Assembly: GCA_905221505.1 (NCBI GenBank)
Contig: CAJNDL010000003.1
Coordinates: 8,142 to 72,141 of the forward strand
Length of the DNA stretch: 64,000 nucleotides
Origin: a bacterium
GTDB taxonomy: Bacteria; Bacillota; Bacilli; Lactobacillales; Streptococcaceae
Reading direction: 5' to 3'
This document shows, one piece after another, positions 1-64,000 of this stretch. The notes under the pieces were generated by a model that saw only the letters and a list, made by a program, of their open reading frames with translations, was not told the origin of the DNA and did no database searches. Numbering within the stretch: the first letter of the stretch is position 1; each line of letters begins with the position of its first letter. A program made the translations under genes and the position numbers.

Positions 1-552
1 TGGATCCAGGGCCGCAGTATGCTCGTCTAGCAAGAGTAATTCAGGACGCTTCAAGGTTGCCATCAAGAGACTCAAGGCTTGTCTTTGACCACCTGATAAG
101 AACTCAATCGGTGTATTCAAGTGTTTCTCAAGACCATTTCCTACTTTTTCAATAGTTGCCTGAAATTCATCCTTATAACTAGCCAGACGTCTAGGAAACA
201 GTCCACGCTTTTCACCACGGAACTTGGCAATCAAGAGATTTTCAGCCACTGTCATACGAGGAGCTGTCCCCATCTTTGGATCTTGGAAAACACGAGAAAG
301 ATACTTAGCACGCTTCTCAGGTGAAAATTTGGTAACATCTTCACCCAAGATACGAATTGTCCCACTGGTTAGTGATAAGGTTCCCGCAATAGTGTTAAAT
401 AGAGTTGATTTACCAGCACCATTTCCACCCAAAATCGTGATAAAATCCTGTTCAAAAATTTCTAATGAAACATCATTTAAAATAATCTTTTCTTCATCAA
501 AACCATTTTTAACGACTTTGGTTGCATTTTTTAATTCTACAATTGCTGTCAT
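1..552 (-). CDS. ABC transporter ATP-binding protein, partial (tryptophan-type, TrpZ-like)
   Basis: ATPase subunit of the ABC importer encoded with the next two genes. The start codon ATG (550-552) overlaps the permease stop TGA by four bases (ATGA), so translation is coupled. 184 codons are visible before the gene leaves the window. Walker A (GGNGAGKST), signature LSGGQRQ and Walker B ending LLLLDEHTAALDP are all present in order. The partner binding protein and the T-box upstream point to an amino acid, most likely tryptophan, as substrate. The C-terminal part is outside the window, so nothing can be said about its integrity. Family assignment is certain; substrate is inferred from context. 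Confidence 0.9.
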   Translation of the reverse strand, partial: MTAIVELKNATKVVKNGFDEEKIILNDVSLEIFEQDFITILGGNGAGKSTLFNTIAGTLSLTSGTIRILGEDVTKFSPEKRAKYLSRVFQDPKMGTAPRMTVAENLLIAKFRGEKRGLFPRRLASYKDEFQATIEKVGNGLEKHLNTPIEFLSGGQRQALSLLMATLKRPELLLLDEHTAALDP

Positions 553-1415
553 TTACTTAACTTGGCTCCTTTCAAGATTGTTTGCTTAAATGTTGGAATC
601 ATGAGGCAGACTGCTAAAATCACTGCACTATATAGACGAAGGTAACTTGTGTTAAATCCAAGCGCGATAACTGCCCATACTAAAAATTGATAGGCGATAG
701 AACCTACAACGATGGTAACCAGACGTTCTGCCAAGCTCAAACTCTTGAAAATAACTTCTCCAATAATTAAACTTGCAAGCCCCACAACGATGACACCAAT
801 TCCTCGAGATACATCGGCATAACCTTCTTGCTGGGCAATGAGAGCTCCTGCAAGGGCAATCACACCATTTGATAAGACCAAGCCCATGAGCTCCATGCGT
901 CCAGTATGAATTCCGAAACTTCTAGCCATATCAGGATTGTCACCTGTAGCAATATAGGCCTGTCCAAGTTTGGTGTCCAAGAAAAAGAGCATGAGAGCAA
1001 TGACAAGACTGACAAAGATAAGACCTGTAAAGAGTTGGTTCAAATCTGAATCAAAAGGTAAGACATCCTGAATTTGCTTAGTTCCAAGCAAGCCTAAATT
1101 GGCACGTCCCATAATCAAGAGCATGATAGAGTGACAAGATGTCATCACCAAAATTCCTGAGAGCAAGGTTGGAATCTTCCCTTTTGTATAAAGAAGACCT
1201 GCTGCCATTCCAGCCAAACACCCTGCTCCTACAGCAACAAGTGTCGCTAAAAAAGGATTTACACCTTTGGTTATCAGAGTGACAGCAACAGCTCCCCCAA
1301 GAGGGAAGGAACCTTCTGTCGTCATATCTGGAAAGTTTAAAATCCTAAATGTCATAAAGATTCCCAGACCTAAAATAGCCCAGACAAATCCTTGAGAAAT
1401 AATAGATAATATCAT
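549..1415 (-). CDS. ABC transporter permease (tryptophan-type, TrpY-like)
   Basis: Integral membrane permease of the BPD_transp_2-like class, about 288 residues with repeated hydrophobic segments across the whole length. It is the middle gene of a binding protein, permease, ATPase operon. An upstream in-frame ATG at 1484 exists but lies inside a terminator-like hairpin (1459-1482) and has no ribosome site, so I place the start at 1415 (MILSIISQG), preceded by AAAAGG about 11 bases upstream. The stop overlaps the ATPase start by four bases. The substrate, probably tryptophan, is inferred from the T-box that controls the operon. Confidence 0.87.
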   Translation of the reverse strand: MILSIISQGFVWAILGLGIFMTFRILNFPDMTTEGSFPLGGAVAVTLITKGVNPFLATLVAVGAGCLAGMAAGLLYTKGKIPTLLSGILVMTSCHSIMLLIMGRANLGLLGTKQIQDVLPFDSDLNQLFTGLIFVSLVIALMLFFLDTKLGQAYIATGDNPDMARSFGIHTGRMELMGLVLSNGVIALAGALIAQQEGYADVSRGIGVIVVGLASLIIGEVIFKSLSLAERLVTIVVGSIAYQFLVWAVIALGFNTSYLRLYSAVILAVCLMIPTFKQTILKGAKLSK

Positions 1416-1450
1416 CTGTTTCTTAACCTTTTCTATATGATTTCTATTGT

Positions 1451-1482
1451 AAAAAATTGGAGGAGATGTCCCCAACTCCTCC
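1451..1482 (-). terminator. Intra-operon terminator-like hairpin between binding protein and permease
   Basis: On the minus strand a GGAGGAG stem pairs with CTCCTCC around a nine-to-ten base loop and is followed by AATTTTTT. It sits directly after the binding-protein stop and 36 bases before the permease start. A partial terminator here would keep the binding protein in excess over the membrane subunits, as is common in ABC importer operons. Confidence 0.65.
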
Positions 1483-1490
1483 ATTACAGA

Positions 1491-2486
1491 TTATTCAATC
1501 ACTTGTCCTGCTTCTTTTAGAACAGATTCAGGAATAGTAATACCTAGTTCTTGTGCCAATTTTTTATTGATAACTGATTTACCAGTTGAAAAGACATTGA
1601 CTGGTGTATCAGCTGGTTTTGCACCTTTCAAAACTTGAGCAATCATTTTACCAGTTGCCACACCAAGATCATGTTGGTCAACTACAACGGATGCCAAACC
1701 ACCTGCTTCTACCATGGCAGTTGCGCTTGGGTAGATTGGTTTTTTAGCTGATTGGTTACTTGATACAACAGTTGAGAAGGCTGAAGCAATAGTGTTATCA
1801 ATTGGAACCCAGATAGCATCAACCTTGCTAGTCATAACGTTAACTGTTGAAGCAATTTCGTTTGTTGAAGGAACCGCAAATGTTTCCACTGTCAAACCTG
1901 CTTTTTCAGCATAAGCTTTAAATTCTTCTACCTGTGTTTTTGAATTATCTTCACTGCTTGAGTAAAGAGCACCGATTGTTTTCACATTTGGTGTCAGAGC
2001 CTTGATGAGTTCAACTTGTTGTTGAGCTGGGTTGTGGTCAGATACCCCTGTAATGTTGCCACCTGGTTTTTTCAAATCTTTAACCAAGTTAGCACCGATT
2101 GGGTCTGTAATAGCAGCCATGATAACAGGTAGATCTTTTGTTGCACTAGCCAAACCTTGAGCAGCTGGTGTTGCGATACCAACAACCAAGTCATTACCGT
2201 TTGCAACCAACTGTTTACTCATTGTCGCAACCTTACTTTGGTCACCTTCTGAGTTCATAAAGTCAATCTTCAACTGATCATCTTTATAACCTTCTTCTGC
2301 AAGTCCATCTTGAATCCCTTTATAAATCAAGTCAAGAGATGGATGGCTCACAAACTGAAGAACACCAACTTTGGCAACTTTCTTCTCATTCTTAGTTTCT
2401 GGTTTATTCATTGAAGAGTAAATCAAGCTTCCTGCTACTAAGACTGCTAATGCAGCGATAATTCCAATTAAACGTTTATTTTTCAT
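1491..2486 (-). CDS. trpX: ABC transporter substrate-binding protein (TrpX-like)
   Basis: Periplasmic-binding-protein-like receptor of 331 residues (ABC_sub_bind family). Residues 1-27 form a positively charged then hydrophobic segment (MKNKRLIGIIAALAVLV), but there is no lipobox cysteine; it is probably held by an uncleaved N-terminal anchor. The mature part starts near KVAKVGVLQFVSHPSLD, typical for this family. The ribosome site AAAAAGGAGAAAGAG precedes ATG at 2486. First full gene after a T-box with a UGG specifier candidate, which fits the streptococcal TrpXYZ tryptophan importer. Alternative: a related aromatic amino acid receptor. Confidence 0.85.
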   Translation of the reverse strand: MKNKRLIGIIAALAVLVAGSLIYSSMNKPETKNEKKVAKVGVLQFVSHPSLDLIYKGIQDGLAEEGYKDDQLKIDFMNSEGDQSKVATMSKQLVANGNDLVVGIATPAAQGLASATKDLPVIMAAITDPIGANLVKDLKKPGGNITGVSDHNPAQQQVELIKALTPNVKTIGALYSSSEDNSKTQVEEFKAYAEKAGLTVETFAVPSTNEIASTVNVMTSKVDAIWVPIDNTIASAFSTVVSSNQSAKKPIYPSATAMVEAGGLASVVVDQHDLGVATGKMIAQVLKGAKPADTPVNVFSTGKSVINKKLAQELGITIPESVLKEAGQVIE

Positions 2487-2523
2487 TCTCTTTCTCCTTT
2501 TTAATTCCTTTAAACTACTTCAC

Positions 2524-2559
2524 TTATCTGAACAAGCGACGCCATCGTTTTCTTTCCAT
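2524..2559 (-). CDS. Putative 11-residue basic small protein or leader ORF
   Basis: ATG-to-TAA ORF encoding MERKRWRRLFR (six of eleven residues Lys/Arg, one Trp). It has an ideal ribosome site, GGAGG five bases before ATG. It lies after the T-box terminator and ends 37 bases before trpX, so it would be translated only from antiterminated mRNA. It may be a leader that couples translation to trpX, a chance ORF, or a real microprotein. No homolog is recognised. Confidence 0.45.
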   Translation of the reverse strand: MERKRWRRLFR

Positions 2560-2572
2560 ACTAACCTCCATC

Positions 2573-2816
2573 AAAAAAGTCCTCACACAAAAAACTTGTG
2601 TGAGGACGTCGATGCGCGGTACCACCTCAATTATAGGGAATTTCCCTATCGCTCTGTCTCGCAATAACGAGATGCACTGTAAGGTGTGCTCACCGAATTT
2701 TTATGATTTCAAATTCTAAATAACATTCAGCCCAATTTTCATCATCACCACTTATCTGTTTTCAGCTACCACAGACTCTCTAAAAAGTTTGTATGATTAC
2801 TTTTCTGAATGGTTAA
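2573..2816 (-). promoter_or_regulatory. T-box riboswitch, probable tryptophan specifier, with terminator
   Basis: The minus strand carries the hallmark T-box sequence (GGTGGTACCGCG, rc at 2615-2626) followed by a strong hairpin GTCCTCACACAAG / TGTGTGAGGAC and TTTTTT (2573-2608). Upstream is a stem I region with a candidate specifier codon UGG at 2732-2734 in the context AAAAUUGGGCUGAA. Uncharged tRNA(Trp) would pair with the specifier and T-box sequence and prevent termination, inducing the downstream transporter. The T-box class is certain; the Trp identity rests on the specifier reading and on known TrpXYZ T-boxes. Confidence 0.9.
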
Positions 2817-2844
2817 ATTATATCATTTTTCAACTACTTGTCAA
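2817..2844 (-). promoter_or_regulatory. Promoter of the T-box/trpX operon
   Basis: Minus-strand TTGACA (2839-2844) and TATAAT (2817-2822) separated by 16 bases, with an extended -10 TGA. Consensus sigma-A promoter directly upstream of the T-box. Confidence 0.85.
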
Positions 2845-2873
2845 GACTCTTTGAGAATTTTTTTGAAATATTC

Positions 2874-2903
2874 AAAAACTTCCCCTATAGAAAAGAGGAA
2901 GTT
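2874..2903 (-). terminator. Terminator after ppc
   Basis: Minus-strand hairpin AAACTTCCTC / GGGGAAGTTTTT immediately after the ppc stop codon. It separates ppc from the trpX operon. Confidence 0.75.
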
Positions 2904-2912
2904 TGAAAGGTA

Positions 2913-5609
2913 TCAGCCTGAATTACGCAATCCTGTCGCAATTCCGTTGATGGTTGTATGGATTAATTTTTCTTGATCGCTTGATAATTCTCCACGACGT
3001 TGACGTTTAATCAACTCCAACTGGATATAGTTGAGGATATTAAAGTAAGGCATACGGTAATCCAAACTTGCTTTTAGATATGGATTTTCAGCCAAGAGTT
3101 CATCATAACCTTCGATAGCCAAGATAACTTCCTTGGTAACTTGCCATTCATTTAGAATAGTCTCATAGATTGCTTTTACTTGATCATCTTCACACAGTTT
3201 GGCATACTCAAAAGCAATGTTCATATTTGATTTTGACAAGACCATGTCAACATTTGAAAGAAGTGACTGGAAGAAAGGCCAATTTTGGTACATATCTCGT
3301 AGAATAGCGATATTCTCTGGATTTTTATCAATAAATTCTTTGAAACTTGATCCGACACCATACCAGCCAGGGAACATGACACGGCTTTGTGACCATGAGA
3401 AGACCCAAGGGATAGCACGCAAACCACCGATTTCAGTAATCGTCTTACGAGCGGCTGGACGAGAACCAATATTAAAGCTTGAAATAGCCTTGATTGGACT
3501 TGACTCAAAGAAATAATCATAGAAATGGTCATTACCAAAGACCAAATCACGGTAGATATCGTAACTACGGTCCACTACTTGATCCATAATAGCTTCATAA
3601 CGATTGGATGTATTGGTATCGCTCTTCTTCTGCGTAATCATACGGTTAATGGCTGCAGATACCAGCATTTCAAGGTTATAATAGGCGGCATCTTTGTTAC
3701 CGTATTTATTGCCAATCACTTCACCCTGCTCTGTCAAACGGATACGATCCTTGATAGACTTAAGCGGTTGAGATGTGATAGCTTCATAGGTTGGGCCACC
3801 ACCACGACCGACAGTCCCACCACGACCATGGAAGAAGGTAACCTTAACACCAAATTCATCTCCAATAGCAGTCAATTGTTGTTGAGCCTTGTAGAGGGTC
3901 CAACATGATGAAAGGTAACCACCATCTTTATTACTGTCAGAGTAGCCAAGCATGATTTCTTGGTAGTTATTGCGCGAAGCAATCCATTTCTTAGCAAGGG
4001 CAAGAGAAAGGTATTCTCTCATAGTTTCTTCTGAGTGATCCAAGTCCTCAATTGTCTCAAAAAGAGGAACGATTTGGACACGGGCTCTTTCTTTATCAAC
4101 TAGCCCTACTTCTTTTAGCAAGATTGCCAATTCCAACATGTCTGATACGCTGGTTGCATGTGAAATGATGGTCTGACGAATGACATCATCACCCAACTTA
4201 TCTTTCAAATTACGGGCAGCCTTGAAAATGGCCAATTCTTTTTCGAGTAACTCTGATTTTTCAACATGAGTAGCAGAAAGAATGCGTGGATCTTCTTCTA
4301 ATTCTTTCAAGAGAAGCTGGCATTTTTCTTCTTCACTTAGTTCGCTATAACGCGAATGAATTCCTGCTGATTTCAAAAGTTCAGCTACACAGGCCTCGTG
4401 AACACTAGAATCTTGACGCATGTCAATAGAAGCCAAATAGAAACCAAAAATTTCAACTGCTTGAATTAACTCAACAAAATCACCAGAAATTAGTGCTTCA
4501 CCCTTGTTTTCCAAGAGGGAATCACGGATGGTAATTAAATCCTTATAAAAATCATTGGCTGTTTCATAACGAGCTCCAACTTCCTTATCCTCAATCAGAT
4601 AGGCTTTTGTTGCTTGGATTTTTGATTGAATATCAAACAAGGCACGACGATACAGCTCTTTTTCGCGGTAAATCGAATTATCCTTAGATTGACGAGCCAT
4701 TTCTCTGACTTGCTTGCTCACATTGACAATACTGGTTGAAAGAGAGAACTCACGATAGAGCTGGTAAATCTTTTCATCATAGTAATTCATGATGACTTCA
4801 CACTGGGTCATAGCAGATTGTTTCAAGGTATCTGCTGTAACAAAAGGATTCCCATCGCGGTCTCCACCAATCCACATTCCCATGGTAATTGGTTTAGGAT
4901 GTTTCAACTCCAAACCATGTTTTTTAGCCAGACGCTTGTACTCAGCAGTCAAATGAGGAACTGCCTTCAGGAATGAACTATTGTAGTATTCCATAACATT
5001 CGTGATTTCATTGGTTACTTTCAATTTCTTCTCACGAATCATATCTGTCTGCATGATAATCTCAATGTAACGACGGAGATCATTATGCCATTTTTCCTTA
5101 TTAATCAAGCCTAATTTCACATCACGGTACTTACGCAAGAGGGTATGGATATGATTAGTCAAATCCAGCATACTCTTACGTTGCACTTGTGTTGGATGGG
5201 CAGTCAAAACAGGGACAACATTCAAATGTTCTAGAATTTCAACCGCATTTTCTTTTTCTGCAACCATTTTGATAGTTGCTGATAACTTACCAAGATAATC
5301 TTGATCGATATTATTTTGGTGGTTGATTTCATAGGCCAAATCCACGTCTTCTGAAATATTAATCAAGAGGGGCAAGATAGAGAAATAGCGTGAAATATAA
5401 GCCATTTCATCATTTGTCAGACTAGTAACCAATTGGTTCAAGCCTTGATAATCTTCTTGAGTTGACAATTCTTTCAACTGCATGATTTTTTCAAAAGTCT
5501 CTGGGGCAAGCATGTTTTTAGTGATATCTTCTAACAATTCTGTTAAAATCAATACTTCTTCTTGCACGACAGCTTTATTACTATAGTTTTCTAATTTTTG
5601 AAGAGACAT
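2913..5609 (-). CDS. ppc: Phosphoenolpyruvate carboxylase
   Basis: Cytosolic enzyme that carboxylates phosphoenolpyruvate to oxaloacetate, feeding aspartate and related amino acids in organisms lacking a full TCA cycle. 898 residues, normal for the family. The catalytic histidine motif [13 protein letters not shown] is at residues 134-146 (His138), and the second signature [15 protein letters not shown] is near residues 592-606. The C-terminus ends in glycine, which is conserved in the family. ATG at 5609 follows GGAAAGGATTACCT. It begins 24 bases after the ftsW stop, so the two are probably cotranscribed. Confidence 0.97.
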
Positions 5610-5633
5610 AGGTAATCCTTTCCACTATCAGCT

Positions 5634-6857
5634 CTACATATAGTTTGATGAGTGAGCTTCTAACTCCTCATACAATTGAGCACGCTTTTCACTTGCATCA
5701 ATATTTAAGACAAAGGCGATGGCTACAGATAAGACTAGGAGACTGTTTCCTCCTTGCGATAAGAAGGGGAAGGTAACTCCTGTTGAAGGAATAATACCAG
5801 AAATTCCACCGATATTAACAAAGACCTGTACCAACATCATCCCCCCAACCCCAATCGCCATCATGGAATTAAAGGGATTCTTAGCACGAATTCCTACTAG
5901 GATGATTCGTAAAATAAGGAAAAAGACAAGTGCTAAAATCAAGCTGGCTCCTACAAATCCAAATTCTTCGATGACAATTGAAAATACAAAATCTGTATGG
6001 GCCTCTGGTAAATAGCCACGTTTTTCAATTGAATTTCCTAAACCTAGACCAAACCAACCACCATTTACCATGGCAAAATAGGAATTTGCGAGTTGGTGGC
6101 CTGCTCCTGCCAAATCGGCAAAGGGATTAAAGTAGGCACTGAAACGCTTGGCCACATAGCCAAATACTGGAATTTTTGAAAATTTATCAACCCCTATAAA
6201 AGAAATCAGTGATAAGGATAGGGCAGAAACTCCCACCAAAATTCCCAAAAAGGCAATAAACCATCTATAAGCGATACCACTAATCGTATACATAATCAAG
6301 GCAACCAAAGCTAAAATAGAAGCATTCCCCAAATCTGGGAAAATAGCAAGACTCCCAATCAGTACCAAGAGAACAAAGCGCCAGTCATTAAACGCACGAG
6401 GAAGCCACTGATTCTGTGTCAACACTTGAAAATCATAAATAGCTATATCCTCTTGTTGTTTGGAAAATTTATTTGCTAGATACCAAATAATAATAATTTT
6501 CAAATATTCGGCTGGCTGAATGGTCAAAGGTCCTACAGAAATCCAGCCATAGGCTCCATTGACAGGAATACCAATCAAACGAGCCAAAGCTAATAGAATC
6601 AGCTCAACAAACATAACGATAAATAAAAGACGTTCATTTCTTAAAAAATTCAGTCTCAACTTATATATCAAGGCAATCAGTATCAAACTAAATATCCAAA
6701 ATAGTCCCTGACTTCGGACCAACTGCAGTGCACTTTGGCCTTCTTGAATCAAAATAGCACTGGTTGTCGAATAAACCACAATCAAGCCCAAAATAGATAA
6801 AAGTAAGTAAGGAACTAGGATAGAATAATTTAATAGGTGCCTTTTACTAATCTTCAT
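5634..6857 (-). CDS. ftsW: Septal peptidoglycan polymerase FtsW (SEDS family)
   Basis: Polytopic SEDS glycosyltransferase that polymerises lipid II during cell division with its partner PBP. 407 residues and about ten hydrophobic segments. Family landmarks include NGAYGWISVGPLTIQPAEY near residue 100-118, GHQLANSYFAMVNGGWFGLGLG, LPEAHTDFVFSIV and the C-terminal PSTGVTFPFLSQGGNSLL stretch. It lies upstream of ppc and has its own extended -10 promoter. RodA is the alternative family member, but the long septal-type extracellular loop and ppc linkage favour FtsW. Confidence 0.93.
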   Translation of the reverse strand: MKISKRHLLNYSILVPYLLLSILGLIVVYSTTSAILIQEGQSALQLVRSQGLFWIFSLILIALIYKLRLNFLRNERLLFIVMFVELILLALARLIGIPVNGAYGWISVGPLTIQPAEYLKIIIIWYLANKFSKQQEDIAIYDFQVLTQNQWLPRAFNDWRFVLLVLIGSLAIFPDLGNASILALVALIMYTISGIAYRWFIAFLGILVGVSALSLSLISFIGVDKFSKIPVFGYVAKRFSAYFNPFADLAGAGHQLANSYFAMVNGGWFGLGLGNSIEKRGYLPEAHTDFVFSIVIEEFGFVGASLILALVFFLILRIILVGIRAKNPFNSMMAIGVGGMMLVQVFVNIGGISGIIPSTGVTFPFLSQGGNSLLVLSVAIAFVLNIDASEKRAQLYEELEAHSSNYM

Positions 6858-6927
6858 AGTATCACCAATCTAATGAGAACAACACAATTGCTTCCCAAAT
6901 TCCGTTTGTTTTCTAGTTTTGATTGCT

Positions 6928-6936
6928 ATTATACCA
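6928..6936 (-). promoter_or_regulatory. Extended -10 promoter element of ftsW
   Basis: Minus-strand TGGTATAAT; TATAAT is 6928-6933. The -35 region is only a T-rich tract. Located 70 bases upstream of the ftsW start. Confidence 0.55.
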
Positions 6937-6991
6937 TTTTTTCCGAAAGAAAAAAACTCTTATCCATCAGATAGACCATTTTTGTCATAAG

Positions 6992-7013
6992 AAAAAGAGC
7001 ACTTGGCTCTTTT
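6992..7013 (-). terminator. Terminator after prsA
   Basis: Minus-strand hairpin AAGAGCC / TGCTCTTTTTC just after the prsA stop. The flanking A and T tracts make it potentially bidirectional. Confidence 0.7.
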
Positions 7014-7018
7014 CTGTT

Positions 7019-7957
7019 TTATTCTTTTGAAGAACTGCTTGAGCTTGAATCTCCGCCACCAATATATTGGGTGAAGATATTTTGGAAGGCTTGATCTTTA
7101 ACCTTGATATTAGCTGCTTGTAATTCTTTTCCGATAATGCTTTGAACAAATGTTGAATCATTTTGTTTTTGAGTCAAGATAACAGTTTTTAATTTTTCTT
7201 TGTAGTCATCAAGATTAGATGATTTTTCAGTTTTCTTAGTGAGTTTTACAATGTAATATTGGCTGCTGTAGGCTTGTGTACCAGCGGCTGTAATCACATC
7301 AGAAACGCCGTTTACATCTAGAGCAAATGCCGCTTTCTTAACTTGTTCTGGCACTTCTGTTGAAGCAGAATCAAAGGTGATTTCTCCACCGTTCGCTTTG
7401 GTTTTCTCATCCGTTGAGTTATCTTTAGCTAATTGAGCAAAGTCCGCATCACTAGCTTTTGCTTTTTCAAGAATTTCTTTAGCCTTGTCTTCATTGTCCA
7501 AACGGATGATTTGAGCCGTTACATCTGGGGTGTACTCGTCAAAGGCTTTCTTATAGGCATCATCTGTCAATTCAGCTTCTGCTGCTTTCTTAACTGCCAA
7601 CTCAACTAATTTACTTGTACGAATTTGAGCTTTACGTGTTTCAAGCGTCATTCCTGCTTGTGACAAGACACGTTGGTAATTCTCACCATATTGTTTTTCT
7701 TCTTCGGCAATCGTGTCATTGACTTCTTTGTCATCCACTTCTGAGCCATATTGTTTCTCAAATACTTTTTGGATGGTCAAGTTTAACAACACTTGTTGGG
7801 CTGAAGGGTTGCTTTTCACTTGCTCATAAAATTGATGTTCTGTGATGACATCCCCTTTCATGCTGATAAGGTCTGCCCCTTCTGAACCTTTCGAACAAGC
7901 TGCTAAAGTTGCTACTGATAATAGTGTAATGGCACCTGCCAATAGTTTTTTCTTCAT
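7019..7957 (-). CDS. prsA: Foldase lipoprotein PrsA/PpmA (peptidyl-prolyl isomerase)
   Basis: Extracytoplasmic lipoprotein that assists folding of secreted proteins. 312 residues. Signal peptide with lipobox LAAC, lipidated Cys21. The parvulin-type rotamase domain covers roughly residues 140-240 (TAQIIRLDNEDKAKEIL through YYIVKLTKK). The C-terminus is a serine-rich tail (GGGDSSSSSSSKE). AAAGGAG precedes ATG at 7957. In pneumococci this protein is called PpmA. It sits downstream of a methyltransferase gene with no terminator between them. Confidence 0.93.
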   Translation of the reverse strand: MKKKLLAGAITLLSVATLAACSKGSEGADLISMKGDVITEHQFYEQVKSNPSAQQVLLNLTIQKVFEKQYGSEVDDKEVNDTIAEEEKQYGENYQRVLSQAGMTLETRKAQIRTSKLVELAVKKAAEAELTDDAYKKAFDEYTPDVTAQIIRLDNEDKAKEILEKAKASDADFAQLAKDNSTDEKTKANGGEITFDSASTEVPEQVKKAAFALDVNGVSDVITAAGTQAYSSQYYIVKLTKKTEKSSNLDDYKEKLKTVILTQKQNDSTFVQSIIGKELQAANIKVKDQAFQNIFTQYIGGGDSSSSSSSKE

Positions 7958-8023
7958 GTCTACTCCTTTAAGATAAGTGTTACCCTATCTATTTTACTAT
8001 ATTTTCTTAAATTTTTCTGAAAA

Positions 8024-8737
8024 TCATTCGCCGTCAGGCAATTGAACATCTGCTACATTTTTACGAAGCATGAGAATACCATCCCCCAGAGGGACTAATG
8101 TTGCGGTGAGGCCTGGATTGTCTAAGGTTGCATCAAATAGTCTTTGAAGTCCTCTGTAAATAGTTCGCTGACCACGACGGACTTCCATAATATCCTTGGC
8201 AACATCACCACCTTGGAAAATATCATCCAAGATAACCACACCACCAACTTCCAAATATTTGAGAATTTCTGGCAGAAAGACGATGTATTTAGACTTAGCA
8301 GAATCCATAAAGACGAAATCATAGGACTCTGTCAAGGTAGATAAGACATCTACCGCATCTCCCTCTAGGAGTGTTATTTGCTTGCGACTGTCAAACTGGG
8401 CGAAATTTTCCTTGGCAAAACCAATCATTTCTGGATTGCGATCAATAGTTGTAATCTTAGCATTTGGCGCATGTTCTGCCATCAAGAGAGCTGAAAAACC
8501 GATAGCCGTCCCAATTTCCAGAATATTTTTAGGCTGCATGGTCTCCATGAGAAAACGGAAATAAGCAACCGTTTCATGGGGGATAATGGGAATATTTTCC
8601 TTGCGGGCAAAGTTTTCCAATTCTTTCAGGGAACCTGTGACTTGCTTTTGACGATGGCGCATCAAGTCCACAATTTCTTCTTTGACGACAGGACGACGCA
8701 TGTTATGGTTGGCATTTTTACTATACGATTCAACCAT
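8024..8737 (-). CDS. SAM-dependent O-methyltransferase (class I, CaffeoylCoA-OMT-like)
   Basis: About 237 residues. Motif I reads ILEIGTAIGFSALLMAEH, followed by ITTIDRNPEMIGFAKENF, FVFMDSAKSKYI and VVILDDIFQGG, as in the bacterial YrrM/TrmR group, which methylates the uridine-34 modification of some tRNAs. A longer in-frame start exists at 8779, but it lacks a ribosome site and overlaps pepF; ATG at 8737 falls one base after the pepF stop (TAAGATG), so I choose it. Exact substrate cannot be read from the sequence. Confidence 0.85.
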   Translation of the reverse strand: MVESYSKNANHNMRRPVVKEEIVDLMRHRQKQVTGSLKELENFARKENIPIIPHETVAYFRFLMETMQPKNILEIGTAIGFSALLMAEHAPNAKITTIDRNPEMIGFAKENFAQFDSRKQITLLEGDAVDVLSTLTESYDFVFMDSAKSKYIVFLPEILKYLEVGGVVILDDIFQGGDVAKDIMEVRRGQRTIYRGLQRLFDATLDNPGLTATLVPLGDGILMLRKNVADVQLPDGE

Positions 8738-8738
8738 C

Positions 8739-10541
8739 TTATGCCAATCCCAATTTTTCAACAAGGGCTTCAAACTCATTTAAACGGCGTTCAAAGACTG
8801 CAAAGGCATCGTTGAGGTAGTCTTCCTTCTCCATATCAACACCAGCTTTTCTCATTACATTGAGTGGATAGTCAGACTTACCTGCCTTGAGGTAGTCGAT
8901 ATAGCGGTCACGGTCTTCTTGACTACCATGAACAATCTTTTCAGCCAAGGCCGAGGCTGCTGCAAAACCTGTTGAATATTGATATACATAGTAGTTATAG
9001 TAGAAGTGTGGAATGCGAGCCCACTCGTATTGGATTTCAGGATTGTCTTCCTTACTCAAACCATAATACTCCTGGTTCAAGTCTGCGTAGAGTTTATTTA
9101 AGAAATCGCTGGTCAAGACTTCTCCATTTTGGTCCGCTTGGTGGATAGCGTGTTCAAACTCAGCAAATTGAGTTTGACGAAAAACTGTTCCACGGAAACC
9201 ATCTAGGAAGTTATTGAGAATAGCAAAGCGCGTTGCATCGTCTTCCACTTCTTCCAACAATTTCTCCGTCAAGATATTTTCGTTGGTAGTTGAGGCAATC
9301 TCAGCCAAGAAGATAGAATAATCTCCGTAAACATAAGGCTGCGTTTCACGAGTATAGCTTGAGTGCATACTGTGACCTGTTTCATGGACAAGGGTAAAGA
9401 GATTGTCTAGATTGTCCTGCCAGTTAAGGAGCATAAAGGCATTGGTATCGTAAGAACCGCCAGAGTAGGCACCTGAACGCTTGCCTTGGTTTTCGTAAAC
9501 ATCAATCCAACGCTCGCTGAAGGCACGTTTAACACGGCTCAAGTAATCCTCACCCAAGACTGCCAAGGCCTCTTCTGCCTTTTTCAAGGCTTCTTGGTAG
9601 GTAAAACTGTATTCAACAGATGAAAGCGGTGTGTAGACATCGTACATCTTGAGGTCTGAAATCCCCAAAATCTTTGAACGAAGCTCTAGGTAACGATGCA
9701 AGAGTGGCAAATGCTTGCGAACTGCTGCTACCAAATTGTCATAAACACTCTCTGGAACAAAATTCGCTGCTAGGGCTGCATGACGAGCACTCTGGTAGTT
9801 GCGAACTTTGGCACGGTAGTTTTGCACCTTAACATTGGTTTGCAAGGTTTTGGCATAGGTGTGTTGGAATTGTTCGTAAGTCGCATAAAGGGCTTGATAG
9901 GCACCACGGCGCACCTCACGATTTTTAGACTCCATCAAACGTGTGTAAGTCCCATGAGAGAGCTGAACTTCCTTACCATCATCGTCGAGGACATAAGGGA
10001 AAACAATATCCGCATTGTCCAAGATAGCGAAGGTTTCACTCGCCGAACCAAAGATTTCTCCAGCTCCAGCCAATAATTCTTCTTCACGTTGTGATAAAAC
10101 GTGATCCTTGCCTTGCAAAAGCTTGTCAAAATAGTGTTGATAAACCTGCAATTTTGGTTGAGTCTCTAAAAAGTCAGCATACTGCTCTTCACTAATTTCC
10201 ATAAATTCAGGTTCATAGAATGAAAAGGCTTGGTCTAGTTGGCTGTAGAGAGTCATTGCCTTGGCGTAGTACTCTTGGTACTTGGCTTCACGTGTATCTT
10301 GGTCATTTTTCATATGAGCATAAACGTAAAGCTTCTCCATTTGGCGTTCCATTTCAAGAGAAAATTCAGTAATTTCAAGTAGGCTATCCGCACTATCCAA
10401 GAGATGGCCTTCATACTGGGCTACTGTCTCCAATTGTTCTGTTAAATCTTTTAAGGCTTCTTCCCAAGCCTGGTCAGTTGGGTAAATCGTTGATAGATCC
10501 CATGTATCTTTTTCATTTATTTCATGTCTTTGTAATACCAT
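8739..10541 (-). CDS. pepF: Oligoendopeptidase F (M3B metallopeptidase)
   Basis: Cytosolic zinc metallopeptidase that cleaves short peptides of roughly 7-17 residues. 600 residues, standard length. The zinc-binding HEXXH motif is HETGH near residue 386 ([14 protein letters not shown]), with a downstream E in [16 protein letters not shown] at 10541 follows GGATGGAGGAATCTA. It lies 18 bases downstream of coiA; in streptococci this gene is known as pepF/pepB. The methyltransferase gene starts one base after its stop, suggesting translational coupling. Confidence 0.96.
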
Positions 10542-10559
10542 TAGATTCCTCCATCCTTT

Positions 10560-11513
10560 CTATTCTACCATATTTTTCAAGAAATATTGCTGATAAAATG
10601 CTGGTGGATAGACCTTTTGCCAATCATTTTGAGGATTTTCTTGGTAATAGGTGTAAAAGTGCTGATAATAGCTGGTCAAATCTTGCTCAATCTGGAAAAA
10701 TTTGCCTACTAGTGGCCGAATTTGTGGATACCATTCTTTTAGTCCATAAGTTAGGAGATTTTTTCCCTTTTGATAGGCTTCTGCTTGTTCTTTCATCCAA
10801 AAGGGATTTTGATAAAACAGTTGTTGCCGGATATAGCGACAAATATCCTTGTCCTGAGAAACTGTAAAATGAGAAATGTTTTGTTTCTTATAGGGAAGAC
10901 GTAATATTTCCAGTAAACTAGCTCGACCATAGGGAAATTCCTTGATTTGATAATGGAGTTTAGCACGGAGGTCTTGGTGGATCAGGTATTTGAGTCTCAA
11001 AACTTGTTTTTCCTTGTCTAATTCCCAAACATAAAAGCCCATATTTTGACTGAAATAGAGAAAACCTTGTTGTAGACGAGTCAAACGGTCTTTGAGCCAC
11101 AGTTTTTGACCCAGCAACCACAGTACTTGGTATCCCTGACTACGATAGCCCTCACTGCGCTCTTTAAGAACTTTTTGAGGCAAGGGACTACACTGAACCT
11201 CTAAAGCTAGATTGCTATTTACAAACACATCTGCAATCTGTTTAAGCTCTGGAAGGGGGTATTCTAATTGTGCCTCTGCCTCTTTTTTCAACCAGTGATA
11301 AAGAACTTCCTTATTGACCAGGTGTTCTGGACTTTCATTTTCAGAGGAATATTCACAGTCTTTTAGGGATTTGTGGGCAAAATGGGTTCGGACACTTGGT
11401 CCTTGCCGCAAACGGAGCTGACCTCCACAAGCCGGGCAGGTGTATGCTTGTTTCTCAAGCTTATCCTCTAACACATTTACCAACTCTCCCCTAGCATCTC
11501 TCGCAACAAACAT
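10560..11513 (-). CDS. coiA: Competence protein CoiA
   Basis: Late competence protein that promotes recombination of incoming DNA by aiding RecA loading. 317 residues. The N-terminus has a Cys-rich ribbon (CPACGGQLRLRQG ... THFAHKSLKDC, residues about 22-53) followed by a nuclease-like CoiA core (EHLVNKEVLYHWLKK, LALEVQCS, YQVLWLLG). ATG at 11513 is preceded by AAAAGGAGGAAAATC. A perfect cin-box lies 22 bases upstream, so expression should depend on ComX. Confidence 0.95.
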   Translation of the reverse strand: MFVARDARGELVNVLEDKLEKQAYTCPACGGQLRLRQGPSVRTHFAHKSLKDCEYSSENESPEHLVNKEVLYHWLKKEAEAQLEYPLPELKQIADVFVNSNLALEVQCSPLPQKVLKERSEGYRSQGYQVLWLLGQKLWLKDRLTRLQQGFLYFSQNMGFYVWELDKEKQVLRLKYLIHQDLRAKLHYQIKEFPYGRASLLEILRLPYKKQNISHFTVSQDKDICRYIRQQLFYQNPFWMKEQAEAYQKGKNLLTYGLKEWYPQIRPLVGKFFQIEQDLTSYYQHFYTYYQENPQNDWQKVYPPAFYQQYFLKNMVE

Positions 11514-11534
11514 GATTTTCCTCCTTTTCTATAT

Positions 11535-11542
11535 TATTCGTA
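11535..11542 (-). promoter_or_regulatory. cin-box (ComX/SigX promoter) of coiA
   Basis: Minus-strand TACGAATA preceded by a T-rich tract (CTTTTTTCTTTTTTACGAATA). This is the competence sigma factor recognition sequence and sits 22 bases before the coiA start. Confidence 0.9.
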
Positions 11543-11585
11543 AAAAAGAAAAAAGATCAGGAAAATTCCTAATCTTCATGTGTGT

Positions 11586-12446
11586 TTACTTGATTTTCTT
11601 AGCTAGCATGGTCGCGAAACGTAGTTGAATGCGATTGCCATTCTCATCGCGACGGTGCAAATGGCCTGGATTTTCATTGTACTTAACCAATTCCCAGTCC
11701 TTGTAGTAGTCTGCCAATTCCCCTTCTTTAAAAGTGAATGGGAAGTTAACCGAGCAAGGATAATCCTCCGTATCCATGGCACAAACGATAAGATTGTAAC
11801 CACCAACACTGGTTTTCTCCTGCATGTTTTTAATGATATCTGGAATACGGTCCGCTTGCAGAAACATGAGAACAACCGTCGAAACGATAAAATCATACTC
11901 TTGCCCAATGCTGGCTGAATTGATATCGTAAAGACCAACAGGCATGTCCAAATCTTCCTGTTCCACAATGCTTTGCAAAATTTCAAGTGATAGTTCATTT
12001 TGATCAACAGCTGTCACGTCAAAACCTTGCTGGGCTAGAAAAAGAGAATTGCGCCCCTGACCACAGCCCAAATCCAAAGCTTTACCCGGTTTCACCGTTT
12101 GCATAGCCTCTAGAACTTCTGAATGAACAGGATTAGTATTGTATTTCTTAGGGAAATAATCCTCAGGTTTACAATAAAATTCCAAGTACCATTCCACATC
12201 GTCTGTGGCAGCCTCCACTCGGTGCCAGGCTTGAGGTTGTGCCATGGGATTGTCTGCCCCTGCTTCAAAGAGGTGTTCAGCTAGAACCTCACCATCCTCT
12301 GTCAATTCAATAAACTTGAGAGCTCCTTTTACAACTGTGATCTTACCCCAAGTTCCGACCTTGGTATTGTGCTTTTGCTGAACCGCCTCTGGCATAGTCT
12401 CTTTAGTCCACAGTGGCATGCGTTTGTAGGCAACTAGTTTTTCCAT
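11586..12446 (-). CDS. tehB: TehB-like SAM-dependent methyltransferase with N-terminal cupin-like domain
   Basis: About 286 residues in two parts. Residues 1-85 resemble the DUF1971/TehB N-terminal beta domain ([18 protein letters not shown] ... [12 protein letters not shown]). The C-terminal part is a class I methyltransferase ([46 protein letters not shown]). Homologs detoxify tellurite or selenite by methylation in other bacteria; the physiological substrate here is unknown. Two tandem ATGs exist (12452 and 12446); AGAGGA is well spaced only for 12446. Last gene of the pmrA-rpmG-secG-rnr-smpB run. Confidence 0.87.
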
Positions 12447-12461
12447 TTTCATTTCCTCTTT

Positions 12462-12929
12462 TTATCGCTGGTTGACAGCTTTCATGACACGCGCGATGTC
12501 GCGATTTTGCTCACGTCGTTTGATAGACTCCCGTTTGTCATAGTCATGCTTCCCTTTAGCTAGGCCTAAAAGGAGCTTGGCGTAGCCATCTTTGATATAG
12601 ACCTTAAGGGGAACCAGCGTCATTCCTGTCCCTTTGGTCTCTTGTTCCAATTTTTGGATTTGTTTCTTATGGAGCAGGAGTTTACGACGACGTTCTGGTT
12701 CCTGGTTCCAGATATTACCCTCTTCGTAAGGAGCGATATGAACATTACTCAACCAGACCTCTCCATTTTTCACTTGGGCAAAGCCATCCTTGAGATTGAT
12801 TCGAGCAGCTCGCACACTCTTAATTTCAGTCCCAGTCAGGACCATTCCTGCCTCTAGCGTATCTACGATTGTATAGTCGTGGCGCGCTTTTTTATTTTGT
12901 GCGACGACCTTTCCCTCGCCCTTTGCCAT
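12462..12929 (-). CDS. smpB: SsrA-binding protein SmpB
   Basis: tmRNA partner that delivers tmRNA to stalled ribosomes. 155 residues, standard. Features include [48 protein letters not shown] and the basic C-terminal tail [20 protein letters not shown]. It overlaps the 3' end of rnr by 38 bases, linking translation of two factors that act together in trans-translation: RNase R degrades the non-stop mRNA that SmpB-tmRNA releases. Confidence 0.97.
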
Positions 12930-15246
12930 GCTTGGCTCCTTTCTTAGCTACTTCCTTGTAAAAAGGTTTCTTTCCTTTTTTCTTCTTGTCTTTTTGTGAA
13001 TGCTTGCGCTTATCATTTGCGCGTCCTGATTTTCTCTTGTCTTCCTTCTTATCTGAACGACGATTTGAGCCACGCCCTCTGTCACTACGACTAGATTGTT
13101 TCAAGCCTTTTTCAATCACATCAAATTCACTTGGAATGTAAGAGAAGTCAATTTCACCCGTCATCTTGTCGGCTCTTTCAACTCGAATGCGAATCTGCTG
13201 TCCTACACGGAAGGTTGTTCCTGATTTCTCCCCACGAAGAGTCAAATCACGCTCATTGAAATGATAAAATTCAGGTAAATTGGTGATATGAATCAAACCT
13301 TCAACCGTGTTTTGCAATTCAACAAAGAGACCGAATTTGACGATGCTGGACACAACCGCATCATACTCTTCACCCACGTATTCTTCCATGTACTCAGCCT
13401 TTTTCATGGCTTCGACTTCGCGTTCCGCCTCGATGGCACGACGCTCACGATTGGAAGACTGGGTCGCAATCTCTGGAATCACTTGTTCAAAATGCTCTGC
13501 TATTTCCTTAGAATGTCCGTAGTCACGAATCATACGGTGAACAAGGAGGTCCGGATAACGACGAATCGGGCTGGTAAAGTGAGTGTAATAGTCAGCCGCT
13601 AATCCATAGTGGCCGTGATTATGCTCCGAATAGCGAGCCTGCTGCATGGAACGGAGAAGCATCATAGACAATACATCCGCATAAGGTTCTCCCTCAACAG
13701 TACGCATGATGTCTTGGAGGGCCTCCTGGCTAATCTCACTAGCAGTTCCATAAATGCGCAAGCCAAAGCTCGAAGCATAATCAATAAACTTCTGAACCTT
13801 TTCAGCCTTGGGCTCCTCGTGGATTCGATAAATAAAAGGCAAATCCAGCTTACTAAAATGCTCAGCAACTGTTTCATTGGCCATCAGCATAAAGGACTCA
13901 ATCATGCGCTCGGCAACACCACGCTGACGAAGAACGATATCAACAGGCTTACCTTGTTTATCCACTAAAATCTTGGCTTCATTGGTATCGAAATTGAGGG
14001 CTCCACGTTTCACACGCATGTTTTCTAAAATTTCATGGAGCTTGGCCATAAGTTCGATACTTGGAACAATTTTCTTATATTCTTGCCTCTTCTCCTCGTC
14101 ACCTGCTAGGATATCATTGACAGCGCTATAGGTCATACGGAAGCTTGTCTTGATAACCGTTTGGGTAATGGTGTAGTTGACCACACGACCATATTTATCA
14201 ATCTCCATAATAGCAGACTGGGTCAAGCGATCTACTTGGGGATTGAGTGAGCAGATGCCATTCGACAGTCTTTCTGGAAGCATTGGCACCACACGGTCTG
14301 TCACATAGACAGAAGTCGCGCGGTTAAGGGCTTCCTTGTCGAGGGCAGAACCCTCGGTAACATAGTAGGAAACATCTGCGATGTGAACTCCAAGTTCTAG
14401 ATTGCCATTTTTCAAGGCCTTAATATGCACCGCATCGTCCAAGTCCTTGGCATCAGCACCGTCAATGGTAAAGGTAATCTCATCTCTTAGATCCAGACGA
14501 CCTTCCATATCCTTTTGAGACGGAGCATCAGGCACACTTTCTGCTTCCTTGACAACAACTTCTGGAAATTCTGAGACAATGTCCATAGACTCCAAAACCT
14601 CAAGAACATCAATCCCAACATCCGTCGAGTGCCCCACCACATCGAGGACACTCGCAACAAAGAAATCATGTTTCTTGCTTGGGTATTTGTCGATAAAGAC
14701 CTTAAGAACCTCTGTTCCTTCTAGTTTAAGGGCTGGTTTCTTAACATAAATCGGTTGACTGATTTTCTGATTTTTCGAACGGATGTAGCCAGCATACTTA
14801 GGCTTTTCCTGATCTAGAACGATTTGGCCGACAACAGTTGTCAAACTGTGTTCTAGGATATCGATAATTTTGGCTTCTGCTGCTGTTCCCTTGTTGCGGT
14901 CAGCGACTTTCTTGATGACCACCTCAACGGTATCACCATCAATAGCATAGTTGACATCGTTTTTTCCTACAAAAAGGTCGTCCTCTTCCCCTTCCAGACT
15001 GACAAAACCGAAGCCATTTTTATGGGCATGAAAAATCCCCTTGAGGGTAATCTCATGTTTTTTATTGGCTTCCAAAGCCAGACTGCCATCTTCCTCAAAG
15101 CGTATCTGGTGCTTTCTTTCCATTAGGGACAAGGTTTTAATCAACTCACGAAAATCCTTGGAACCGTCTTTTCCAAAAGCCTGAGCCAAGTCATTGACAG
15201 TCACCTTTCCCTTGTCTTGTAAATATTCTTTTATTCTATCTTTCAT
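12892..15246 (-). CDS. rnr: Ribonuclease R
   Basis: 3'-5' processive exoribonuclease that degrades structured RNA. 784 residues. N-terminal helix-turn-helix and cold-shock domains ([38 protein letters not shown]), RNB catalytic domain with the metal-binding motif [15 protein letters not shown] near residue 250-264, S1 domain ([20 protein letters not shown]), and a lysine/arginine-rich tail of about 60 residues. Cotranscribed with secG upstream and smpB downstream. Confidence 0.97.
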
Positions 15247-15347
15247 ATTTTCTTTCTAGATTTTTTAATTTTCTTTTACTGTAAAACCTTCTAAAATATC
15301 TTTTAAAAATAAAAAGAGGCAAAGACCTAGTCCTGCCCATTATTTTC

Positions 15348-15581
15348 TTATCTACTTGATAATACCGTCAATGCTAAGGCAATGGCTAGCCAGAAAAAGA
15401 CTAAAATCCCTGTCAAACGCTGCATTACAGCTTCAAAACCGCGTGCTTTACTGCGTTCAAACAAATCACCTGAGCTGGCATCAAATACATTGCTGGATTG
15501 ATTTTTAGTTGGTTGCATGAAAATCGCAATCACAATCACAACAGATAATACTAATAAAATGGTTAATAATAGGTTATACAT
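15348..15581 (-). CDS. secG: Preprotein translocase subunit SecG
   Basis: 77-residue membrane protein of the SecYEG channel. Two hydrophobic segments (LLLTILLVLSVVIVIAIFMQ and MQRLTGILVFFWLAIALALTV) separated by a short polar loop containing SSNVFDASSGDLFERSKARG, the usual SecG layout. GGAGTTTGATATGT precedes... the start ATG at 15581 with AAGGAG upstream. It lies between rpmG and rnr, a conserved Gram-positive arrangement. Confidence 0.93.
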   Translation of the reverse strand: MYNLLLTILLVLSVVIVIAIFMQPTKNQSSNVFDASSGDLFERSKARGFEAVMQRLTGILVFFWLAIALALTVLSSR

Positions 15582-15620
15582 ATCAAACTCCTTAAAATCC
15601 TTATTATTTTACCATAAAAT

Positions 15621-15770
15621 CTACTTAGATTCAAGATGTAGGGTTACTTTTCTTTCCTTGGGACAATACTTTAAAACCTCAATCTTATCTGGATGGGTTT
15701 TGGAGTTTTTACTGGTTAGGTAATTGATACTGCCACAAGAGGAGCATTTGAGATTAATTTTTACTCGCAC
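15621..15770 (-). CDS. rpmG: 50S ribosomal protein bL33 (GTG start, atypical zinc ribbon)
   Basis: 49-residue ribosomal protein starting with GTG at 15768-15770 after AAAGGAAATCTA. Sequence begins [20 protein letters not shown] and ends KVTLHLESK. It keeps Cys9, Cys12 and Cys36 but the fourth zinc-ligand position carries glutamate (KYCPKERK where C+ paralogs have KYCPxC). The GTG overlaps the pmrA stop by one base (TAGTG), so it is translationally coupled. Easily missed by ATG-only gene finding. Confidence 0.9.
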
Positions 15771-16969
15771 TAGATTTCCTTTACTTTTAATAATGTTCGA
15801 AATTGAAGCAGGTTAAAGAGACAACTAAAGGCAACACAAAGACTTGTCGCATAAAAGACAGCATGGTAGCCAAATTGACCTGCTACTGCAGAACCTGCCA
15901 TGGGACCAACGACACCTCCCAGATAAAAGAATACCTGATTGAAGGCAAAGACCCTCGAAATGCCGGCTTTGGGAGTCATTTTGCTGAGTAGCGCATTGAC
16001 CCCGGGAATCAAGGCACCGGTTCCCAATCCAAAGAGGAAACGATAAAGTCCTAATTGAAGGGGGCTAGAGGCATTGGCACAGAGGAGATAGATGATAACT
16101 GAATAAAACTGGGCTACAACCAAGAGACGATGATTGCCCACCTTGTCACCTAACTTGCCCATGACTCCTGCACTCATCATACTGGAAAAGCCCATACTGG
16201 ATACAATCAAACCAGAGACAAAAAGAAGATTCTCTGTCTGCCCTAAGTCGCGTACATAAAGAGCCAAAATAGGGCCAATCGATTGAGCTGAAAATTGTAT
16301 GACAAAACTCGTTAGAAAGAGATTAACCAAGAGATAGGGATATTTAACCGAGGTAAATAATTCCTTTGTTGGAATAGCCTTTTCCTTGGCTACTGGTTGA
16401 AAATCTTCCTTGATAAAGCAAATAGTCAAAATAGCAGCTAAAAACAGAAAACTACCAACCAGTAAGAAAACCGTACGAATGCCAAATAATTCTGCGATAA
16501 AGCCACCAATAAAGGGACCAGTTAGAGTACCTGCAACTACGCCTGTAGACAGAGTACCTAAGGCAGAGCCTGATTTCTCCTTAGGAACCTGACTGGCTAT
16601 CAAGGCCGTTGCATTGGGAACAAATCCTGCAAATACACCGTTTAATAAACGAAGAAAGATCAACCAATAGATATTTGGGACAAAGGCCAAACCTCCCATA
16701 GTAATGGTCATGGCAAGACCTGCTCGAATCATCATGGGTTTTCGGCCGTATTTGTCAGCCAGAATGCCCCAGACAGGAGAAAAGAGCGCCGCGGAAATTG
16801 CAGATACAGAAATAGCTAAACCTGCATAAAAAGCAGCTTGCTCACTCCCTACACCTAGATTTTCCACAAAGATGGGCATAAAAGGCACAACCAGAGAAAT
16901 ACTGGCTCCTGTCAGAAAATTACCAAACCAGGCAATGCGCAGATTATCCTTCCAGTTAATCTCTGTCAT
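15770..16969 (-). CDS. pmrA: Multidrug efflux MFS transporter PmrA
   Basis: Major facilitator superfamily exporter of 399 residues with about 12 membrane segments. Landmarks: [19 protein letters not shown] at the N-terminus, the loop 2-3 motif [14 protein letters not shown] and [18 protein letters not shown] (motif C-like, typical of drug exporters). ATG at 16969 lies within the last codons of coaE (14-base overlap); a longer ORF starting at 17029 lacks family support. Pneumococcal PmrA is a fluoroquinolone and dye efflux pump; substrate range here is inferred. Confidence 0.9.
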
Positions 16970-17561
16970 CTTGCCTACCTCCCTCAAGAAGGATACGCAC
17001 TTGAGTAAGAAGTTGATCCTGATTTCCATTGTTATCTAAAACATGACTAGCCAAATCTTTCTTTTTCTCTAAAGGCCACTGGGCTGCCAGACGAGATTCA
17101 GCTTCATTTTTGGACAACTGGTCTCTTTTCATTAAACGTTCTACTTGGATATCTCGATCCACATAGACCAACCAAGTCTCATTAAACCAAGAGGCATAGT
17201 CCTGCTCAAAAAGCAAGGGAATATCCATGAAAAAAACAACTTCTGTCTGAGACAACTGATCTCTTAATGTAACCAGTTCTTCACGGATTATCTCTCCTTG
17301 AGTTCGCTTCGACCATTCTTGCTCATCAGGATTTGAAAAGATGAGACTAGCTAGGAGAGGGCGATTGAGTTCTCCATTTTCTAGAATGATTTCTTGACCA
17401 AAATGCTGAACTAGAGCCTCAAACAGACGACCACCAGGTTTCTGTAGTTGGTGGACGACTGCATCGGCATCCACCACTTGAAAACCTTGCTGTCTTAGAA
17501 AATTTGTCACAGTTGACTTACCAGAGGAAATTCCCCCTGTTATTCCAATGATTTTTCCCAT
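16956..17561 (-). CDS. coaE: Dephospho-CoA kinase
   Basis: Last step of coenzyme A synthesis. 201 residues starting MGKIIGITGGISSGKSTV, which contains the P-loop (GGISSGKST). Other landmarks: VVDADAVVHQLQKPGG, FFMDIPLLFEQ and WLVYVDRDIQVERLMKRD. I take ATG at 17561, preceded by AAAGGAGGGACTG, rather than 17588. It overlaps the mutM stop by one base (TGATG). Confidence 0.95.
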   Translation of the reverse strand: MGKIIGITGGISSGKSTVTNFLRQQGFQVVDADAVVHQLQKPGGRLFEALVQHFGQEIILENGELNRPLLASLIFSNPDEQEWSKRTQGEIIREELVTLRDQLSQTEVVFFMDIPLLFEQDYASWFNETWLVYVDRDIQVERLMKRDQLSKNEAESRLAAQWPLEKKKDLASHVLDNNGNQDQLLTQVRILLEGGRQDDRD

Positions 17562-18385
17562 CAGTCCCTCCTTTGACAGTTTGGACAAAAGTGGGTGCCT
17601 CGTCCACCTAGTTGGATTTTCTCAATCACAGTTCCGCAACGTGAACATTTTTGACCAGCCTTATCATAGACCTTATGAAAGTCCTGCATGGTTCCATCTT
17701 CCCCAAAGGCATTGGTATAGGTCCGAATGGTAGAGCCGCCTTTTTCAACGGCCTGACCCAAAACAGCAATGGTCTGGTCATGAATGGCTGTTACTTCTTC
17801 TGCCGTCAAAGTTTGCGAAGGTCTAGCTGGATGAACATGAGCTCGCCAGAGAACCTCATCCACATAGATATTGCCAAGACCAGCTACCAAGGTCTGGTCT
17901 AAAAGGTGGGATTTGATAGGCTTTTTAGACTTAGCTAGGTCAACTTGAAAGACCTGTAAATCAAAGTCTTGCTCCCTTGGTTCAGGCCCTAATTTCTTAG
18001 AAATAAAGTAGGTGTCCAAAAGATCAGGAGACAATAGTTCCATAGTCCCAAACTTGCGTACATCCTCATAAACAAGCGTGCCACCGTCTTCAAACTGGAA
18101 GAAAACATAGGCATGCTTACGTTCAGGAACCTGGTCTGGATAGTAAAAATACTTACCCTCCATCCGCAGATGAGAAATCAAGACCTTGTCGGTCAGGTAA
18201 AAAAGCAAGTATTTGCCACGACGTCCCATGGACTCAATTAACTGTCCAGACACTTCCTTTTGAAACTCGTCCAGATCTGTCTTAATCATCTTGGGATAGC
18301 GAATTTCTATTCTCGAAATTTTCTTACCTAGAATCAATTTTTCCAAGCCACGACGAACGGTTTCAACCTCAGGTAATTCAGGCAT
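17561..18385 (-). CDS. mutM: Formamidopyrimidine-DNA glycosylase (Fpg)
   Basis: Base-excision repair glycosylase/AP lyase that removes 8-oxoguanine. 274 residues when started at MPELPEVETVRRGLEK, giving the required N-terminal Pro-Glu catalytic pair after methionine removal. Also shows HLRMEGKY (catalytic lysine loop), the H2TH region (LLDQTLVAGLGNIYVDEVLW) and a C-terminal zinc finger (CSRCGTVIEKIQLGGRGTHF, then CPNC). An upstream ATG at 18427 would add 14 residues and bury the catalytic proline, so it is rejected. Confidence 0.96.
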   Translation of the reverse strand: MPELPEVETVRRGLEKLILGKKISRIEIRYPKMIKTDLDEFQKEVSGQLIESMGRRGKYLLFYLTDKVLISHLRMEGKYFYYPDQVPERKHAYVFFQFEDGGTLVYEDVRKFGTMELLSPDLLDTYFISKKLGPEPREQDFDLQVFQVDLAKSKKPIKSHLLDQTLVAGLGNIYVDEVLWRAHVHPARPSQTLTAEEVTAIHDQTIAVLGQAVEKGGSTIRTYTNAFGEDGTMQDFHKVYDKAGQKCSRCGTVIEKIQLGGRGTHFCPNCQRRD

Positions 18386-18433
18386 AAGTCCTCCTTCTGT
18401 AAAAACAAGAAGCAGGCATGAGCCCACCTCTAC

Positions 18434-19333
18434 TTAGTATTCTTTTTCATTATAGCCAAAGTCAGCCAAATCTAGCTTTTTATCGCGCCAGTTTTTCTTG
18501 ACCTTGACCCATGTTTCTAGGAAGACCTTGTCCCCTAGCATGAGTTCAATATCACGACGGGCCATACTACCAATTTTCTTAAGCATAGCGCCACCTTTAC
18601 CGATGATGATCCCTTTCTGACTATCGCGCTCAACCATAATAGTTGCACGGATGTGCACCTTGTCTGTCTCTTCGTCACGTTTCATAGAGTCAACCACAAC
18701 GGCAACTGAGTGCGGAATCTCTTCACGCGTTAGGTGCAAGACTTTCTCACGAACCATTTCTGAAACCAAGAAACGTTCTGGATGGTCTGTGATTTGATCA
18801 GACGGGAAATATTGGAAACCTTCGTCCAGATTTTCACTCAAAATATCCACTAGACGAGACACGTTATTTCCCTGAAGGGCTGAGATAGGAACGATTTCCT
18901 TAAAGTCCATTTGATTACGGAAGTCATCAATCTGAGACAAAAGCTGGTCTGGGTGGACCTTATCAATCTTGTTCACCACCAGAATCACAGGGACCTTGGC
19001 AGCCTTGAGACGCTCAATAATCATGTCATCCCCCTTACCACGCGCTTCATCAGCAGGCACCATAAAAAGAACAGTATCCACTTCACGAAGGGTGCTGTAG
19101 GCAGACTCAACCATGAAATCTCCAAGAGCTGTTTTAGGCTTGTGAATCCCTGGCGTGTCGATAAAGACGATTTGCTCCTTATCGGTCGTGTAAATTCCCA
19201 TGATTTTGTTGCGCGTTGTCTGCGCCTTGTCACTCATGATGGCAATCTTTTGCCCCATAACGTGATTCAAAAAAGTTGACTTCCCAACGTTGGGACGTCC
19301 TAAAATGGCTACAAAGCCTGATTTAAATGTCAT
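18434..19333 (-). CDS. era: GTPase Era
   Basis: Ribosome-assembly GTPase that binds the 3' end of 16S rRNA. 299 residues. G1 [10 protein letters not shown]3 DTPG ([11 protein letters not shown]), G4 NKID, then a C-terminal KH domain ([34 protein letters not shown]). It sits between dgkA/ybeY upstream and mutM downstream, the standard order in streptococci. Confidence 0.97.
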
Positions 19334-19349
19334 AATTTCCTCTTACTGT

Positions 19350-19745
19350 TTAAAATATTAAATCCCAGATTCGTGGGAGAAAAATCAATGCGCCTGTTAA
19401 GGCTGCGAAAAGAGAGACCACTAGCACCGCGCCAGCCGCCATATCCTTGGCATTTTTAGCTAGCATGGAAAAGTGATAATGACTGGCCAAATCCACCACA
19501 TTTTCAATAGCAGAGTTGATAATCTCAAAGGCTACTACCAAGAAAATGCTCAATAGGAGAAAGAGCCATTCGATTCGTGACACCTGAAAAACAAAACCTG
19601 CGAAGATGACCACTAGAGCCGTCACTGCATGTTTTCGCATATTGCGTTCTTCCTTGATGGCAGTAAAAATTCCTGTGAGGGCAAATTCTAAACTGGATAT
19701 CAGGTCACGATTTTTCCATTTTCGTTTATTGTCTTGTGAGTCCAT
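19350..19745 (-). CDS. dgkA: Diacylglycerol kinase / undecaprenol kinase
   Basis: 131-residue membrane kinase with three hydrophobic helices. The family active-site region [13 protein letters not shown] is present near residue 75-87, and a conserved [18 protein letters not shown] near residues 27-44. Gram-positive members phosphorylate undecaprenol or diacylglycerol for lipid recycling. Its start overlaps the 3' end of ybeY by 20 bases. Confidence 0.93.
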
Positions 19746-20223
19746 AGGCTGTCAAAATTTCTTCTTGTAAACCGAACATCTCCGCTTCTTCTTCTGGAGT
19801 GTAGTGATCATAGCCGTTGATATGTAAAAAGCCATGTACTGCCAAAAAGCCCATCTCACGCTCAAAGCTGTGGCCATATTCCTCAGCCTGCTCATGAGCC
19901 TTATCAATAGAGATGAACAATTCCCCAATATAGGCATCAAACTCAGACATCATCTCTGCTAATTCCGGATTTTCAAGCAAGTCCTCTTCGTCAAAGGCAA
20001 TTTCCAACTCTGGTTTATACTCAAGGCTGATGACGTCTGTCGGACGGTCCGTGTCACGGTACTCCAGATTGAGTTCATGACTACGCTCATTGGTCACAAA
20101 AGTGACTGCCATCTCCTTGTCTTCTTTGCCTAATTTTTGAGCTGCAAATTCCAAAATTTCTTGGGTTTGTTGCAACATTTCTTTTGAAACTTGACCAGTT
20201 TCATCTACCATTTCAATATACAT
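19726..20223 (-). CDS. ybeY: Endoribonuclease YbeY
   Basis: Metal-dependent RNase for 16S rRNA maturation and ribosome quality control. 165 residues. The zinc motif [11 protein letters not shown] (HxxxHxxxxxH) lies near residue 130-140, preceded by [20 protein letters not shown]. First gene of a ybeY-dgkA-era-mutM-coaE-pmrA operon; ybeY and era act in the same rRNA pathway. Its promoter is divergent from that of pavA. Confidence 0.95.
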
Positions 20224-20252
20224 GTGCTTCTCGTTTCTCTTTACTTGGCTTT

Positions 20253-20261
20253 ATTATACCA
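20253..20261 (-). promoter_or_regulatory. Extended -10 promoter of ybeY operon
   Basis: Minus-strand TGGTATAAT, with TATAAT at 20253-20258. The -35 region is weak. Back to back with the plus-strand pavA promoter. Confidence 0.6.
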
Positions 20262-20288
20262 CATTTCCATGATTTTATTCTACCTTTT

Positions 20289-20297
20289 TGATATAAT
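20289..20297 (+). promoter_or_regulatory. Extended -10 promoter of pavA
   Basis: TGATATAAT with TATAAT at 20292-20297, 31 bases before the pavA ATG and its AAGGAGAG ribosome site. Confidence 0.6.
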
Positions 20298-20327
20298 ACT
20301 ATGGAATACAATCACAAGGAGAGAACG

Positions 20328-21983
20328 ATGTCATTTGACGGATTTTTTTTACACCACATGGTTGAGGAATTGCAAAAAGAGTTAGTGAACGGTCGCATTC
20401 AGAAAATCAATCAGCCTTTTGAACAAGAGTTGGTCTTGCAAATCCGTAGCAATCGCCAAAGCCATCGCCTGCTCCTTTCTGCCCATCCAGTTTTTGGACG
20501 CATTCAGCTGACCCAAACGACTTTTGAAAATCCAGCCCAACCCTCTACCTTTATCATGGTTTTGAGAAAGTATTTGCAGGGAGCCCTGATTGAGTCGATT
20601 GAGCAAGTGGAAAATGACCGTATTGTGGAAATCACGGTTTCCAATAAAAACGAGATCGGAGACCATATCCAGGCTACCTTGATTATCGAAATCATGGGTA
20701 AACACAGTAACATTCTACTGGTTGATAAAAGTAGTCATAAAATCCTCGAAGTTATTAAACACGTCGGCTTTTCACAAAATAGCTACCGCACCTTGCTTCC
20801 TGGATCAACCTATATCGCTCCGCCAAGTACCGAATCTCTCAATCCTTTCACGATCAAGGACGAGAAACTCTTTGAAATCCTGCAAACACAGGAAACGACA
20901 GCTAAACATCTTCAAAATCTCTTTCAAGGTCTGGGACGCGATACGGCAAATGAATTGGAAAACATTCTGATTAGTGATAAACTGTCCACTTTCCGTAGCT
21001 TTTTCAGTCAAGAAACCAAGCCATGCTTGACAGAGACTTCTTTCAGTCCAATTCCTTTTGCAAATCAAGTAGGAGAGCCTTTTACTAGCCTTTCTGACTT
21101 GCTGGACACCTACTATAAGGACAAGGCTGAACGGGACCGCGTCAAACAGCAAGCTAGTGAACTCATTCGTCGTGTTGAAAATGAACTTCAAAAAAATCGA
21201 CATAAGCTTAAAAAACAAGAAAAAGAGTTACTAGCGACAGACAATGCTGAGGAATTTCGCCAAAAAGGCGAATTGCTGACAACCTTCCTCCACCAAGTGC
21301 CTAACGACCAAGACCAGGTTATCCTAGACAACTACTACACCAACCAACCTATCTCAATTGCGCTTGATAAGGCCTTGACTCCCAACCAGAATGCCCAACG
21401 CTACTTTAAACGTTACCAGAAACTCAAAGAAGCTGTCAAATACTTGACTGATTTGATTGAAGAAACCAAGGCAACCATTCTCTATCTGGAAAGTGTAGAA
21501 ACGGTCCTCAACCAAGCCGGACTGGAAGAAATCGCTGAAATCCGTGAAGAATTGATTCAAACCGGCTTTATCCGCAGAAGACAGCGAGAAAAAATCCAGA
21601 AACGCAAAAAACCAGAACAGTATCTTGCCAGTGATGGCAAAACCATCATCTATGTCGGACGAAACAACCTGCAAAATGAGGAGCTAACCTTTAAAATGGC
21701 CCGCAAGGAGGAACTTTGGTTCCATGCAAAGAACATTCCTGGAAGCCATGTTGTCATCTCTGGCAATCTTGACCCATCTGATGAAGTCAAGACAGACGCA
21801 GCAGAGCTGGCCGCCTACTTCTCTCAAGGTCGCCTGTCAAATCTTGTTCAGGTAGATATGATTGAAGTCAAAAAACTCAACAAACCAACTGGTGGAAAAC
21901 CCGGCTTTGTCACCTACACAGGACAAAAGACCCTCCGTGTCACACCAGATCCAGAAAAAATCGCATCTATGAAAAAATCCTGA
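20328..21983 (+). CDS. pavA: Fibronectin-binding protein PavA / RqcH-like NFACT protein
   Basis: 551 residues from MSFDGFFLHHMVEEL; AAGGAGAGAACG precedes this ATG. It has an NFACT-N domain (residues 1-240), a central coiled coil (about 270-430, rich in K/E: RRVENELQKNRHKLKKQEKE), and the NFACT-R domain at the C-terminus (NEELTFKMARKEELWFHAKN, then IPGSHVVI). Pneumococcal PavA binds fibronectin and is needed for virulence, while the RqcH/Rqc2 family adds C-terminal alanine tails to stalled nascent chains on 50S subunits. It has no signal peptide, which favours the ribosomal role as ancestral. Upstream in-frame ATG at 20301 is not used in the family. Confidence 0.94.
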   Translation: MSFDGFFLHHMVEELQKELVNGRIQKINQPFEQELVLQIRSNRQSHRLLLSAHPVFGRIQLTQTTFENPAQPSTFIMVLRKYLQGALIESIEQVENDRIVEITVSNKNEIGDHIQATLIIEIMGKHSNILLVDKSSHKILEVIKHVGFSQNSYRTLLPGSTYIAPPSTESLNPFTIKDEKLFEILQTQETTAKHLQNLFQGLGRDTANELENILISDKLSTFRSFFSQETKPCLTETSFSPIPFANQVGEPFTSLSDLLDTYYKDKAERDRVKQQASELIRRVENELQKNRHKLKKQEKELLATDNAEEFRQKGELLTTFLHQVPNDQDQVILDNYYTNQPISIALDKALTPNQNAQRYFKRYQKLKEAVKYLTDLIEETKATILYLESVETVLNQAGLEEIAEIREELIQTGFIRRRQREKIQKRKKPEQYLASDGKTIIYVGRNNLQNEELTFKMARKEELWFHAKNIPGSHVVISGNLDPSDEVKTDAAELAAYFSQGRLSNLVQVDMIEVKKLNKPTGGKPGFVTYTGQKTLRVTPDPEKIASMKKS

Positions 21984-22006
21984 TTCGACTTGAAATCAGG
22001 ATTTTT
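21972..22006. terminator. Bidirectional terminator between pavA and lytB
   Basis: Hairpin AAATCCTGATT / AATCAGGATTT with A tract before and T tract after; the pavA stop TGA lies in the left arm. It can end both the plus-strand pavA and minus-strand lytB transcripts. Confidence 0.8.
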
Positions 22007-22010
22007 AGCT

Positions 22011-22033
22011 TATACTCTTCGAAAATCAAATCC
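22011..22033 (-). repeat. BOX-C end remnant
   Basis: TATACTCTTCGAAAATCAAAT matches the terminal part of the BOX at 43548-43570 in reverse orientation. Only this end is left, so it is a relic. Confidence 0.5.
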
Positions 22034-22043
22034 AATTATAGGA

Positions 22044-23756
22044 CTAATCTTTGCCACCTAGTTTCTCATTGATTTTCATCATCACACTAGCAATTTTCTC
22101 GCCCCAATAAGGGTCTGAGGCATATTCCACATTCATACCAGTTGCCTTGTTTCCAAGGAAAGTTCTACCCCTATCGATATAATTTTCCTTAATCCACTTG
22201 GTTGCACCTAAAATTCCCTTATCCACATCATCAAATGTCTTGGCAGAAAGGTAAGGGGTCGTATCATAGGCTGTAATTCCAAAGAAATTATTCTTATCTT
22301 TGGCAATCTTACTTCGTCCCCAATCACTTTCTAAGGCACTATGGGCAAGGAGATAGAGAGCATTGATATGGTAATGTTCTTCGGCTTCCTTAAAGGTAGC
22401 GCCCTTGTTCTCCAAGAGGCTATTGTTAATGTTTAGCAGACTAAATACCTTATCCAAGTCTTCAGCACTGTAGTTTGTAGCCTCTGTTAAATCTTTGAAA
22501 AGGAAGGGATTTTCAAGCTTAAAACCATCAAAATGCAGGCCATCTGCCGAATAATATTTCTTGCCTACTTCCATATCAGGAAGATGAGAAGCTACTGGAA
22601 TACTAGCATTCTGAGCCACATAGTGATAAAAACGGTGGCCATCACTTTCATAATAAGGGATAAAATCCTTACTAGCATCTAGTGCTTGTAAATCTTCTGT
22701 TTTCATATAGCCTGACAAACCAGAAATAGTAATAGCCAGGCGTTTGTCATCACTCTTTCTGTCCTTATCAAGCCAGACGACACTACCTTGCGATATATAG
22801 GATAGCTTTTCACCATCTGCATTATAAACATTTGCTGTGACAGGTACTACTTGATAGTAAGCAGCATTTTCATTTGTAGCTTTTTCTACAAGCCATTTAC
22901 CGTCTCTTCCAAGCTGATAACCATCTACTGTCTCATTTTTCGCCATGTAGCCACCAGATTTGAAGTAGTACCAGGCTTGACTTTTAGCATCGTATAGCCA
23001 TTCTTTCTCAGCCATTTTACCATCAGATTTGAGGTAAAACCATGACTCTTTATCCCAAATCCATTCATTGGCTGCCATATAGCCACCGGATTTTAGATAA
23101 TAATAGCGACCATTATCAAAAATCCATTCTTTATCAGCATGATTCCCATTTTCTTTAATGTAAAACCAAGATTGGTATTGTTTGTCAAAAAGCCAACCTT
23201 GCTGTACTTTGGCACCACTAGCATTCACATAAGCCTGGTCAATCCACTGACTTGTCAGTAAATAACCACCAGATTTGAAATAATAGTCCTTCCCTTTGAT
23301 TTGGAGCCATTCTTTCTCTGCGTGCTGTCCATCTGCTTTGATATAAAACCAAGCATCGTATCGAGAATCATATACCCAATCTTCTATTACCTTGGCACCT
23401 GTAGCACCAACATAGGAAGTTCCTAGCCAAGCATTTCTTTTCATCTTTCCATTTTGGTCAAGATAATAGAAGGCTCCCTTGTCTTCTACCCATTCTGATT
23501 TTGCCATATAGCCACCAGATTTTAGATAAAAATAGTCGTCACCTTGTTTTAGCCATTCATTTTCAGCATAGTTGGCATCTGCTTTGATATAAAACCAAGA
23601 TTGATAATGAGCATCAAAAACCCACTCATTAGCTGCTTGACTGCCGTCTGCTTTCAGGTATTGTTTTCCTTGCCAAGTACCATCACTGGCCATTGCACTC
23701 TCTGGTCTGACTAAGAAAAATAGCAGGGCTAAAAAAATAAATCTTACTTTCTTCAT
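22044..23756 (-). CDS. lytB: Choline-binding endo-beta-N-acetylglucosaminidase LytB
   Basis: Secreted peptidoglycan hydrolase that separates daughter cells at the poles. About 570 residues from MKKVRFIFLALLFFLVRP with signal peptide ending near SAMA. Roughly a dozen choline-binding repeats (W-F/Y-Y-L/I-K-x-G patterns such as YYLKSGGYMA and SWFYIKADG) fill residues 25-290, followed by an SH3b-like domain and a C-terminal GH73 glucosaminidase domain with catalytic Glu near 476 (HSALESDWGRS). Repeats first, catalysis last is the LytB arrangement. The number of repeats is lower than I recall for pneumococcal TIGR4. An upstream ATG at 23813 has no support. Confidence 0.93.
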   Translation of the reverse strand: MKKVRFIFLALLFFLVRPESAMASDGTWQGKQYLKADGSQAANEWVFDAHYQSWFYIKADANYAENEWLKQGDDYFYLKSGGYMAKSEWVEDKGAFYYLDQNGKMKRNAWLGTSYVGATGAKVIEDWVYDSRYDAWFYIKADGQHAEKEWLQIKGKDYYFKSGGYLLTSQWIDQAYVNASGAKVQQGWLFDKQYQSWFYIKENGNHADKEWIFDNGRYYYLKSGGYMAANEWIWDKESWFYLKSDGKMAEKEWLYDAKSQAWYYFKSGGYMAKNETVDGYQLGRDGKWLVEKATNENAAYYQVVPVTANVYNADGEKLSYISQGSVVWLDKDRKSDDKRLAITISGLSGYMKTEDLQALDASKDFIPYYESDGHRFYHYVAQNASIPVASHLPDMEVGKKYYSADGLHFDGFKLENPFLFKDLTEATNYSAEDLDKVFSLLNINNSLLENKGATFKEAEEHYHINALYLLAHSALESDWGRSKIAKDKNNFFGITAYDTTPYLSAKTFDDVDKGILGATKWIKENYIDRGRTFLGNKATGMNVEYASDPYWGEKIASVMMKINEKLGGKD

Positions 23757-23786
23757 TAACCTTCTTCCTCTGTTCTTATTTATTTT

Positions 23787-23795
23787 ATTGTACCA
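23787..23795 (-). promoter_or_regulatory. Extended -10 promoter of lytB
   Basis: Minus-strand TGGTACAAT (TACAAT 23787-23792), about 30 bases before the lytB start; -35 is not clear. Confidence 0.45.
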
Positions 23796-23854
23796 AAATT
23801 CTCTTAAATTCATATTACAAACTAATAAAAAATCAAGAACAGATTGATTGCACC

Positions 23855-25604
<1,750 letters not shown>

Positions 25605-25642
25605 GACTTTTCCTCCTTAAATTTTAAGGGGCTCAGATAAAG

Positions 25643-25765
25643 AAAAAACCTTGCGATTGCAAGGCCTCAGTTAAAATCGTACAAAACAAGAGAGCACACT
25701 CAAATAGTCTCCTCTAGAAAATTGTACTATTCTTTTATCTGACACCTTGTGAGTCTCTCTGGACT
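25643..25765 (-). promoter_or_regulatory. PyrR-dependent attenuator of pyrK-pyrDb
   Basis: On the minus strand the PyrR RNA-binding motif AGTCCAGAGAGACT (25752-25765) is followed by the antiterminator region and by a terminator hairpin CCTTGCAATCGCAAGG with TTTTTT (25643-25664). When UMP is abundant PyrR binds the first hairpin and lets the terminator form. Confidence 0.85.
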
Positions 25766-25789
25766 CCCCTTAAAGGTTAAATTTTTATT

Positions 25790-25818
25790 AGTATACTCTT
25801 TCAGCTAAAAAAAGTCAA
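25790..25818 (-). promoter_or_regulatory. Promoter of pyrK-pyrDb, with -35 inside a terminator repeat
   Basis: Minus-strand TTGACT (25813-25818) and TATACT (25790-25795) with a 17-base spacer. The -35 lies within direct-repeat copy 1, whose hairpin and T tract also form a terminator. Confidence 0.75.
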
Positions 25819-25842
25819 GTAGAAAACGAACATTCTACTTGA
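25804..25842 (-). repeat. 39-bp direct repeat, left copy (terminator + -35)
   Basis: Identical over 39 bases to 27824-27862. On the minus strand it forms hairpin AAGTAGAA / TTCTACTT followed by GACTTTTTTT. Here it terminates the HEPN gene and supplies the pyrK -35. Confidence 0.95.
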
Positions 25843-25853
25843 TTTGTGATCGA

Positions 25854-27287
25854 TTAAACAATTTGTAAATTATCAGATTCACCAATAAACTTATCTAAGT
25901 CTCTTATAGAAGTTTGAATTTTTACTACCCTTCCATTCCACTTATCTTCAAAACTGACTATCACTTCACAGCAATTGGTGTCAAATTTAAAGTTTCCATG
26001 AGAAATAGCATTTCTAATTTTTGTACAGATAAATTCTTTATCTAAATCATGAGTTATCTGTTTCTGATCACCAAATTTTAAATAATAATCATTGGAGAAA
26101 TTAATCATATCCTGAGCATCATACACAAAGTTTGAAATATCAAATTTGCTATAATCAAGTTCGGGTAGGTCATCATCCTCTAACCTTAAGGCAAAATTGA
26201 ACATTTTTAAAATTGTAAACATGTAGCGGAAAAATATTATCGAATCTGAGTCCTCTTGCAATTCATCCAAACTTCTCGAAATATCATCTCTGCCCTCTTC
26301 TAATTTCCCTTTCGAGCAAAGAGTAAAATAATTTATAATCCTATCGTTCAATTGTCGTATATGCACGAAGAAGTTTGATATTTCCGTCTCTGGATCACAG
26401 AGGGCTTTGTAAAGATATGGTAAATGTTTCTTATCTCCTCTCTCCTTTTTGATTATATTATTAAGCACACTAATTTTTTTCGAATCTAATATCTGCTCTT
26501 CAACTTTAAAATCACTGGAGTTTAAGAAAACATCCATTTTTTGAAAACCACATTCATTATCTATATCTGATTGATAATCTAAAAACTGATTCATAGGATG
26601 AATCTGCCCAGGGATATATTTAACTGATTCATTTACAAAGGTTACTACAGTAAAAACAAGATATGGTTTATGCTTATGTTCCTTGAAAGAAAAATTACTT
26701 ATGAATGAATGTTTATATGGTACCCCTAAGACAGATTGATTTGAGTAATATCGACTAATAAATTCATGTATCACAGGCTCTAACGCAATTCCCGTGTTTT
26801 TTAGTTGTCCTCCATCTTTATTAAAAATATCATATAAACTAATTACACCTGGCTCACATAAAAAAAAGTTACCATACTGCATATGCGCGAAAGCATTGCG
26901 TAACCGTACAATCTCATCATAAATATTTCTAGGCTGTGGTTCAGTTTTAATAATAAGATGAGTAAATTCGTCCAAATCAAAGTTGTAATTTCCATTTATG
27001 AAAGTTCTGTACGTTTCATAATTTATTTCCTTTAAAGCCAATTGAAAATTATCAATGTATCTAAATTGCTTTGTTGCCTTAAAATACTCCTTCTCTAATT
27101 TATTTTTATTATATATCATTAAAGAGGCATCAAGAAAGACTCTAAACTTTGAAAATTCAACAAGAGTTAGCTCACCAAAATCCCCATTAAATATTTTTTC
27201 TTTAATTTTACCAATATCAAGTTTATCCTTGTATAGTTTCGATAGTTCTTCAATAATCTTTGCATTACTAATCAAATAGTGCGACAT
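25854..27287 (-). CDS. Putative dual-HEPN ribonuclease, candidate phage-defence (Abi-like) protein
   Basis: I do not recognise this 477-residue protein as a named family. It contains two copies of the HEPN RNase active-site signature RNxxxH: RNAFAH at residues 130-135 and RNAISH at 425-430. Each is preceded by a helical segment, as in two HEPN domains; residues 170-290 between them may be a separate domain (beta-rich pattern around YLVFTVVTFVNESVKYI). No signal peptide or membrane segment. HEPN proteins with such motifs are often tRNA/mRNA-cleaving toxins or abortive-infection effectors. ATG at 27287 has only a weak ribosome site (GTGGATA). It is downstream of a decayed HTH regulator and ends 11 bases before a terminator. 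RNase activity and defence role are inferred. Confidence 0.7.
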   Translation of the reverse strand: MSHYLISNAKIIEELSKLYKDKLDIGKIKEKIFNGDFGELTLVEFSKFRVFLDASLMIYNKNKLEKEYFKATKQFRYIDNFQLALKEINYETYRTFINGNYNFDLDEFTHLIIKTEPQPRNIYDEIVRLRNAFAHMQYGNFFLCEPGVISLYDIFNKDGGQLKNTGIALEPVIHEFISRYYSNQSVLGVPYKHSFISNFSFKEHKHKPYLVFTVVTFVNESVKYIPGQIHPMNQFLDYQSDIDNECGFQKMDVFLNSSDFKVEEQILDSKKISVLNNIIKKERGDKKHLPYLYKALCDPETEISNFFVHIRQLNDRIINYFTLCSKGKLEEGRDDISRSLDELQEDSDSIIFFRYMFTILKMFNFALRLEDDDLPELDYSKFDISNFVYDAQDMINFSNDYYLKFGDQKQITHDLDKEFICTKIRNAISHGNFKFDTNCCEVIVSFEDKWNGRVVKIQTSIRDLDKFIGESDNLQIV

Positions 27288-27359
27288 TATCCACTTTATA
27301 CCCTTCCTAATTTATCTTATATACTTATATTTTATTCCCAAAAACCTTTGTCCGCTCCT

Positions 27360-27666
27360 TTATAAACTCAATCCACTATTGTTTAAAGTTCTTTTTTCTT
27401 CTTCGGCCAATCTTTTTGAGTTCATACGGAAAAGCAATTCAATATTATCTAATTCATCTAATTTTTCTTCTAAGTTTCCAACTAAATAATCAATCGGACA
27501 TATTTAAAACCTTATGCAATCTTAACAAGATTTTATTGTGTTCACACTCCTATAAAGCGTAAACAGGTTGCGAAATACCTAGTTTTTCAGCCACTTCAAC
27601 TTGAGTAAAGATTTCCTTTTTTCTTAGTTCTTTTAAGAGTTCCAAAAATTTCATTTTTAAGCTCAT
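27360..27666 (-). pseudogene. Decayed XRE-family HTH regulator
   Basis: From ATG at 27666 the frame gives MSLKMKFLELLKELRKKEIF, then TQVEVAEKLGISQPVYAL and a TAG stop; helix-turn-helix (Cro/CI type) is clear. Past the stop the similarity goes on (YECEHNKILLRLHKVLNMS) and then shifts frame to IDYLVGNLEEKLDELDNI, ending with TAA at 27360-27362. One internal stop plus one frameshift show loss of function. The preserved pattern, HTH followed by a VGN-type linker and acidic helix, is that of small phage- or element-borne repressors. It probably once controlled the HEPN gene. Confidence 0.75.
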
Positions 27667-27674
27667 AAACACTT

Positions 27675-27743
27675 TTTCAAAAATCTATCGATAAATATAT
27701 CTGTTTTAAAAATAATAATGCTTTAGCATATAGATTTTTGAAA
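27675..27743 (-). promoter_or_regulatory. 14-bp perfect inverted repeat upstream of the decayed regulator
   Basis: TTTCAAAAATCTAT (27675-27688) and ATAGATTTTTGAAA (27730-27743) are exact inverted copies 41 bases apart. The pair lies between a promoter and the regulator start, so it may be an operator pair. Confidence 0.45.
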
Positions 27744-27811
27744 ATTAAATAGAAAGTGCATCTAACAACCAGAGTATTGGCTGTCAGAACTACACTAAAC
27801 TGCGTACCTTC

Positions 27812-27839
27812 ATTATAAATGTTTGCTAAAAAAAGTCAA
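27812..27839 (-). promoter_or_regulatory. Promoter into the HEPN insertion
   Basis: Minus-strand TTGACT (27834-27839) and TATAAT (27812-27817) with a 16-base spacer. The -35 lies within direct-repeat copy 2, the terminator of gloA. Confidence 0.65.
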
Positions 27840-27862
27840 GTAGAAAACGAACATTCTACTTG
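27824..27862 (-). repeat. 39-bp direct repeat, right copy (gloA terminator + -35)
   Basis: Exact copy of 25804-25842. It starts 11 bases after the gloA stop and forms its terminator hairpin. Confidence 0.95.
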
Positions 27863-27873
27863 ACTTCACGAGA

Positions 27874-28254
27874 TTATTTTTCACGAATGACTTCAACCTT
27901 GTAGCCATCAGGGTCTTTGACAAAGTAATAGTTAGGTGCAGTTCCTGGTAAGCCATTTGGTGCAGTCACTTCATAACCTTTTGCACTGTGCTCTTGATGA
28001 AGAGCTTCAAGATCAGGTGTACTGAGGGCGATATGGGCAAACCCATCTCCAACCACATAAGGACCGTGATCGTAGTTATAAGTCAACTCCAACTCATAGT
28101 CGTCACCTTCAAGTCCTAGATAGACAATCGTGAAGGCATGGTCTGGAAAATCTCTGCGACGCAATTCTTTAAAACCAAAAGCATCTTGATAAAATGCGAT
28201 TGATTTTTCAAGATTTTCTACTCGCAAGCAAGTATGTAGCATTTTTGAAGCCAT
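27874..28254 (-). CDS. gloA: Glyoxalase I / lactoylglutathione lyase family protein
   Basis: Vicinal-oxygen-chelate fold enzyme of 126 residues from MASKMLHTCLRVENLEKS. It shows the two beta-alpha-beta modules and metal-ligand positions: His in MLHTCLRV, Glu in YELELTYNY, His in GFAHIALS and Glu in YKVEVIRE. This is consistent with methylglyoxal detoxification, although streptococci lack or vary in glutathione. The longer ORF start (28275) contains the ribosome site AAAGGAGAAAAAT of the chosen ATG, so it is rejected. Confidence 0.9.
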   Translation of the reverse strand: MASKMLHTCLRVENLEKSIAFYQDAFGFKELRRRDFPDHAFTIVYLGLEGDDYELELTYNYDHGPYVVGDGFAHIALSTPDLEALHQEHSAKGYEVTAPNGLPGTAPNYYFVKDPDGYKVEVIREK

Positions 28255-28312
28255 ATTTTTCTCCTTTATTTTCAAAAAGACTGGGACAATCCTGTTCCAG
28301 TCTCATCTGTTA

Positions 28313-28672
28313 TTATTTACCAAGTTTTGCTTTCGCTGCATCTGCAAGAGCTGTGAATGCTGCTGCATCGTTAACAGCCAAGTCAGCAAGCATTTTACGG
28401 TTAACTTCGATCTCAGCCAATTTCAAACCATGCATCAATTGTGAGTATGAAAGTCCGTTCATACGAGCTGCCGCGTTGATACGAGTGATCCACAATTTGC
28501 GGAAGTCACGTTTTTTCTGACGACGGTCACGGTATGCATAGTAGTAAGAGTTCATTACTTGTTCTTTTGCAGTACGGAACAAGATGTGTTTAGCTCCATA
28601 GTAACCTTTTGCTAATTTAAGAATACGTTTACGACGTTTGCGTGATACAACGCCACCTTTAACACGTGCCAT
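28313..28672 (-). CDS. rplT: 50S ribosomal protein bL20
   Basis: 119 residues, standard length; begins [18 protein letters not shown] and contains [19 protein letters not shown] and the C-terminal globular part [19 protein letters not shown]. Third gene of infC-rpmI-rplT. In firmicutes L20 represses this operon by binding its leader. Confidence 0.98.
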
Positions 28673-28723
28673 GTTTTATTTCCTCCAAATATTTCCTAGA
28701 ATTGTTTACTTACAGTCAAGCTA

Positions 28724-28924
28724 TTATTTCAAGCGAGTAAGCATTGCTTTGATACGTTTGTAATCTCCTGAATGCACCATAGATGCTTTACGAAGATGAC
28801 GACGTTGTTTCTTAGTTTTTCCGTGGAAACGGTGAGAAGTGTAAGCACGGAAACGTTTAAGTCCACCAGAACCTGTACGTTTGAAACGTTTAGCTGATGC
28901 GCGGTGTGTTTTTTGTTTTGGCAT
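28724..28924 (-). CDS. rpmI: 50S ribosomal protein bL35
   Basis: 66 residues, [20 protein letters not shown], highly basic, standard length. ATG at 28924 follows AAAGGAGAAAAAATC. Middle gene of infC-rpmI-rplT. Confidence 0.98.
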
Positions 28925-28956
28925 GATTTTTTCTCCTTTATTTAACTTTCTGACAA

Positions 28957-29478
28957 TTATTTTTTGTCAGTCGCTGGCGCCAATTGCATGAACATTTGAC
29001 GTCCATCCATTTTAGCACGTTGTTCGATGATGGCAATATCTTGAGTTGCTTCAGCAAACTCGGCTAAAACTTTTGCACCAATCTCTTTATGGGTAATCAT
29101 ACGACCCTTAAAGCGAATAGATACCTTAACTTTATTTCCTTTTTCAAGGAATTTGCGTGCATTGCGAAGTTTTGTATCAAAGTCACCCTTGTCAATAGTT
29201 GGACTTAGACGAACTTCTTTCACAGTAACAACACTTTGTTTTTTACGTTGTTCTTTTTGCTTCTTCTGGTACTCAAATTTGAACTTACCGTAGTCCATAA
29301 TTTTTGCAACAGGCGGTTTGGCTTGGGGTTGAATCAATACTAGGTCAACATTAGCGTTATCAGCCAAAGCTTGCGCTTCACTGAGTGGCTTGATGCCTAG
29401 CTGTTCTCCTTCAAGACCAATCAAGCGAACTTCACGTACACGAATCTCATCATTGATGAATAAGTCTTGCTTTGCTAT
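28957..29478 (-). CDS. infC: Translation initiation factor IF-3, probable ATA start
   Basis: IF-3 prevents subunit joining and checks the start codon. I start it at ATA (29476-29478), giving about 173 residues beginning (M)[18 protein letters not shown]. The reason is the ribosome site GAGGTGA (29484-29490), perfectly complementary to the 16S tail and ideally spaced, plus alignment with the N-terminus of firmicute IF-3 (SKDFIINEQIRAREVRL in Bacillus). The frame is open up to 29544, with TTG and ATG codons upstream that some annotations use, but they lack ribosome sites. Rare starts (AUU/AUA/AUC) are known for infC and allow autoregulation, since IF-3 rejects them. Confidence 0.93.
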
Positions 29479-29494
29479 GGTTTTCACCTCTTTT

Positions 29495-29640
29495 GTTTTA
29501 TTAGAGAAAAACAATAGCGGACTCGTAAATATACAAGCCCGCACGTTATGATAGCGTTTCTTAGAAACTTTTCATCCGTAGGGCCAGGCAACTTAATGTC
29601 ACAAGGCGAGAAGCTCTCACTTCTGCTTTTCTCAACTTTT
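29495..29640 (-). promoter_or_regulatory. Structured leader of infC-rpmI-rplT with attenuator hairpin
   Basis: About 145 bases between the promoter and the infC coding region. It contains hairpin GCGGGCTTGTA / ACGAGTCCGC (29517-29542) followed by TATTGTTTTTC, a terminator-like end. Its position matches the L20-binding leader known in Bacillus, but I cannot confirm the pseudoknot. Confidence 0.6.
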
Positions 29641-29642
29641 AT

Positions 29643-29671
29643 ATGATACCAAGTTTTCTAGCCCTTGTCAA
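29643..29671 (-). promoter_or_regulatory. Promoter of infC operon
   Basis: Minus-strand TTGACA (29666-29671), 17-base spacer, TATCAT (29643-29648). Confidence 0.8.
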
Positions 29672-29729
29672 GACAAAAAGTTATTTTTTTGAAAAGTTTG
29701 TGTTTGTATTTTGCCTTGATTTCCTAATC

Positions 29730-29761
29730 AAAAAGAGAGAACCAAGTTGATTCCCTCTCTA
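29730..29761 (-). terminator. Terminator after the 29.8-31.6 kb ABC genes
   Basis: Minus-strand hairpin AGAGAGGGAA / TTCTCTCT followed by TTTTT, 34 bases after the permease stop. Confidence 0.7.
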
Positions 29762-29794
29762 TGTTAGTTTTTACTTAGCTTCCCTATAGGAAAA

Positions 29795-30976
29795 CTAAGC
29801 CTTAAAAACTTCTTTTTTACGTGAACTTCCCCATCTTTCGATAAATAGAATCCCCACTAACAAAAGGATAATCAGGCAAGGAAGTAAAACTAGCCCCATG
29901 TCCCAATTTAGATTGACATTATCAATCAGCTTAGGTAATCTTCCAGACAAAATCTCCACTGAACGCAAGTAAGTAAAGGGAATCAGATGTGCAATCCTTT
30001 GAAGAGGCTGGATCGTTTGGATACCAAACAATAAGCCAACAATCCCAATGAGGGAAAGGAAGAGAACAGGCATTTTTTGCTTGAAAAAGTAAGCAATCAA
30101 GTAGACAACTTCCACAATGACGATAAAGGCTAAGAAAGCTAAGAGCAAGCTAGGAAATAACACATCTTGTATCTTTCCAATGGTTACCTCTTGATTCACT
30201 AAGCTATAAATCGGGTAGGGATAATCTAACTGTCCAAAACCACTTATCAGACTTCCCACTAGAAAAGAAAATCCGCTGATTCCGATAAACAGCACAGTTA
30301 CATAACTCACTCCAACTCCAAGAGAGGATATTGCAAATTTCACTTTTGAAAAAGGATATAACTGAGCTGTATCCAGATGATTTTGATATCTTTCTGCGAA
30401 CAGTTGCGTTAGCATAAAAATAATAGCAACCACAAACAAGGTTGGGATGATAGCCTCTAAAATCCAGACAATCTGATCAATCCCGTAGGTCGGAAACTCC
30501 AAAGTATGTGCTTTTATGTTCAAGGGATACAGGGCTTGGTAAATCTTTCGTTGGCGGTCAATCGCCATTTTTAAGTCAGAGCTAGAAGTCGGTTGATTTG
30601 ACATAACTTCATAATTCTTCTCTTCATCTTGCCACTGCAAATAGTAGGCTTCTTTCCAGCGTCCTTCTCTTAACAAAGCCAGAATTTCTTTCTTTTGAGT
30701 CAAAAGATTTTTTTGCGATTCTAAATTAATTTTAGCAATCTGGTATTCCTCCGAGTTGGTATCAGATATTTGGGAGAGTTTCTCTTCATATTCATTGATG
30801 ACTCTCTCATCTTTTACAAGACGAGTTTCCAACTCTCCCTCCAAGCTGTGTGAGTTTGCAGTCTGACTATTAAGATAAAAGGTAACACCGAGTCCAGATA
30901 CAAATAAAGCTAAGATAATCCAGTTTAAGCGACTTTTGAAAACTTTTTTTAATAAAAATAGACTAACATCTTTCAT
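29795..30976 (-). CDS. ABC-2-like exporter permease, function unknown
   Basis: 393 residues. N-terminal membrane segment (residues 15-33, LNWIILALFVSGLGVTF), then a long extracytoplasmic region with a coiled coil (about 45-130, rich in E, K and Q), then five or six further membrane helices from residue ~170 to the C-terminus. This is the layout of ABC-2 type permeases of small efflux or peptide transporters. It starts four bases after the ATPase stop. Substrate unknown; lipid, peptide or drug export are all possible. Confidence 0.7.
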   Translation of the reverse strand: MKDVSLFLLKKVFKSRLNWIILALFVSGLGVTFYLNSQTANSHSLEGELETRLVKDERVINEYEEKLSQISDTNSEEYQIAKINLESQKNLLTQKKEILALLREGRWKEAYYLQWQDEEKNYEVMSNQPTSSSDLKMAIDRQRKIYQALYPLNIKAHTLEFPTYGIDQIVWILEAIIPTLFVVAIIFMLTQLFAERYQNHLDTAQLYPFSKVKFAISSLGVGVSYVTVLFIGISGFSFLVGSLISGFGQLDYPYPIYSLVNQEVTIGKIQDVLFPSLLLAFLAFIVIVEVVYLIAYFFKQKMPVLFLSLIGIVGLLFGIQTIQPLQRIAHLIPFTYLRSVEILSGRLPKLIDNVNLNWDMGLVLLPCLIILLLVGILFIERWGSSRKKEVFKA

Positions 30977-30979
30977 AAA

Positions 30980-31567
30980 CTAAACCTCTTCTATCTTTCC
31001 CCGATGAATGGTTACTACTCTATCGCAGACATCAACCAACTCTTCCTTATAGTGGGAACTTAAAAGAACCAGCTGTTCTTGTCTATCGATTTGTGCTAGC
31101 CTATCAAAAAACTTCTGTCGATAATACTCATCTAAGCCATTTGTAATCTCATCCATAAGCCAGCATTTCGCCTGACTGAGGAAATACATGGCAATCACCA
31201 AGCGTTGCTTCATGCCTAAGGAATACTTGCGAATGGGAAGGCTGATATAGTCAGACATTTCCCAATAGGTAATTTCATCCCCCAAGTTCAGCCCTGACTT
31301 CCAGATGTTTTTGATAAGACGAAGGTAGTCCATCCCACTTAAGTTTCCATCCAGCCATTCAACGCTCTCATAATAAAATAAAGAAGGAGGGGCTGCAATA
31401 TTTCCGCTACTTATAGGAATTAAATTGCTAATGGCGCGGAACAGTGTCGTCTTTCCAGAGCCATTTATAGCAAGAATACCATAAATCCTACCCTTTTCAA
31501 ATGTAAAATCAACATCTTGTAAGATGACTTGTCGCGTTTTTAAGGTCACATGAGTAAGCTGCAACAT
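30980..31567 (-). CDS. ABC transporter ATP-binding protein, small
   Basis: 195 residues, shorter than usual. Walker A GILAINGSGKTTLFRA, signature YSLGMKQRL, and Walker B CWLMDEITNGLDE, where the normal DEP is DEI. Switch histidine in LLSSHYKEELVD. Pairs with the membrane protein encoded downstream. GGAGGGCAAGAT precedes ATG at 31567. It is preceded by a ~300-base leader. Confidence 0.85.
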   Translation of the reverse strand: MLQLTHVTLKTRQVILQDVDFTFEKGRIYGILAINGSGKTTLFRAISNLIPISSGNIAAPPSLFYYESVEWLDGNLSGMDYLRLIKNIWKSGLNLGDEITYWEMSDYISLPIRKYSLGMKQRLVIAMYFLSQAKCWLMDEITNGLDEYYRQKFFDRLAQIDRQEQLVLLSSHYKEELVDVCDRVVTIHRGKIEEV

Positions 31568-31933
31568 ATCTTGCCCTCCTTTTTATCACTCTTGAAAGAT
31601 TAACAACCACCGTTGTAATAATTTATGTCTCTAAAAAATCGTAATTTCAACCACCATCAACGTTATACTCATCATATCTATCATAACGAGACTGTGATAG
31701 TTCGTACTATATTTTCTAATCATACCGATAACTTTTAAGAACGCTTACAATAGATACACTGAACTGAAAAAGGCCAACAATCAAAAATTAACTAATTAAA
31801 CGACTTTTGCTAATTTTTAATGGTTTCATTGCATTTATATAATCGATATTGTAAACACTTTCATTGTATCGTATTTATCATTATTATGCAACAGATTTTT
31901 AGTTTATTTTACTAATATATAACATTTTTCTTC
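31568..31933 (-). promoter_or_regulatory. Intergenic leader of ABC genes; otherwise nothing clear
   Basis: 366 AT-rich bases. A candidate promoter TTGCAT (31886-31891), 17-base spacer, TACAAT (31863-31868) on the minus strand would give a leader of ~290 bases. Near 31599-31665 two CAACCACC motifs lie close together, one inside the inverted repeat AACAACCACCGTTGT. No terminator or convincing gene is seen. Confidence 0.45.
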
Positions 31934-34163
31934 CTAACGAACATTCTCAATCTTCCAACTATTCCAACCTTTAAATCGTATAGCTCCCTGCTGGTCAGTT
32001 CGGTAAACTTTGCTATTGATACCTTCCAGTCGTGTCAAGGTTTCCTGATGGGGGAGTTTCGTTCGATTGTTCTTTCCGACTGAGATGAGTGTAATCTCTG
32101 GTTTGAGTTTTTCTAGGAAAACTGGATGTGTTAAATTTTTAGAGCCATGTTGGCCAGCTTTCAAAACATCCACCTCTAGATCAGGATAGTGCTTCAGCAA
32201 ATCCTTCTCTCCTTTTTCCTCCAAATTTCCTGTAAAAAGAAAGTGCTTATCCAAGAGTTTTCCATACAGAACCAGGGAATCTTCATGACCCCCATCTCCA
32301 ATTTTCCTTGGAGATAGAACTTCTAACTGACTTCCAAAAATTGGCAAGTTGTCTCCTACTGTCACACTACGCACCTTGGTTTGAGTCGCCTGTAGTTCTG
32401 CCACAAATTCCTTCTGTTTCAAACTACCTTTTGACACTAAAATTTCGCCTACATGGAAAGCCTTGGTCACCTCCAACAAATCTCCAACATGCTCCTTGTC
32501 CGTATTTGTCAAAATTAGCTGGTCAATCTTGGCTACTCCTCGACTTTTGAGATAGGGAATCAAGGTTCGTTGAGCATTGCTGGTCGTCGTCTTTTCTTGC
32601 CATTTCTCGTTTTTCTTATCAGACTCTGCCTTGCCACCTACATCTATGAGAATGGTTTTCCCAGTTACATCCCGTAGGAAAAGACTCTCGCCTTGCCCCA
32701 CATCCAACATGGTAATTTCATTTTCCAGTGGATGCTTGGTCAAGAAAAAGAGACCCACAATAAGTAAGCTAAATCCAGCTGCTCTTTTAATATTTTTCCT
32801 CAAATCATAGACCAAAGCTAAAGAAATTAATAGTAGTATCAACAACCATGCATTGGGTTGTCCAAAGACCAGAGGCCTACTTGCCACCTGCGATACTAAG
32901 CGAACAATCTCCTCCAACCATTCAAAAATAAAGTTCAGCTGAATGACTGGATAGAGAAAGGAAAGGGCAAATAAGATAGACAAGAGCGGTAAGAAGACCA
33001 AGTCAAATAGAAAAGGTCAAAAGGATGGACCAAGGCTGAAATTCCGCAAAATAGAAGGATAGAATAGGCAATATGCCCAAAGAAATGACTAGACTTTCTC
33101 TGGCAATAGCCTTAAGCCCCTCCCCTTCTTTGCTGGTCATAGTCAAGATAAAAGCATAGGCGCAGGACAAGGCTCCTCCTGCTGTCAAGAAAAAGTTGGG
33201 CATGACGATAAAGAGGACAAGAACCGTCAGGGCAAAATTATCTAATCCCTTATAGCCATGCTGAGCCAATAGTTTTTGCAAGAGACTACGAATGACCGAT
33301 GCTGAAAACCCTGTCAGTCCCGCATAGATAAGGGAAAAGGGATAAGTCAGCCATTTCAACTTTTCTTGGGTCAAGCCCAATCGCAAGAGAAGTTTCTTAA
33401 ATCCGTCCATGAAAAATCCTACCTGCATACCCGACAATGCAAAGAGGTGGATAATTCCTAGACTGGAATAAAGCTCATTCATCTCCTCAAAATCGGTGCC
33501 CAGATATCCTAGCAAGAGACCTGTCATATAATTGCGCATAGGGTCTGGAAAATGTGTCTTAATCCAAACTACAGCCTTTCGACGTAAACTAGACAGGTTT
33601 TCACCTATATCCCAACTGCCAACTTTTTGAAGTGACTGGATTTTTTTGATAGTAAGCGTCTGGTAAATTCCCTGAGTCTTCAGATAGGCTTGGTAATTAA
33701 AGCCACCAAAATTTCTCTGCCCTTCTGGTTCTGAAAGTTTCCCTTCAAATTCTATCTCATGAAGGTCTGTTAAGGCTTGAAAGGCTTCTTTCTCCTCCTC
33801 GGATTGAAGTTTATAGTAGACTTGAAAAATGCGTCCATCAGACTTGCCACGAAAGGACAGACTGTCACCATTGACCTTAATAGTGTCAGGCAAAATCCGT
33901 ACCCTTTCAACAGAATATGCTAGGTTTTGACTAGCTTGACTCTGTTGCCAATTTTGAAACAGAAACCAAAATCCAAAGACTCCACAAATCACTAGAACTT
34001 TGCCTGCTGATTTCCAAGGAAATTGGATAAAGAGACAGACTAGCAAAAAAACGAAGCCCAACAAAGCAAGATAGGATACTGAGAAAATAGCGTAGTAAAG
34101 CCAGAGTAATAGAAAACTCAGATAAATTAGGGGGATAGGGACATTCTTAATCCACTGTAACAT
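31934..34163 (-). pseudogene. comEC: ComEC/CelB DNA-uptake channel, frameshifted
   Basis: Membrane channel for transforming DNA with a C-terminal metallo-beta-lactamase domain. The reading frame opens at 34163 (MLQWIKNVPIPLIYLSF) and runs 386 codons with the ComEC competence domain (LSSLGIIHLFALSGMQVGFF), then ends early at TGA (33003-33005). The rest continues in another frame from about 33012 to 31934 (DLVFLPLLSILFALSFLYP, then the MBL part LDVGQGESLFLRDV, LILTNTDKEHVGDL). Removing one T from the run of four (33011-33014 on plus: AAAA) restores one frame of about 742 residues, close to the usual length. So comEC is disrupted or the assembly has an indel here. It overlaps comEA by 17 bases. 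Confidence 0.9.
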
Positions 34164-34797
34164 AGTCTTTTAGCTTTTCTATCGTTTTAGCACCAATGCC
34201 AGAGACCTTCTTGAGTTCATCAACCGACTTGAATTTCCCATTTGCCTCACGATGGTCGATAATATCCTGAGCTCGTTTGCCACCCAATCCCTTGACCTGC
34301 TTGAGTTCTTCCAGACTGGCCTTGTTGAGATTGACCTTCCTTTCCTTGCTCGTTGAAGAAGCCGTCCCAGAACCAGTCTGTTGACTAGCTGCTTCTTCTC
34401 CCTTAGTTGGAACGTAAACTAGAGCTTCATCACTAACTTTCTGAGCTAGATTGAGCGACTTGCTGTCTGCTTGCTCTGTCAAGCCACCAGCCTTTTGAAC
34501 GGCATCATTGACTCGACTACCCACTGGCAAGTCATAAATCCCTGGCGATTTGACAGCACCTTTGACATCTACTGTAATCAAATCTTGTTCAAGGGGTTCG
34601 TCCTTCTCTTCCTTGTTCACTTCCTTTTCAGTCGATGAATCCTTGGAAACAGCTGCAACTTCTGTCTGCAAATTCGTTTCTTTGACAGATGTTTGTGGAA
34701 CTGGTTTTAGCAGGAAAAATCCGCCAATAAGCAAGCCCAGAGCAGTACAGATGACGATGATTTTATACTCTTTAATTTTTTCGATAATTTCTTCCAT
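34147..34797 (-). CDS. comEA: Competence DNA receptor ComEA/CelA
   Basis: Membrane-anchored double-stranded DNA receptor for transformation. 216 residues. One N-terminal membrane helix (IIVICTALGLLIGGFFLL), a Ser/Glu/Lys linker, an SLBB domain (ITVDVKGAVKSPGIYDLP) and a C-terminal helix-hairpin-helix pair (LNKASLEELKQVKGLGGKRA and VDELKKVSGIGAKTIEKL). ATG at 34797 follows AGAGAGGAGAAAAT, with a cin-box 20 bases further up. Confidence 0.95.
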   Translation of the reverse strand: MEEIIEKIKEYKIIVICTALGLLIGGFFLLKPVPQTSVKETNLQTEVAAVSKDSSTEKEVNKEEKDEPLEQDLITVDVKGAVKSPGIYDLPVGSRVNDAVQKAGGLTEQADSKSLNLAQKVSDEALVYVPTKGEEAASQQTGSGTASSTSKERKVNLNKASLEELKQVKGLGGKRAQDIIDHREANGKFKSVDELKKVSGIGAKTIEKLKDYVTVD

Positions 34798-34816
34798 ATT
34801 TTCTCCTCTCTTAGAT

Positions 34817-34824
34817 TATTCGTA
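34817..34824 (-). promoter_or_regulatory. cin-box (ComX promoter) of comEA-comEC
   Basis: Minus-strand TACGAATA, 20 bases before the comEA ATG. The T tract of the upstream terminator lies just before it, as the T-rich -25 region does in other late competence promoters. Confidence 0.9.
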
Positions 34825-34832
34825 AGAGGAAG

Positions 34833-34864
34833 AAAAAAACAGTCGAAAAATTTCTTTTCAACTG
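34833..34864 (-). terminator. Terminator after the GNAT gene
   Basis: Minus-strand stem CAGTTGAAAA / TTTTTCGACTG followed by TTTTTTT, ending nine bases before the comEA cin-box. Confidence 0.75.
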
Positions 34865-34865
34865 C

Positions 34866-35435
34866 TTATTTATTTGCAAAATAGTCTTCCTTGGTTAGGA
34901 TATAATGAACTCTTGTAACAATTCGGCCTTCTTCATGCTGGTCCATACAAGCATATGGTTCTGCATGGGAAAAACGCATGCCTGATTTCTCCATGACCTT
35001 GCCTGATGCGGGATTATCTTTGTCGTGAAGGGCGGTCAACTTGTTCATTCCAATCTTCTCAAAAGCCAGCTCAATCACGGCACGATTGGCTTCTGTCGTC
35101 AAACCTTGATTCCAATGTTTTTTATTGATAATGTAGCCAATAGCTGCCTTCTTAATAACAGGATCAATCTTGTGCAAGTCAATGGTTCCAATAAACTGAC
35201 CATTGCTTTTTAGTTCTATTCCCCAGCGTCCCAAGGGATTGGCCAAGTAGAACTGAGCAATGTTATTCTTGGTTTCTTCCAAACTTTGATTTGTTTGAAA
35301 AGTGTAGCGCGTATTTTCTCTGTCTGAGGCATACTCAAACATAGCTTCCGCATCATCCAAGGTTACAGGTCTAAGCAATAAATGCTCGGTTTCTATATAC
35401 GGATACTGGGCAAATTTTACAAAAATTGATTCCAT
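34866..35435 (-). CDS. GNAT-family N-acetyltransferase (RimJ/RimL type)
   Basis: 189 residues. Typical N-terminal strand TEHLLLRPVTLDDAEAMFEYASD, acetyl-CoA-binding region KHWNQGLTTEANRAVIELAFEK (motif Q/RxxGxA variant) and GMNKLTALHDKDNPASGKVMEKSGM. Related enzymes acetylate ribosomal or small-molecule amines; the substrate cannot be predicted. Single-gene unit with its own terminator. Confidence 0.87.
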   Translation of the reverse strand: MESIFVKFAQYPYIETEHLLLRPVTLDDAEAMFEYASDRENTRYTFQTNQSLEETKNNIAQFYLANPLGRWGIELKSNGQFIGTIDLHKIDPVIKKAAIGYIINKKHWNQGLTTEANRAVIELAFEKIGMNKLTALHDKDNPASGKVMEKSGMRFSHAEPYACMDQHEEGRIVTRVHYILTKEDYFANK

Positions 35436-35541
35436 AGGATTCCACCACTTGAAAAGTTTCTAACTAAGATAAGGATATTGAATGAAATATCTAAAAAGCA
35501 AATTTATACTTAGTATTGAGATAACTTTAAGTACAAAATAA

Positions 35542-36546
35542 CTATCCTTCAGATAGAGGTTGAGAATCTAATTCTTCACTCTCTTCATTCTTGACCGGTG
35601 CTGGTTCATAAGCTCGGATAATTTGAGCGACAACTGGATGGCGAACCACATCCTTGGCTGAGAAATGAACAAAGTCGATTTGGTGAATGTTCTTTAGTTT
35701 CTCTTGGGCATCAATCAAACCGGACTTGACATTACGTGGCAGGTCAATCTGACTAATATCTCCATTGACAATCATCTTAGAATTAAAACCTAAACGCGTC
35801 AAGAACATCTTCATCTGCATGATGGTCGTATTTTGCGCCTCATCGAGAATGACAAAGGCGTCATCCAAGGTCCGGCCACGCATGTAGGCAAGGGGCGCGA
35901 TTTCGATAATTTCACGCTCCATGAGACGAGTCGTCTGGTCTTTCCCAAGAATCTGATACAAGGCATCATAAACAGGTCGAAGGTAAGGATCTACCTTCTC
36001 CTTGAGGTCACCCGGAAGAAATCCTAGACTTTCTCCTGCTTCCACTGCTGGACGAGTTAGGATAATTCGCTTGACCTGGCCACGCTTGAGAGCAGTCACT
36101 GCCAAAGTCACTGCAAGGAAGGTCTTCCCTGTCCCTGCAGGCCCAATTCCAAAGGTCACATCATGCTGTTTGACACTGTCCACATAAAGTTTTTGACCTA
36201 GAGTTTTGACGCGGATAGGCTTCCCAGTATTGTCTTTAATGATTTCTTCTTCGTAAAGGGCGACAAACTTGTCGATTTCATCGTTTTTGACCATGCTAAT
36301 CGCAGTCACCACATCTGGCGTACCGACAGTCATCCCACGATTCACCAAAACCATCAAAGCTTGAATAACCTGACGGGCTTCTTCACAGGCAGTCTCTTCT
36401 CCCAAAACCTGGACAATCTCCGTACGAGCATGAATCACCACATCAAGCTCTTCTTCCATCAAACGAAGATGGCGCTCATTGGAACCAAAAAGATGAAACA
36501 GGTCATCTGGATGACTCAGTTGAATGTCTATTGAATGTTCCTTCAA
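35542..36546 (-). CDS. phoH: PhoH-like ATPase (TTG start)
   Basis: PhoH-family P-loop protein of 334 residues, linked to RNA metabolism and ribosome work in other bacteria. Walker A FGIGPAGTGKTFLAVT and Walker B DAFVILDEAQNTT, with GRTLDDAF and DLKEKVDPYLRPVYDAL nearby. The start codon is TTG at 36544-36546 (MKEHSIDIQLSH); GAGAGGTTC lies upstream and no ATG serves. Its C-terminal tail is acidic. Confidence 0.92.
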   Translation of the reverse strand: MKEHSIDIQLSHPDDLFHLFGSNERHLRLMEEELDVVIHARTEIVQVLGEETACEEARQVIQALMVLVNRGMTVGTPDVVTAISMVKNDEIDKFVALYEEEIIKDNTGKPIRVKTLGQKLYVDSVKQHDVTFGIGPAGTGKTFLAVTLAVTALKRGQVKRIILTRPAVEAGESLGFLPGDLKEKVDPYLRPVYDALYQILGKDQTTRLMEREIIEIAPLAYMRGRTLDDAFVILDEAQNTTIMQMKMFLTRLGFNSKMIVNGDISQIDLPRNVKSGLIDAQEKLKNIHQIDFVHFSAKDVVRHPVVAQIIRAYEPAPVKNEESEELDSQPLSEG

Positions 36547-36625
36547 ATAAAGAACCTCTCTAATCCTTTTATTTCTTTTTATTATAGCAAAGAGACTGAA
36601 AAATTGCTACTCAATCTCAATTTAT

Positions 36626-36841
36626 TTAGTGTTCTAGATATTCCTGCCAAATGCTGTCAAAATCTCCCAGATTAAAAGAGAAACTGGCATGTTCCTCCAA
36701 AAAGCGACTCACCTCATCGAAATCATCCGTATGTTTTGGGAATGCCGACTCTTCAAAAGCCAGGTCTGCCAAGATAGCTTTAGGACTGTTACTTTTAGGA
36801 TTGCGCTCAGTCATGAGCCAAGTGTAAAATGATTTTCTCAT
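36626..36841 (-). CDS. YozE/UPF0346 family protein
   Basis: 71 residues, [20 protein letters not shown] ... [11 protein letters not shown]. Small SAM-like helical domain of unknown function that is conserved in firmicutes. It begins eight bases after the cvfB-like gene stop, so the two form an operon. Confidence 0.88.
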
Positions 36842-36849
36842 AAGCTACC

Positions 36850-37704
36850 CTAAATCAGCTCTGTACCAAACTGGTCTTGCTTGATTTTACCAGCCTTCAT
36901 CAAGCCGCCAAGTGCTTTCTTGAACTGACCTTTAGAAATGCCAAAGGTTGCCTTGATGTCATCAGGAGATGATTTATCATTCAAAGTCATAAAACCGCCA
37001 TTGCTTTCCAAATAAGTCAAAATCATCTGAGCATCGTTTTCCAACATTTCAAAGGAACGTGGTTTAAGGGAGAGGTTCAAGGTACGGTCCACCTCACGGA
37101 AACCAATAACACGCGCATCTAAAACTTGACCCAAACGTGGCTCTGCATAGCGCTCGCTAGGATGGATAAAGCCAAGCATGTTATTTTCTGGCAGATAGAC
37201 AAAGGTCCCTGACAGCTTGAGGCGGTAAACAATGGCTGGCCAGTTTTGATTCTGCATGTTGTTGTAGGCAGGACGAGCCAGACGTTGGAAGTCTTCTTGA
37301 TAGGCTAAGAGTCCCCAGATACGGTCTTTCTTGTCCACCTCAAGACGGATGTAGAGTTGGTCGCCCTTCTTAGGCCAGAGTTCCTTGAGCTCAGGGAGAA
37401 TATCGAGTGACACAACGATTTCCTTGTCAGGAAGGCCTGTATCCACAAAGACACCCAAGTCTTTACGAACTTCCGTTACAGTTCCCCAACCAAATTGGTC
37501 CTGAGTAGCAGTCACTTCTAGAGTCGTCAAGCGGAGTTTTTGCTTCATATCTGTATAGGCGAAACCTTTAACCGTATCCCCTACTGTATGCTGACCTTCT
37601 TCCTTGGCAAGCGCATAGGTTTGGCCATCCTTTTGCACAAAGTAAAAACGGTCATTTTCATCGATGATCAGTCCAACGATAAAACTTGCAAGATTTGTAT
37701 TCAT
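36850..37704 (-). CDS. S1-domain RNA-binding protein, CvfB family
   Basis: 284 residues from MNTNLASFIVGLIIDENDRF; GAAGGAAAT precedes this ATG (the longer ORF to 37743 contains the ribosome site). Three S1-like modules (FGWGTVTEVRKDLGVFVDTG, GTFVYLPENNMLGFIHPSE and the N-terminal one) plus a C-terminal winged helix (SSPDDIKATFGISKGQFKKA). CvfB in Staphylococcus binds RNA and affects virulence gene expression. Confidence 0.88.
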   Translation of the reverse strand: MNTNLASFIVGLIIDENDRFYFVQKDGQTYALAKEEGQHTVGDTVKGFAYTDMKQKLRLTTLEVTATQDQFGWGTVTEVRKDLGVFVDTGLPDKEIVVSLDILPELKELWPKKGDQLYIRLEVDKKDRIWGLLAYQEDFQRLARPAYNNMQNQNWPAIVYRLKLSGTFVYLPENNMLGFIHPSERYAEPRLGQVLDARVIGFREVDRTLNLSLKPRSFEMLENDAQMILTYLESNGGFMTLNDKSSPDDIKATFGISKGQFKKALGGLMKAGKIKQDQFGTELI

Positions 37705-37763
37705 ATTTCCTTCTTTCGAATAAAACTCAGCCAGCAATGCCAACTGAGTTTTTCTGTTTATTT

Positions 37764-38321
37764 TTAGACTTCCAAAAGTTCTTTTTCTTTATTGGCAGTC
37801 ATGTCGTCGATGTGTTTGACAGCATCGTCTGTTACTTTTTGAATGTCTTTTTCAAGAGTTTTCAATTCGTCTTCAGTGATTTCTTTTGCTTTTTCTTGTT
37901 TCTTGGCTTCGTCCATAGCATCACGACGGATATTGCGGACAGCCACTTTAGCATTCTCACCGACCTTCTTCACTTCTTTAGCAAGGTCACGACGAGTTTC
38001 TTCTGTAAGAGCAGGGATAACCAAACGGATCACAGAACCATCGTTAGCTGGTGTGATACCAAGATCAGAAGCGTTCAAGGCACGTTCGATGTCTTTCAAT
38101 GAAGACTTGTCAAATGGTGTTACCAACAAAACACGCGCTTCTGGAATGGTAATTGAAGCGATTTGGTTAAGGGGAGTTTCTACTCCATAGTATTCTACAT
38201 GTACACGGTCAAGCAAGCTTGCATTGGCACGACCGGCACGGATACCACCAAATTCACGAGCAAGTGATTGGTGAGACTGGGTCATTCTCTCTTTAGCTTT
38301 TTCAATAATTGCGTTAGCCAT
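37764..38321 (-). CDS. frr: Ribosome recycling factor
   Basis: 185 residues, standard length. RRF dissociates post-termination ribosomes with EF-G. Contains [20 protein letters not shown], the P-RR region [20 protein letters not shown] and [15 protein letters not shown]. Eight bases after pyrH. Confidence 0.97.
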
Positions 38322-38329
38322 AATCTTTC

Positions 38330-39067
38330 TTATTCCTTTTCTTCGATATTATTTGAAACTGTTGTTCCGATATTTTCACCAAATACGACACGTTTGATGT
38401 TGCCTGGTTGGTTCATGTTGAATACAACCAAGTCAATGTCGTTGTCCATTGAGAGAGTTGAAGCTGTTGAGTCCATGATACGAAGACCTTTGTTGATAAC
38501 GTCACGGTGAGTCAATTCTTCAAACTTAACGGCTGTCTTGTCTTTCTTAGGATCGGCATTGTAAACACCATCGACACCATTTTTAGCCATAAGGATGGCA
38601 TCTGCTTCGATTTCAGCTGCACGAAGGGCCGCTGTTGTATCTGTTGAGAAGTATGGTGAACCAATTCCGGCACCAAAGATAACGATACGGCCTTTTTCAA
38701 GGTGACGAAGGGCACGTCCACGTACGTAAGGCTCTGCCACTTGTTGCATAGCAATAGCTGTTTGTACACGAGTATCAACACCAACTTGTTGCAATGAATC
38801 TGCCATTACAAGAGCATTCATAACAGTCCCAAGCATTCCTGTGTAATCTGCCTGAACACGGTCCATTCCTGCTTCTGCTGCAGGTTCTCCACGCCAGAGA
38901 TTTCCTCCACCAATAACAAGGGCAATTTCGATACCTAAGCTATGAACTTCTTGAATCTCTTTTGCGATTGTTTGAACTGTTTGGATATCAATCCCTACGC
39001 CACGTTCACCGGCAAGGGCTTCACCTGATAACTTGATTAAAATACGTTTATACTTGGGATTCGCCAT
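38330..39067 (-). CDS. pyrH: UMP kinase
   Basis: Phosphorylates UMP to UDP; hexameric bacterial enzyme of the amino acid kinase fold. 245 residues from [31 protein letters not shown] gives the ribosome site, favouring ATG at 39067 over GTG at 39073. Other motifs: [20 protein letters not shown] and [24 protein letters not shown] region ([20 protein letters not shown]). Operon with frr. Confidence 0.96.
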
Positions 39068-39150
39068 TTTCACTCTCCTTTTTTTATCCTACCTATTTTA
39101 TCACAATTTCTAAGATTTTTATAGTATCATGAGCAATTCTTTCAAAAAAA

Positions 39151-40485
39151 TTAGACCGTTAAAAATTCCTCTAAGTCGCTAAGGGCACGCTCTGCAATTT
39201 TTTCATAACGAGCCTTCTTATCACGGATACGTTCGCCTTCCAGCTCCTTGATGATCCCAAAATTGACATTCATTGGTTGGAAATGTTTGCTGTCCGCATG
39301 GGTGATGTAATGAGCCAGACTTCCAATCGCTGTGGTCTCTGGGAAGATTGCTTCACTTTCACCCTTGAAGAGACGAGCCGCGTTAATACCCGCAACCAAG
39401 CCTGATGCTGCTGATTCAACATAGCCTTCCACACCCGTCATCTGACCAGCAAAGAAGAGATTAGGTTGCTTCTTAGAACGGTAGGTCTGCTCCAGAAGAT
39501 TTGGTGAATCCATGTAAGAATTGCGGTGCATGACCCCATAACGAACAAACTCCGCATTTTCAAGACCTGGAATCATTTGGAAAACACGCTTTTGTTCTCC
39601 CCATTTGAGGTGTGTCTGGAAACCGACGATATTGTAGAGGCTACCAGCCGCATTGTCCTGACGAAGTTGCACAACCGCGTATGGTGTTTTGAACTCTCCA
39701 TCACGAGGTCCTGTGTAGTCGTCTGGATACTCAAGTCCGACTGGCTTCATAGGTCCATAAAGCATGGTTTTAATACCACGTTTGGCCATGACTTCGATAG
39801 GCATACATCCTTCAAAGTATTTTTCTTTTTCAAAAGAATTGAGCGGTGCTTCTTCCGCATTGACCAAGGCTTCATGGAAATCCATAAACTCTTGCTTAGT
39901 CATAGGCGCGTTGAGGTAGGCTGCCTCTCCCTTATCATAACGAGACTTGAGATAGACCTTGCTCATATCAACAGTGTTGACATCGATAATAGGTGCTGCC
40001 GCATCGTAAAAATAGAAACCATCGCCGTCATTAAGGGCATGAATCTTTTCAGCTAAGGCATCGCTCGTCAAAGGACCAGTAGCGACAACTGTAATAACAT
40101 CAGCTGGCAATTCTGTAATTTCATCACGAACCACTTCAATTAAGGGGTGGTTGGCCACTTTTTCAGTCACCATTTGGGAGAAACCATCGCGATCCACCGC
40201 AAGAGCTCCACCAGCAGGAACACGTGTAGCTTCTGCTGATTCCAAGATGACAGAACCCAGGCGACGCATTTCTTCCTTAAGAAGCCCAACAGCATTTGTC
40301 AAAGCATCTCCACGCAAGGAATTGGAACAAACTAACTCTGCAAAATTGTCTGTTTTGTGCTGGGGTGTTGACTTGACACCACGCATTTCATAAAGTTTAA
40401 CTGGAATACCACGCTCTGCGATTTGGTAGGCTGCTTCAGAGCCTGCCAAACCAGCACCGATAACATTGATATAAGATTGAGACAC
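39151..40485 (-). CDS. trmFO: tRNA m5U54 methyltransferase TrmFO (GTG start)
   Basis: Folate- and FAD-dependent enzyme forming ribothymidine at position 54 of tRNA. With GTG at 40485 it has 444 residues, the family length, beginning (M)[20 protein letters not shown] (FAD-binding GxGxxG). The conserved active-site cysteine is in [11 protein letters not shown]. Other landmarks are [19 protein letters not shown] and [22 protein letters not shown] ([18 protein letters not shown]). The ORF is open upstream to 40557, but that part has no family support. Confidence 0.94.
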
Positions 40486-40580
40486 GACACTAATACCTCT
40501 TTGGGTGGGACCTAAGTCCATATCAAAACATCCCACTGGACTGTTTGACACCCACAAATCTTTCTATTTTTTTCTTCTAC

Positions 40581-40608
40581 TAGTATAACAAAAAAAGGGA
40601 AGAAGGCA
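40581..40608 (-). promoter_or_regulatory. Candidate trmFO promoter inside rsmI terminator
   Basis: Minus-strand TTGCCT (40603-40608) and TATACT (40581-40586), 16-base spacer that includes the T tract of the rsmI terminator. Confidence 0.5.
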
Positions 40609-40616
40609 AACTTCCC
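40590..40616 (-). terminator. Terminator after rsmI
   Basis: Minus-strand hairpin GGGAAGTTTGCCTTCTTCCC followed by seven T. Confidence 0.8.
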
Positions 40617-40619
40617 TGT

Positions 40620-41489
40620 TTAGTCATTTTCTTCCCAATCGTGGTAGGCAGCGTAGAGCTGGCTTTTATTCCACTGGTAGAGTTTCGCTACTTCCTTAAT
40701 GGCTTGATTTTTCTTCATTCCTTGCTGAATACGGTCTTGGATTTCTGAAAACAAGTCCTCCTCGTCTTTTTCTTCCACATCCTGACTGGCACCTTCAACG
40801 ATAAGAAGGCATTCTCCCTTAAGTGGCGTTTCAGCGATGCTTTCTAGCAATTCAGAGATCTTTCCTCGTTGATATTCTTCATAAATCTTGGTCAATTCTC
40901 TGACCAAGACTACCGAGCGGTCACCGTAGACTTCGAGCATATTTTCCAATGTATCTGCCACACGATGAGGTGATTCATAGAAAATCTGAGTTTCAGGATA
41001 GTCTTTTTTTGAGTCGAAAAATTGCTTTTGCTGGCCTGATTTTCTAGGTAAAAAACCGTAAAAGATATGTGGTTGCGGTGCTAGGCCACTGGCAATCAAG
41101 GCAGAAATCCCTGCAGAAGCACCTGGGACTGTGACCACTGCAATCTCTTCCTCAATAGCTGCCTTGACCAAATCATGACCAGGGTCCGAGATACTTGGCA
41201 GACCCGCATCAGAGACCTGAGCAATACTTTGCCCTGCTTTCAGGAAACCAATCAAATCAGGAATTTTTTCCTTTGCATTGTGCTCATGAAAACTAATCTG
41301 CTTTGTAGAAATGTCAAAATGCTTGAGCAATAGACCTGTATTGCGCGTGTCCTCAGCAGCAATCCAATCCACTTCTTTCAAGGTCTGGATGGCGCGAAAA
41401 GTCATATCATCTAGATTGCCAATCGGCGTTGCCACTAGATAAAGCTTGCCATAGGGAGACTGCCCCTTAAAACTTTTTTGAATATGCAT
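40620..41489 (-). CDS. rsmI: 16S rRNA (cytidine(1402)-2'-O)-methyltransferase RsmI
   Basis: 289 residues of the tetrapyrrole-methylase fold. Signature GKLYLVATPIGNLDDMTFRA at the N-terminus, then DTRNTGLLLKHFDI, VSDAGLPSISDPGHDLV, GFLPRKSGQ, and FYESPHRVADTLE. Old name yabC/yraL. ATG at 41489 is two bases after the yabA stop, so the pair is coupled. Confidence 0.96.
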   Translation of the reverse strand: MHIQKSFKGQSPYGKLYLVATPIGNLDDMTFRAIQTLKEVDWIAAEDTRNTGLLLKHFDISTKQISFHEHNAKEKIPDLIGFLKAGQSIAQVSDAGLPSISDPGHDLVKAAIEEEIAVVTVPGASAGISALIASGLAPQPHIFYGFLPRKSGQQKQFFDSKKDYPETQIFYESPHRVADTLENMLEVYGDRSVVLVRELTKIYEEYQRGKISELLESIAETPLKGECLLIVEGASQDVEEKDEEDLFSEIQDRIQQGMKKNQAIKEVAKLYQWNKSQLYAAYHDWEEND

Positions 41490-41491
41490 GC

Positions 41492-41809
41492 TTACTCCCT
41501 GTATAACAACTCGTCACAGAACATACATTCCTCGTCCTGTTCTCGACGTTGTCCATAAAAATCATTACATACGTGAAATCCATCACGGTAAATGCGACGG
41601 ACACTTTCGCGAACATGCTTGGCCTTGACAGGAGCATCTGCCTCCACCTCACCCAAGCGTTCGCGCAACTTAGAATTTTCCAAGCGAAGAGCTGTATTTT
41701 CCTCTACCAGGCTCTTGAGATTTTTCTTGATGGCTTCCACATCGGCCAGGGTTACCAATAACTGTTGGGAAAAATCATCCAGCGCGTCAAATAATTCTTT
41801 TTTGTCCAT
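41492..41809 (-). CDS. yabA: DNA replication initiation control protein YabA
   Basis: 105 residues from [18 protein letters not shown]. It limits DnaA activity by bridging DnaA and DnaN. N-terminal leucine-rich coiled coil (residues 1-60), then a C-terminal zinc module (HVCNDFYG ... [11 protein letters not shown]). An upstream ATG at 41836 is in the ribosome site region (AAAGAAAGG). Gene order tmk-holB-yabA-rsmI is conserved in firmicutes. Confidence 0.93.
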
Positions 41810-41848
41810 AAAACAGCTCTTTCCTTTCTTTATCATTCATTTTTGAGT

Positions 41849-42739
41849 TTATATTTCTTTCAAGACCAGATATTCCATGGCATTTTGAAAGCTGACATTA
41901 GCTTGCCACATTTTTCTAGCTTCTAACAAATCTTGTAGAATCACCCTTACTCTTGCTTGCAGGATGTCCTGCCCACAGAGGACTTCGAGAATCCGTAAAA
42001 CCTGATCCTGTTTTTCCTTGTCATCCGCCAAGTTGGCTAATTTAGCAACCTGCAGATAACTTTCTTTTTTCTTAGCTAATAACCAGGTTAGCAGGCGTTC
42101 ACTTTCATCAACCAAGGTCCAAAAACTTGCCTGATTGGCTAACTTTTCTGCTTCAGCTCGCGATTGACTAAACTGGGCTAAGAGAGTTGCTTTTTTCTTG
42201 ACCAGACCTGCTTGTTCTAATTGATGGATGAGTTTTTCTTCTTGCTTTTTAAAGTGGAAAATCTGTGTTCGACTACGGATGGTCGGTAACATCTTTTCCT
42301 CATCGCTGGTCAAGAAGAAAATATAAACCTCACTCTGGGGTTCTTCGATGACCTTGAGCAGAGAGTTAGCTGCGTTGGGATGCATTTTCTCAGCTTGCTC
42401 GATAATAAAGACCTGTTGCTGACTTTCAATCCCTGCTTGGGAAAACTGGCCCACCAATTCACGAATACGTTCTGTCTTGATGACCTGATTGACTGGTTTA
42501 ATCAAGGTAACATCGGGAAATTCTCCCTGTTCAATCAGCTTGCAATTTCGGCATTTCTCACATGGTAAAACGCCTACTTTATCCGTACAAAAGAGGCTCT
42601 TAGCCAAAAACTGCGCCATTTCTAAGCTTCCAAAGAAACCTGAAAAAAGATAGGCATGATTGAGCTGGTCTTGTTCTAGGATACGGACAAAGCGGTCAAA
42701 CTGGTCTGGTTGCCAAGCCTTTAATTCTTCTTGTTTCAT
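41849..42739 (-). CDS. holB: DNA polymerase III delta' subunit
   Basis: Clamp-loader subunit, 296 residues. Contains [20 protein letters not shown] (degenerate P-loop, as expected for delta'), a Cys cluster [20 protein letters not shown] that binds zinc, and [18 protein letters not shown] with SRC-like [11 protein letters not shown]. Its ATG overlaps the tmk stop by four bases. Confidence 0.93.
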
Positions 42740-43374
42740 TTAGCCAAGCCCACTCTGTCAAATAAGACAGCCTTGGTAGCATCCACAACTTGCTCCAAAG
42801 GAAGACTCGCATCAATCTTAACAATGCGATTTCCTTCTTTTTCCAGAAGAGAAAGGTAACCTTGACGGACTTTTTTATGCAAGTCCAACCCTTCCAAGTC
42901 CAAACGATTGACCTCACGATTGCTATTAGCAGCAATGCGAGCCAGTCCCTCTTCCACCTCAATGTCAAAATAGAGTGTCAAATCGGGTTTAAGGCCATCT
43001 GTCGCAAACTGATTGAGCCAGTCAATGGCATCAATATCCAAGCCACGGCCAAATCCCTGATAAGCAATGGAACTATCGATGAAGCGGTCCATAATGACCA
43101 ACTTACCAGCGTCAAGGGCTGGAAGAACTTTTTCCACCAAGTGCTGTCTACGACTGGCAATATAGAGAAGGAGTTCTGTCTTAGCATCCATCTGAGTATG
43201 ACTTGGGTCTAAAATCACTTCCCGAATTTTCTCCCCAATCAAGACTCCGCCAGGTTCACGGGTCGTCAGCACCTCTACTCCTTTTTCCTCTAAGATTGGT
43301 AGCAGAGCCTCTAAAACACTGGTCTTGCCTGCTCCCTCTGGTCCCTCAAGAGAGACTAAAAATCCTTTTGACAT
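42736..43374 (-). CDS. tmk: Thymidylate kinase
   Basis: dTMP to dTDP kinase of 212 residues. P-loop [16 protein letters not shown], then [19 protein letters not shown] (DRx/REPGG motif), [20 protein letters not shown], and [13 protein letters not shown]. First gene of tmk-holB-yabA-rsmI. Confidence 0.96.
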
Positions 43375-43454
43375 GTCTAACTCATTTCTTTTTTACTACT
43401 TCTATTCTATCAAAAAAATAGGGGTTTGTGACAATCTTTTTGTCTTCTCATTTC

Positions 43455-43569
43455 ATACTCAATGAAAATCAAAGAGCAAACTAGGAAACTAGTCGCAGGT
43501 TGCTCAAAACACTGTTTTGAGGTTGCAGATGGAAGCTGACGCAGTTTGAATTTGATTTTCGAAGAGTAT
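43455..43569 (+). repeat. BOX element (boxA-boxC)
   Basis: Begins ATACTCAATGAAAATCAAAG and ends TTTTCGAAGAGTAT; inside is the boxA signature AGGTTGCTCAAAACACTGTT. The boxB module is absent. A 115-bp mitis-group short interspersed repeat between tmk and proC. Confidence 0.92.
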
Positions 43570-43603
43570 CAACCACCATAAAAGAGGTAGACAAAACCAC
43601 CTC

Positions 43604-44401
43604 TTATTTACCTAGTTCTTGTGTTCGCTTGTAGGCTTGACCAACTGCCTCCATGACTGTGCCTCGAAAAGCATGCGCTTCTAAGCTAGCTACACCAGCG
43701 ATAGTCGAACCACCTGGGCTACAAACTTGGTCTTTCAAGACCCCAGGATGCTCTTGGGTTTCTAGGACCAATTGACCAGCTCCTACCACAGTTTGAGCTG
43801 CCATTTTCAATGCTGTTTCTCGTGGCAATCCAGTCTGAACACCTGCATCCGCCAAGGCCTCGATAAAGAGATAGACAAAGGCTGGTCCACAGCCTGCAAG
43901 ACCTGTTGCTGCATCGATTAAGCCTTCTCCTAGTTCAACCAAGAGACCAGCCTTAGCTAAAAGCTGGCAAAAGAGCTCACTGTCCTCAGTCCTGCAATTA
44001 GGAGACAAGGCATAACTAATCACTCCTTGTCCGATAGAAGCAGGGGTATTTGGCATCATACGAATAATTCGGTGTTGGCTTGGGATAAGACTTGCTAGTT
44101 TTTCTAAAGTCAATCCAGCTGCCATCGAAATCAAAAGAAGACTTTCTCGTTTTTCAAGGATAGTCTGGTATTGAGAAAGCAAGTCTGAGAACTGTGCAGG
44201 TTTTACTCCTAGAAAAATCACATCTGCTTCTGCAAAGATTTCGTCATTGCTAGAAGCCTGACCACCGAAGTTGGCGATGAAAGCATCCACCTTAGCTTGA
44301 CTACGATTGGCAAGGAGAAGCTGAGCACCCGTCTTGGCCTGCAAAACAGCCTTAGACAGACTAGCCCCCATATTCCCCAAACCGATAAATCCAATCTTCA
44401 T
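43604..44401 (-). CDS. proC: Pyrroline-5-carboxylate reductase
   Basis: Final step of proline synthesis. 265 residues. Rossmann motif MKIGFIGLGNMGASLSKAV and the C-terminal signature VCSPGGSTIAGVASLEAHAF. Starts three bases after the proA stop, so proB-proA-proC form one operon covering the whole glutamate-to-proline pathway. Confidence 0.97.
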   Translation of the reverse strand: MKIGFIGLGNMGASLSKAVLQAKTGAQLLLANRSQAKVDAFIANFGGQASSNDEIFAEADVIFLGVKPAQFSDLLSQYQTILEKRESLLLISMAAGLTLEKLASLIPSQHRIIRMMPNTPASIGQGVISYALSPNCRTEDSELFCQLLAKAGLLVELGEGLIDAATGLAGCGPAFVYLFIEALADAGVQTGLPRETALKMAAQTVVGAGQLVLETQEHPGVLKDQVCSPGGSTIAGVASLEAHAFRGTVMEAVGQAYKRTQELGK

Positions 44402-44404
44402 CTC

Positions 44405-45667
44405 TTACTCCCTTATCTGTCCGTCACCAGTAACCACATACTTGTAGCTGGTCAACTCTTTCAAGCCCATTGGACCACGCGCATGCAGTTTCTGAGTAGA
44501 AATCCCCATTTCACAACCAAGACCAAATTGGCCCCCATCTGTAAAACGAGTTGAGGCATTAACATAGACTGCTGCAGAGTCCACTTGATCTGTAAAGTAA
44601 GCTGCAGCCTCAGCATTTTCCGTCACAATGGCATCCGAATGATGGGTACTGTGGGCTTCAATATGCTCGACGGCTTCTTCTAAACTGCTCACAACCTTAA
44701 CAGCTAGGACATAATCTAAAAACTCAGTATCAAAGTCTTGTGCTTCAGCTACTTGGCCTGAAACAAACTGACTTGCTTTGCTATCCAAGCGGAATTGAAT
44801 TGGTTCCAGTCCAGCTTCTTTACGCTTTGCAACCAGAACTTGCTCCAAGCGAGGGAGAAAACTTGCTGCCTTGTCTTCATGAACGAGAAGGACCTCCATG
44901 GCATTACATACAGAAGGACGACTGGTTTTGGCATTGTTGATGATAGACAGAGCCTTGTCCTCATCTGCATCCTTGTCTACGTAAACATGGACAATGCCTG
45001 TTCCTGTCTCGATAACTGGTACAATAGCATTCTCAACCACTGCATTGATCAAGCCAGCCCCTCCACGAGGAATAAGCAGGTCTAGATAGCCCTTGGCCTT
45101 CATCATAGCATAGCTACTTTCACGGCTAGTATCTTCCACCAGTTGAATTACATCTGGATGAATGGTCGTTGTCTCCAAGCCTTTTTTCAAGGCTTTAACA
45201 ATAGCATGGGCAGTTTGATAGGCATCCTTCCCACTACGAAGAACGACCGCATTCCCACTCTTGAGAGCCAAAGCAGCCGCGTCAGACGTCACATTTGGAC
45301 GGCTTTCATAGATAATACCGATGACCCCCATGGCCACCCGTTTCTTGGTGATAACCAAACCATTTTCAAGCTGACTTGTTTCTAAAACTTCACCGATTGG
45401 ATCTGGTAAAGCAACCACTTCACGAATCCCAGTTGCCATTGCTTCTATGCGTCCTGCATCCAAATAAAGACGATCCAACATAACATCTGAGATTTTACCT
45501 TTGGCCGCTTCCATATCGAGGGCATTGGCCGCTAAAATCTCCTCAGTAGCTGCTATTAAGTGATCAGCCATGGCTAGCAAGGCTTGGTTTTTAATCTCTT
45601 CACTAGCTGTGTTGATCGATTTTTTAACAGCCTGTACCTGTTCAAATTGTTCTTGTGTACTTACCAT
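44405..45667 (-). CDS. proA: Glutamate-5-semialdehyde dehydrogenase (gamma-glutamyl phosphate reductase)
   Basis: Second step of proline synthesis. 420 residues. Active-site cysteine in [23 protein letters not shown] region [20 protein letters not shown] and [13 protein letters not shown] are present. ATG at 45667 is nine bases after proB. Confidence 0.97.
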
Positions 45668-45676
45668 AGTTTACCT

Positions 45677-46786
45677 CTAAAATTCTGTAAAGAGTAGTTG
45701 GATTTCAGGAGTAATGGAAATCCAGTCATCACGGTGAATCAAGACACCCTTGGCTTTTTGAGAACGCAACATATCCTCCAAAGCAGATGCTCCAAATTGC
45801 ACACGCCCTTTTCCAAGTGATTTTCCACTTTCCTTGTCAAATACTGTCACGATATCACCGTAAGAAAAGGCACCTTCTGCATCAACAACACCAGATAAAA
45901 GGAGACTCTTTCCATGTTGAGAGAGAGCTTCTGCAGCCCCTTTATCAACCCAAATAGAACCTTGACTCTGAGCATAGAAGGCAAGCCATTGTTTCTGGGT
46001 ACGAAGTCCCTTCTCTTGCGCAACAAAGTAAGAACCATCCTTGGTCTCCTCAGCCGCTTCAATCATGGCATCTGCCTTCAAGGATGAACAGATATAAACA
46101 GGAACTCCTGATTCTGTTGCAATAGTGGCAGCCTTGATTTTTGTTAGCATGCCCCCAGTTCCATTTGACGAACCAGCTCCGCCAGCCATATCGATAATCT
46201 CACGATTGATGGTCTCAATTTTCTCCAAGCGTTTGGCTTTTGGATCTGAATTAGGATTTCCAGTATAGAGACCGTCCACATCTGTTAAGAGAACCAAAAG
46301 GTCTGCTTGGACCATGGCAGCTACCTGGGCACTAAGAGTGTCATTGTCCCCAACCTTGAGCTCATCAATGACGACACTGTCATTCTCATTGATGATAGGA
46401 ATCGCCCCACGGCTAAGTAAAACCGACAAAGCCTGATGGGCATTTTTATAACGGCGCTTATCCACAAAGTCGTCCTGGGTCAGCAAAATTTGTGCAGAAA
46501 CGATTTGGCGCAAGAGAAGATTAGTGGTATATTCTTCCAACAAAAGCCCTTGCCCTACCGCTGCTGAAGCCTGTTTATCAGCAATCTTAGTCGGACGCTT
46601 TTTAAATCCTAAGGCTCCAAAACCAGCCGCAATGGCACCTGACGATACCAAAATCAATTCATGACCAGCCTCGTGCAACATCGCCAACTGCTGGGTAATA
46701 GCCTTTACCTTACTACGTGATAAACTTCCATCTTCATTCGTTAGAGAAGAAGTCCCCACCTTAAAGACAATCCGTTTGTATTTCAT
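45677..46786 (-). CDS. proB: Glutamate 5-kinase
   Basis: First and feedback-regulated step of proline synthesis. 369 residues from [31 protein letters not shown] precedes this ATG. Kinase landmarks [38 protein letters not shown] and [13 protein letters not shown]-terminal PUA domain (residues about 275-369, [20 protein letters not shown]). An upstream ATG at 46807 adds seven residues and is not needed. Confidence 0.96.
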
Positions 46787-46815
46787 AGTCTCACTCCGAT
46801 TCTTCATATTTATCC

Positions 46816-46824
46816 ATTATAACA
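46816..46824 (-). promoter_or_regulatory. Extended -10 promoter of proBAC
   Basis: Minus-strand TGTTATAAT; TATAAT is 46816-46821, 30 bases before the proB start. The -35 is weak. Confidence 0.55.
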
Positions 46825-46856
46825 TGAATGGCAGGAAATAGAAAAGAGTTGATAGT

Positions 46857-46885
46857 AAAAAGAAGGCCCTAAAACCTTCTTTTTT
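46857..46885 (-). terminator. Terminator after pce
   Basis: Minus-strand hairpin AGAAGGTTTT / AGGGCCTTCT followed by TTTT, immediately past the pce stop. Confidence 0.75.
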
Positions 46886-46886
46886 A

Positions 46887-48770
46887 CTACTGTTCTGATT
46901 CCGATTTGTTTGCAGTCGTTTCAGAGCTTTGCGAAATTACTGAAGTCAAATCTTGACTAGTTGAAGAACTTGTAACACTTTCGTTCTGAGTCGTTACTTT
47001 ATTTTCAAGATCTTTTTTCACTACTTCACTGGATTCTTTTGTTTCTGAATTACTTGTAACTCTAGTTGTAGCAGTTTTCTCTACTGGAACATCCACTAAC
47101 CAGGCACCACTTGAATCAACAGTATAGCCTTCTGGTGTCTTGCCATTTACAAGTAATTGACCATTGTCTTTCAAGAAGTACCATTTATCCTTGTCTTTGA
47201 TCCAACCCACAGCTCGTGAACCGTCTGTCTTGTAGAAATACCAATCGTTTGCCTTTTTAAGCCAACCTTGCTTCATAGCTCCTGAATCTTCTAGATAGTA
47301 ATGATGACCAGCAACTTCTATCTCACCTGTCTTCATGATACCAGTAGAATCCATATAATACCAGGTTTCTTTATCTTTTACCCAGCCCGTTTTCATTTCC
47401 CCTGATTGAGCAAAGTAATACCATTGACCCTTATATTGAAGCCAACCTGTCTTCATAGAGCCATCAAAATCCAAATAATACCACTGTTCTTTATCTTGAA
47501 TCCAACCAGTTTCCATCTGGTTTTCTTTGTTAAAATAATACCAGATTCCTGCGATTTTCTTCCAATTTTTAGCAGCAACACCAGAGTCTGTCAAATAGAA
47601 CCAACGATTGTTCCATTTTTTCCATTGATTATATAACAGGATTCCTCTTTGATTAAAATAGTACCATTCACCTTCGATTTCATTCCAACCGACAGCATAC
47701 TCTCCTGTAGAATCAGGTGCTTGATACCACCAATTCCCATACGCACTCTTATGCCAACCAGCTTGAAAACTTGGAATCGGCTTGTAGGATGTTGAAATGT
47801 TTACTAAACCGTCTTGCCTAATATCAAAAACTGTTGCATCATAGTCTTTGCTGGCTGCGTTGATCCTCTCAATTCCTCGTTCTTTGAGCCAATTAACATA
47901 CTCACTATCAACACCATTTTTCCAAGGTAGACTATCCGAAGTTTGAACAATCAAACTCGGACTCAAATGTTTAATGAAATCCTTGGTGTTTGATTTATTG
48001 GTATCACGGTGATGGTTAAACTTCATCAAATCAACTTTTCCAATGAGAGGACCATACTTGTCTTCTGCTCCATGAACATTATCTAAGTCGCCCCCAAGGT
48101 AAATTTTCTTACCATTGACTTTCACCACGCTAATCAAGGAATTGGAATTGTCATCCCAAATTTTCTTTAATTCACCTGATGAATCTGTTTCATTTTCATA
48201 ATTATAGAGTTGAATATCCATGTCCCCAAACTGAAAATGAGCATCCCCTTGTGTGATATTTTGAATAACTGAAACACCTTTTTCAGCGGCAGTCTGTAAA
48301 ACCTTATCATAACCGTACAGATTATCCCATAAACGTTCAGAATTAGTAATACGATTATCACTATATTTTTTAAGATAGACTCGGTCAACTGGATAGGTAG
48401 ACAGTAATTCATCAACATTTCCAATATGATCACTGTGGGTATGAGTGACTAAAATAAAATCAAGCTTTTGGACACCCAATTCCTTCAAATGACGAAAGAC
48501 ACGGTCTGTCAGAACATGCTTATAAGATGTTTCAATTCCTTCTCTCCATGGGTAACGAGAATCACTTCCATCTGGGAAATCATAATCTTCTCCTGTATCC
48601 ACCATGGCAAAATGTCCATTACTTTCAAGAATAATCGCATCACTGCCACCTTCATGAACATTAATAAAGTGAATTTTATTTCCTGAACTTTCTTGAGCTT
48701 GAACATTTCCATACCATGACAAGCCTAAAAAAGCGCCTGCAAGTGCTAAACTAATCAATTTCTTTTTCAT
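46887..48770 (-). CDS. pce: Choline-binding phosphorylcholine esterase Pce/CbpE
   Basis: Surface enzyme that removes phosphorylcholine from teichoic acids. 627 residues. Signal peptide MKKKLISLALAGAFLGLSWY ... VQA. Metallo-beta-lactamase domain residues 30-330 with zinc motif THTHSDHIG (His110, His112, Asp114, His115) and KFNHHRDTNKSNTKDFIKHL. About ten choline-binding repeats follow (residues ~335-560, GWIQDKEQWYYLDFDGSMKT style), then a Ser/Thr-rich tail to the end. ATG lies two bases after the rluD stop, so it appears to be the last gene of the lspA-rluD operon although it has a different cellular role. Confidence 0.94.
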   Translation of the reverse strand: MKKKLISLALAGAFLGLSWYGNVQAQESSGNKIHFINVHEGGSDAIILESNGHFAMVDTGEDYDFPDGSDSRYPWREGIETSYKHVLTDRVFRHLKELGVQKLDFILVTHTHSDHIGNVDELLSTYPVDRVYLKKYSDNRITNSERLWDNLYGYDKVLQTAAEKGVSVIQNITQGDAHFQFGDMDIQLYNYENETDSSGELKKIWDDNSNSLISVVKVNGKKIYLGGDLDNVHGAEDKYGPLIGKVDLMKFNHHRDTNKSNTKDFIKHLSPSLIVQTSDSLPWKNGVDSEYVNWLKERGIERINAASKDYDATVFDIRQDGLVNISTSYKPIPSFQAGWHKSAYGNWWYQAPDSTGEYAVGWNEIEGEWYYFNQRGILLYNQWKKWNNRWFYLTDSGVAAKNWKKIAGIWYYFNKENQMETGWIQDKEQWYYLDFDGSMKTGWLQYKGQWYYFAQSGEMKTGWVKDKETWYYMDSTGIMKTGEIEVAGHHYYLEDSGAMKQGWLKKANDWYFYKTDGSRAVGWIKDKDKWYFLKDNGQLLVNGKTPEGYTVDSSGAWLVDVPVEKTATTRVTSNSETKESSEVVKKDLENKVTTQNESVTSSSTSQDLTSVISQSSETTANKSESEQ

Positions 48771-48772
48771 TC

Positions 48773-49660
48773 TTACTTCCTCAATCTCTCCAAGGTTTCC
48801 TTAAAAATATCTGGGATATCTGCTGTAAATTCCAATGTCTCACTTGTTCTCGGATGAGTAAAACCTAGAGTCTTAGCATGAAGAAATTGTCCATGTCCTT
48901 TCAAAGTCTTGCGAGGACCATAGACTTCATCACCAGCGACTGGATGGCCGATATAAGCCATGTGAACACGGATTTGATGGGTACGCCCTGTCTCCAGCTG
49001 CAACTCTACCAAGCTATAATCACCAAAGCGTTCCAAAACGTGGAAACGGGTAACTGCAGGTTTCCCTTTCGCAGTCACAGCCTGTTTCTTACGGTCTTTT
49101 TCACTACGGCCAATCGGTGCTTCAATCACACCACGATCATTGGGCAAATTTCCATGAACAATCGCCCAATATTTACGAAGAGACTTTTTATCCTTCAGTT
49201 CTTGGGCAAGTGCTAGATGCGCCTCATCATTTTTAGCAATCATAAGAAGGCCTGACGTATCCTTATCAATACGGTGAACAATTCCTGGACGCAGAACTCC
49301 ATTGATACCCGACAAGTCCTTAATATGATACATAAGGGCATTTACCAGGGTCCCACTGGTATGACCAGCACTCGGATGCACAACCATTCCCTGAGGCTTG
49401 TTAACGACGGCCACATCCTCATCTTGGTAGATGATTTCTAGTGGAAGATTCTCAGGCACATACTCTAAAACCTCTGGCTCTGGTACATGGTAAGTGACGA
49501 TATCACCCTCTTGAACTGTGTATTTAGCTTTCTTGACTTGGCCATTGACCAAGACCTGGCCTGATTTGATTTGTTCATTCGCGAGACTGCGTGATAATTC
49601 TGTCAAATCCGACAAAGCCTTATCTAAACGCAGACCACCAGTTTCAATTTTAATTTCCAT
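48773..49660 (-). CDS. rluD: RluD-type 23S rRNA pseudouridine synthase
   Basis: 295 residues. N-terminal S4 domain ([20 protein letters not shown]) and catalytic aspartate in [17 protein letters not shown]; also [20 protein letters not shown]. Makes pseudouridines in helix 69 or a related site; which of the RluA/C/D specificities cannot be fixed from sequence alone. Overlaps lspA by 11 bases. Confidence 0.93.
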
Positions 49661-50111
49661 TTATTTCCTCTTTTAACATTGCAATCAATAAAATAATCAC
49701 TCCAACAGTCAGATAGCTATCTGCCACATTGAAAATTGCAAAATTGATAAAGTCAAGGTGGAACATATCCACAACAAAGCCCTGACTCACCCTGTCAATA
49801 AAGTTTCCAAGACCACCTGCAATAATCAAGGTCAAACCCAAGACCATCCAGAGTGAGTCCTCCATGTGTTTATGTAGATACCAAATGGCACCTACCACGA
49901 CAACCAGAGTAATGACAGCGAATAGCAACTGCTGATCTTGTAAGATAGAAAAGGCTGCCCCTCGATTTTGCAGATAGGTCAAGCTAACAAAATTGGGAAT
50001 CCAAGAACGCACTTCACCCAGTGGAATTTGCTGGACGATATAGAATTTGACCAACTGATCCAGCCCAATCAAAAGCAGTACAATGACTGCCACTATTGCT
50101 CTTTTTTTCAT
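49650..50111 (-). CDS. lspA: Lipoprotein signal peptidase
   Basis: Type II signal peptidase, 153 residues, four membrane helices. Catalytic aspartates in [19 protein letters not shown] and [15 protein letters not shown]. Processes the prelipoproteins of this window (PrsA and the 136-residue lipoprotein). Start overlaps the LysR stop by four bases (ATGA). Confidence 0.96.
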
Positions 50112-51016
50112 GATTTCCTCTTCTGATCAAAATATTCTTGCACGACTTCTACGAAAAGAGTTCCAGCCTGACTCAGCTCCACTTCTTCACGTTTAACATA
50201 GACCATGCGATTATCTAGGTTATCCTTAAGACGAATAACTGTGATGCCATTGACACTGTCACTATCTAAAAATCCAGAACCTGTTGCATAAGCGTCCGTC
50301 CGCTCCAAAATACCATTCAAGGTAGCACGGTCTGTCACATTAAACATCTGTGAGCTAGCGCTGGTATCGACAAAATTCTCTGAATAATAAAGGTACTCGT
50401 CTTTCTCTTGAGTAAAACGAACCGTTGGTAAATCCGCTAAATCCTCCATGACCAATTCCTCTTTCTGAGCCAAAGGATGCCCCTCACGAAGATAAATATG
50501 GGTATGGAAGGGAATCAACTCAATGACCTCAAGGCCTAGCTTTTCAACCCGTTGCATGATCCCTTTTTTATTTTGATTATTGAGGTAGATAATCCCAATT
50601 TCACTATGCCCTTGCGCTACTTCGTCTAAAATTTGAACAGTAGTTGACTCAAAAATACGAAAGTTCTTATAGTCAGGATAGCGCTCTGAAAAGGCAGTAA
50701 TAGTTGGTGGCAAGAAGTCATAGTGCTGGCTAGCAATGGAAAATTCATCTTTTTCTTCTTCAGGATTGGCATACTGATTCTGAAAAATATCAAATCCCTT
50801 GACCAATTCTTGCGCTTTTTCATAAAATTCCATACCACGACGGGTCAAGAAAGTCCCTGAGCTGGTCCGACGGAAAATCTTAAAGCCCAATTCTTTTTCC
50901 AAATCTCGCACAGAAATAGACAAACTCGGCTGACTTACATACATCTTTTCAGCAGCTTCACGGAAAGTACCACTATTGGCAATGGCAACAACATAGCGTA
51001 ATTGTTGAATGTTCAT
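50108..51016 (-). CDS. LysR-family transcriptional regulator (MtaR/CpsY-like)
   Basis: 302 residues. N-terminal winged [23 protein letters not shown] ... [18 protein letters not shown], then an effector-binding periplasmic-type domain ([20 protein letters not shown]). Streptococcal homologs next to lspA are named CpsY or MtaR and control methionine uptake or surface properties; the regulon here is not visible. Begins the lspA-rluD-pce unit. Confidence 0.9.
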
Positions 51017-51044
51017 CTTCTACCCCCAACTTCTTTATCTTTTC

Positions 51045-51072
51045 ATTATACCATATTTTAGAAGTTTTCCAA
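51045..51072 (-). promoter_or_regulatory. Promoter of LysR-lspA-rluD-pce operon
   Basis: Minus-strand TTGGAA (51067-51072), 16-base spacer, TGGTATAAT with TATAAT at 51045-51050. Confidence 0.7.
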
Positions 51073-51257
51073 AAAGGAAAAAAGTATGGAAATTTTCAAG
51101 TTTTAATGAAGATTCTAACATTCCAATACAATAATTAGAATAATGTCTTTTTCAGTCATTATCTGTTTTCAAGCAAATAAAAACAGCAAATCCTTTTGAT
51201 TTACCGTTTATAATATGATGCAAGAAAAGCCTCTAACATTTTCTTTTGACCTATAAA

Positions 51258-51668
51258 TCAACTAGAAAAAGCCTCTTCAATCCTATTAGCTATATCTGGA
51301 TTTACTTCCCAAATACCAGCATAAGGTTGTTCAATATACTGTTTTTCTTTCATAGTATATAGATAGGTTACACTATCATTTTCTTCATTCTGATGAGTGA
51401 ATTTGATAATGATGTAATCTTTAACATTTGTCGGTTGATCATTTACACTCTCTAAAGTTGTAGATTTTGATTGTTTGTGTATCTCCTTAATCAATTCTGA
51501 AATTTCTTCTCTCTTACTTATTGTTTTAATTTCTCCAGAGATACTTTTCTGCAGGGAAATTACAGAAATCCTTTCAGATTCAGGAAGAATGATTTTTTTG
51601 TTATTGTCACAAGCAGATAGAACAAGAAAAGAGATTGAACAGACTATTATGATGAATATCTTTTTCAT
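51258..51668 (-). CDS. Putative lipoprotein, function unknown
   Basis: 136 residues. Lipoprotein signal MKKIFIIIVCSISFLVLSAC with Cys20 as the lipidated residue. The mature part is polar, with a beta-rich pattern (RISVISLQKSISGEIKTISK, VKDYIIIKFTHQNEENDS, YLYTMKEKQYIEQPYAG). No recognised catalytic motif; small streptococcal lipoproteins of this type are species-variable. Single gene; AAAGGATGTGA precedes ATG. Positioned between the LysR promoter and rpmA. Confidence 0.75.
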   Translation of the reverse strand: MKKIFIIIVCSISFLVLSACDNNKKIILPESERISVISLQKSISGEIKTISKREEISELIKEIHKQSKSTTLESVNDQPTNVKDYIIIKFTHQNEENDSVTYLYTMKEKQYIEQPYAGIWEVNPDIANRIEEAFSS

Positions 51669-51937
51669 ACAGGGTCACATCCTTTCATTCTTCTTACTTC
51701 TTCTTTTAGATACAATTATAATATCAAAGCTTAGCAATTTTTACAATATATTATTACCTTATTAAATTCATTACTGAAAAATTTTTACATCATGCTATTT
51801 TTTAATTGTAAAATAAAGTAACCGACAAATTCCCTTCTTACATTGGTTTTTAAATATGGGTATCAGCGTGGGTATCAAAACAAAAAAATAGGCTCTCCGA
51901 AAACTCGGAAAGCCTTATTTAATGCTACTTAGAGCGA
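51669..51937. other. Intergenic region with tandem TGGGTATCA repeat
   Basis: AT-rich spacer. TATAAT for the lipoprotein gene is at 51715-51720 (minus). At 51857-51877 two TGGGTATCA copies lie three bases apart, just before the rpmA terminator. No further gene is seen. Confidence 0.5.
51882..51915 (-). terminator. Terminator after rpmA
   Basis: Minus-strand hairpin AGGCTTTCCGAG / CGGAGAGCCT followed by TATTTTTTT. Confidence 0.8.
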
Positions 51938-52231
51938 TTATTTAGCGATTGGGTAAACAGAAACTTGTTTTTTATCGCGTCCTTTACGTTCAAAGCGTAC
52001 TACGCCTTCAACTTTAGCAAACAAAGTATCGTCTCCACCACGTCCAACGTTTACACCTGGGTAGATGTGTGTACCACGTTGACGGTAAAGGATTGATCCA
52101 CCTGTTACAGTTTGTCCGTCAGCTGCTTTAGCTCCAAGACGTTTAGCTTGTGAATCACGTCCGTTTGATGTAGAACCTCCACCTTTTTTGTGGGCGAAAA
52201 GTTGCAAGTTGTTAAGAGTCATTTTTAACAT
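51938..52231 (-). CDS. rpmA: 50S ribosomal protein bL27 with Prp-cleaved N-terminus
   Basis: 97 residues. The N-terminal extension [12 protein letters not shown] precedes [15 protein letters not shown]; firmicute L27 is cut after the LxxLQLF motif by the Prp protease, exposing the residues that reach the peptidyl transferase centre. The prp gene lies directly upstream in the same operon. ATG at 52231 follows GGAGGAAAACATT. Confidence 0.97.
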
Positions 52232-52247
52232 AATGTTTTCCTCCGTG

Positions 52248-52601
<354 letters not shown>

Positions 52602-52607
52602 TTAAAA

Positions 52608-52922
52608 TTAAGCGTTGATTGCGTTGATGACAACTTTTGTATATGGTTGACGGTGACCTTGTTTACGGTGGCTACCTTTTTTAGGTTTGTACTTGTAAGT
52701 AACAACTTTCTTTTGTTTTCCTTGTTTTTCAACAGTTCCAACTACAGTAGCTCCAGCAACAAGTGGAGTTCCGACAACAGTGTTTTCACCACCAACAAGA
52801 ACAACTTCGTTAAAAGTAACTTCTTGACCAGCTTCAACGTTCAATTTTTCAACGTAAACTGCTTGACCAACTTCAACTTTAACTTGTTTTCCGCCAGTTT
52901 TGATAATTGCGTATGTGCTCAT
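52608..52922 (-). CDS. rplU: 50S ribosomal protein bL21
   Basis: 104 residues, [20 protein letters not shown] ... [20 protein letters not shown], normal length. ATG at 52922 follows AGGAGGTGCATA. First gene of rplU-prp-rpmA. Confidence 0.98.
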
Positions 52923-52939
52923 TATGCACCTCCTATGAT

Positions 52940-53062
52940 TTTTATGGGTTTCCCCGAATTTTTTGTGAAGACTCGCCTAGCATCGTGGGACGAACCACTT
53001 AAACTTGAATAATCAAGCAACGATGTTCGTGCGGTTGCACAGGAATGTGCATAGTCAACTCT
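52940..53062 (-). promoter_or_regulatory. Candidate L21 leader of rplU-prp-rpmA
   Basis: A 120-base structured 5' region between promoter and rplU (GC-rich segments such as TGTGCAACCGCACGAACATC). Position and context match the L21 autoregulatory leader of firmicutes; the fold was not computed. Confidence 0.5.
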
Positions 53063-53065
53063 TCA

Positions 53066-53094
53066 AGTATAGCATATCTCCTGCTCTCTTACAA
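53066..53094 (-). promoter_or_regulatory. Promoter of rplU operon
   Basis: Minus-strand TTGTAA (53089-53094), 17-base spacer, TGCTATACT with TATACT at 53066-53071. Confidence 0.7.
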
Positions 53095-53110
53095 GTAATA
53101 ACACCTAAAA

Positions 53111-53797
53111 TCAAGCATTTTCTTTTACTTTTTTCTGACAAGAGGCAAAAAGCATACTGAGGTAAAAAATGCTCATCATAATAGGAATACCAAGAATGGT
53201 CTTTTCATGATAAAAAATCGTCAAATAGGCTGAAAAAACCACTCCAAGGACAAAACTAGTAAGCAAGCTAACAAATATGAAACCTTCACGCAAAAAAGGA
53301 GTGTGCTTGGTCCGGAAATAATCTCCAAAAGCCAGCATGGTCCGTTTGATATTCCCTGTCATAAATGCATTGTTATAAGCAATCCCAGATACTTCTCCAA
53401 AAGCAGTTGTCACCAAGCCCATACAAAAGGCCAAGGGCGGTACTAGATAGATATTCTCTACAGTTTGTGGTACAAATCCAATAATGATTGATAGGATTGC
53501 TAAAGGAATCAAGGACAGAATAGGTTTTTTCACAATTCTCAATTTTTCCTTATAAATCGTTAGTAAAAAGACCCCCATCATAAAAGCTAGCAAGGTCATT
53601 ACTTTAGCACTAGCATCTGACACATTGTGTTGAATGAGACCCACTGATAGAAAGACGACATTCCCAGTTTGTCCGGCAACAAGAGTATTCCCTCGCACAA
53701 TAAAAGTATAGGCATCAACATATCCTGCACAAAAAGTCAAAAAAAGCGCTAGCCTCTTAGACTGACGTGATATTTTTCTTATAGGCAGTAACCTCAT
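53111..53797 (-). CDS. YoaK/DUF1275 family membrane protein
   Basis: About 228 residues and six membrane helices; starts MRLLPIRKISRQSKRLALFL, with GGGAGGAAAA just upstream so the ATG at 53809 is not used. Family landmarks TFCAGYVDAYTFIVRGNTLV, AGQTGNVVFLSVGL and AYNNAFMTGNIKRTML. Function unknown. Confidence 0.85.
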   Translation of the reverse strand: MRLLPIRKISRQSKRLALFLTFCAGYVDAYTFIVRGNTLVAGQTGNVVFLSVGLIQHNVSDASAKVMTLLAFMMGVFLLTIYKEKLRIVKKPILSLIPLAILSIIIGFVPQTVENIYLVPPLAFCMGLVTTAFGEVSGIAYNNAFMTGNIKRTMLAFGDYFRTKHTPFLREGFIFVSLLTSFVLGVVFSAYLTIFYHEKTILGIPIMMSIFYLSMLFASCQKKVKENA

Positions 53798-53886
53798 TTT
53801 TCCTCCCATTTCATTTACTCATCTCATTATTGTACCACTTTCTGTTGGAAAGTCCTAGTAGCTTATTTGAAAATTTTTACCCTCTG

Positions 53887-53916
53887 TTGGATAGTCTCTG
53901 CCATCTATGTTATAAT
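53887..53916 (+). promoter_or_regulatory. Promoter of the oxidoreductase-helicase pair
   Basis: TTGGAT (53887-53892), 18-base spacer, TGTTATAAT with TATAAT at 53911-53916. Confidence 0.65.
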
Positions 53917-53950
53917 GAAAGAGGGATTTAAAATCGGAAAAGGAGTATCT

Positions 53951-54928
53951 ATGCTAAAATTAGCTGTCATCGGAACAGGCGCTATCAGCCATCACTTCAT
54001 AGAAGCAGCCCATACCAGTGGAGAATACCAGTTGGTCGCAGTCTATTCTAGAAAACTTGAAACCGCAGCAACCTTTGCTTCTCGCTATCAGGATATCCAA
54101 CTCTTCGATCAATTAGAGGACTTCTTCAGGTCTTCCTTTGATGTAGTCTATATTGCTAGTCCAAACTCCTTACATTTTGCTCAGGCAAAAGCTGCCTTGA
54201 CTGCTGGCAAACACGTCTTTCTTGAAAAGCCAGCTGTCACTCAACCACAAGAATGGCTGAATTTGGTTCAAACAGCTGAGAAAAATAATTGTTTTATCTT
54301 TGAAGCAGCTCGTAATTACCACGAGAAAGCCTTTACTACTATCAAAAACTTTCTAGCAGACAAGCAAATCTTAGGAGCTGATTTCAATTATGCCAAGTAT
54401 TCTTCCAAAATGCCAGATTTGTTGGCTGGGAAGACACCTAATGTCTTTTCAGACAGTTTTGCTGGTGGAGCTCTTATGGATTTGGGGATTTATCCCCTCT
54501 ATGCTGCCGTTCGTCTTTTTGGAAAAGCTAATGACGCGACTTACCGTGCTCAACAGCTTAACAATAGCATTGACCTAAATGGAGACGGTATCCTCTTCTA
54601 CCCTGACTTTCAAGTCCACATCAAAGCTGGGAAAAATATCACTTCCAATCTTCCTTGCGAGATTTATACGACAGATGGAACCTTGACTCTCAACACGATT
54701 GAATATATTCGCTCAGCTATTTTTAGCGACCACCAAGGACATCAAGTCCAGCTCCCTATCCAACAGGCTCCTCATACGATGACTGAGGAAGTCGCTGCAT
54801 TTGCACAGATGATTCAGCAACCAGACCAGACACTTTACCAAAATTGGCTGGATGATGCATTCTCTGTTCATGAGCTACTATATACCATGCGCCAGACTGC
54901 TGGCATTAGATTTGAGGCAGAAAAATGA
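53951..54928 (+). CDS. Gfo/Idh/MocA-family oxidoreductase
   Basis: 325 residues from MLKLAVIGTGAISHHFIEAA (NAD(P)-binding GxGxxx), with AAAAGGAGTATCT ahead of ATG. Second signature VYIASPNSLHFAQAKAALTA and GKHVFLEKPAVTQPQEW including the EKP motif. C-terminal alpha/beta domain GGALMDLGIYPLYAAVRLFG. Substrate unknown, probably a sugar or inositol derivative. Overlaps the helicase gene by four bases. Confidence 0.9.
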   Translation: MLKLAVIGTGAISHHFIEAAHTSGEYQLVAVYSRKLETAATFASRYQDIQLFDQLEDFFRSSFDVVYIASPNSLHFAQAKAALTAGKHVFLEKPAVTQPQEWLNLVQTAEKNNCFIFEAARNYHEKAFTTIKNFLADKQILGADFNYAKYSSKMPDLLAGKTPNVFSDSFAGGALMDLGIYPLYAAVRLFGKANDATYRAQQLNNSIDLNGDGILFYPDFQVHIKAGKNITSNLPCEIYTTDGTLTLNTIEYIRSAIFSDHQGHQVQLPIQQAPHTMTEEVAAFAQMIQQPDQTLYQNWLDDAFSVHELLYTMRQTAGIRFEAEK

Positions 54929-56007
54929 AAACTAAACTACCGACTGAATGGCAAGAACTGAGCGACCAACTCGGTTTCCAAGAATTTACCCCCATTCAAA
55001 CTCAACTATTTGAGCCCATTCTTGCAGGAGAAACTCTACTGGGAGTTAGCCCAACAGGAACAGGCAAGACACTAGCTTACCTCCTACCAAGCCTTCTCAG
55101 ACTACAAAAGAAAAAAGCCCAGCAACTCTTGATTCTAGCACCAAATACGGAACTTGCTGGACAGATTTTTGATGTATGTAAAACGTGGTCAGAAACTATC
55201 GGTTTGACAGCCCAACTCTTCCTATCAGGTTCAAGTCAGAAACGCCAGATTGAACGACTCAAAAAAGGACCAGAAATTCTAATCGGTACTCCTGGCCGTA
55301 TCTTTGAGTTAATTAAATTGAAAAAAATCAAGATGATGAATGTAGAAACCATCATCCTGGATGAATTTGACCAATTGCTTGATGATTCTCAGATTCACTT
55401 TGTCGAGAAAATCACCCACTACGCACCTCGTGACCACCAACTCATCTACATGAGTGCTACGACCAAGTTTGACCAAGAAAAGATTGCATCTAATACGCGA
55501 ACCATTGATCTCTCTGACCAAAAACTGGACAATATCCAGCATTTCTACATGCAGGTAGACCAACGTCACCGCGTGGATATGCTACGAAAACTGGCTCATG
55601 TAGAGGATTTCCGTAGTCTGGTCTTCTTTAACAGCCTATCAGATCTAGGAAGCGCAGAAGAAAAACTACAATATCGAGATATCCTAGCTGTTTCACTAGC
55701 TAGTGATGTCAATGTTAAATTTAGAAAAGTCATCTTAGAAAAATTTAAAGACAAGCAACTAACCCTACTTCTTGCAACAGACCTTTTGGCTCGTGGAATT
55801 GATATCGATAGCCTAGAATGCGTCGTAAACTTTGATGTCCCTAGAGATATTGAAACCTACACTCACCGTGCTGGCCGTACAGGTCGTATGGGCAAAGAAG
55901 GCTATGTTATCACTCTCGTCACTCATCCAGAAGAAATCAAAAAACTCAAGAAGTTCGCAAGTGTACGTGAAATTGTCCTAAAAAATCAAGAACTCTATAT
56001 CAAATAA
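54925..56007 (+). CDS. DEAD-box RNA helicase (motif II DEFD)
   Basis: 360 residues. Q motif FQEFTPIQTQLFEPILAG, motif I SPTGTGKTLAYLLPS, Ia APNTELAGQ, II DEFD (TIILDEFDQLLDDSQ), III MSATTKF, IV LVFFNSLSDL, V ATDLLARGIDIDS and VI HRAGRTGRMGK. Motif II is DEFD rather than DEAD. The protein is short, with no C-terminal extension. Likely acts in RNA turnover or ribosome assembly. Confidence 0.93.
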   Translation: MKTKLPTEWQELSDQLGFQEFTPIQTQLFEPILAGETLLGVSPTGTGKTLAYLLPSLLRLQKKKAQQLLILAPNTELAGQIFDVCKTWSETIGLTAQLFLSGSSQKRQIERLKKGPEILIGTPGRIFELIKLKKIKMMNVETIILDEFDQLLDDSQIHFVEKITHYAPRDHQLIYMSATTKFDQEKIASNTRTIDLSDQKLDNIQHFYMQVDQRHRVDMLRKLAHVEDFRSLVFFNSLSDLGSAEEKLQYRDILAVSLASDVNVKFRKVILEKFKDKQLTLLLATDLLARGIDIDSLECVVNFDVPRDIETYTHRAGRTGRMGKEGYVITLVTHPEEIKKLKKFASVREIVLKNQELYIK

Positions 56008-56066
56008 TCTTCATTGCTCTATGCACATCTAGTGTATAGAGCTTTTTCTGTAAGCAATTCAATTTT

Positions 56067-56262
56067 ATACTCTTCAAAAATCTCTTCAAACCGCGTCAGC
56101 TTCGCCTTGCCGTATGTATGGTTACTGACTTCGTCAGCCTTATCTACAACCTCAAAAACATGTTTTGAGCTGACTTCGTCAATTCTATCTACAACCTCAA
56201 AGCAGTGCTTTGAGCAACCTGCGACTAGCTTCCTAGTTTGCTCTTTGATTTTCATTGAGTAT
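56067..56262 (-). repeat. BOX element, expanded (boxA, extended B-like part, boxC)
   Basis: On the minus strand starts ATACTCAATGAAAATCAAAG and ends with TTTGAAGAGTAT. Length 196 bases. The middle contains two GACGAAGTCAG copies and two AGGTTGTAGATA copies, more than a simple A-B-C BOX. No gene; an 83-residue ORF in it is an artefact. Confidence 0.9.
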
Positions 56263-56276
56263 TAGTTCAATATTCG

Positions 56277-56304
56277 AAAAAAAGAACCTTGCAAAGCAAG
56301 ATTC
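56277..56304 (-). terminator. Terminator after tuf
   Basis: Minus-strand hairpin GAATCTTGCTTTGCAAGGTTC followed by TTTTTTT. Confidence 0.8.
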
Positions 56305-56351
56305 TTTCAGTGTCTGACTTAAATAATTGTTCTTCTGGGAACTAAATCGAA

Positions 56352-57548
<1,197 letters not shown>

Positions 57549-57619
57549 TTGAGTAAAAGCCTCCAATAAAATATATTTTATAGATAGACAGTAGGCAATA
57601 CAGTCTAACTTTCCTTACT

Positions 57620-57647
57620 ATTTTATCAAATTTCAGCTAAATTGCAA
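57620..57647 (-). promoter_or_regulatory. Promoter of tuf
   Basis: Minus-strand TTGCAA (57642-57647), 16-base spacer, TGATAAAAT with TAAAAT at 57620-57625. Confidence 0.65.
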
Positions 57648-57728
57648 GTGTTTTACAAAGTTTTTGTGAATTATTCTTAATAGGCTAATCTAAATGGCAC
57701 TTCTACTCCTATCACTTGCCTAAAGAAA

Positions 57729-57752
57729 AAGAAAAATCAGGAATTTCCTGAC
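57729..57752 (-). terminator. Terminator after AI-2E family gene
   Basis: Minus-strand GTCAGGAAATTCCTGA followed by TTTTTC. Confidence 0.65.
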
Positions 57753-57754
57753 TT

Positions 57755-58864
57755 TTACTTAGCTAATTCTCTTTCTCGTTCTTTCATTGTTTTATGATTT
57801 TCATACAAACGTGATAAGAACTTAGAAATTTCTTTTAAGATAGAATAGGTTGGTACTGCGACAATCATACCAATGACACCATAGATATTACTTGATAACA
57901 AAAGTAATACTAAAATCGTAATTGGATGAACCTTCATTACCCCACCTACGATGCGAGGGTAGAGGATGTTTCCATCCACTTGTTGAATGATTAGCATGTA
58001 AACAACTGCAATCAGCATTCTATGAGGATCCGTAAAGACATTGGCAATAATCATCGGAATCAAGCCAATACTTGGTCCTACATAAGGAATGAGATTGGCC
58101 AATCCTGAAAAGATGGCGAAGACCAAAGCGTATTTCAAACCAATCACGCTATATCCGATAAATGCCAAACAACCGATAATAATCGCATCAATTGCGACTC
58201 CACTAATATAGCGAGCAATTGTCGCATTCAAATTTTTTAAGAGTCCTGCAATATGCAACTTATCTCTCTTTAAAACAGTGCGCTCAAGCATCGGTAAAAA
58301 TTTGTTACCATCTAACAAAAAATAAACCAAAAATACAGGGGTCATGATAATAATCAAAACGGTACTAAAGAGAGCTGATATAACACTTCCAACACTATTG
58401 GTAACACTGTTTAGAATATTTTGTAGAATATCTACATAGGACAGATTTAATTGTTGAATTGTCGCCTGAATATCTAAATTTTGAAAGGCTGGATAAGTAG
58501 ATAAGTCCACAATCAAATCTTGTAAACGACTATAGATAGTCTGGCTAGTCGCAATCAAGCTAGTCAACTGATTGACCAAAATCGGTAACAGATACACTAC
58601 CCCAATGACAAGACCCCAAACCAAGGCACACAAGGTTAGTAGAATACCAATGATACGATTAATTTTGAAATATTTTTGTAAAAAAATTACAATAGGATTG
58701 GTCAAATAATATAAAAAACCACCTAGAAGAAAAGGAATCATGATGGTGTTTGCGACGCTTACAAAAGGCGTGATAATCGCCCCCATCTCTCTCCATAAAT
58801 AAAAAATGATTGTTAATAATAAAATCTCACTGGTCCAAAAAAATAATTTATTCTTACGAAACAT
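57755..58864 (-). CDS. AI-2E family transporter (PF01594)
   Basis: 369 residues with about eight membrane helices in two groups (residues 10-95 and 150-345). Landmarks: FLLGGFLYYLTNPIVIFLQK, RYISGVAIDAIIIGCLAFIG, LIPYVGPSIGLIPMI (family signature around GPxxG), HPITILVLLLLSSNIYGVIG. Family members export ions or metabolites; AI-2 export is only shown for some, so substrate is open. GGAGGTAGCTC precedes ATG. Confidence 0.85.
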   Translation of the reverse strand: MFRKNKLFFWTSEILLLTIIFYLWREMGAIITPFVSVANTIMIPFLLGGFLYYLTNPIVIFLQKYFKINRIIGILLTLCALVWGLVIGVVYLLPILVNQLTSLIATSQTIYSRLQDLIVDLSTYPAFQNLDIQATIQQLNLSYVDILQNILNSVTNSVGSVISALFSTVLIIIMTPVFLVYFLLDGNKFLPMLERTVLKRDKLHIAGLLKNLNATIARYISGVAIDAIIIGCLAFIGYSVIGLKYALVFAIFSGLANLIPYVGPSIGLIPMIIANVFTDPHRMLIAVVYMLIIQQVDGNILYPRIVGGVMKVHPITILVLLLLSSNIYGVIGMIVAVPTYSILKEISKFLSRLYENHKTMKERERELAK

Positions 58865-58966
58865 GAGCTACCTCCATTCATCTATTTTACCATACTTTCA
58901 AAAAAGCTTCTTTCTTCTGTCATGAAACTGGGAATATTTTTTTCTTTATGTTAGAATAAACTTACT

Positions 58967-60208
58967 ATGAAAAAAATCATTTTAACTCTCTTAAGTCTAT
59001 CTGTAATTGGGTCAGCATCTACTGTTGCTGCACAAGATTTTAATATTGCTGCTAAACATGCGATTGCTGTTGAGGCCAATACTGGTAAAATTCTCTATGA
59101 GAAAGATGCAACTCAACCTGTCGAAATTGCTTCTATAACAAAGCTACTTACAGTTTATCTTGTCTATGAGGCTCTAGAAAATGGAAGTATCACACTCTCC
59201 ACCCCAGTAGATATTTCTGACTATCCTTATCAATTAACGACAAATTCTGAAGCAAGTAATGTTCCTATGGAGGCTCGTAATTATACCGTCGAACAACTAC
59301 TTGAAGCAACATTAGTATCTAGTGCTAACAGTGCAGCTATTGCCTTAGCAGAGAAAATTGCTGGCTCAGAAAAAGATTTCGTCGATATGATGCGTGCAAA
59401 ACTCTTGGAATGGGGAATAAAAGATGCCACGGTTATCAATACAACTGGTCTGAACAACGAAACTCTCGGAGATAACATTTACCCAGGGTCTAATAAAGAT
59501 GATGAAAATAAGCTCAGTGCTTATGATGTTGCTATCGTTGCTCGTAACCTCATCAAAAAATACCCACAAGTTTTGGAAATAACGAAAAAACCTTCTTCTA
59601 CTTTTGCTGGGATGACAATCACTTCGACCAACTACATGTTAGAAGGTATGCCTGCTCATCGCGGTGGTTTTGATGGACTTAAGACAGGAACAACAGACAA
59701 AGCTGGTGAATCTTTTGTTGGTACTACTGTCGAAAAAGGCATGAGGGTTATCACAGTTGTTTTGAATGCAGATCATCAAGATAATAATCCTTACTCTCGT
59801 TTTACAGCTACATCTTCCCTAATGGATTATATTTCTTCTACATTCACCCTTCGCAAAATCGTTCAAAAAGGCGATGCCTACCAAGATAGCAAAGCCCCTG
59901 TACAAGATGGAAAAGAAGATACGGTCACTGCAGTGGCCCCAGAGGATATCTATCTAATTGAACGTGTTGGGAATGAATCTTCCCAATCTGTTCAATTCAC
60001 TCCTGATTCCAAAGAAATCCCAGCACCACTTGAAGCTGGAACAATAGTTGGCCATTTGACTTACGAAGACAAGGATTTGATTGGTCAAGGTTACATTACC
60101 ACAGAACATCCTAGTTTCGAAATGGTAGCAGAAAAGAAAGTTGAAAAAGCCTTCTTCTTAAAAGTTTGGTGGAATCAGTTTATCCGATTTATCAACGAGA
60201 AATTATAA
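58967..60208 (+). CDS. dacA: D-alanyl-D-alanine carboxypeptidase DacA (PBP3)
   Basis: Low-molecular-weight penicillin-binding protein that trims pentapeptides. 413 residues. Signal peptide MKKIILTLLSLSVIGSASTV cut near AAQ. SxxK = Ser56-Ile-Thr-Lys59, SxN = Ser119-Ala-Asn121, KTG = Lys239-Thr-Gly241. C-terminal beta domain and a terminal amphipathic anchor KVWWNQFIRFINEKL. TGTTAGAAT lies upstream as a -10. Head-to-head with the AI-2E gene. Confidence 0.95.
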   Translation: MKKIILTLLSLSVIGSASTVAAQDFNIAAKHAIAVEANTGKILYEKDATQPVEIASITKLLTVYLVYEALENGSITLSTPVDISDYPYQLTTNSEASNVPMEARNYTVEQLLEATLVSSANSAAIALAEKIAGSEKDFVDMMRAKLLEWGIKDATVINTTGLNNETLGDNIYPGSNKDDENKLSAYDVAIVARNLIKKYPQVLEITKKPSSTFAGMTITSTNYMLEGMPAHRGGFDGLKTGTTDKAGESFVGTTVEKGMRVITVVLNADHQDNNPYSRFTATSSLMDYISSTFTLRKIVQKGDAYQDSKAPVQDGKEDTVTAVAPEDIYLIERVGNESSQSVQFTPDSKEIPAPLEAGTIVGHLTYEDKDLIGQGYITTEHPSFEMVAEKKVEKAFFLKVWWNQFIRFINEKL

Positions 60209-60216
60209 AACATTCT

Positions 60217-60315
60217 GAGCAAAAGCTTGCTCCAAAATAGAGACAGAGCAAAAAAGCTTTAAAGTCAAAAACGCATAGTATCAGGTATTAAAAAAACTTG
60301 ATATTATGCGTTTTA
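60217..60315 (+). terminator. Hairpins after dacA
   Basis: Two stem-loops: GAGCAAAAGCTTGCTC (60217-60232) and a long imperfect palindrome beginning AAAACGCATAGTATCAG and ending ATATTATGCGTTTTATT (60269-60315). Either may end the dacA transcript. Confidence 0.6.
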
Positions 60316-60367
60316 TTGTGGTAACATTTACTTCATTTCCTCCTAAAATTGAATTTTAACCCAGTCT

Positions 60368-61210
60368 CTATTTGAGATATTTTTTCATTACTTTAGGAAG
60401 ACAATTACTAATCTCCGTTGGCAAGACCACATAATGTTCTTGAGCTAGCTCTTGAGCAATGGCTGAATGAAGATGAGTCGCTACTGCCACACGTTCATAG
60501 AGATTAGCTTGCTTAAACTGTCCTGCAAATCCTGCAATCATTCCAGCCAGAGTATCTCCCATTCCCCCAGTCGCCTGATAGGGACCACCAACCTGTAACT
60601 GGTAATAATCAGATTGGCCAGCTTGCCAAATACGAGTAGCCGGACCTTTCTCTACCAAAATTGTTTCTTGAGGGAAAGAAGTCAAGGCACTAGCTGTTGT
60701 ACCTTCGTTTTGCTTTTCAATCGTAATTCCAGACAGTTTTTCCCACTCCTTTTGGTGGGGAGTTAGGATAAGCTGACTGGAAGGAAATGACAAATTTGTC
60801 CTGGCAAGAATAGTCAAGGCCCCTCCGTCTACAATCAAAATCTGATTCTGTCTTAAGCTAGCAAAAACCTGTTTTACTAGATTTTCTCCAAAAGCATCGT
60901 CTCGTAAACCAGGTCCCACTAAGACCACTTCTGCCTTCTCCAACTGCTCTTTTAACAGTTGCTGGTCTTGAAGAGAAAAGGTCATAGCCTCAGGTAAATG
61001 ACTGTGCAAAGCTGGGATATTTTCCCTATCCGTTCCAACAGTCACCAATCCTGCACCGCTTTTTACAGCTGCTAAAGCAGACATGATGATGGCACCACCA
61101 TAAGGATAGGTACCACCTAGCAACAGCAAACGACCGTAGTCTCCTTTATGACTTGTACTAGAACGTTCAATAATGACTTTTTCTAGTAAGGCTTGATCAA
61201 TCACTTTCAT
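60368..61210 (-). CDS. nnrD: ADP-dependent NAD(P)HX dehydratase (NnrD)
   Basis: Repairs hydrated NADH/NADPH. 280 residues from MKVIDQALLEKVIIERSSTS; AGAGGAAAAAACG precedes this ATG. Motifs GRLLLLGGTYPYGGAIIMSA, VLVGPGLRDDAFG, LILTPHQKEWEKLSG and VGGPYQATGGMGDTLAGMIA (ribokinase-fold active site GxGD). It lacks the NnrE epimerase domain found fused in many bacteria. Confidence 0.93.
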   Translation of the reverse strand: MKVIDQALLEKVIIERSSTSHKGDYGRLLLLGGTYPYGGAIIMSALAAVKSGAGLVTVGTDRENIPALHSHLPEAMTFSLQDQQLLKEQLEKAEVVLVGPGLRDDAFGENLVKQVFASLRQNQILIVDGGALTILARTNLSFPSSQLILTPHQKEWEKLSGITIEKQNEGTTASALTSFPQETILVEKGPATRIWQAGQSDYYQLQVGGPYQATGGMGDTLAGMIAGFAGQFKQANLYERVAVATHLHSAIAQELAQEHYVVLPTEISNCLPKVMKKYLK

Positions 61211-61230
61211 CGTTTTTTCCTCTCGCATCT

Positions 61231-61236
61231 ATTATA
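61231..61236 (-). promoter_or_regulatory. -10 element of nnrD
   Basis: Minus-strand TATAAT abutting the folD terminator; no clear -35. Confidence 0.4.
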
Positions 61237-61241
61237 CAACA

Positions 61242-61265
61242 AAAAGGAGGCGCAGACCTCCTTTT
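61242..61265 (-). terminator. Terminator between folD and nnrD
   Basis: Palindrome AAAAGGAGG / CCTCCTTTT, nine-bp stem with T tract on both strands. Confidence 0.75.
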
Positions 61266-61272
61266 GTAATCT

Positions 61273-61314
61273 TATATCTAAAATTTAATATTCATTTCTG
61301 CCATTTTAGATATA
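61273..61314. repeat. 12-bp perfect inverted repeat
   Basis: TATATCTAAAAT (61273-61284) and ATTTTAGATATA (61303-61314), 18 bases apart, between folD and its terminator. Role unknown. Confidence 0.4.
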
Positions 61315-61351
61315 GCTATAGAAAATACACTCTCTTCAGCGAATGTTTCTT

Positions 61352-62209
61352 TTATTTGCTATCCAATGTCCGAAGTGCTGCTTGATAAGTTTGCTCCATT
61401 AGCATAGTAATGGTCATAGGGCCAACGCCTCCAGGAACTGGTGTGATGTGGCTAGCAAGTGGTGCAACGGCATCATAGTCAACATCCCCACAGAGCTTAC
61501 CATTTTCATCGCGGTTCATCCCAACGTCAATGACAACAGCACCTGGTTTGACAAAGTCAGGAGTCACAAACTTAGCACGACCGATTGCGACCACAAGAAT
61601 ATCTGCTTTTGCAGCCACCTTAGCAAGATTATGGGTGCGTGAGTGAGTCAAGGTCACTGTTGCATTCTTGGCCAAAAGAAGCTGGGCCATAGGTTTTCCA
61701 ACGATATTTGAACGACCGATGACAACCGCATTTTTACCTTCCAAATCAATCCCATATTCATGAAACATCTCCATAATCCCTGCGGGTGTTGATGGAATCA
61801 TGACTGGATGACCAGACCAAAGACGTCCCATGTTTAGGGGATGGAAACCATCCACATCCTTTTCTGGGTCAATGGCTAATAAAACTGCCTCTTCATCGAT
61901 ATGTTTTGGTAGTGGCAACTGGACCAAAATCCCATGCCAAGCTGGATCTTGATTGTATTTAGCAATCAAATCTAACAGCTCCTCTTGAGTAATGGTCTCT
62001 GGAACTCGCACTACTTCGCTACGGAAACCAGCCGCAAGGGCAGAACGTTCCTTGTTACGAACATAGACTTGGCTGGCAGGATTGTCCCCAACCAAAATCA
62101 CTACCAAACCAGGTACTAGACCTGTTTCTTCTTTTAGTTTTGCAGTCTTTTCAGCCAACTGCCCCTGCAATTTGGCCGCTAAAGCTTTCCCATCAATAAT
62201 CTGTGTCAT
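61352..62209 (-). CDS. folD: Bifunctional methylenetetrahydrofolate dehydrogenase/cyclohydrolase
   Basis: One-carbon metabolism enzyme. 285 residues from [23 protein letters not shown] upstream to 62287 is not supported. Motifs [19 protein letters not shown] (active-site Tyr/Lys), [34 protein letters not shown] and [15 protein letters not shown] (NADP site), ending [18 protein letters not shown]. Confidence 0.97.
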
Positions 62210-62239
62210 ATCACTTCTCTTTTCTTTCAAATATCTTCC

Positions 62240-62248
62240 ATTATACCA
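62240..62248 (-). promoter_or_regulatory. Extended -10 promoter of folD
   Basis: Minus-strand TGGTATAAT; TATAAT 62240-62245, 30 bases before the start. Confidence 0.55.
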
Positions 62249-62290
62249 AAAACTGCTAGTACCCTCTAACACTTCTTTCCTAGGCAATCC

Positions 62291-62307
62291 TATAGTTTCA
62301 AACTATA
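62291..62307. promoter_or_regulatory. 17-bp palindrome upstream of folD promoter
   Basis: TATAGTTTCAAACTATA, perfect inverted repeat with a central C. It lies 43 bases upstream of the folD -10. May be an operator; not tied to a known factor. Confidence 0.4.
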
Positions 62308-62308
62308 A

Positions 62309-62333
62309 GAAAAAGCTCGGATCGAGCTTTTTA
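62309..62333 (-). terminator. Terminator after amino-acid ABC genes
   Basis: Minus-strand AAAGCTCGATCCGAGCTTTTT, stem of seven pairs with T tract. Confidence 0.75.
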
Positions 62334-62362
62334 CTAATCTTGTCTTGAAATTTTAAAATAGA

Positions 62363-63097
62363 TTATAAAACCTTACTCAAGAAATCCTTAGTCCGTTGTT
62401 CTTGGGTTTGTTCAAAAATCTGTTCTGGTGTTCCGTCTTCAACAACCACACCGTCTGCCATAAAGATGACACGGTCTGCCACCTCACGGGCAAATCCCAT
62501 CTCATGTGTTACGATAACCATGGTCATTCCTGACTTGGCAAGGTCTTGCATAACAGCCAATACCTCTCCTACCATTTCAGGGTCCAAGGCTGAAGTTGGC
62601 TCGTCAAAGAGCAAAACATCTGGTTCCATTGCCAAACCACGCGCGATGGCAATCCGTTGTTGCTGGCCACCTGACAGACTCTGTGGATAAGCAGTTGCCT
62701 TATCTGGCAAACCAACTTTTTCCAAAAGCTCTTGGGCTCTCTTCTCAGCCACTGCCTTGCTCTCACCTTTGGTCTTGATAGGTGACAAGGTAATATTTTC
62801 CATCACAGTCATATTAGGAAAGAGGTTAAATTGTTGGAAAACCATGCCCATCTTCTCACGCATGGCAAAGAGGTCATTCTTCTTGTCCGTAATATCGACT
62901 CCCTCAAAGATAACCTTCCCCTTGGTTGCTTCTTCTAACAAATTCATAGAGCGAAGCAAGGTAGATTTCCCACTTCCTGAAGGACCGATGATAACAACAA
63001 CTTCCCCTCTTTTAATCTCGAGGTTGATGCCCTTTAATACTTCATTCTTTCCAAATGATTTATGTAAATTTTCAATTTTTATCAAGGTTTCTGTCAT
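62363..63097 (-). CDS. Polar amino acid ABC transporter ATP-binding protein (GlnQ-type)
   Basis: 244 residues. Walker [21 protein letters not shown], signature [15 protein letters not shown], Walker [21 protein letters not shown], then [19 protein letters not shown], all typical of the PAAT family. ATG overlaps the permease stop by one base (TAATG). No binding-protein gene is seen nearby. Substrate could be glutamine, glutamate or others. Confidence 0.92.
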
Positions 63098-63780
63098 TAT
63101 TTCTTATCTCCTTGTCCCATACGTTTTTCAAAAGCTTTCAAGGCTACTGTCAAAATAGAGGTCATAATCAAGTAGTAAAAGGCTGCAAATAAAAGTGGTG
63201 TCAAAGGCAAATAGGTTGTTGTAGAAACTGTTGTAGCCCCGTTCCACAACTCCATAACACCGATAGCTGATAAGAGGGAGCTGTCCTTGATAATGGTGAT
63301 AAATTCGTTCCCCAATGCTGGCAAGATATTTTTGATTGCTTGTGGCAAAATCACATAGCGCATGGCATTTTTAGGACGAATCCCTAGCGAGTAAGCCGCC
63401 TCTAGCTGCCCCTTAGGAACCGCATTGATTCCGGCACGAACAGTCTCAGAAACATAAGCACCACTGTTCATAGAAATAATCAAAATCCCTGGAATCAGAC
63501 GAGAAAGATCAACACCTAAAATCCCAACCTGAATAGTCGGAGCATTGATATGCATAAGAGCAAAGGCAATCATAATCTGAACCATCATCGGTGTCCCACG
63601 GAAAATCCAAACGTATAAGTTGGCAAGCCAAACAAGCGGTTTAAACTTTGAACGTTGCCCAAAAGCCAAGACAACACCCAAAATAGTTCCCAAAAAGACA
63701 ACACAGATAGAAATGAGAACCGTCACAACAGCCCCATAGTTAAAATAAGGTAAATACTTAGGTAAAAAAGAAAAATTCAT
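63097..63780 (-). CDS. Polar amino acid ABC transporter permease (HisM/GlnP type)
   Basis: About 227 residues from [20 protein letters not shown], with five membrane segments. EAA motif [19 protein letters not shown] and the family [13 protein letters not shown] stretch. The ORF extends to 63843 but the upstream part has no support. Weak ribosome site GCAGAGTGACT. Confidence 0.9.
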
Positions 63781-63814
63781 AGTCACTCTGCTTTCTAAAA
63801 TAGAATACTGTATG

Positions 63815-63843
63815 ATTATAACATGTATTGAATTAAAATTCAA
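63815..63843 (-). promoter_or_regulatory. Promoter of amino-acid ABC operon
   Basis: Minus-strand TTGAAT (63838-63843), 17-base spacer, TGTTATAAT with TATAAT at 63815-63820. Confidence 0.65.
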
Positions 63844-63893
63844 ATCTTTTATCCAATTTATTCAAAAAAACTTTAAGCGCTAACTTCTCAAAG

Positions 63894-63926
63894 TAACTTC
63901 CACTTGCCCGACCAAAGTGGAAGTTA
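63894..63926. repeat. 12-bp perfect inverted repeat in divergent intergenic region
   Basis: TAACTTCCACTT (63894-63905) and AAGTGGAAGTTA (63915-63926), loop of nine. No T tract on either side, so it is more likely an operator or attenuator stem than a terminator. Confidence 0.45.
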
Positions 63927-63990
63927 GTCTAAAACGGATTTTTATGGTGGAATTAAGTGTGAGACGTTTGAGTTAGAAATGAGGCTCACT

Positions 63991-64000
63991 ATGACAAAAC
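63991..64000 (+). CDS. Start of a plus-strand gene, partial
   Basis: ATGACAAAAC at the window edge after a TGAGG-like ribosome site with six-base spacing. Only three codons (M T K) are visible, so no function can be given. Divergent from the amino-acid ABC operon. Confidence 0.35.

Follow-up and report, generated by a model that had tools for sequence, protein, structure and literature searches.

A candidate tandem-HEPN protein in an XRE-associated insertion of a Streptococcaceae genome

HEPN RNases are well known and commonly act as dimers. Cas13, the type VI CRISPR effector, resembles the protein described here in having two non-identical HEPN domains in one chain, and is far larger than its 477 residues. 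Paired HEPN domains are already described for Cas13, Csx1 and Swt1 in the available excerpts of PMC3710099 and PMC12373285, the former of which gives Swt1 and Csx1 a dyad of HEPN domains within one protein, fused, unlike our query, to a PIN or Rossmann-fold domain. AbiF/AbiD (Abi_2) is an HEPN RNase with an R-polar-xxxH motif, as in the query; the excerpt of PMC12373285 reports that the Abi_2 family is involved in phage resistance and that AbiF is active as a homodimer and has an antitoxin RNA. The pEK499_p136-like HEPN proteins (PF18736; 'HEPN family nuclease' at NCBI) have an RNxxxH word in common with the query, and both query halves match their profile; the 87 such proteins compared here are at most 222 aa long, whereas the query has two domains fused in ~480 aa and falls below the family cut-off. 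Some pEK499_p136-like members lie in operons with restriction-modification and Pgl genes, according to the excerpt of PMC3710099.

Two of these systems were considered for the locus and rejected. For Cas13, there were no array-like direct repeats at window positions 18000-36000 and no Cas13 match in the family or PDB-sequence searches; for AbiF, neither an Abi_2 match in Pfam nor, in the vicinity of the gene, an abiF RNA from Rfam was found. HEPN RNases and paired HEPN domains are known. No account of the fused pEK499_p136-like form or of its cassette was found among the titles and abstract beginnings listed from the open-licence literature, where a search for composite HEPN sites gave one match, on Cas13bt3, and the excerpt of PMC11514479 does not mention XRE, HEPN or ImmA.

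The gene, its two motifs and its relatives

The window, by which we mean the whole 64,000-nucleotide stretch of streptococcal DNA that was analysed, carries an open reading frame whose product a preliminary description had called unrecognised, with two RNxxxH motifs in one 477-residue chain. The translation places the motifs exactly where they had been reported, and the query protein indeed had no match in Pfam, PADLOC or NCBIfam; against PHROGs it gave a weak match (E 0.038) to a family of unknown function. The features of the gene are as follows.

25854..27287, minus strand: tandem-HEPN candidate gene, an intact ORF of 477 aa with an ATG start and 20 database relatives
26883..26900, minus strand: motif RNAFAH, residues 130-135; R130 and H135 invariant in 21/21 members, and model helix 122-134 ends there
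25998..26015, minus strand: motif RNAISH, residues 425-430; R425, N426 and H430 invariant in 21/21 members, and model helix 415-429 ends there
26688..27287, minus strand: N-terminal half, residues 1-200, predicted first HEPN-like domain (PF18736-type profile match and model)
25857..26435, minus strand: C-terminal half, residues 285-477, predicted second HEPN-like domain (PF18736-type profile match); relative P0016 exceeds the Pfam cut-off here

Relatives were collected from a database of ~5.8 billion sequences clustered at 90%, giving 12 proteins in a first search and 20 when their alignment served as the query; because this database is searched by shared words, more distant relatives may be missed. 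Identity to the query was 28-37% for 15 of the 20 relatives and 79-99% for the other five. Across the 21 aligned members (query plus relatives), R130, H135, R425, N426 and H430 were invariant, and N131 was asparagine in 18 members and I, K or D in the remaining three. The polar residue that follows R in the Rx4-6H motif of the HEPN superfamily was accordingly present in 20/21 members at the first motif and 21/21 at the second. When the residues of the protein were shuffled 200,000 times, two or more RNxxxH words arose in 0.04% of the shuffles and at least one in 3%. The window has 61 ORFs of 100 aa or more that are not contained in another; two of them have at least one such word, and the tandem-HEPN ORF alone has two. 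Motif conservation is stronger evidence than this rarity that both words are real.

The family is rare and its distribution patchy. Matches were found in 5 of 284 Streptococcus genomes, one of which (S. peroris) holds a broken copy, and the species named by a scan of genome contigs were S. mitis, S. orisratti, S. pseudopneumoniae and S. peroris. The S. peroris copy (L004:9920-11397) is truncated ahead of the second motif and represents a natural broken version. Not all relatives are streptococcal: a faecal phage record carries a copy split across two ORFs, downstream of a phage-type integrase (L012:117-3751), and an IMG/VR contig (L011) carries an open copy of 466 aa. Whether searched with the query, with P0017 or with the S. 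mitis copy, phage records gave one match, to the same record each time, and viral contigs gave one match with the alignment and none with either of two single proteins. No plasmid record matched (0/72,556; query and P0017 each tried). Searches of 398 genomes of the class and 46 genomes of the class of G880 were also empty (0/398 and 0/46), answers that, coming with no known positive, show nothing.

Evidence for two HEPN-like domains

We then compared the family with PF18736. This model was matched at E 0.1 or better by 8 of the 21 members, the query not among them, and the six matches whose coordinates were inspected all fell within the C-terminal half. P0016 was the only member seen above the curated cut-off (28.8 vs 26.6 bits, C-terminal half). 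Precomputed database labels assign PF18736.8 to 14 of the 20 relatives and disagree with the Pfam scan for some, since P0001 is labelled without a match and P0016 is the reverse. Elsewhere, PF18736 gave one match in 147 Streptococcus genomes, below the cut-off and in another kind of protein, and four matches over the cut-off in 398 genomes of the phylum. Against NCBIfam, the 21 members returned single weak matches only (four families, one member each; best E 0.015), and against PADLOC they gave JetB, RTasHEPN and Csx1/Csm6 in one member each (best E 0.0063; Csx1/Csm6, E 0.09).

A comparison profile was built from 87 PF18736-type proteins, found starting from four solo proteins. These are 77-222 aa long and contain one R-polar-xxxH word in 77 cases, two in 6 and none in 4. 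The C-terminal half of our family matched this profile with a probability of 93.7% (E 2e-7) and the N-terminal half with 74.1% (E 2.8e-5), while the middle region, residues 195-300, used as a negative control, reached 0.1%; the two halves also matched each other weakly (33.8%, E 4.3e-4). In each of the three comparisons that involved a half, none of 60 column shuffles did as well. When the motif columns were deleted, the matches of the half-profiles dropped to noise (0.6% and 2.7%), so it is the motif region that accounts for the similarity, and homology outside it is weak. By sequence comparison, then, both halves resemble the PF18736 family, the C-terminal half clearly and the N-terminal half more weakly, and the query is best described as related to PF18736 and, being below the curated cut-off, not assigned to it. 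We also sought the acidic residue of HEPN helix 2. Where the long helix of the C-terminal half ends, E370, D371 and D372 hardly vary among the members, and the N-terminal half has the word NKEK in many relatives and NKNK in the query.

An AlphaFold2 model of the full protein, built on the 21-row alignment, had a pLDDT of 85.3 and a pTM of 0.89. In the model each half consists of long helices, a helix that ends in the motif (122-134 and 415-429), and then three strands and a helix; the N-terminal half has helices 42-72 and 122-134 ahead of its strands. Both motif helices stop one residue short of the motif histidine. Folded on its own (pLDDT 84.5), the C-terminal half kept its elements in almost the same order, except that two helices replaced the long one. 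The excerpt of PMC3710099 places the HEPN Rx4-6H motif at the end of helix-3, and the modelled helix-end position of the motif in both halves agrees with that of HEPN domains. Solved HEPN structures have a four-helix up-down fold; Foldseek and VIA-align searches of the PDB with the full model and the C-terminal half gave no significant match, and a BFVD fold search with the full model likewise gave none. The matches that were listed look unrelated apart from short helical pieces; no solved HEPN was among them, which excludes nothing. The preliminary description had proposed a doubled HEPN arrangement and suggested a structural model as a check. Of this, the HEPN-type motifs and the doubled arrangement, with both halves matching beyond all shuffles, stood up; homology beyond the motif region is weak, and a match to a solved HEPN fold did not emerge.

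These data are consistent with two fused, diverged pEK499_p136-type HEPN domains that would form one effector chain. By analogy with Cas13 and AbiF, the two RNxxxH motifs most likely meet within this chain, where they may build a single metal-independent RNA-cleaving site, that is, a pseudo-dimer; because no solved HEPN structure was matched, this shared active site is something we infer. The same family could instead be a homodimeric HEPN enzyme with only one catalytic domain, the second serving a structural role or recognising the trigger. The three substitutions after the first-motif arginine, set against the unvarying RN...H of the second motif, point that way, as do the different contexts of the motifs (HMQY vs HG) and the weaker PF18736 match of the N-terminal half. 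The invariance of R130 and H135 in all 21 members, however, argues that the first motif is used, and we regard a single catalytic domain as unlikely.

The insertion and the streptococcal cassette

The gene sits in an AT-rich insert of ~2 kb bounded by a perfect 39-bp direct repeat, with the two copies 2,021 bp apart. GC content is 29.5% in the gene, 29.2% in the insert and 40.5% in the whole window. The features of the insert outside the gene are listed below.

25804..25842, no strand: left copy of the 39-bp direct repeat, a terminator-like hairpin after the HEPN gene and ahead of the pyr genes
27331..27654, minus strand: remnant of an XRE-type HTH regulator with at least one stop and at least one frame change, between the right repeat and the HEPN gene
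27812..27839, minus strand: promoter-like TTGACT-16-TATAAT, 11 of 12 consensus bases, with the -35 inside the repeat and the -10 inside the insert
27825..27863, no strand: right copy of the repeat, after a gloA-like minus-strand gene and with the same hairpin sequence as the left

Relatives of the flanking DNA were matched in 53 of 59 genomes, and the 20 best-matching loci were compared. Nine of these matched the gloA-like side only, and all 11 with both flanks (L013-L022, L029) showed an empty site with one repeat copy and no insert, the single copy being visible in the printed sequence for 9 of the 11. The base composition, the repeat and these empty sites confirm the earlier suggestion of an AT-rich insertion between housekeeping genes. 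A terminator scan listed the hairpin in the left repeat copy only, though the right copy is identical. The promoter-like site was the best of 15 found in the region; chance alone would give 13.5, so the number of sites is not raised and the site is no more than suggestive. The stretch upstream of the HEPN gene folds better than its shuffles (z -3.0); since it also contains the XRE remnant and has no Rfam family, we claim no RNA element there. By eye, an inverted repeat, CAAAAATCTAT...ATAGATTTTTG, lies at window positions 27660-27745, ahead of the XRE remnant, and is a possible operator. An Rfam search of window positions 25500-28700 gave a single match at E 0.1 or better, PyrR: a PyrR binding site (RF00515) at 25637-25780, upstream of the pyr genes, scored 45.1 bits vs a gathering score of 54.

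The regulator remnant has an intact counterpart in S. mitis (L001). In tblastn comparisons, residues 56-91 of the L001 regulator aligned at 72% identity in one frame of the remnant, and its start aligned in another frame, with stops inside. We searched 284 Streptococcus genomes with the insert DNA and found matches in 54, of which all those with E below 1e-6 lay at the XRE end. The surroundings were surveyed in 43 of the 54 matched genomes, the 11 omitted having short, weak matches. Regions of one locus were merged, and any ORF of 130 aa or more lying within 3.3 kb counted as cargo. An XRE ORF was present in 41 of the merged loci and cargo in 35, and an ImmA-like gene formed the end of 32; in 4 of 54 regions no XRE ORF was found. 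A recurring cassette emerged at L045-L097 (for example L050, L051, L052, L056, L063 and L064), consisting of an XRE gene, variable cargo and usually an ImmA-like protease, often followed, by eye, by a second XRE-type gene. The ImmA-like protein contains the word CHELGHF and, across 43% of its length, shows weak similarity (30%) to a phage protein annotated as an ImmA/IrrE peptidase.

By BLAST, 53 cargo proteins, the L001 HEPN included, fell into 33 families; the ORFs were called mechanically, and some distant ones may be ordinary neighbours. A list of 48 cargo ORFs, which leaves out L001, L066, L076, L088 and L090, supplied 40 for a Pfam sample (E 0.001), the eight dropped being near-copies or additional ORFs from loci already sampled. 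Among the best 25 of 29 families, AAA_15 and AAA_21 had five members each, RVT_1, FRG and HNH two each, and AbiH, SIR2_2, DUF4435, PRTase-CE, KAP_NTPase and nSTAND_NTPase5 one each; these are raw counts within the cassette loci. Several of the listed families are well-known parts of antiphage systems. By eye, many cassette cargoes are membrane proteins of unknown kind. The HEPN protein fills the cargo slot both in the window and in L001, with no ImmA-like gene beside it in either. Since the window regulator is broken and the ImmA-like gene is missing from both, neither HEPN cassette is complete.

Other family copies occupy different chromosomal places. In three species (L002, L003, L004) the gene comes immediately after valS, and its start codon overlaps the stop codon of valS. 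In L003 it is followed by a cytosine methylase and a type II restriction enzyme, with near-identical ORFs in L004 by eye, and L004 also has a type IIG-like enzyme before valS; in L002 a Fic gene follows the family copy, and a RhuM-like protein, a specificity subunit and an AAA protein precede valS. A member with an N-terminal SEC-C motif (L009:1498-3039 and L038:10346-11887) lies after a gene that by eye resembles prfC. The defence association suggested for the gene in the preliminary description is thus supported as a setting, both by the cassette cargo and by the restriction-modification neighbours.

The XRE gene invites a different reading, a type II toxin-antitoxin pair of an HEPN toxin and an upstream XRE antitoxin, in keeping with the intact XRE gene of S. 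mitis L001, which ends 6 bp before the HEPN gene. In the window, however, the HEPN ORF has stayed intact, with both its motifs, beside a broken XRE gene, and no XRE gene was seen by eye beside the HEPN gene in five family loci (L002-L004, L009, L011). Moreover, XRE homologues precede many unrelated cargoes, which fits a transcriptional regulator and not a cognate antitoxin. A broken regulator beside an intact effector, together with regulator homologues ahead of so many other cargoes, makes a cognate XRE antitoxin less likely, and we consider such a pair improbable.

A proposed mechanism and its implications

On balance, and with moderate confidence, we favor a standalone, single-chain HEPN pseudo-dimer that would cleave RNA after a trigger and limit phage or mobile DNA, carried as cargo of a cassette. 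The effector would travel as interchangeable cargo of a mobile, XRE-headed streptococcal cassette and, once triggered, would damage RNA and so probably act against phage or other invading DNA. Within this mechanism, what we infer is the composite site, the cleavage of RNA, the trigger and a role against phage. That the protein is instead no RNase, but a helical nucleotide-binding or regulatory protein whose motif words are structural, would suit the want of a matched solved HEPN fold and a homology signal confined to the motif region, and is rendered improbable by the conservation of the motifs, in which R is almost always followed by a polar residue, their modelled position at helix ends, the passage of one relative (P0016) over the Pfam HEPN cut-off, and the mobility and defence-type company of the gene.

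More tentatively, we raise the possibility that a streptococcal cassette with a constant XRE gene and promoter, usually an ImmA-like gene and often a second XRE gene, governs swappable antiphage effectors, one of which would be a guide-free HEPN pseudo-dimer of ~480 residues that independently parallels the paired HEPN core of Cas13. If the pseudo-dimer is real, a small, natural, guide-free single-chain HEPN protein would offer a simple system for studying how two domains share an active site and what activates a fusion of this type, which bears on how Cas13 arose. The cassette could likewise guide the search for further streptococcal defence genes, through inspection of the slot between the constant XRE and ImmA-like genes.

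Two further regions of the window drew our attention. At 22044-23813, a 589-residue protein has repeats that by eye look choline-binding and a C-terminal region that resembles a glucosaminidase. A second AT-rich stretch lies at 51017-51937 (29% GC at 51001-52000), where, by eye, a lipoprotein-like ORF of 136 residues adjoins a LysR-like regulator.
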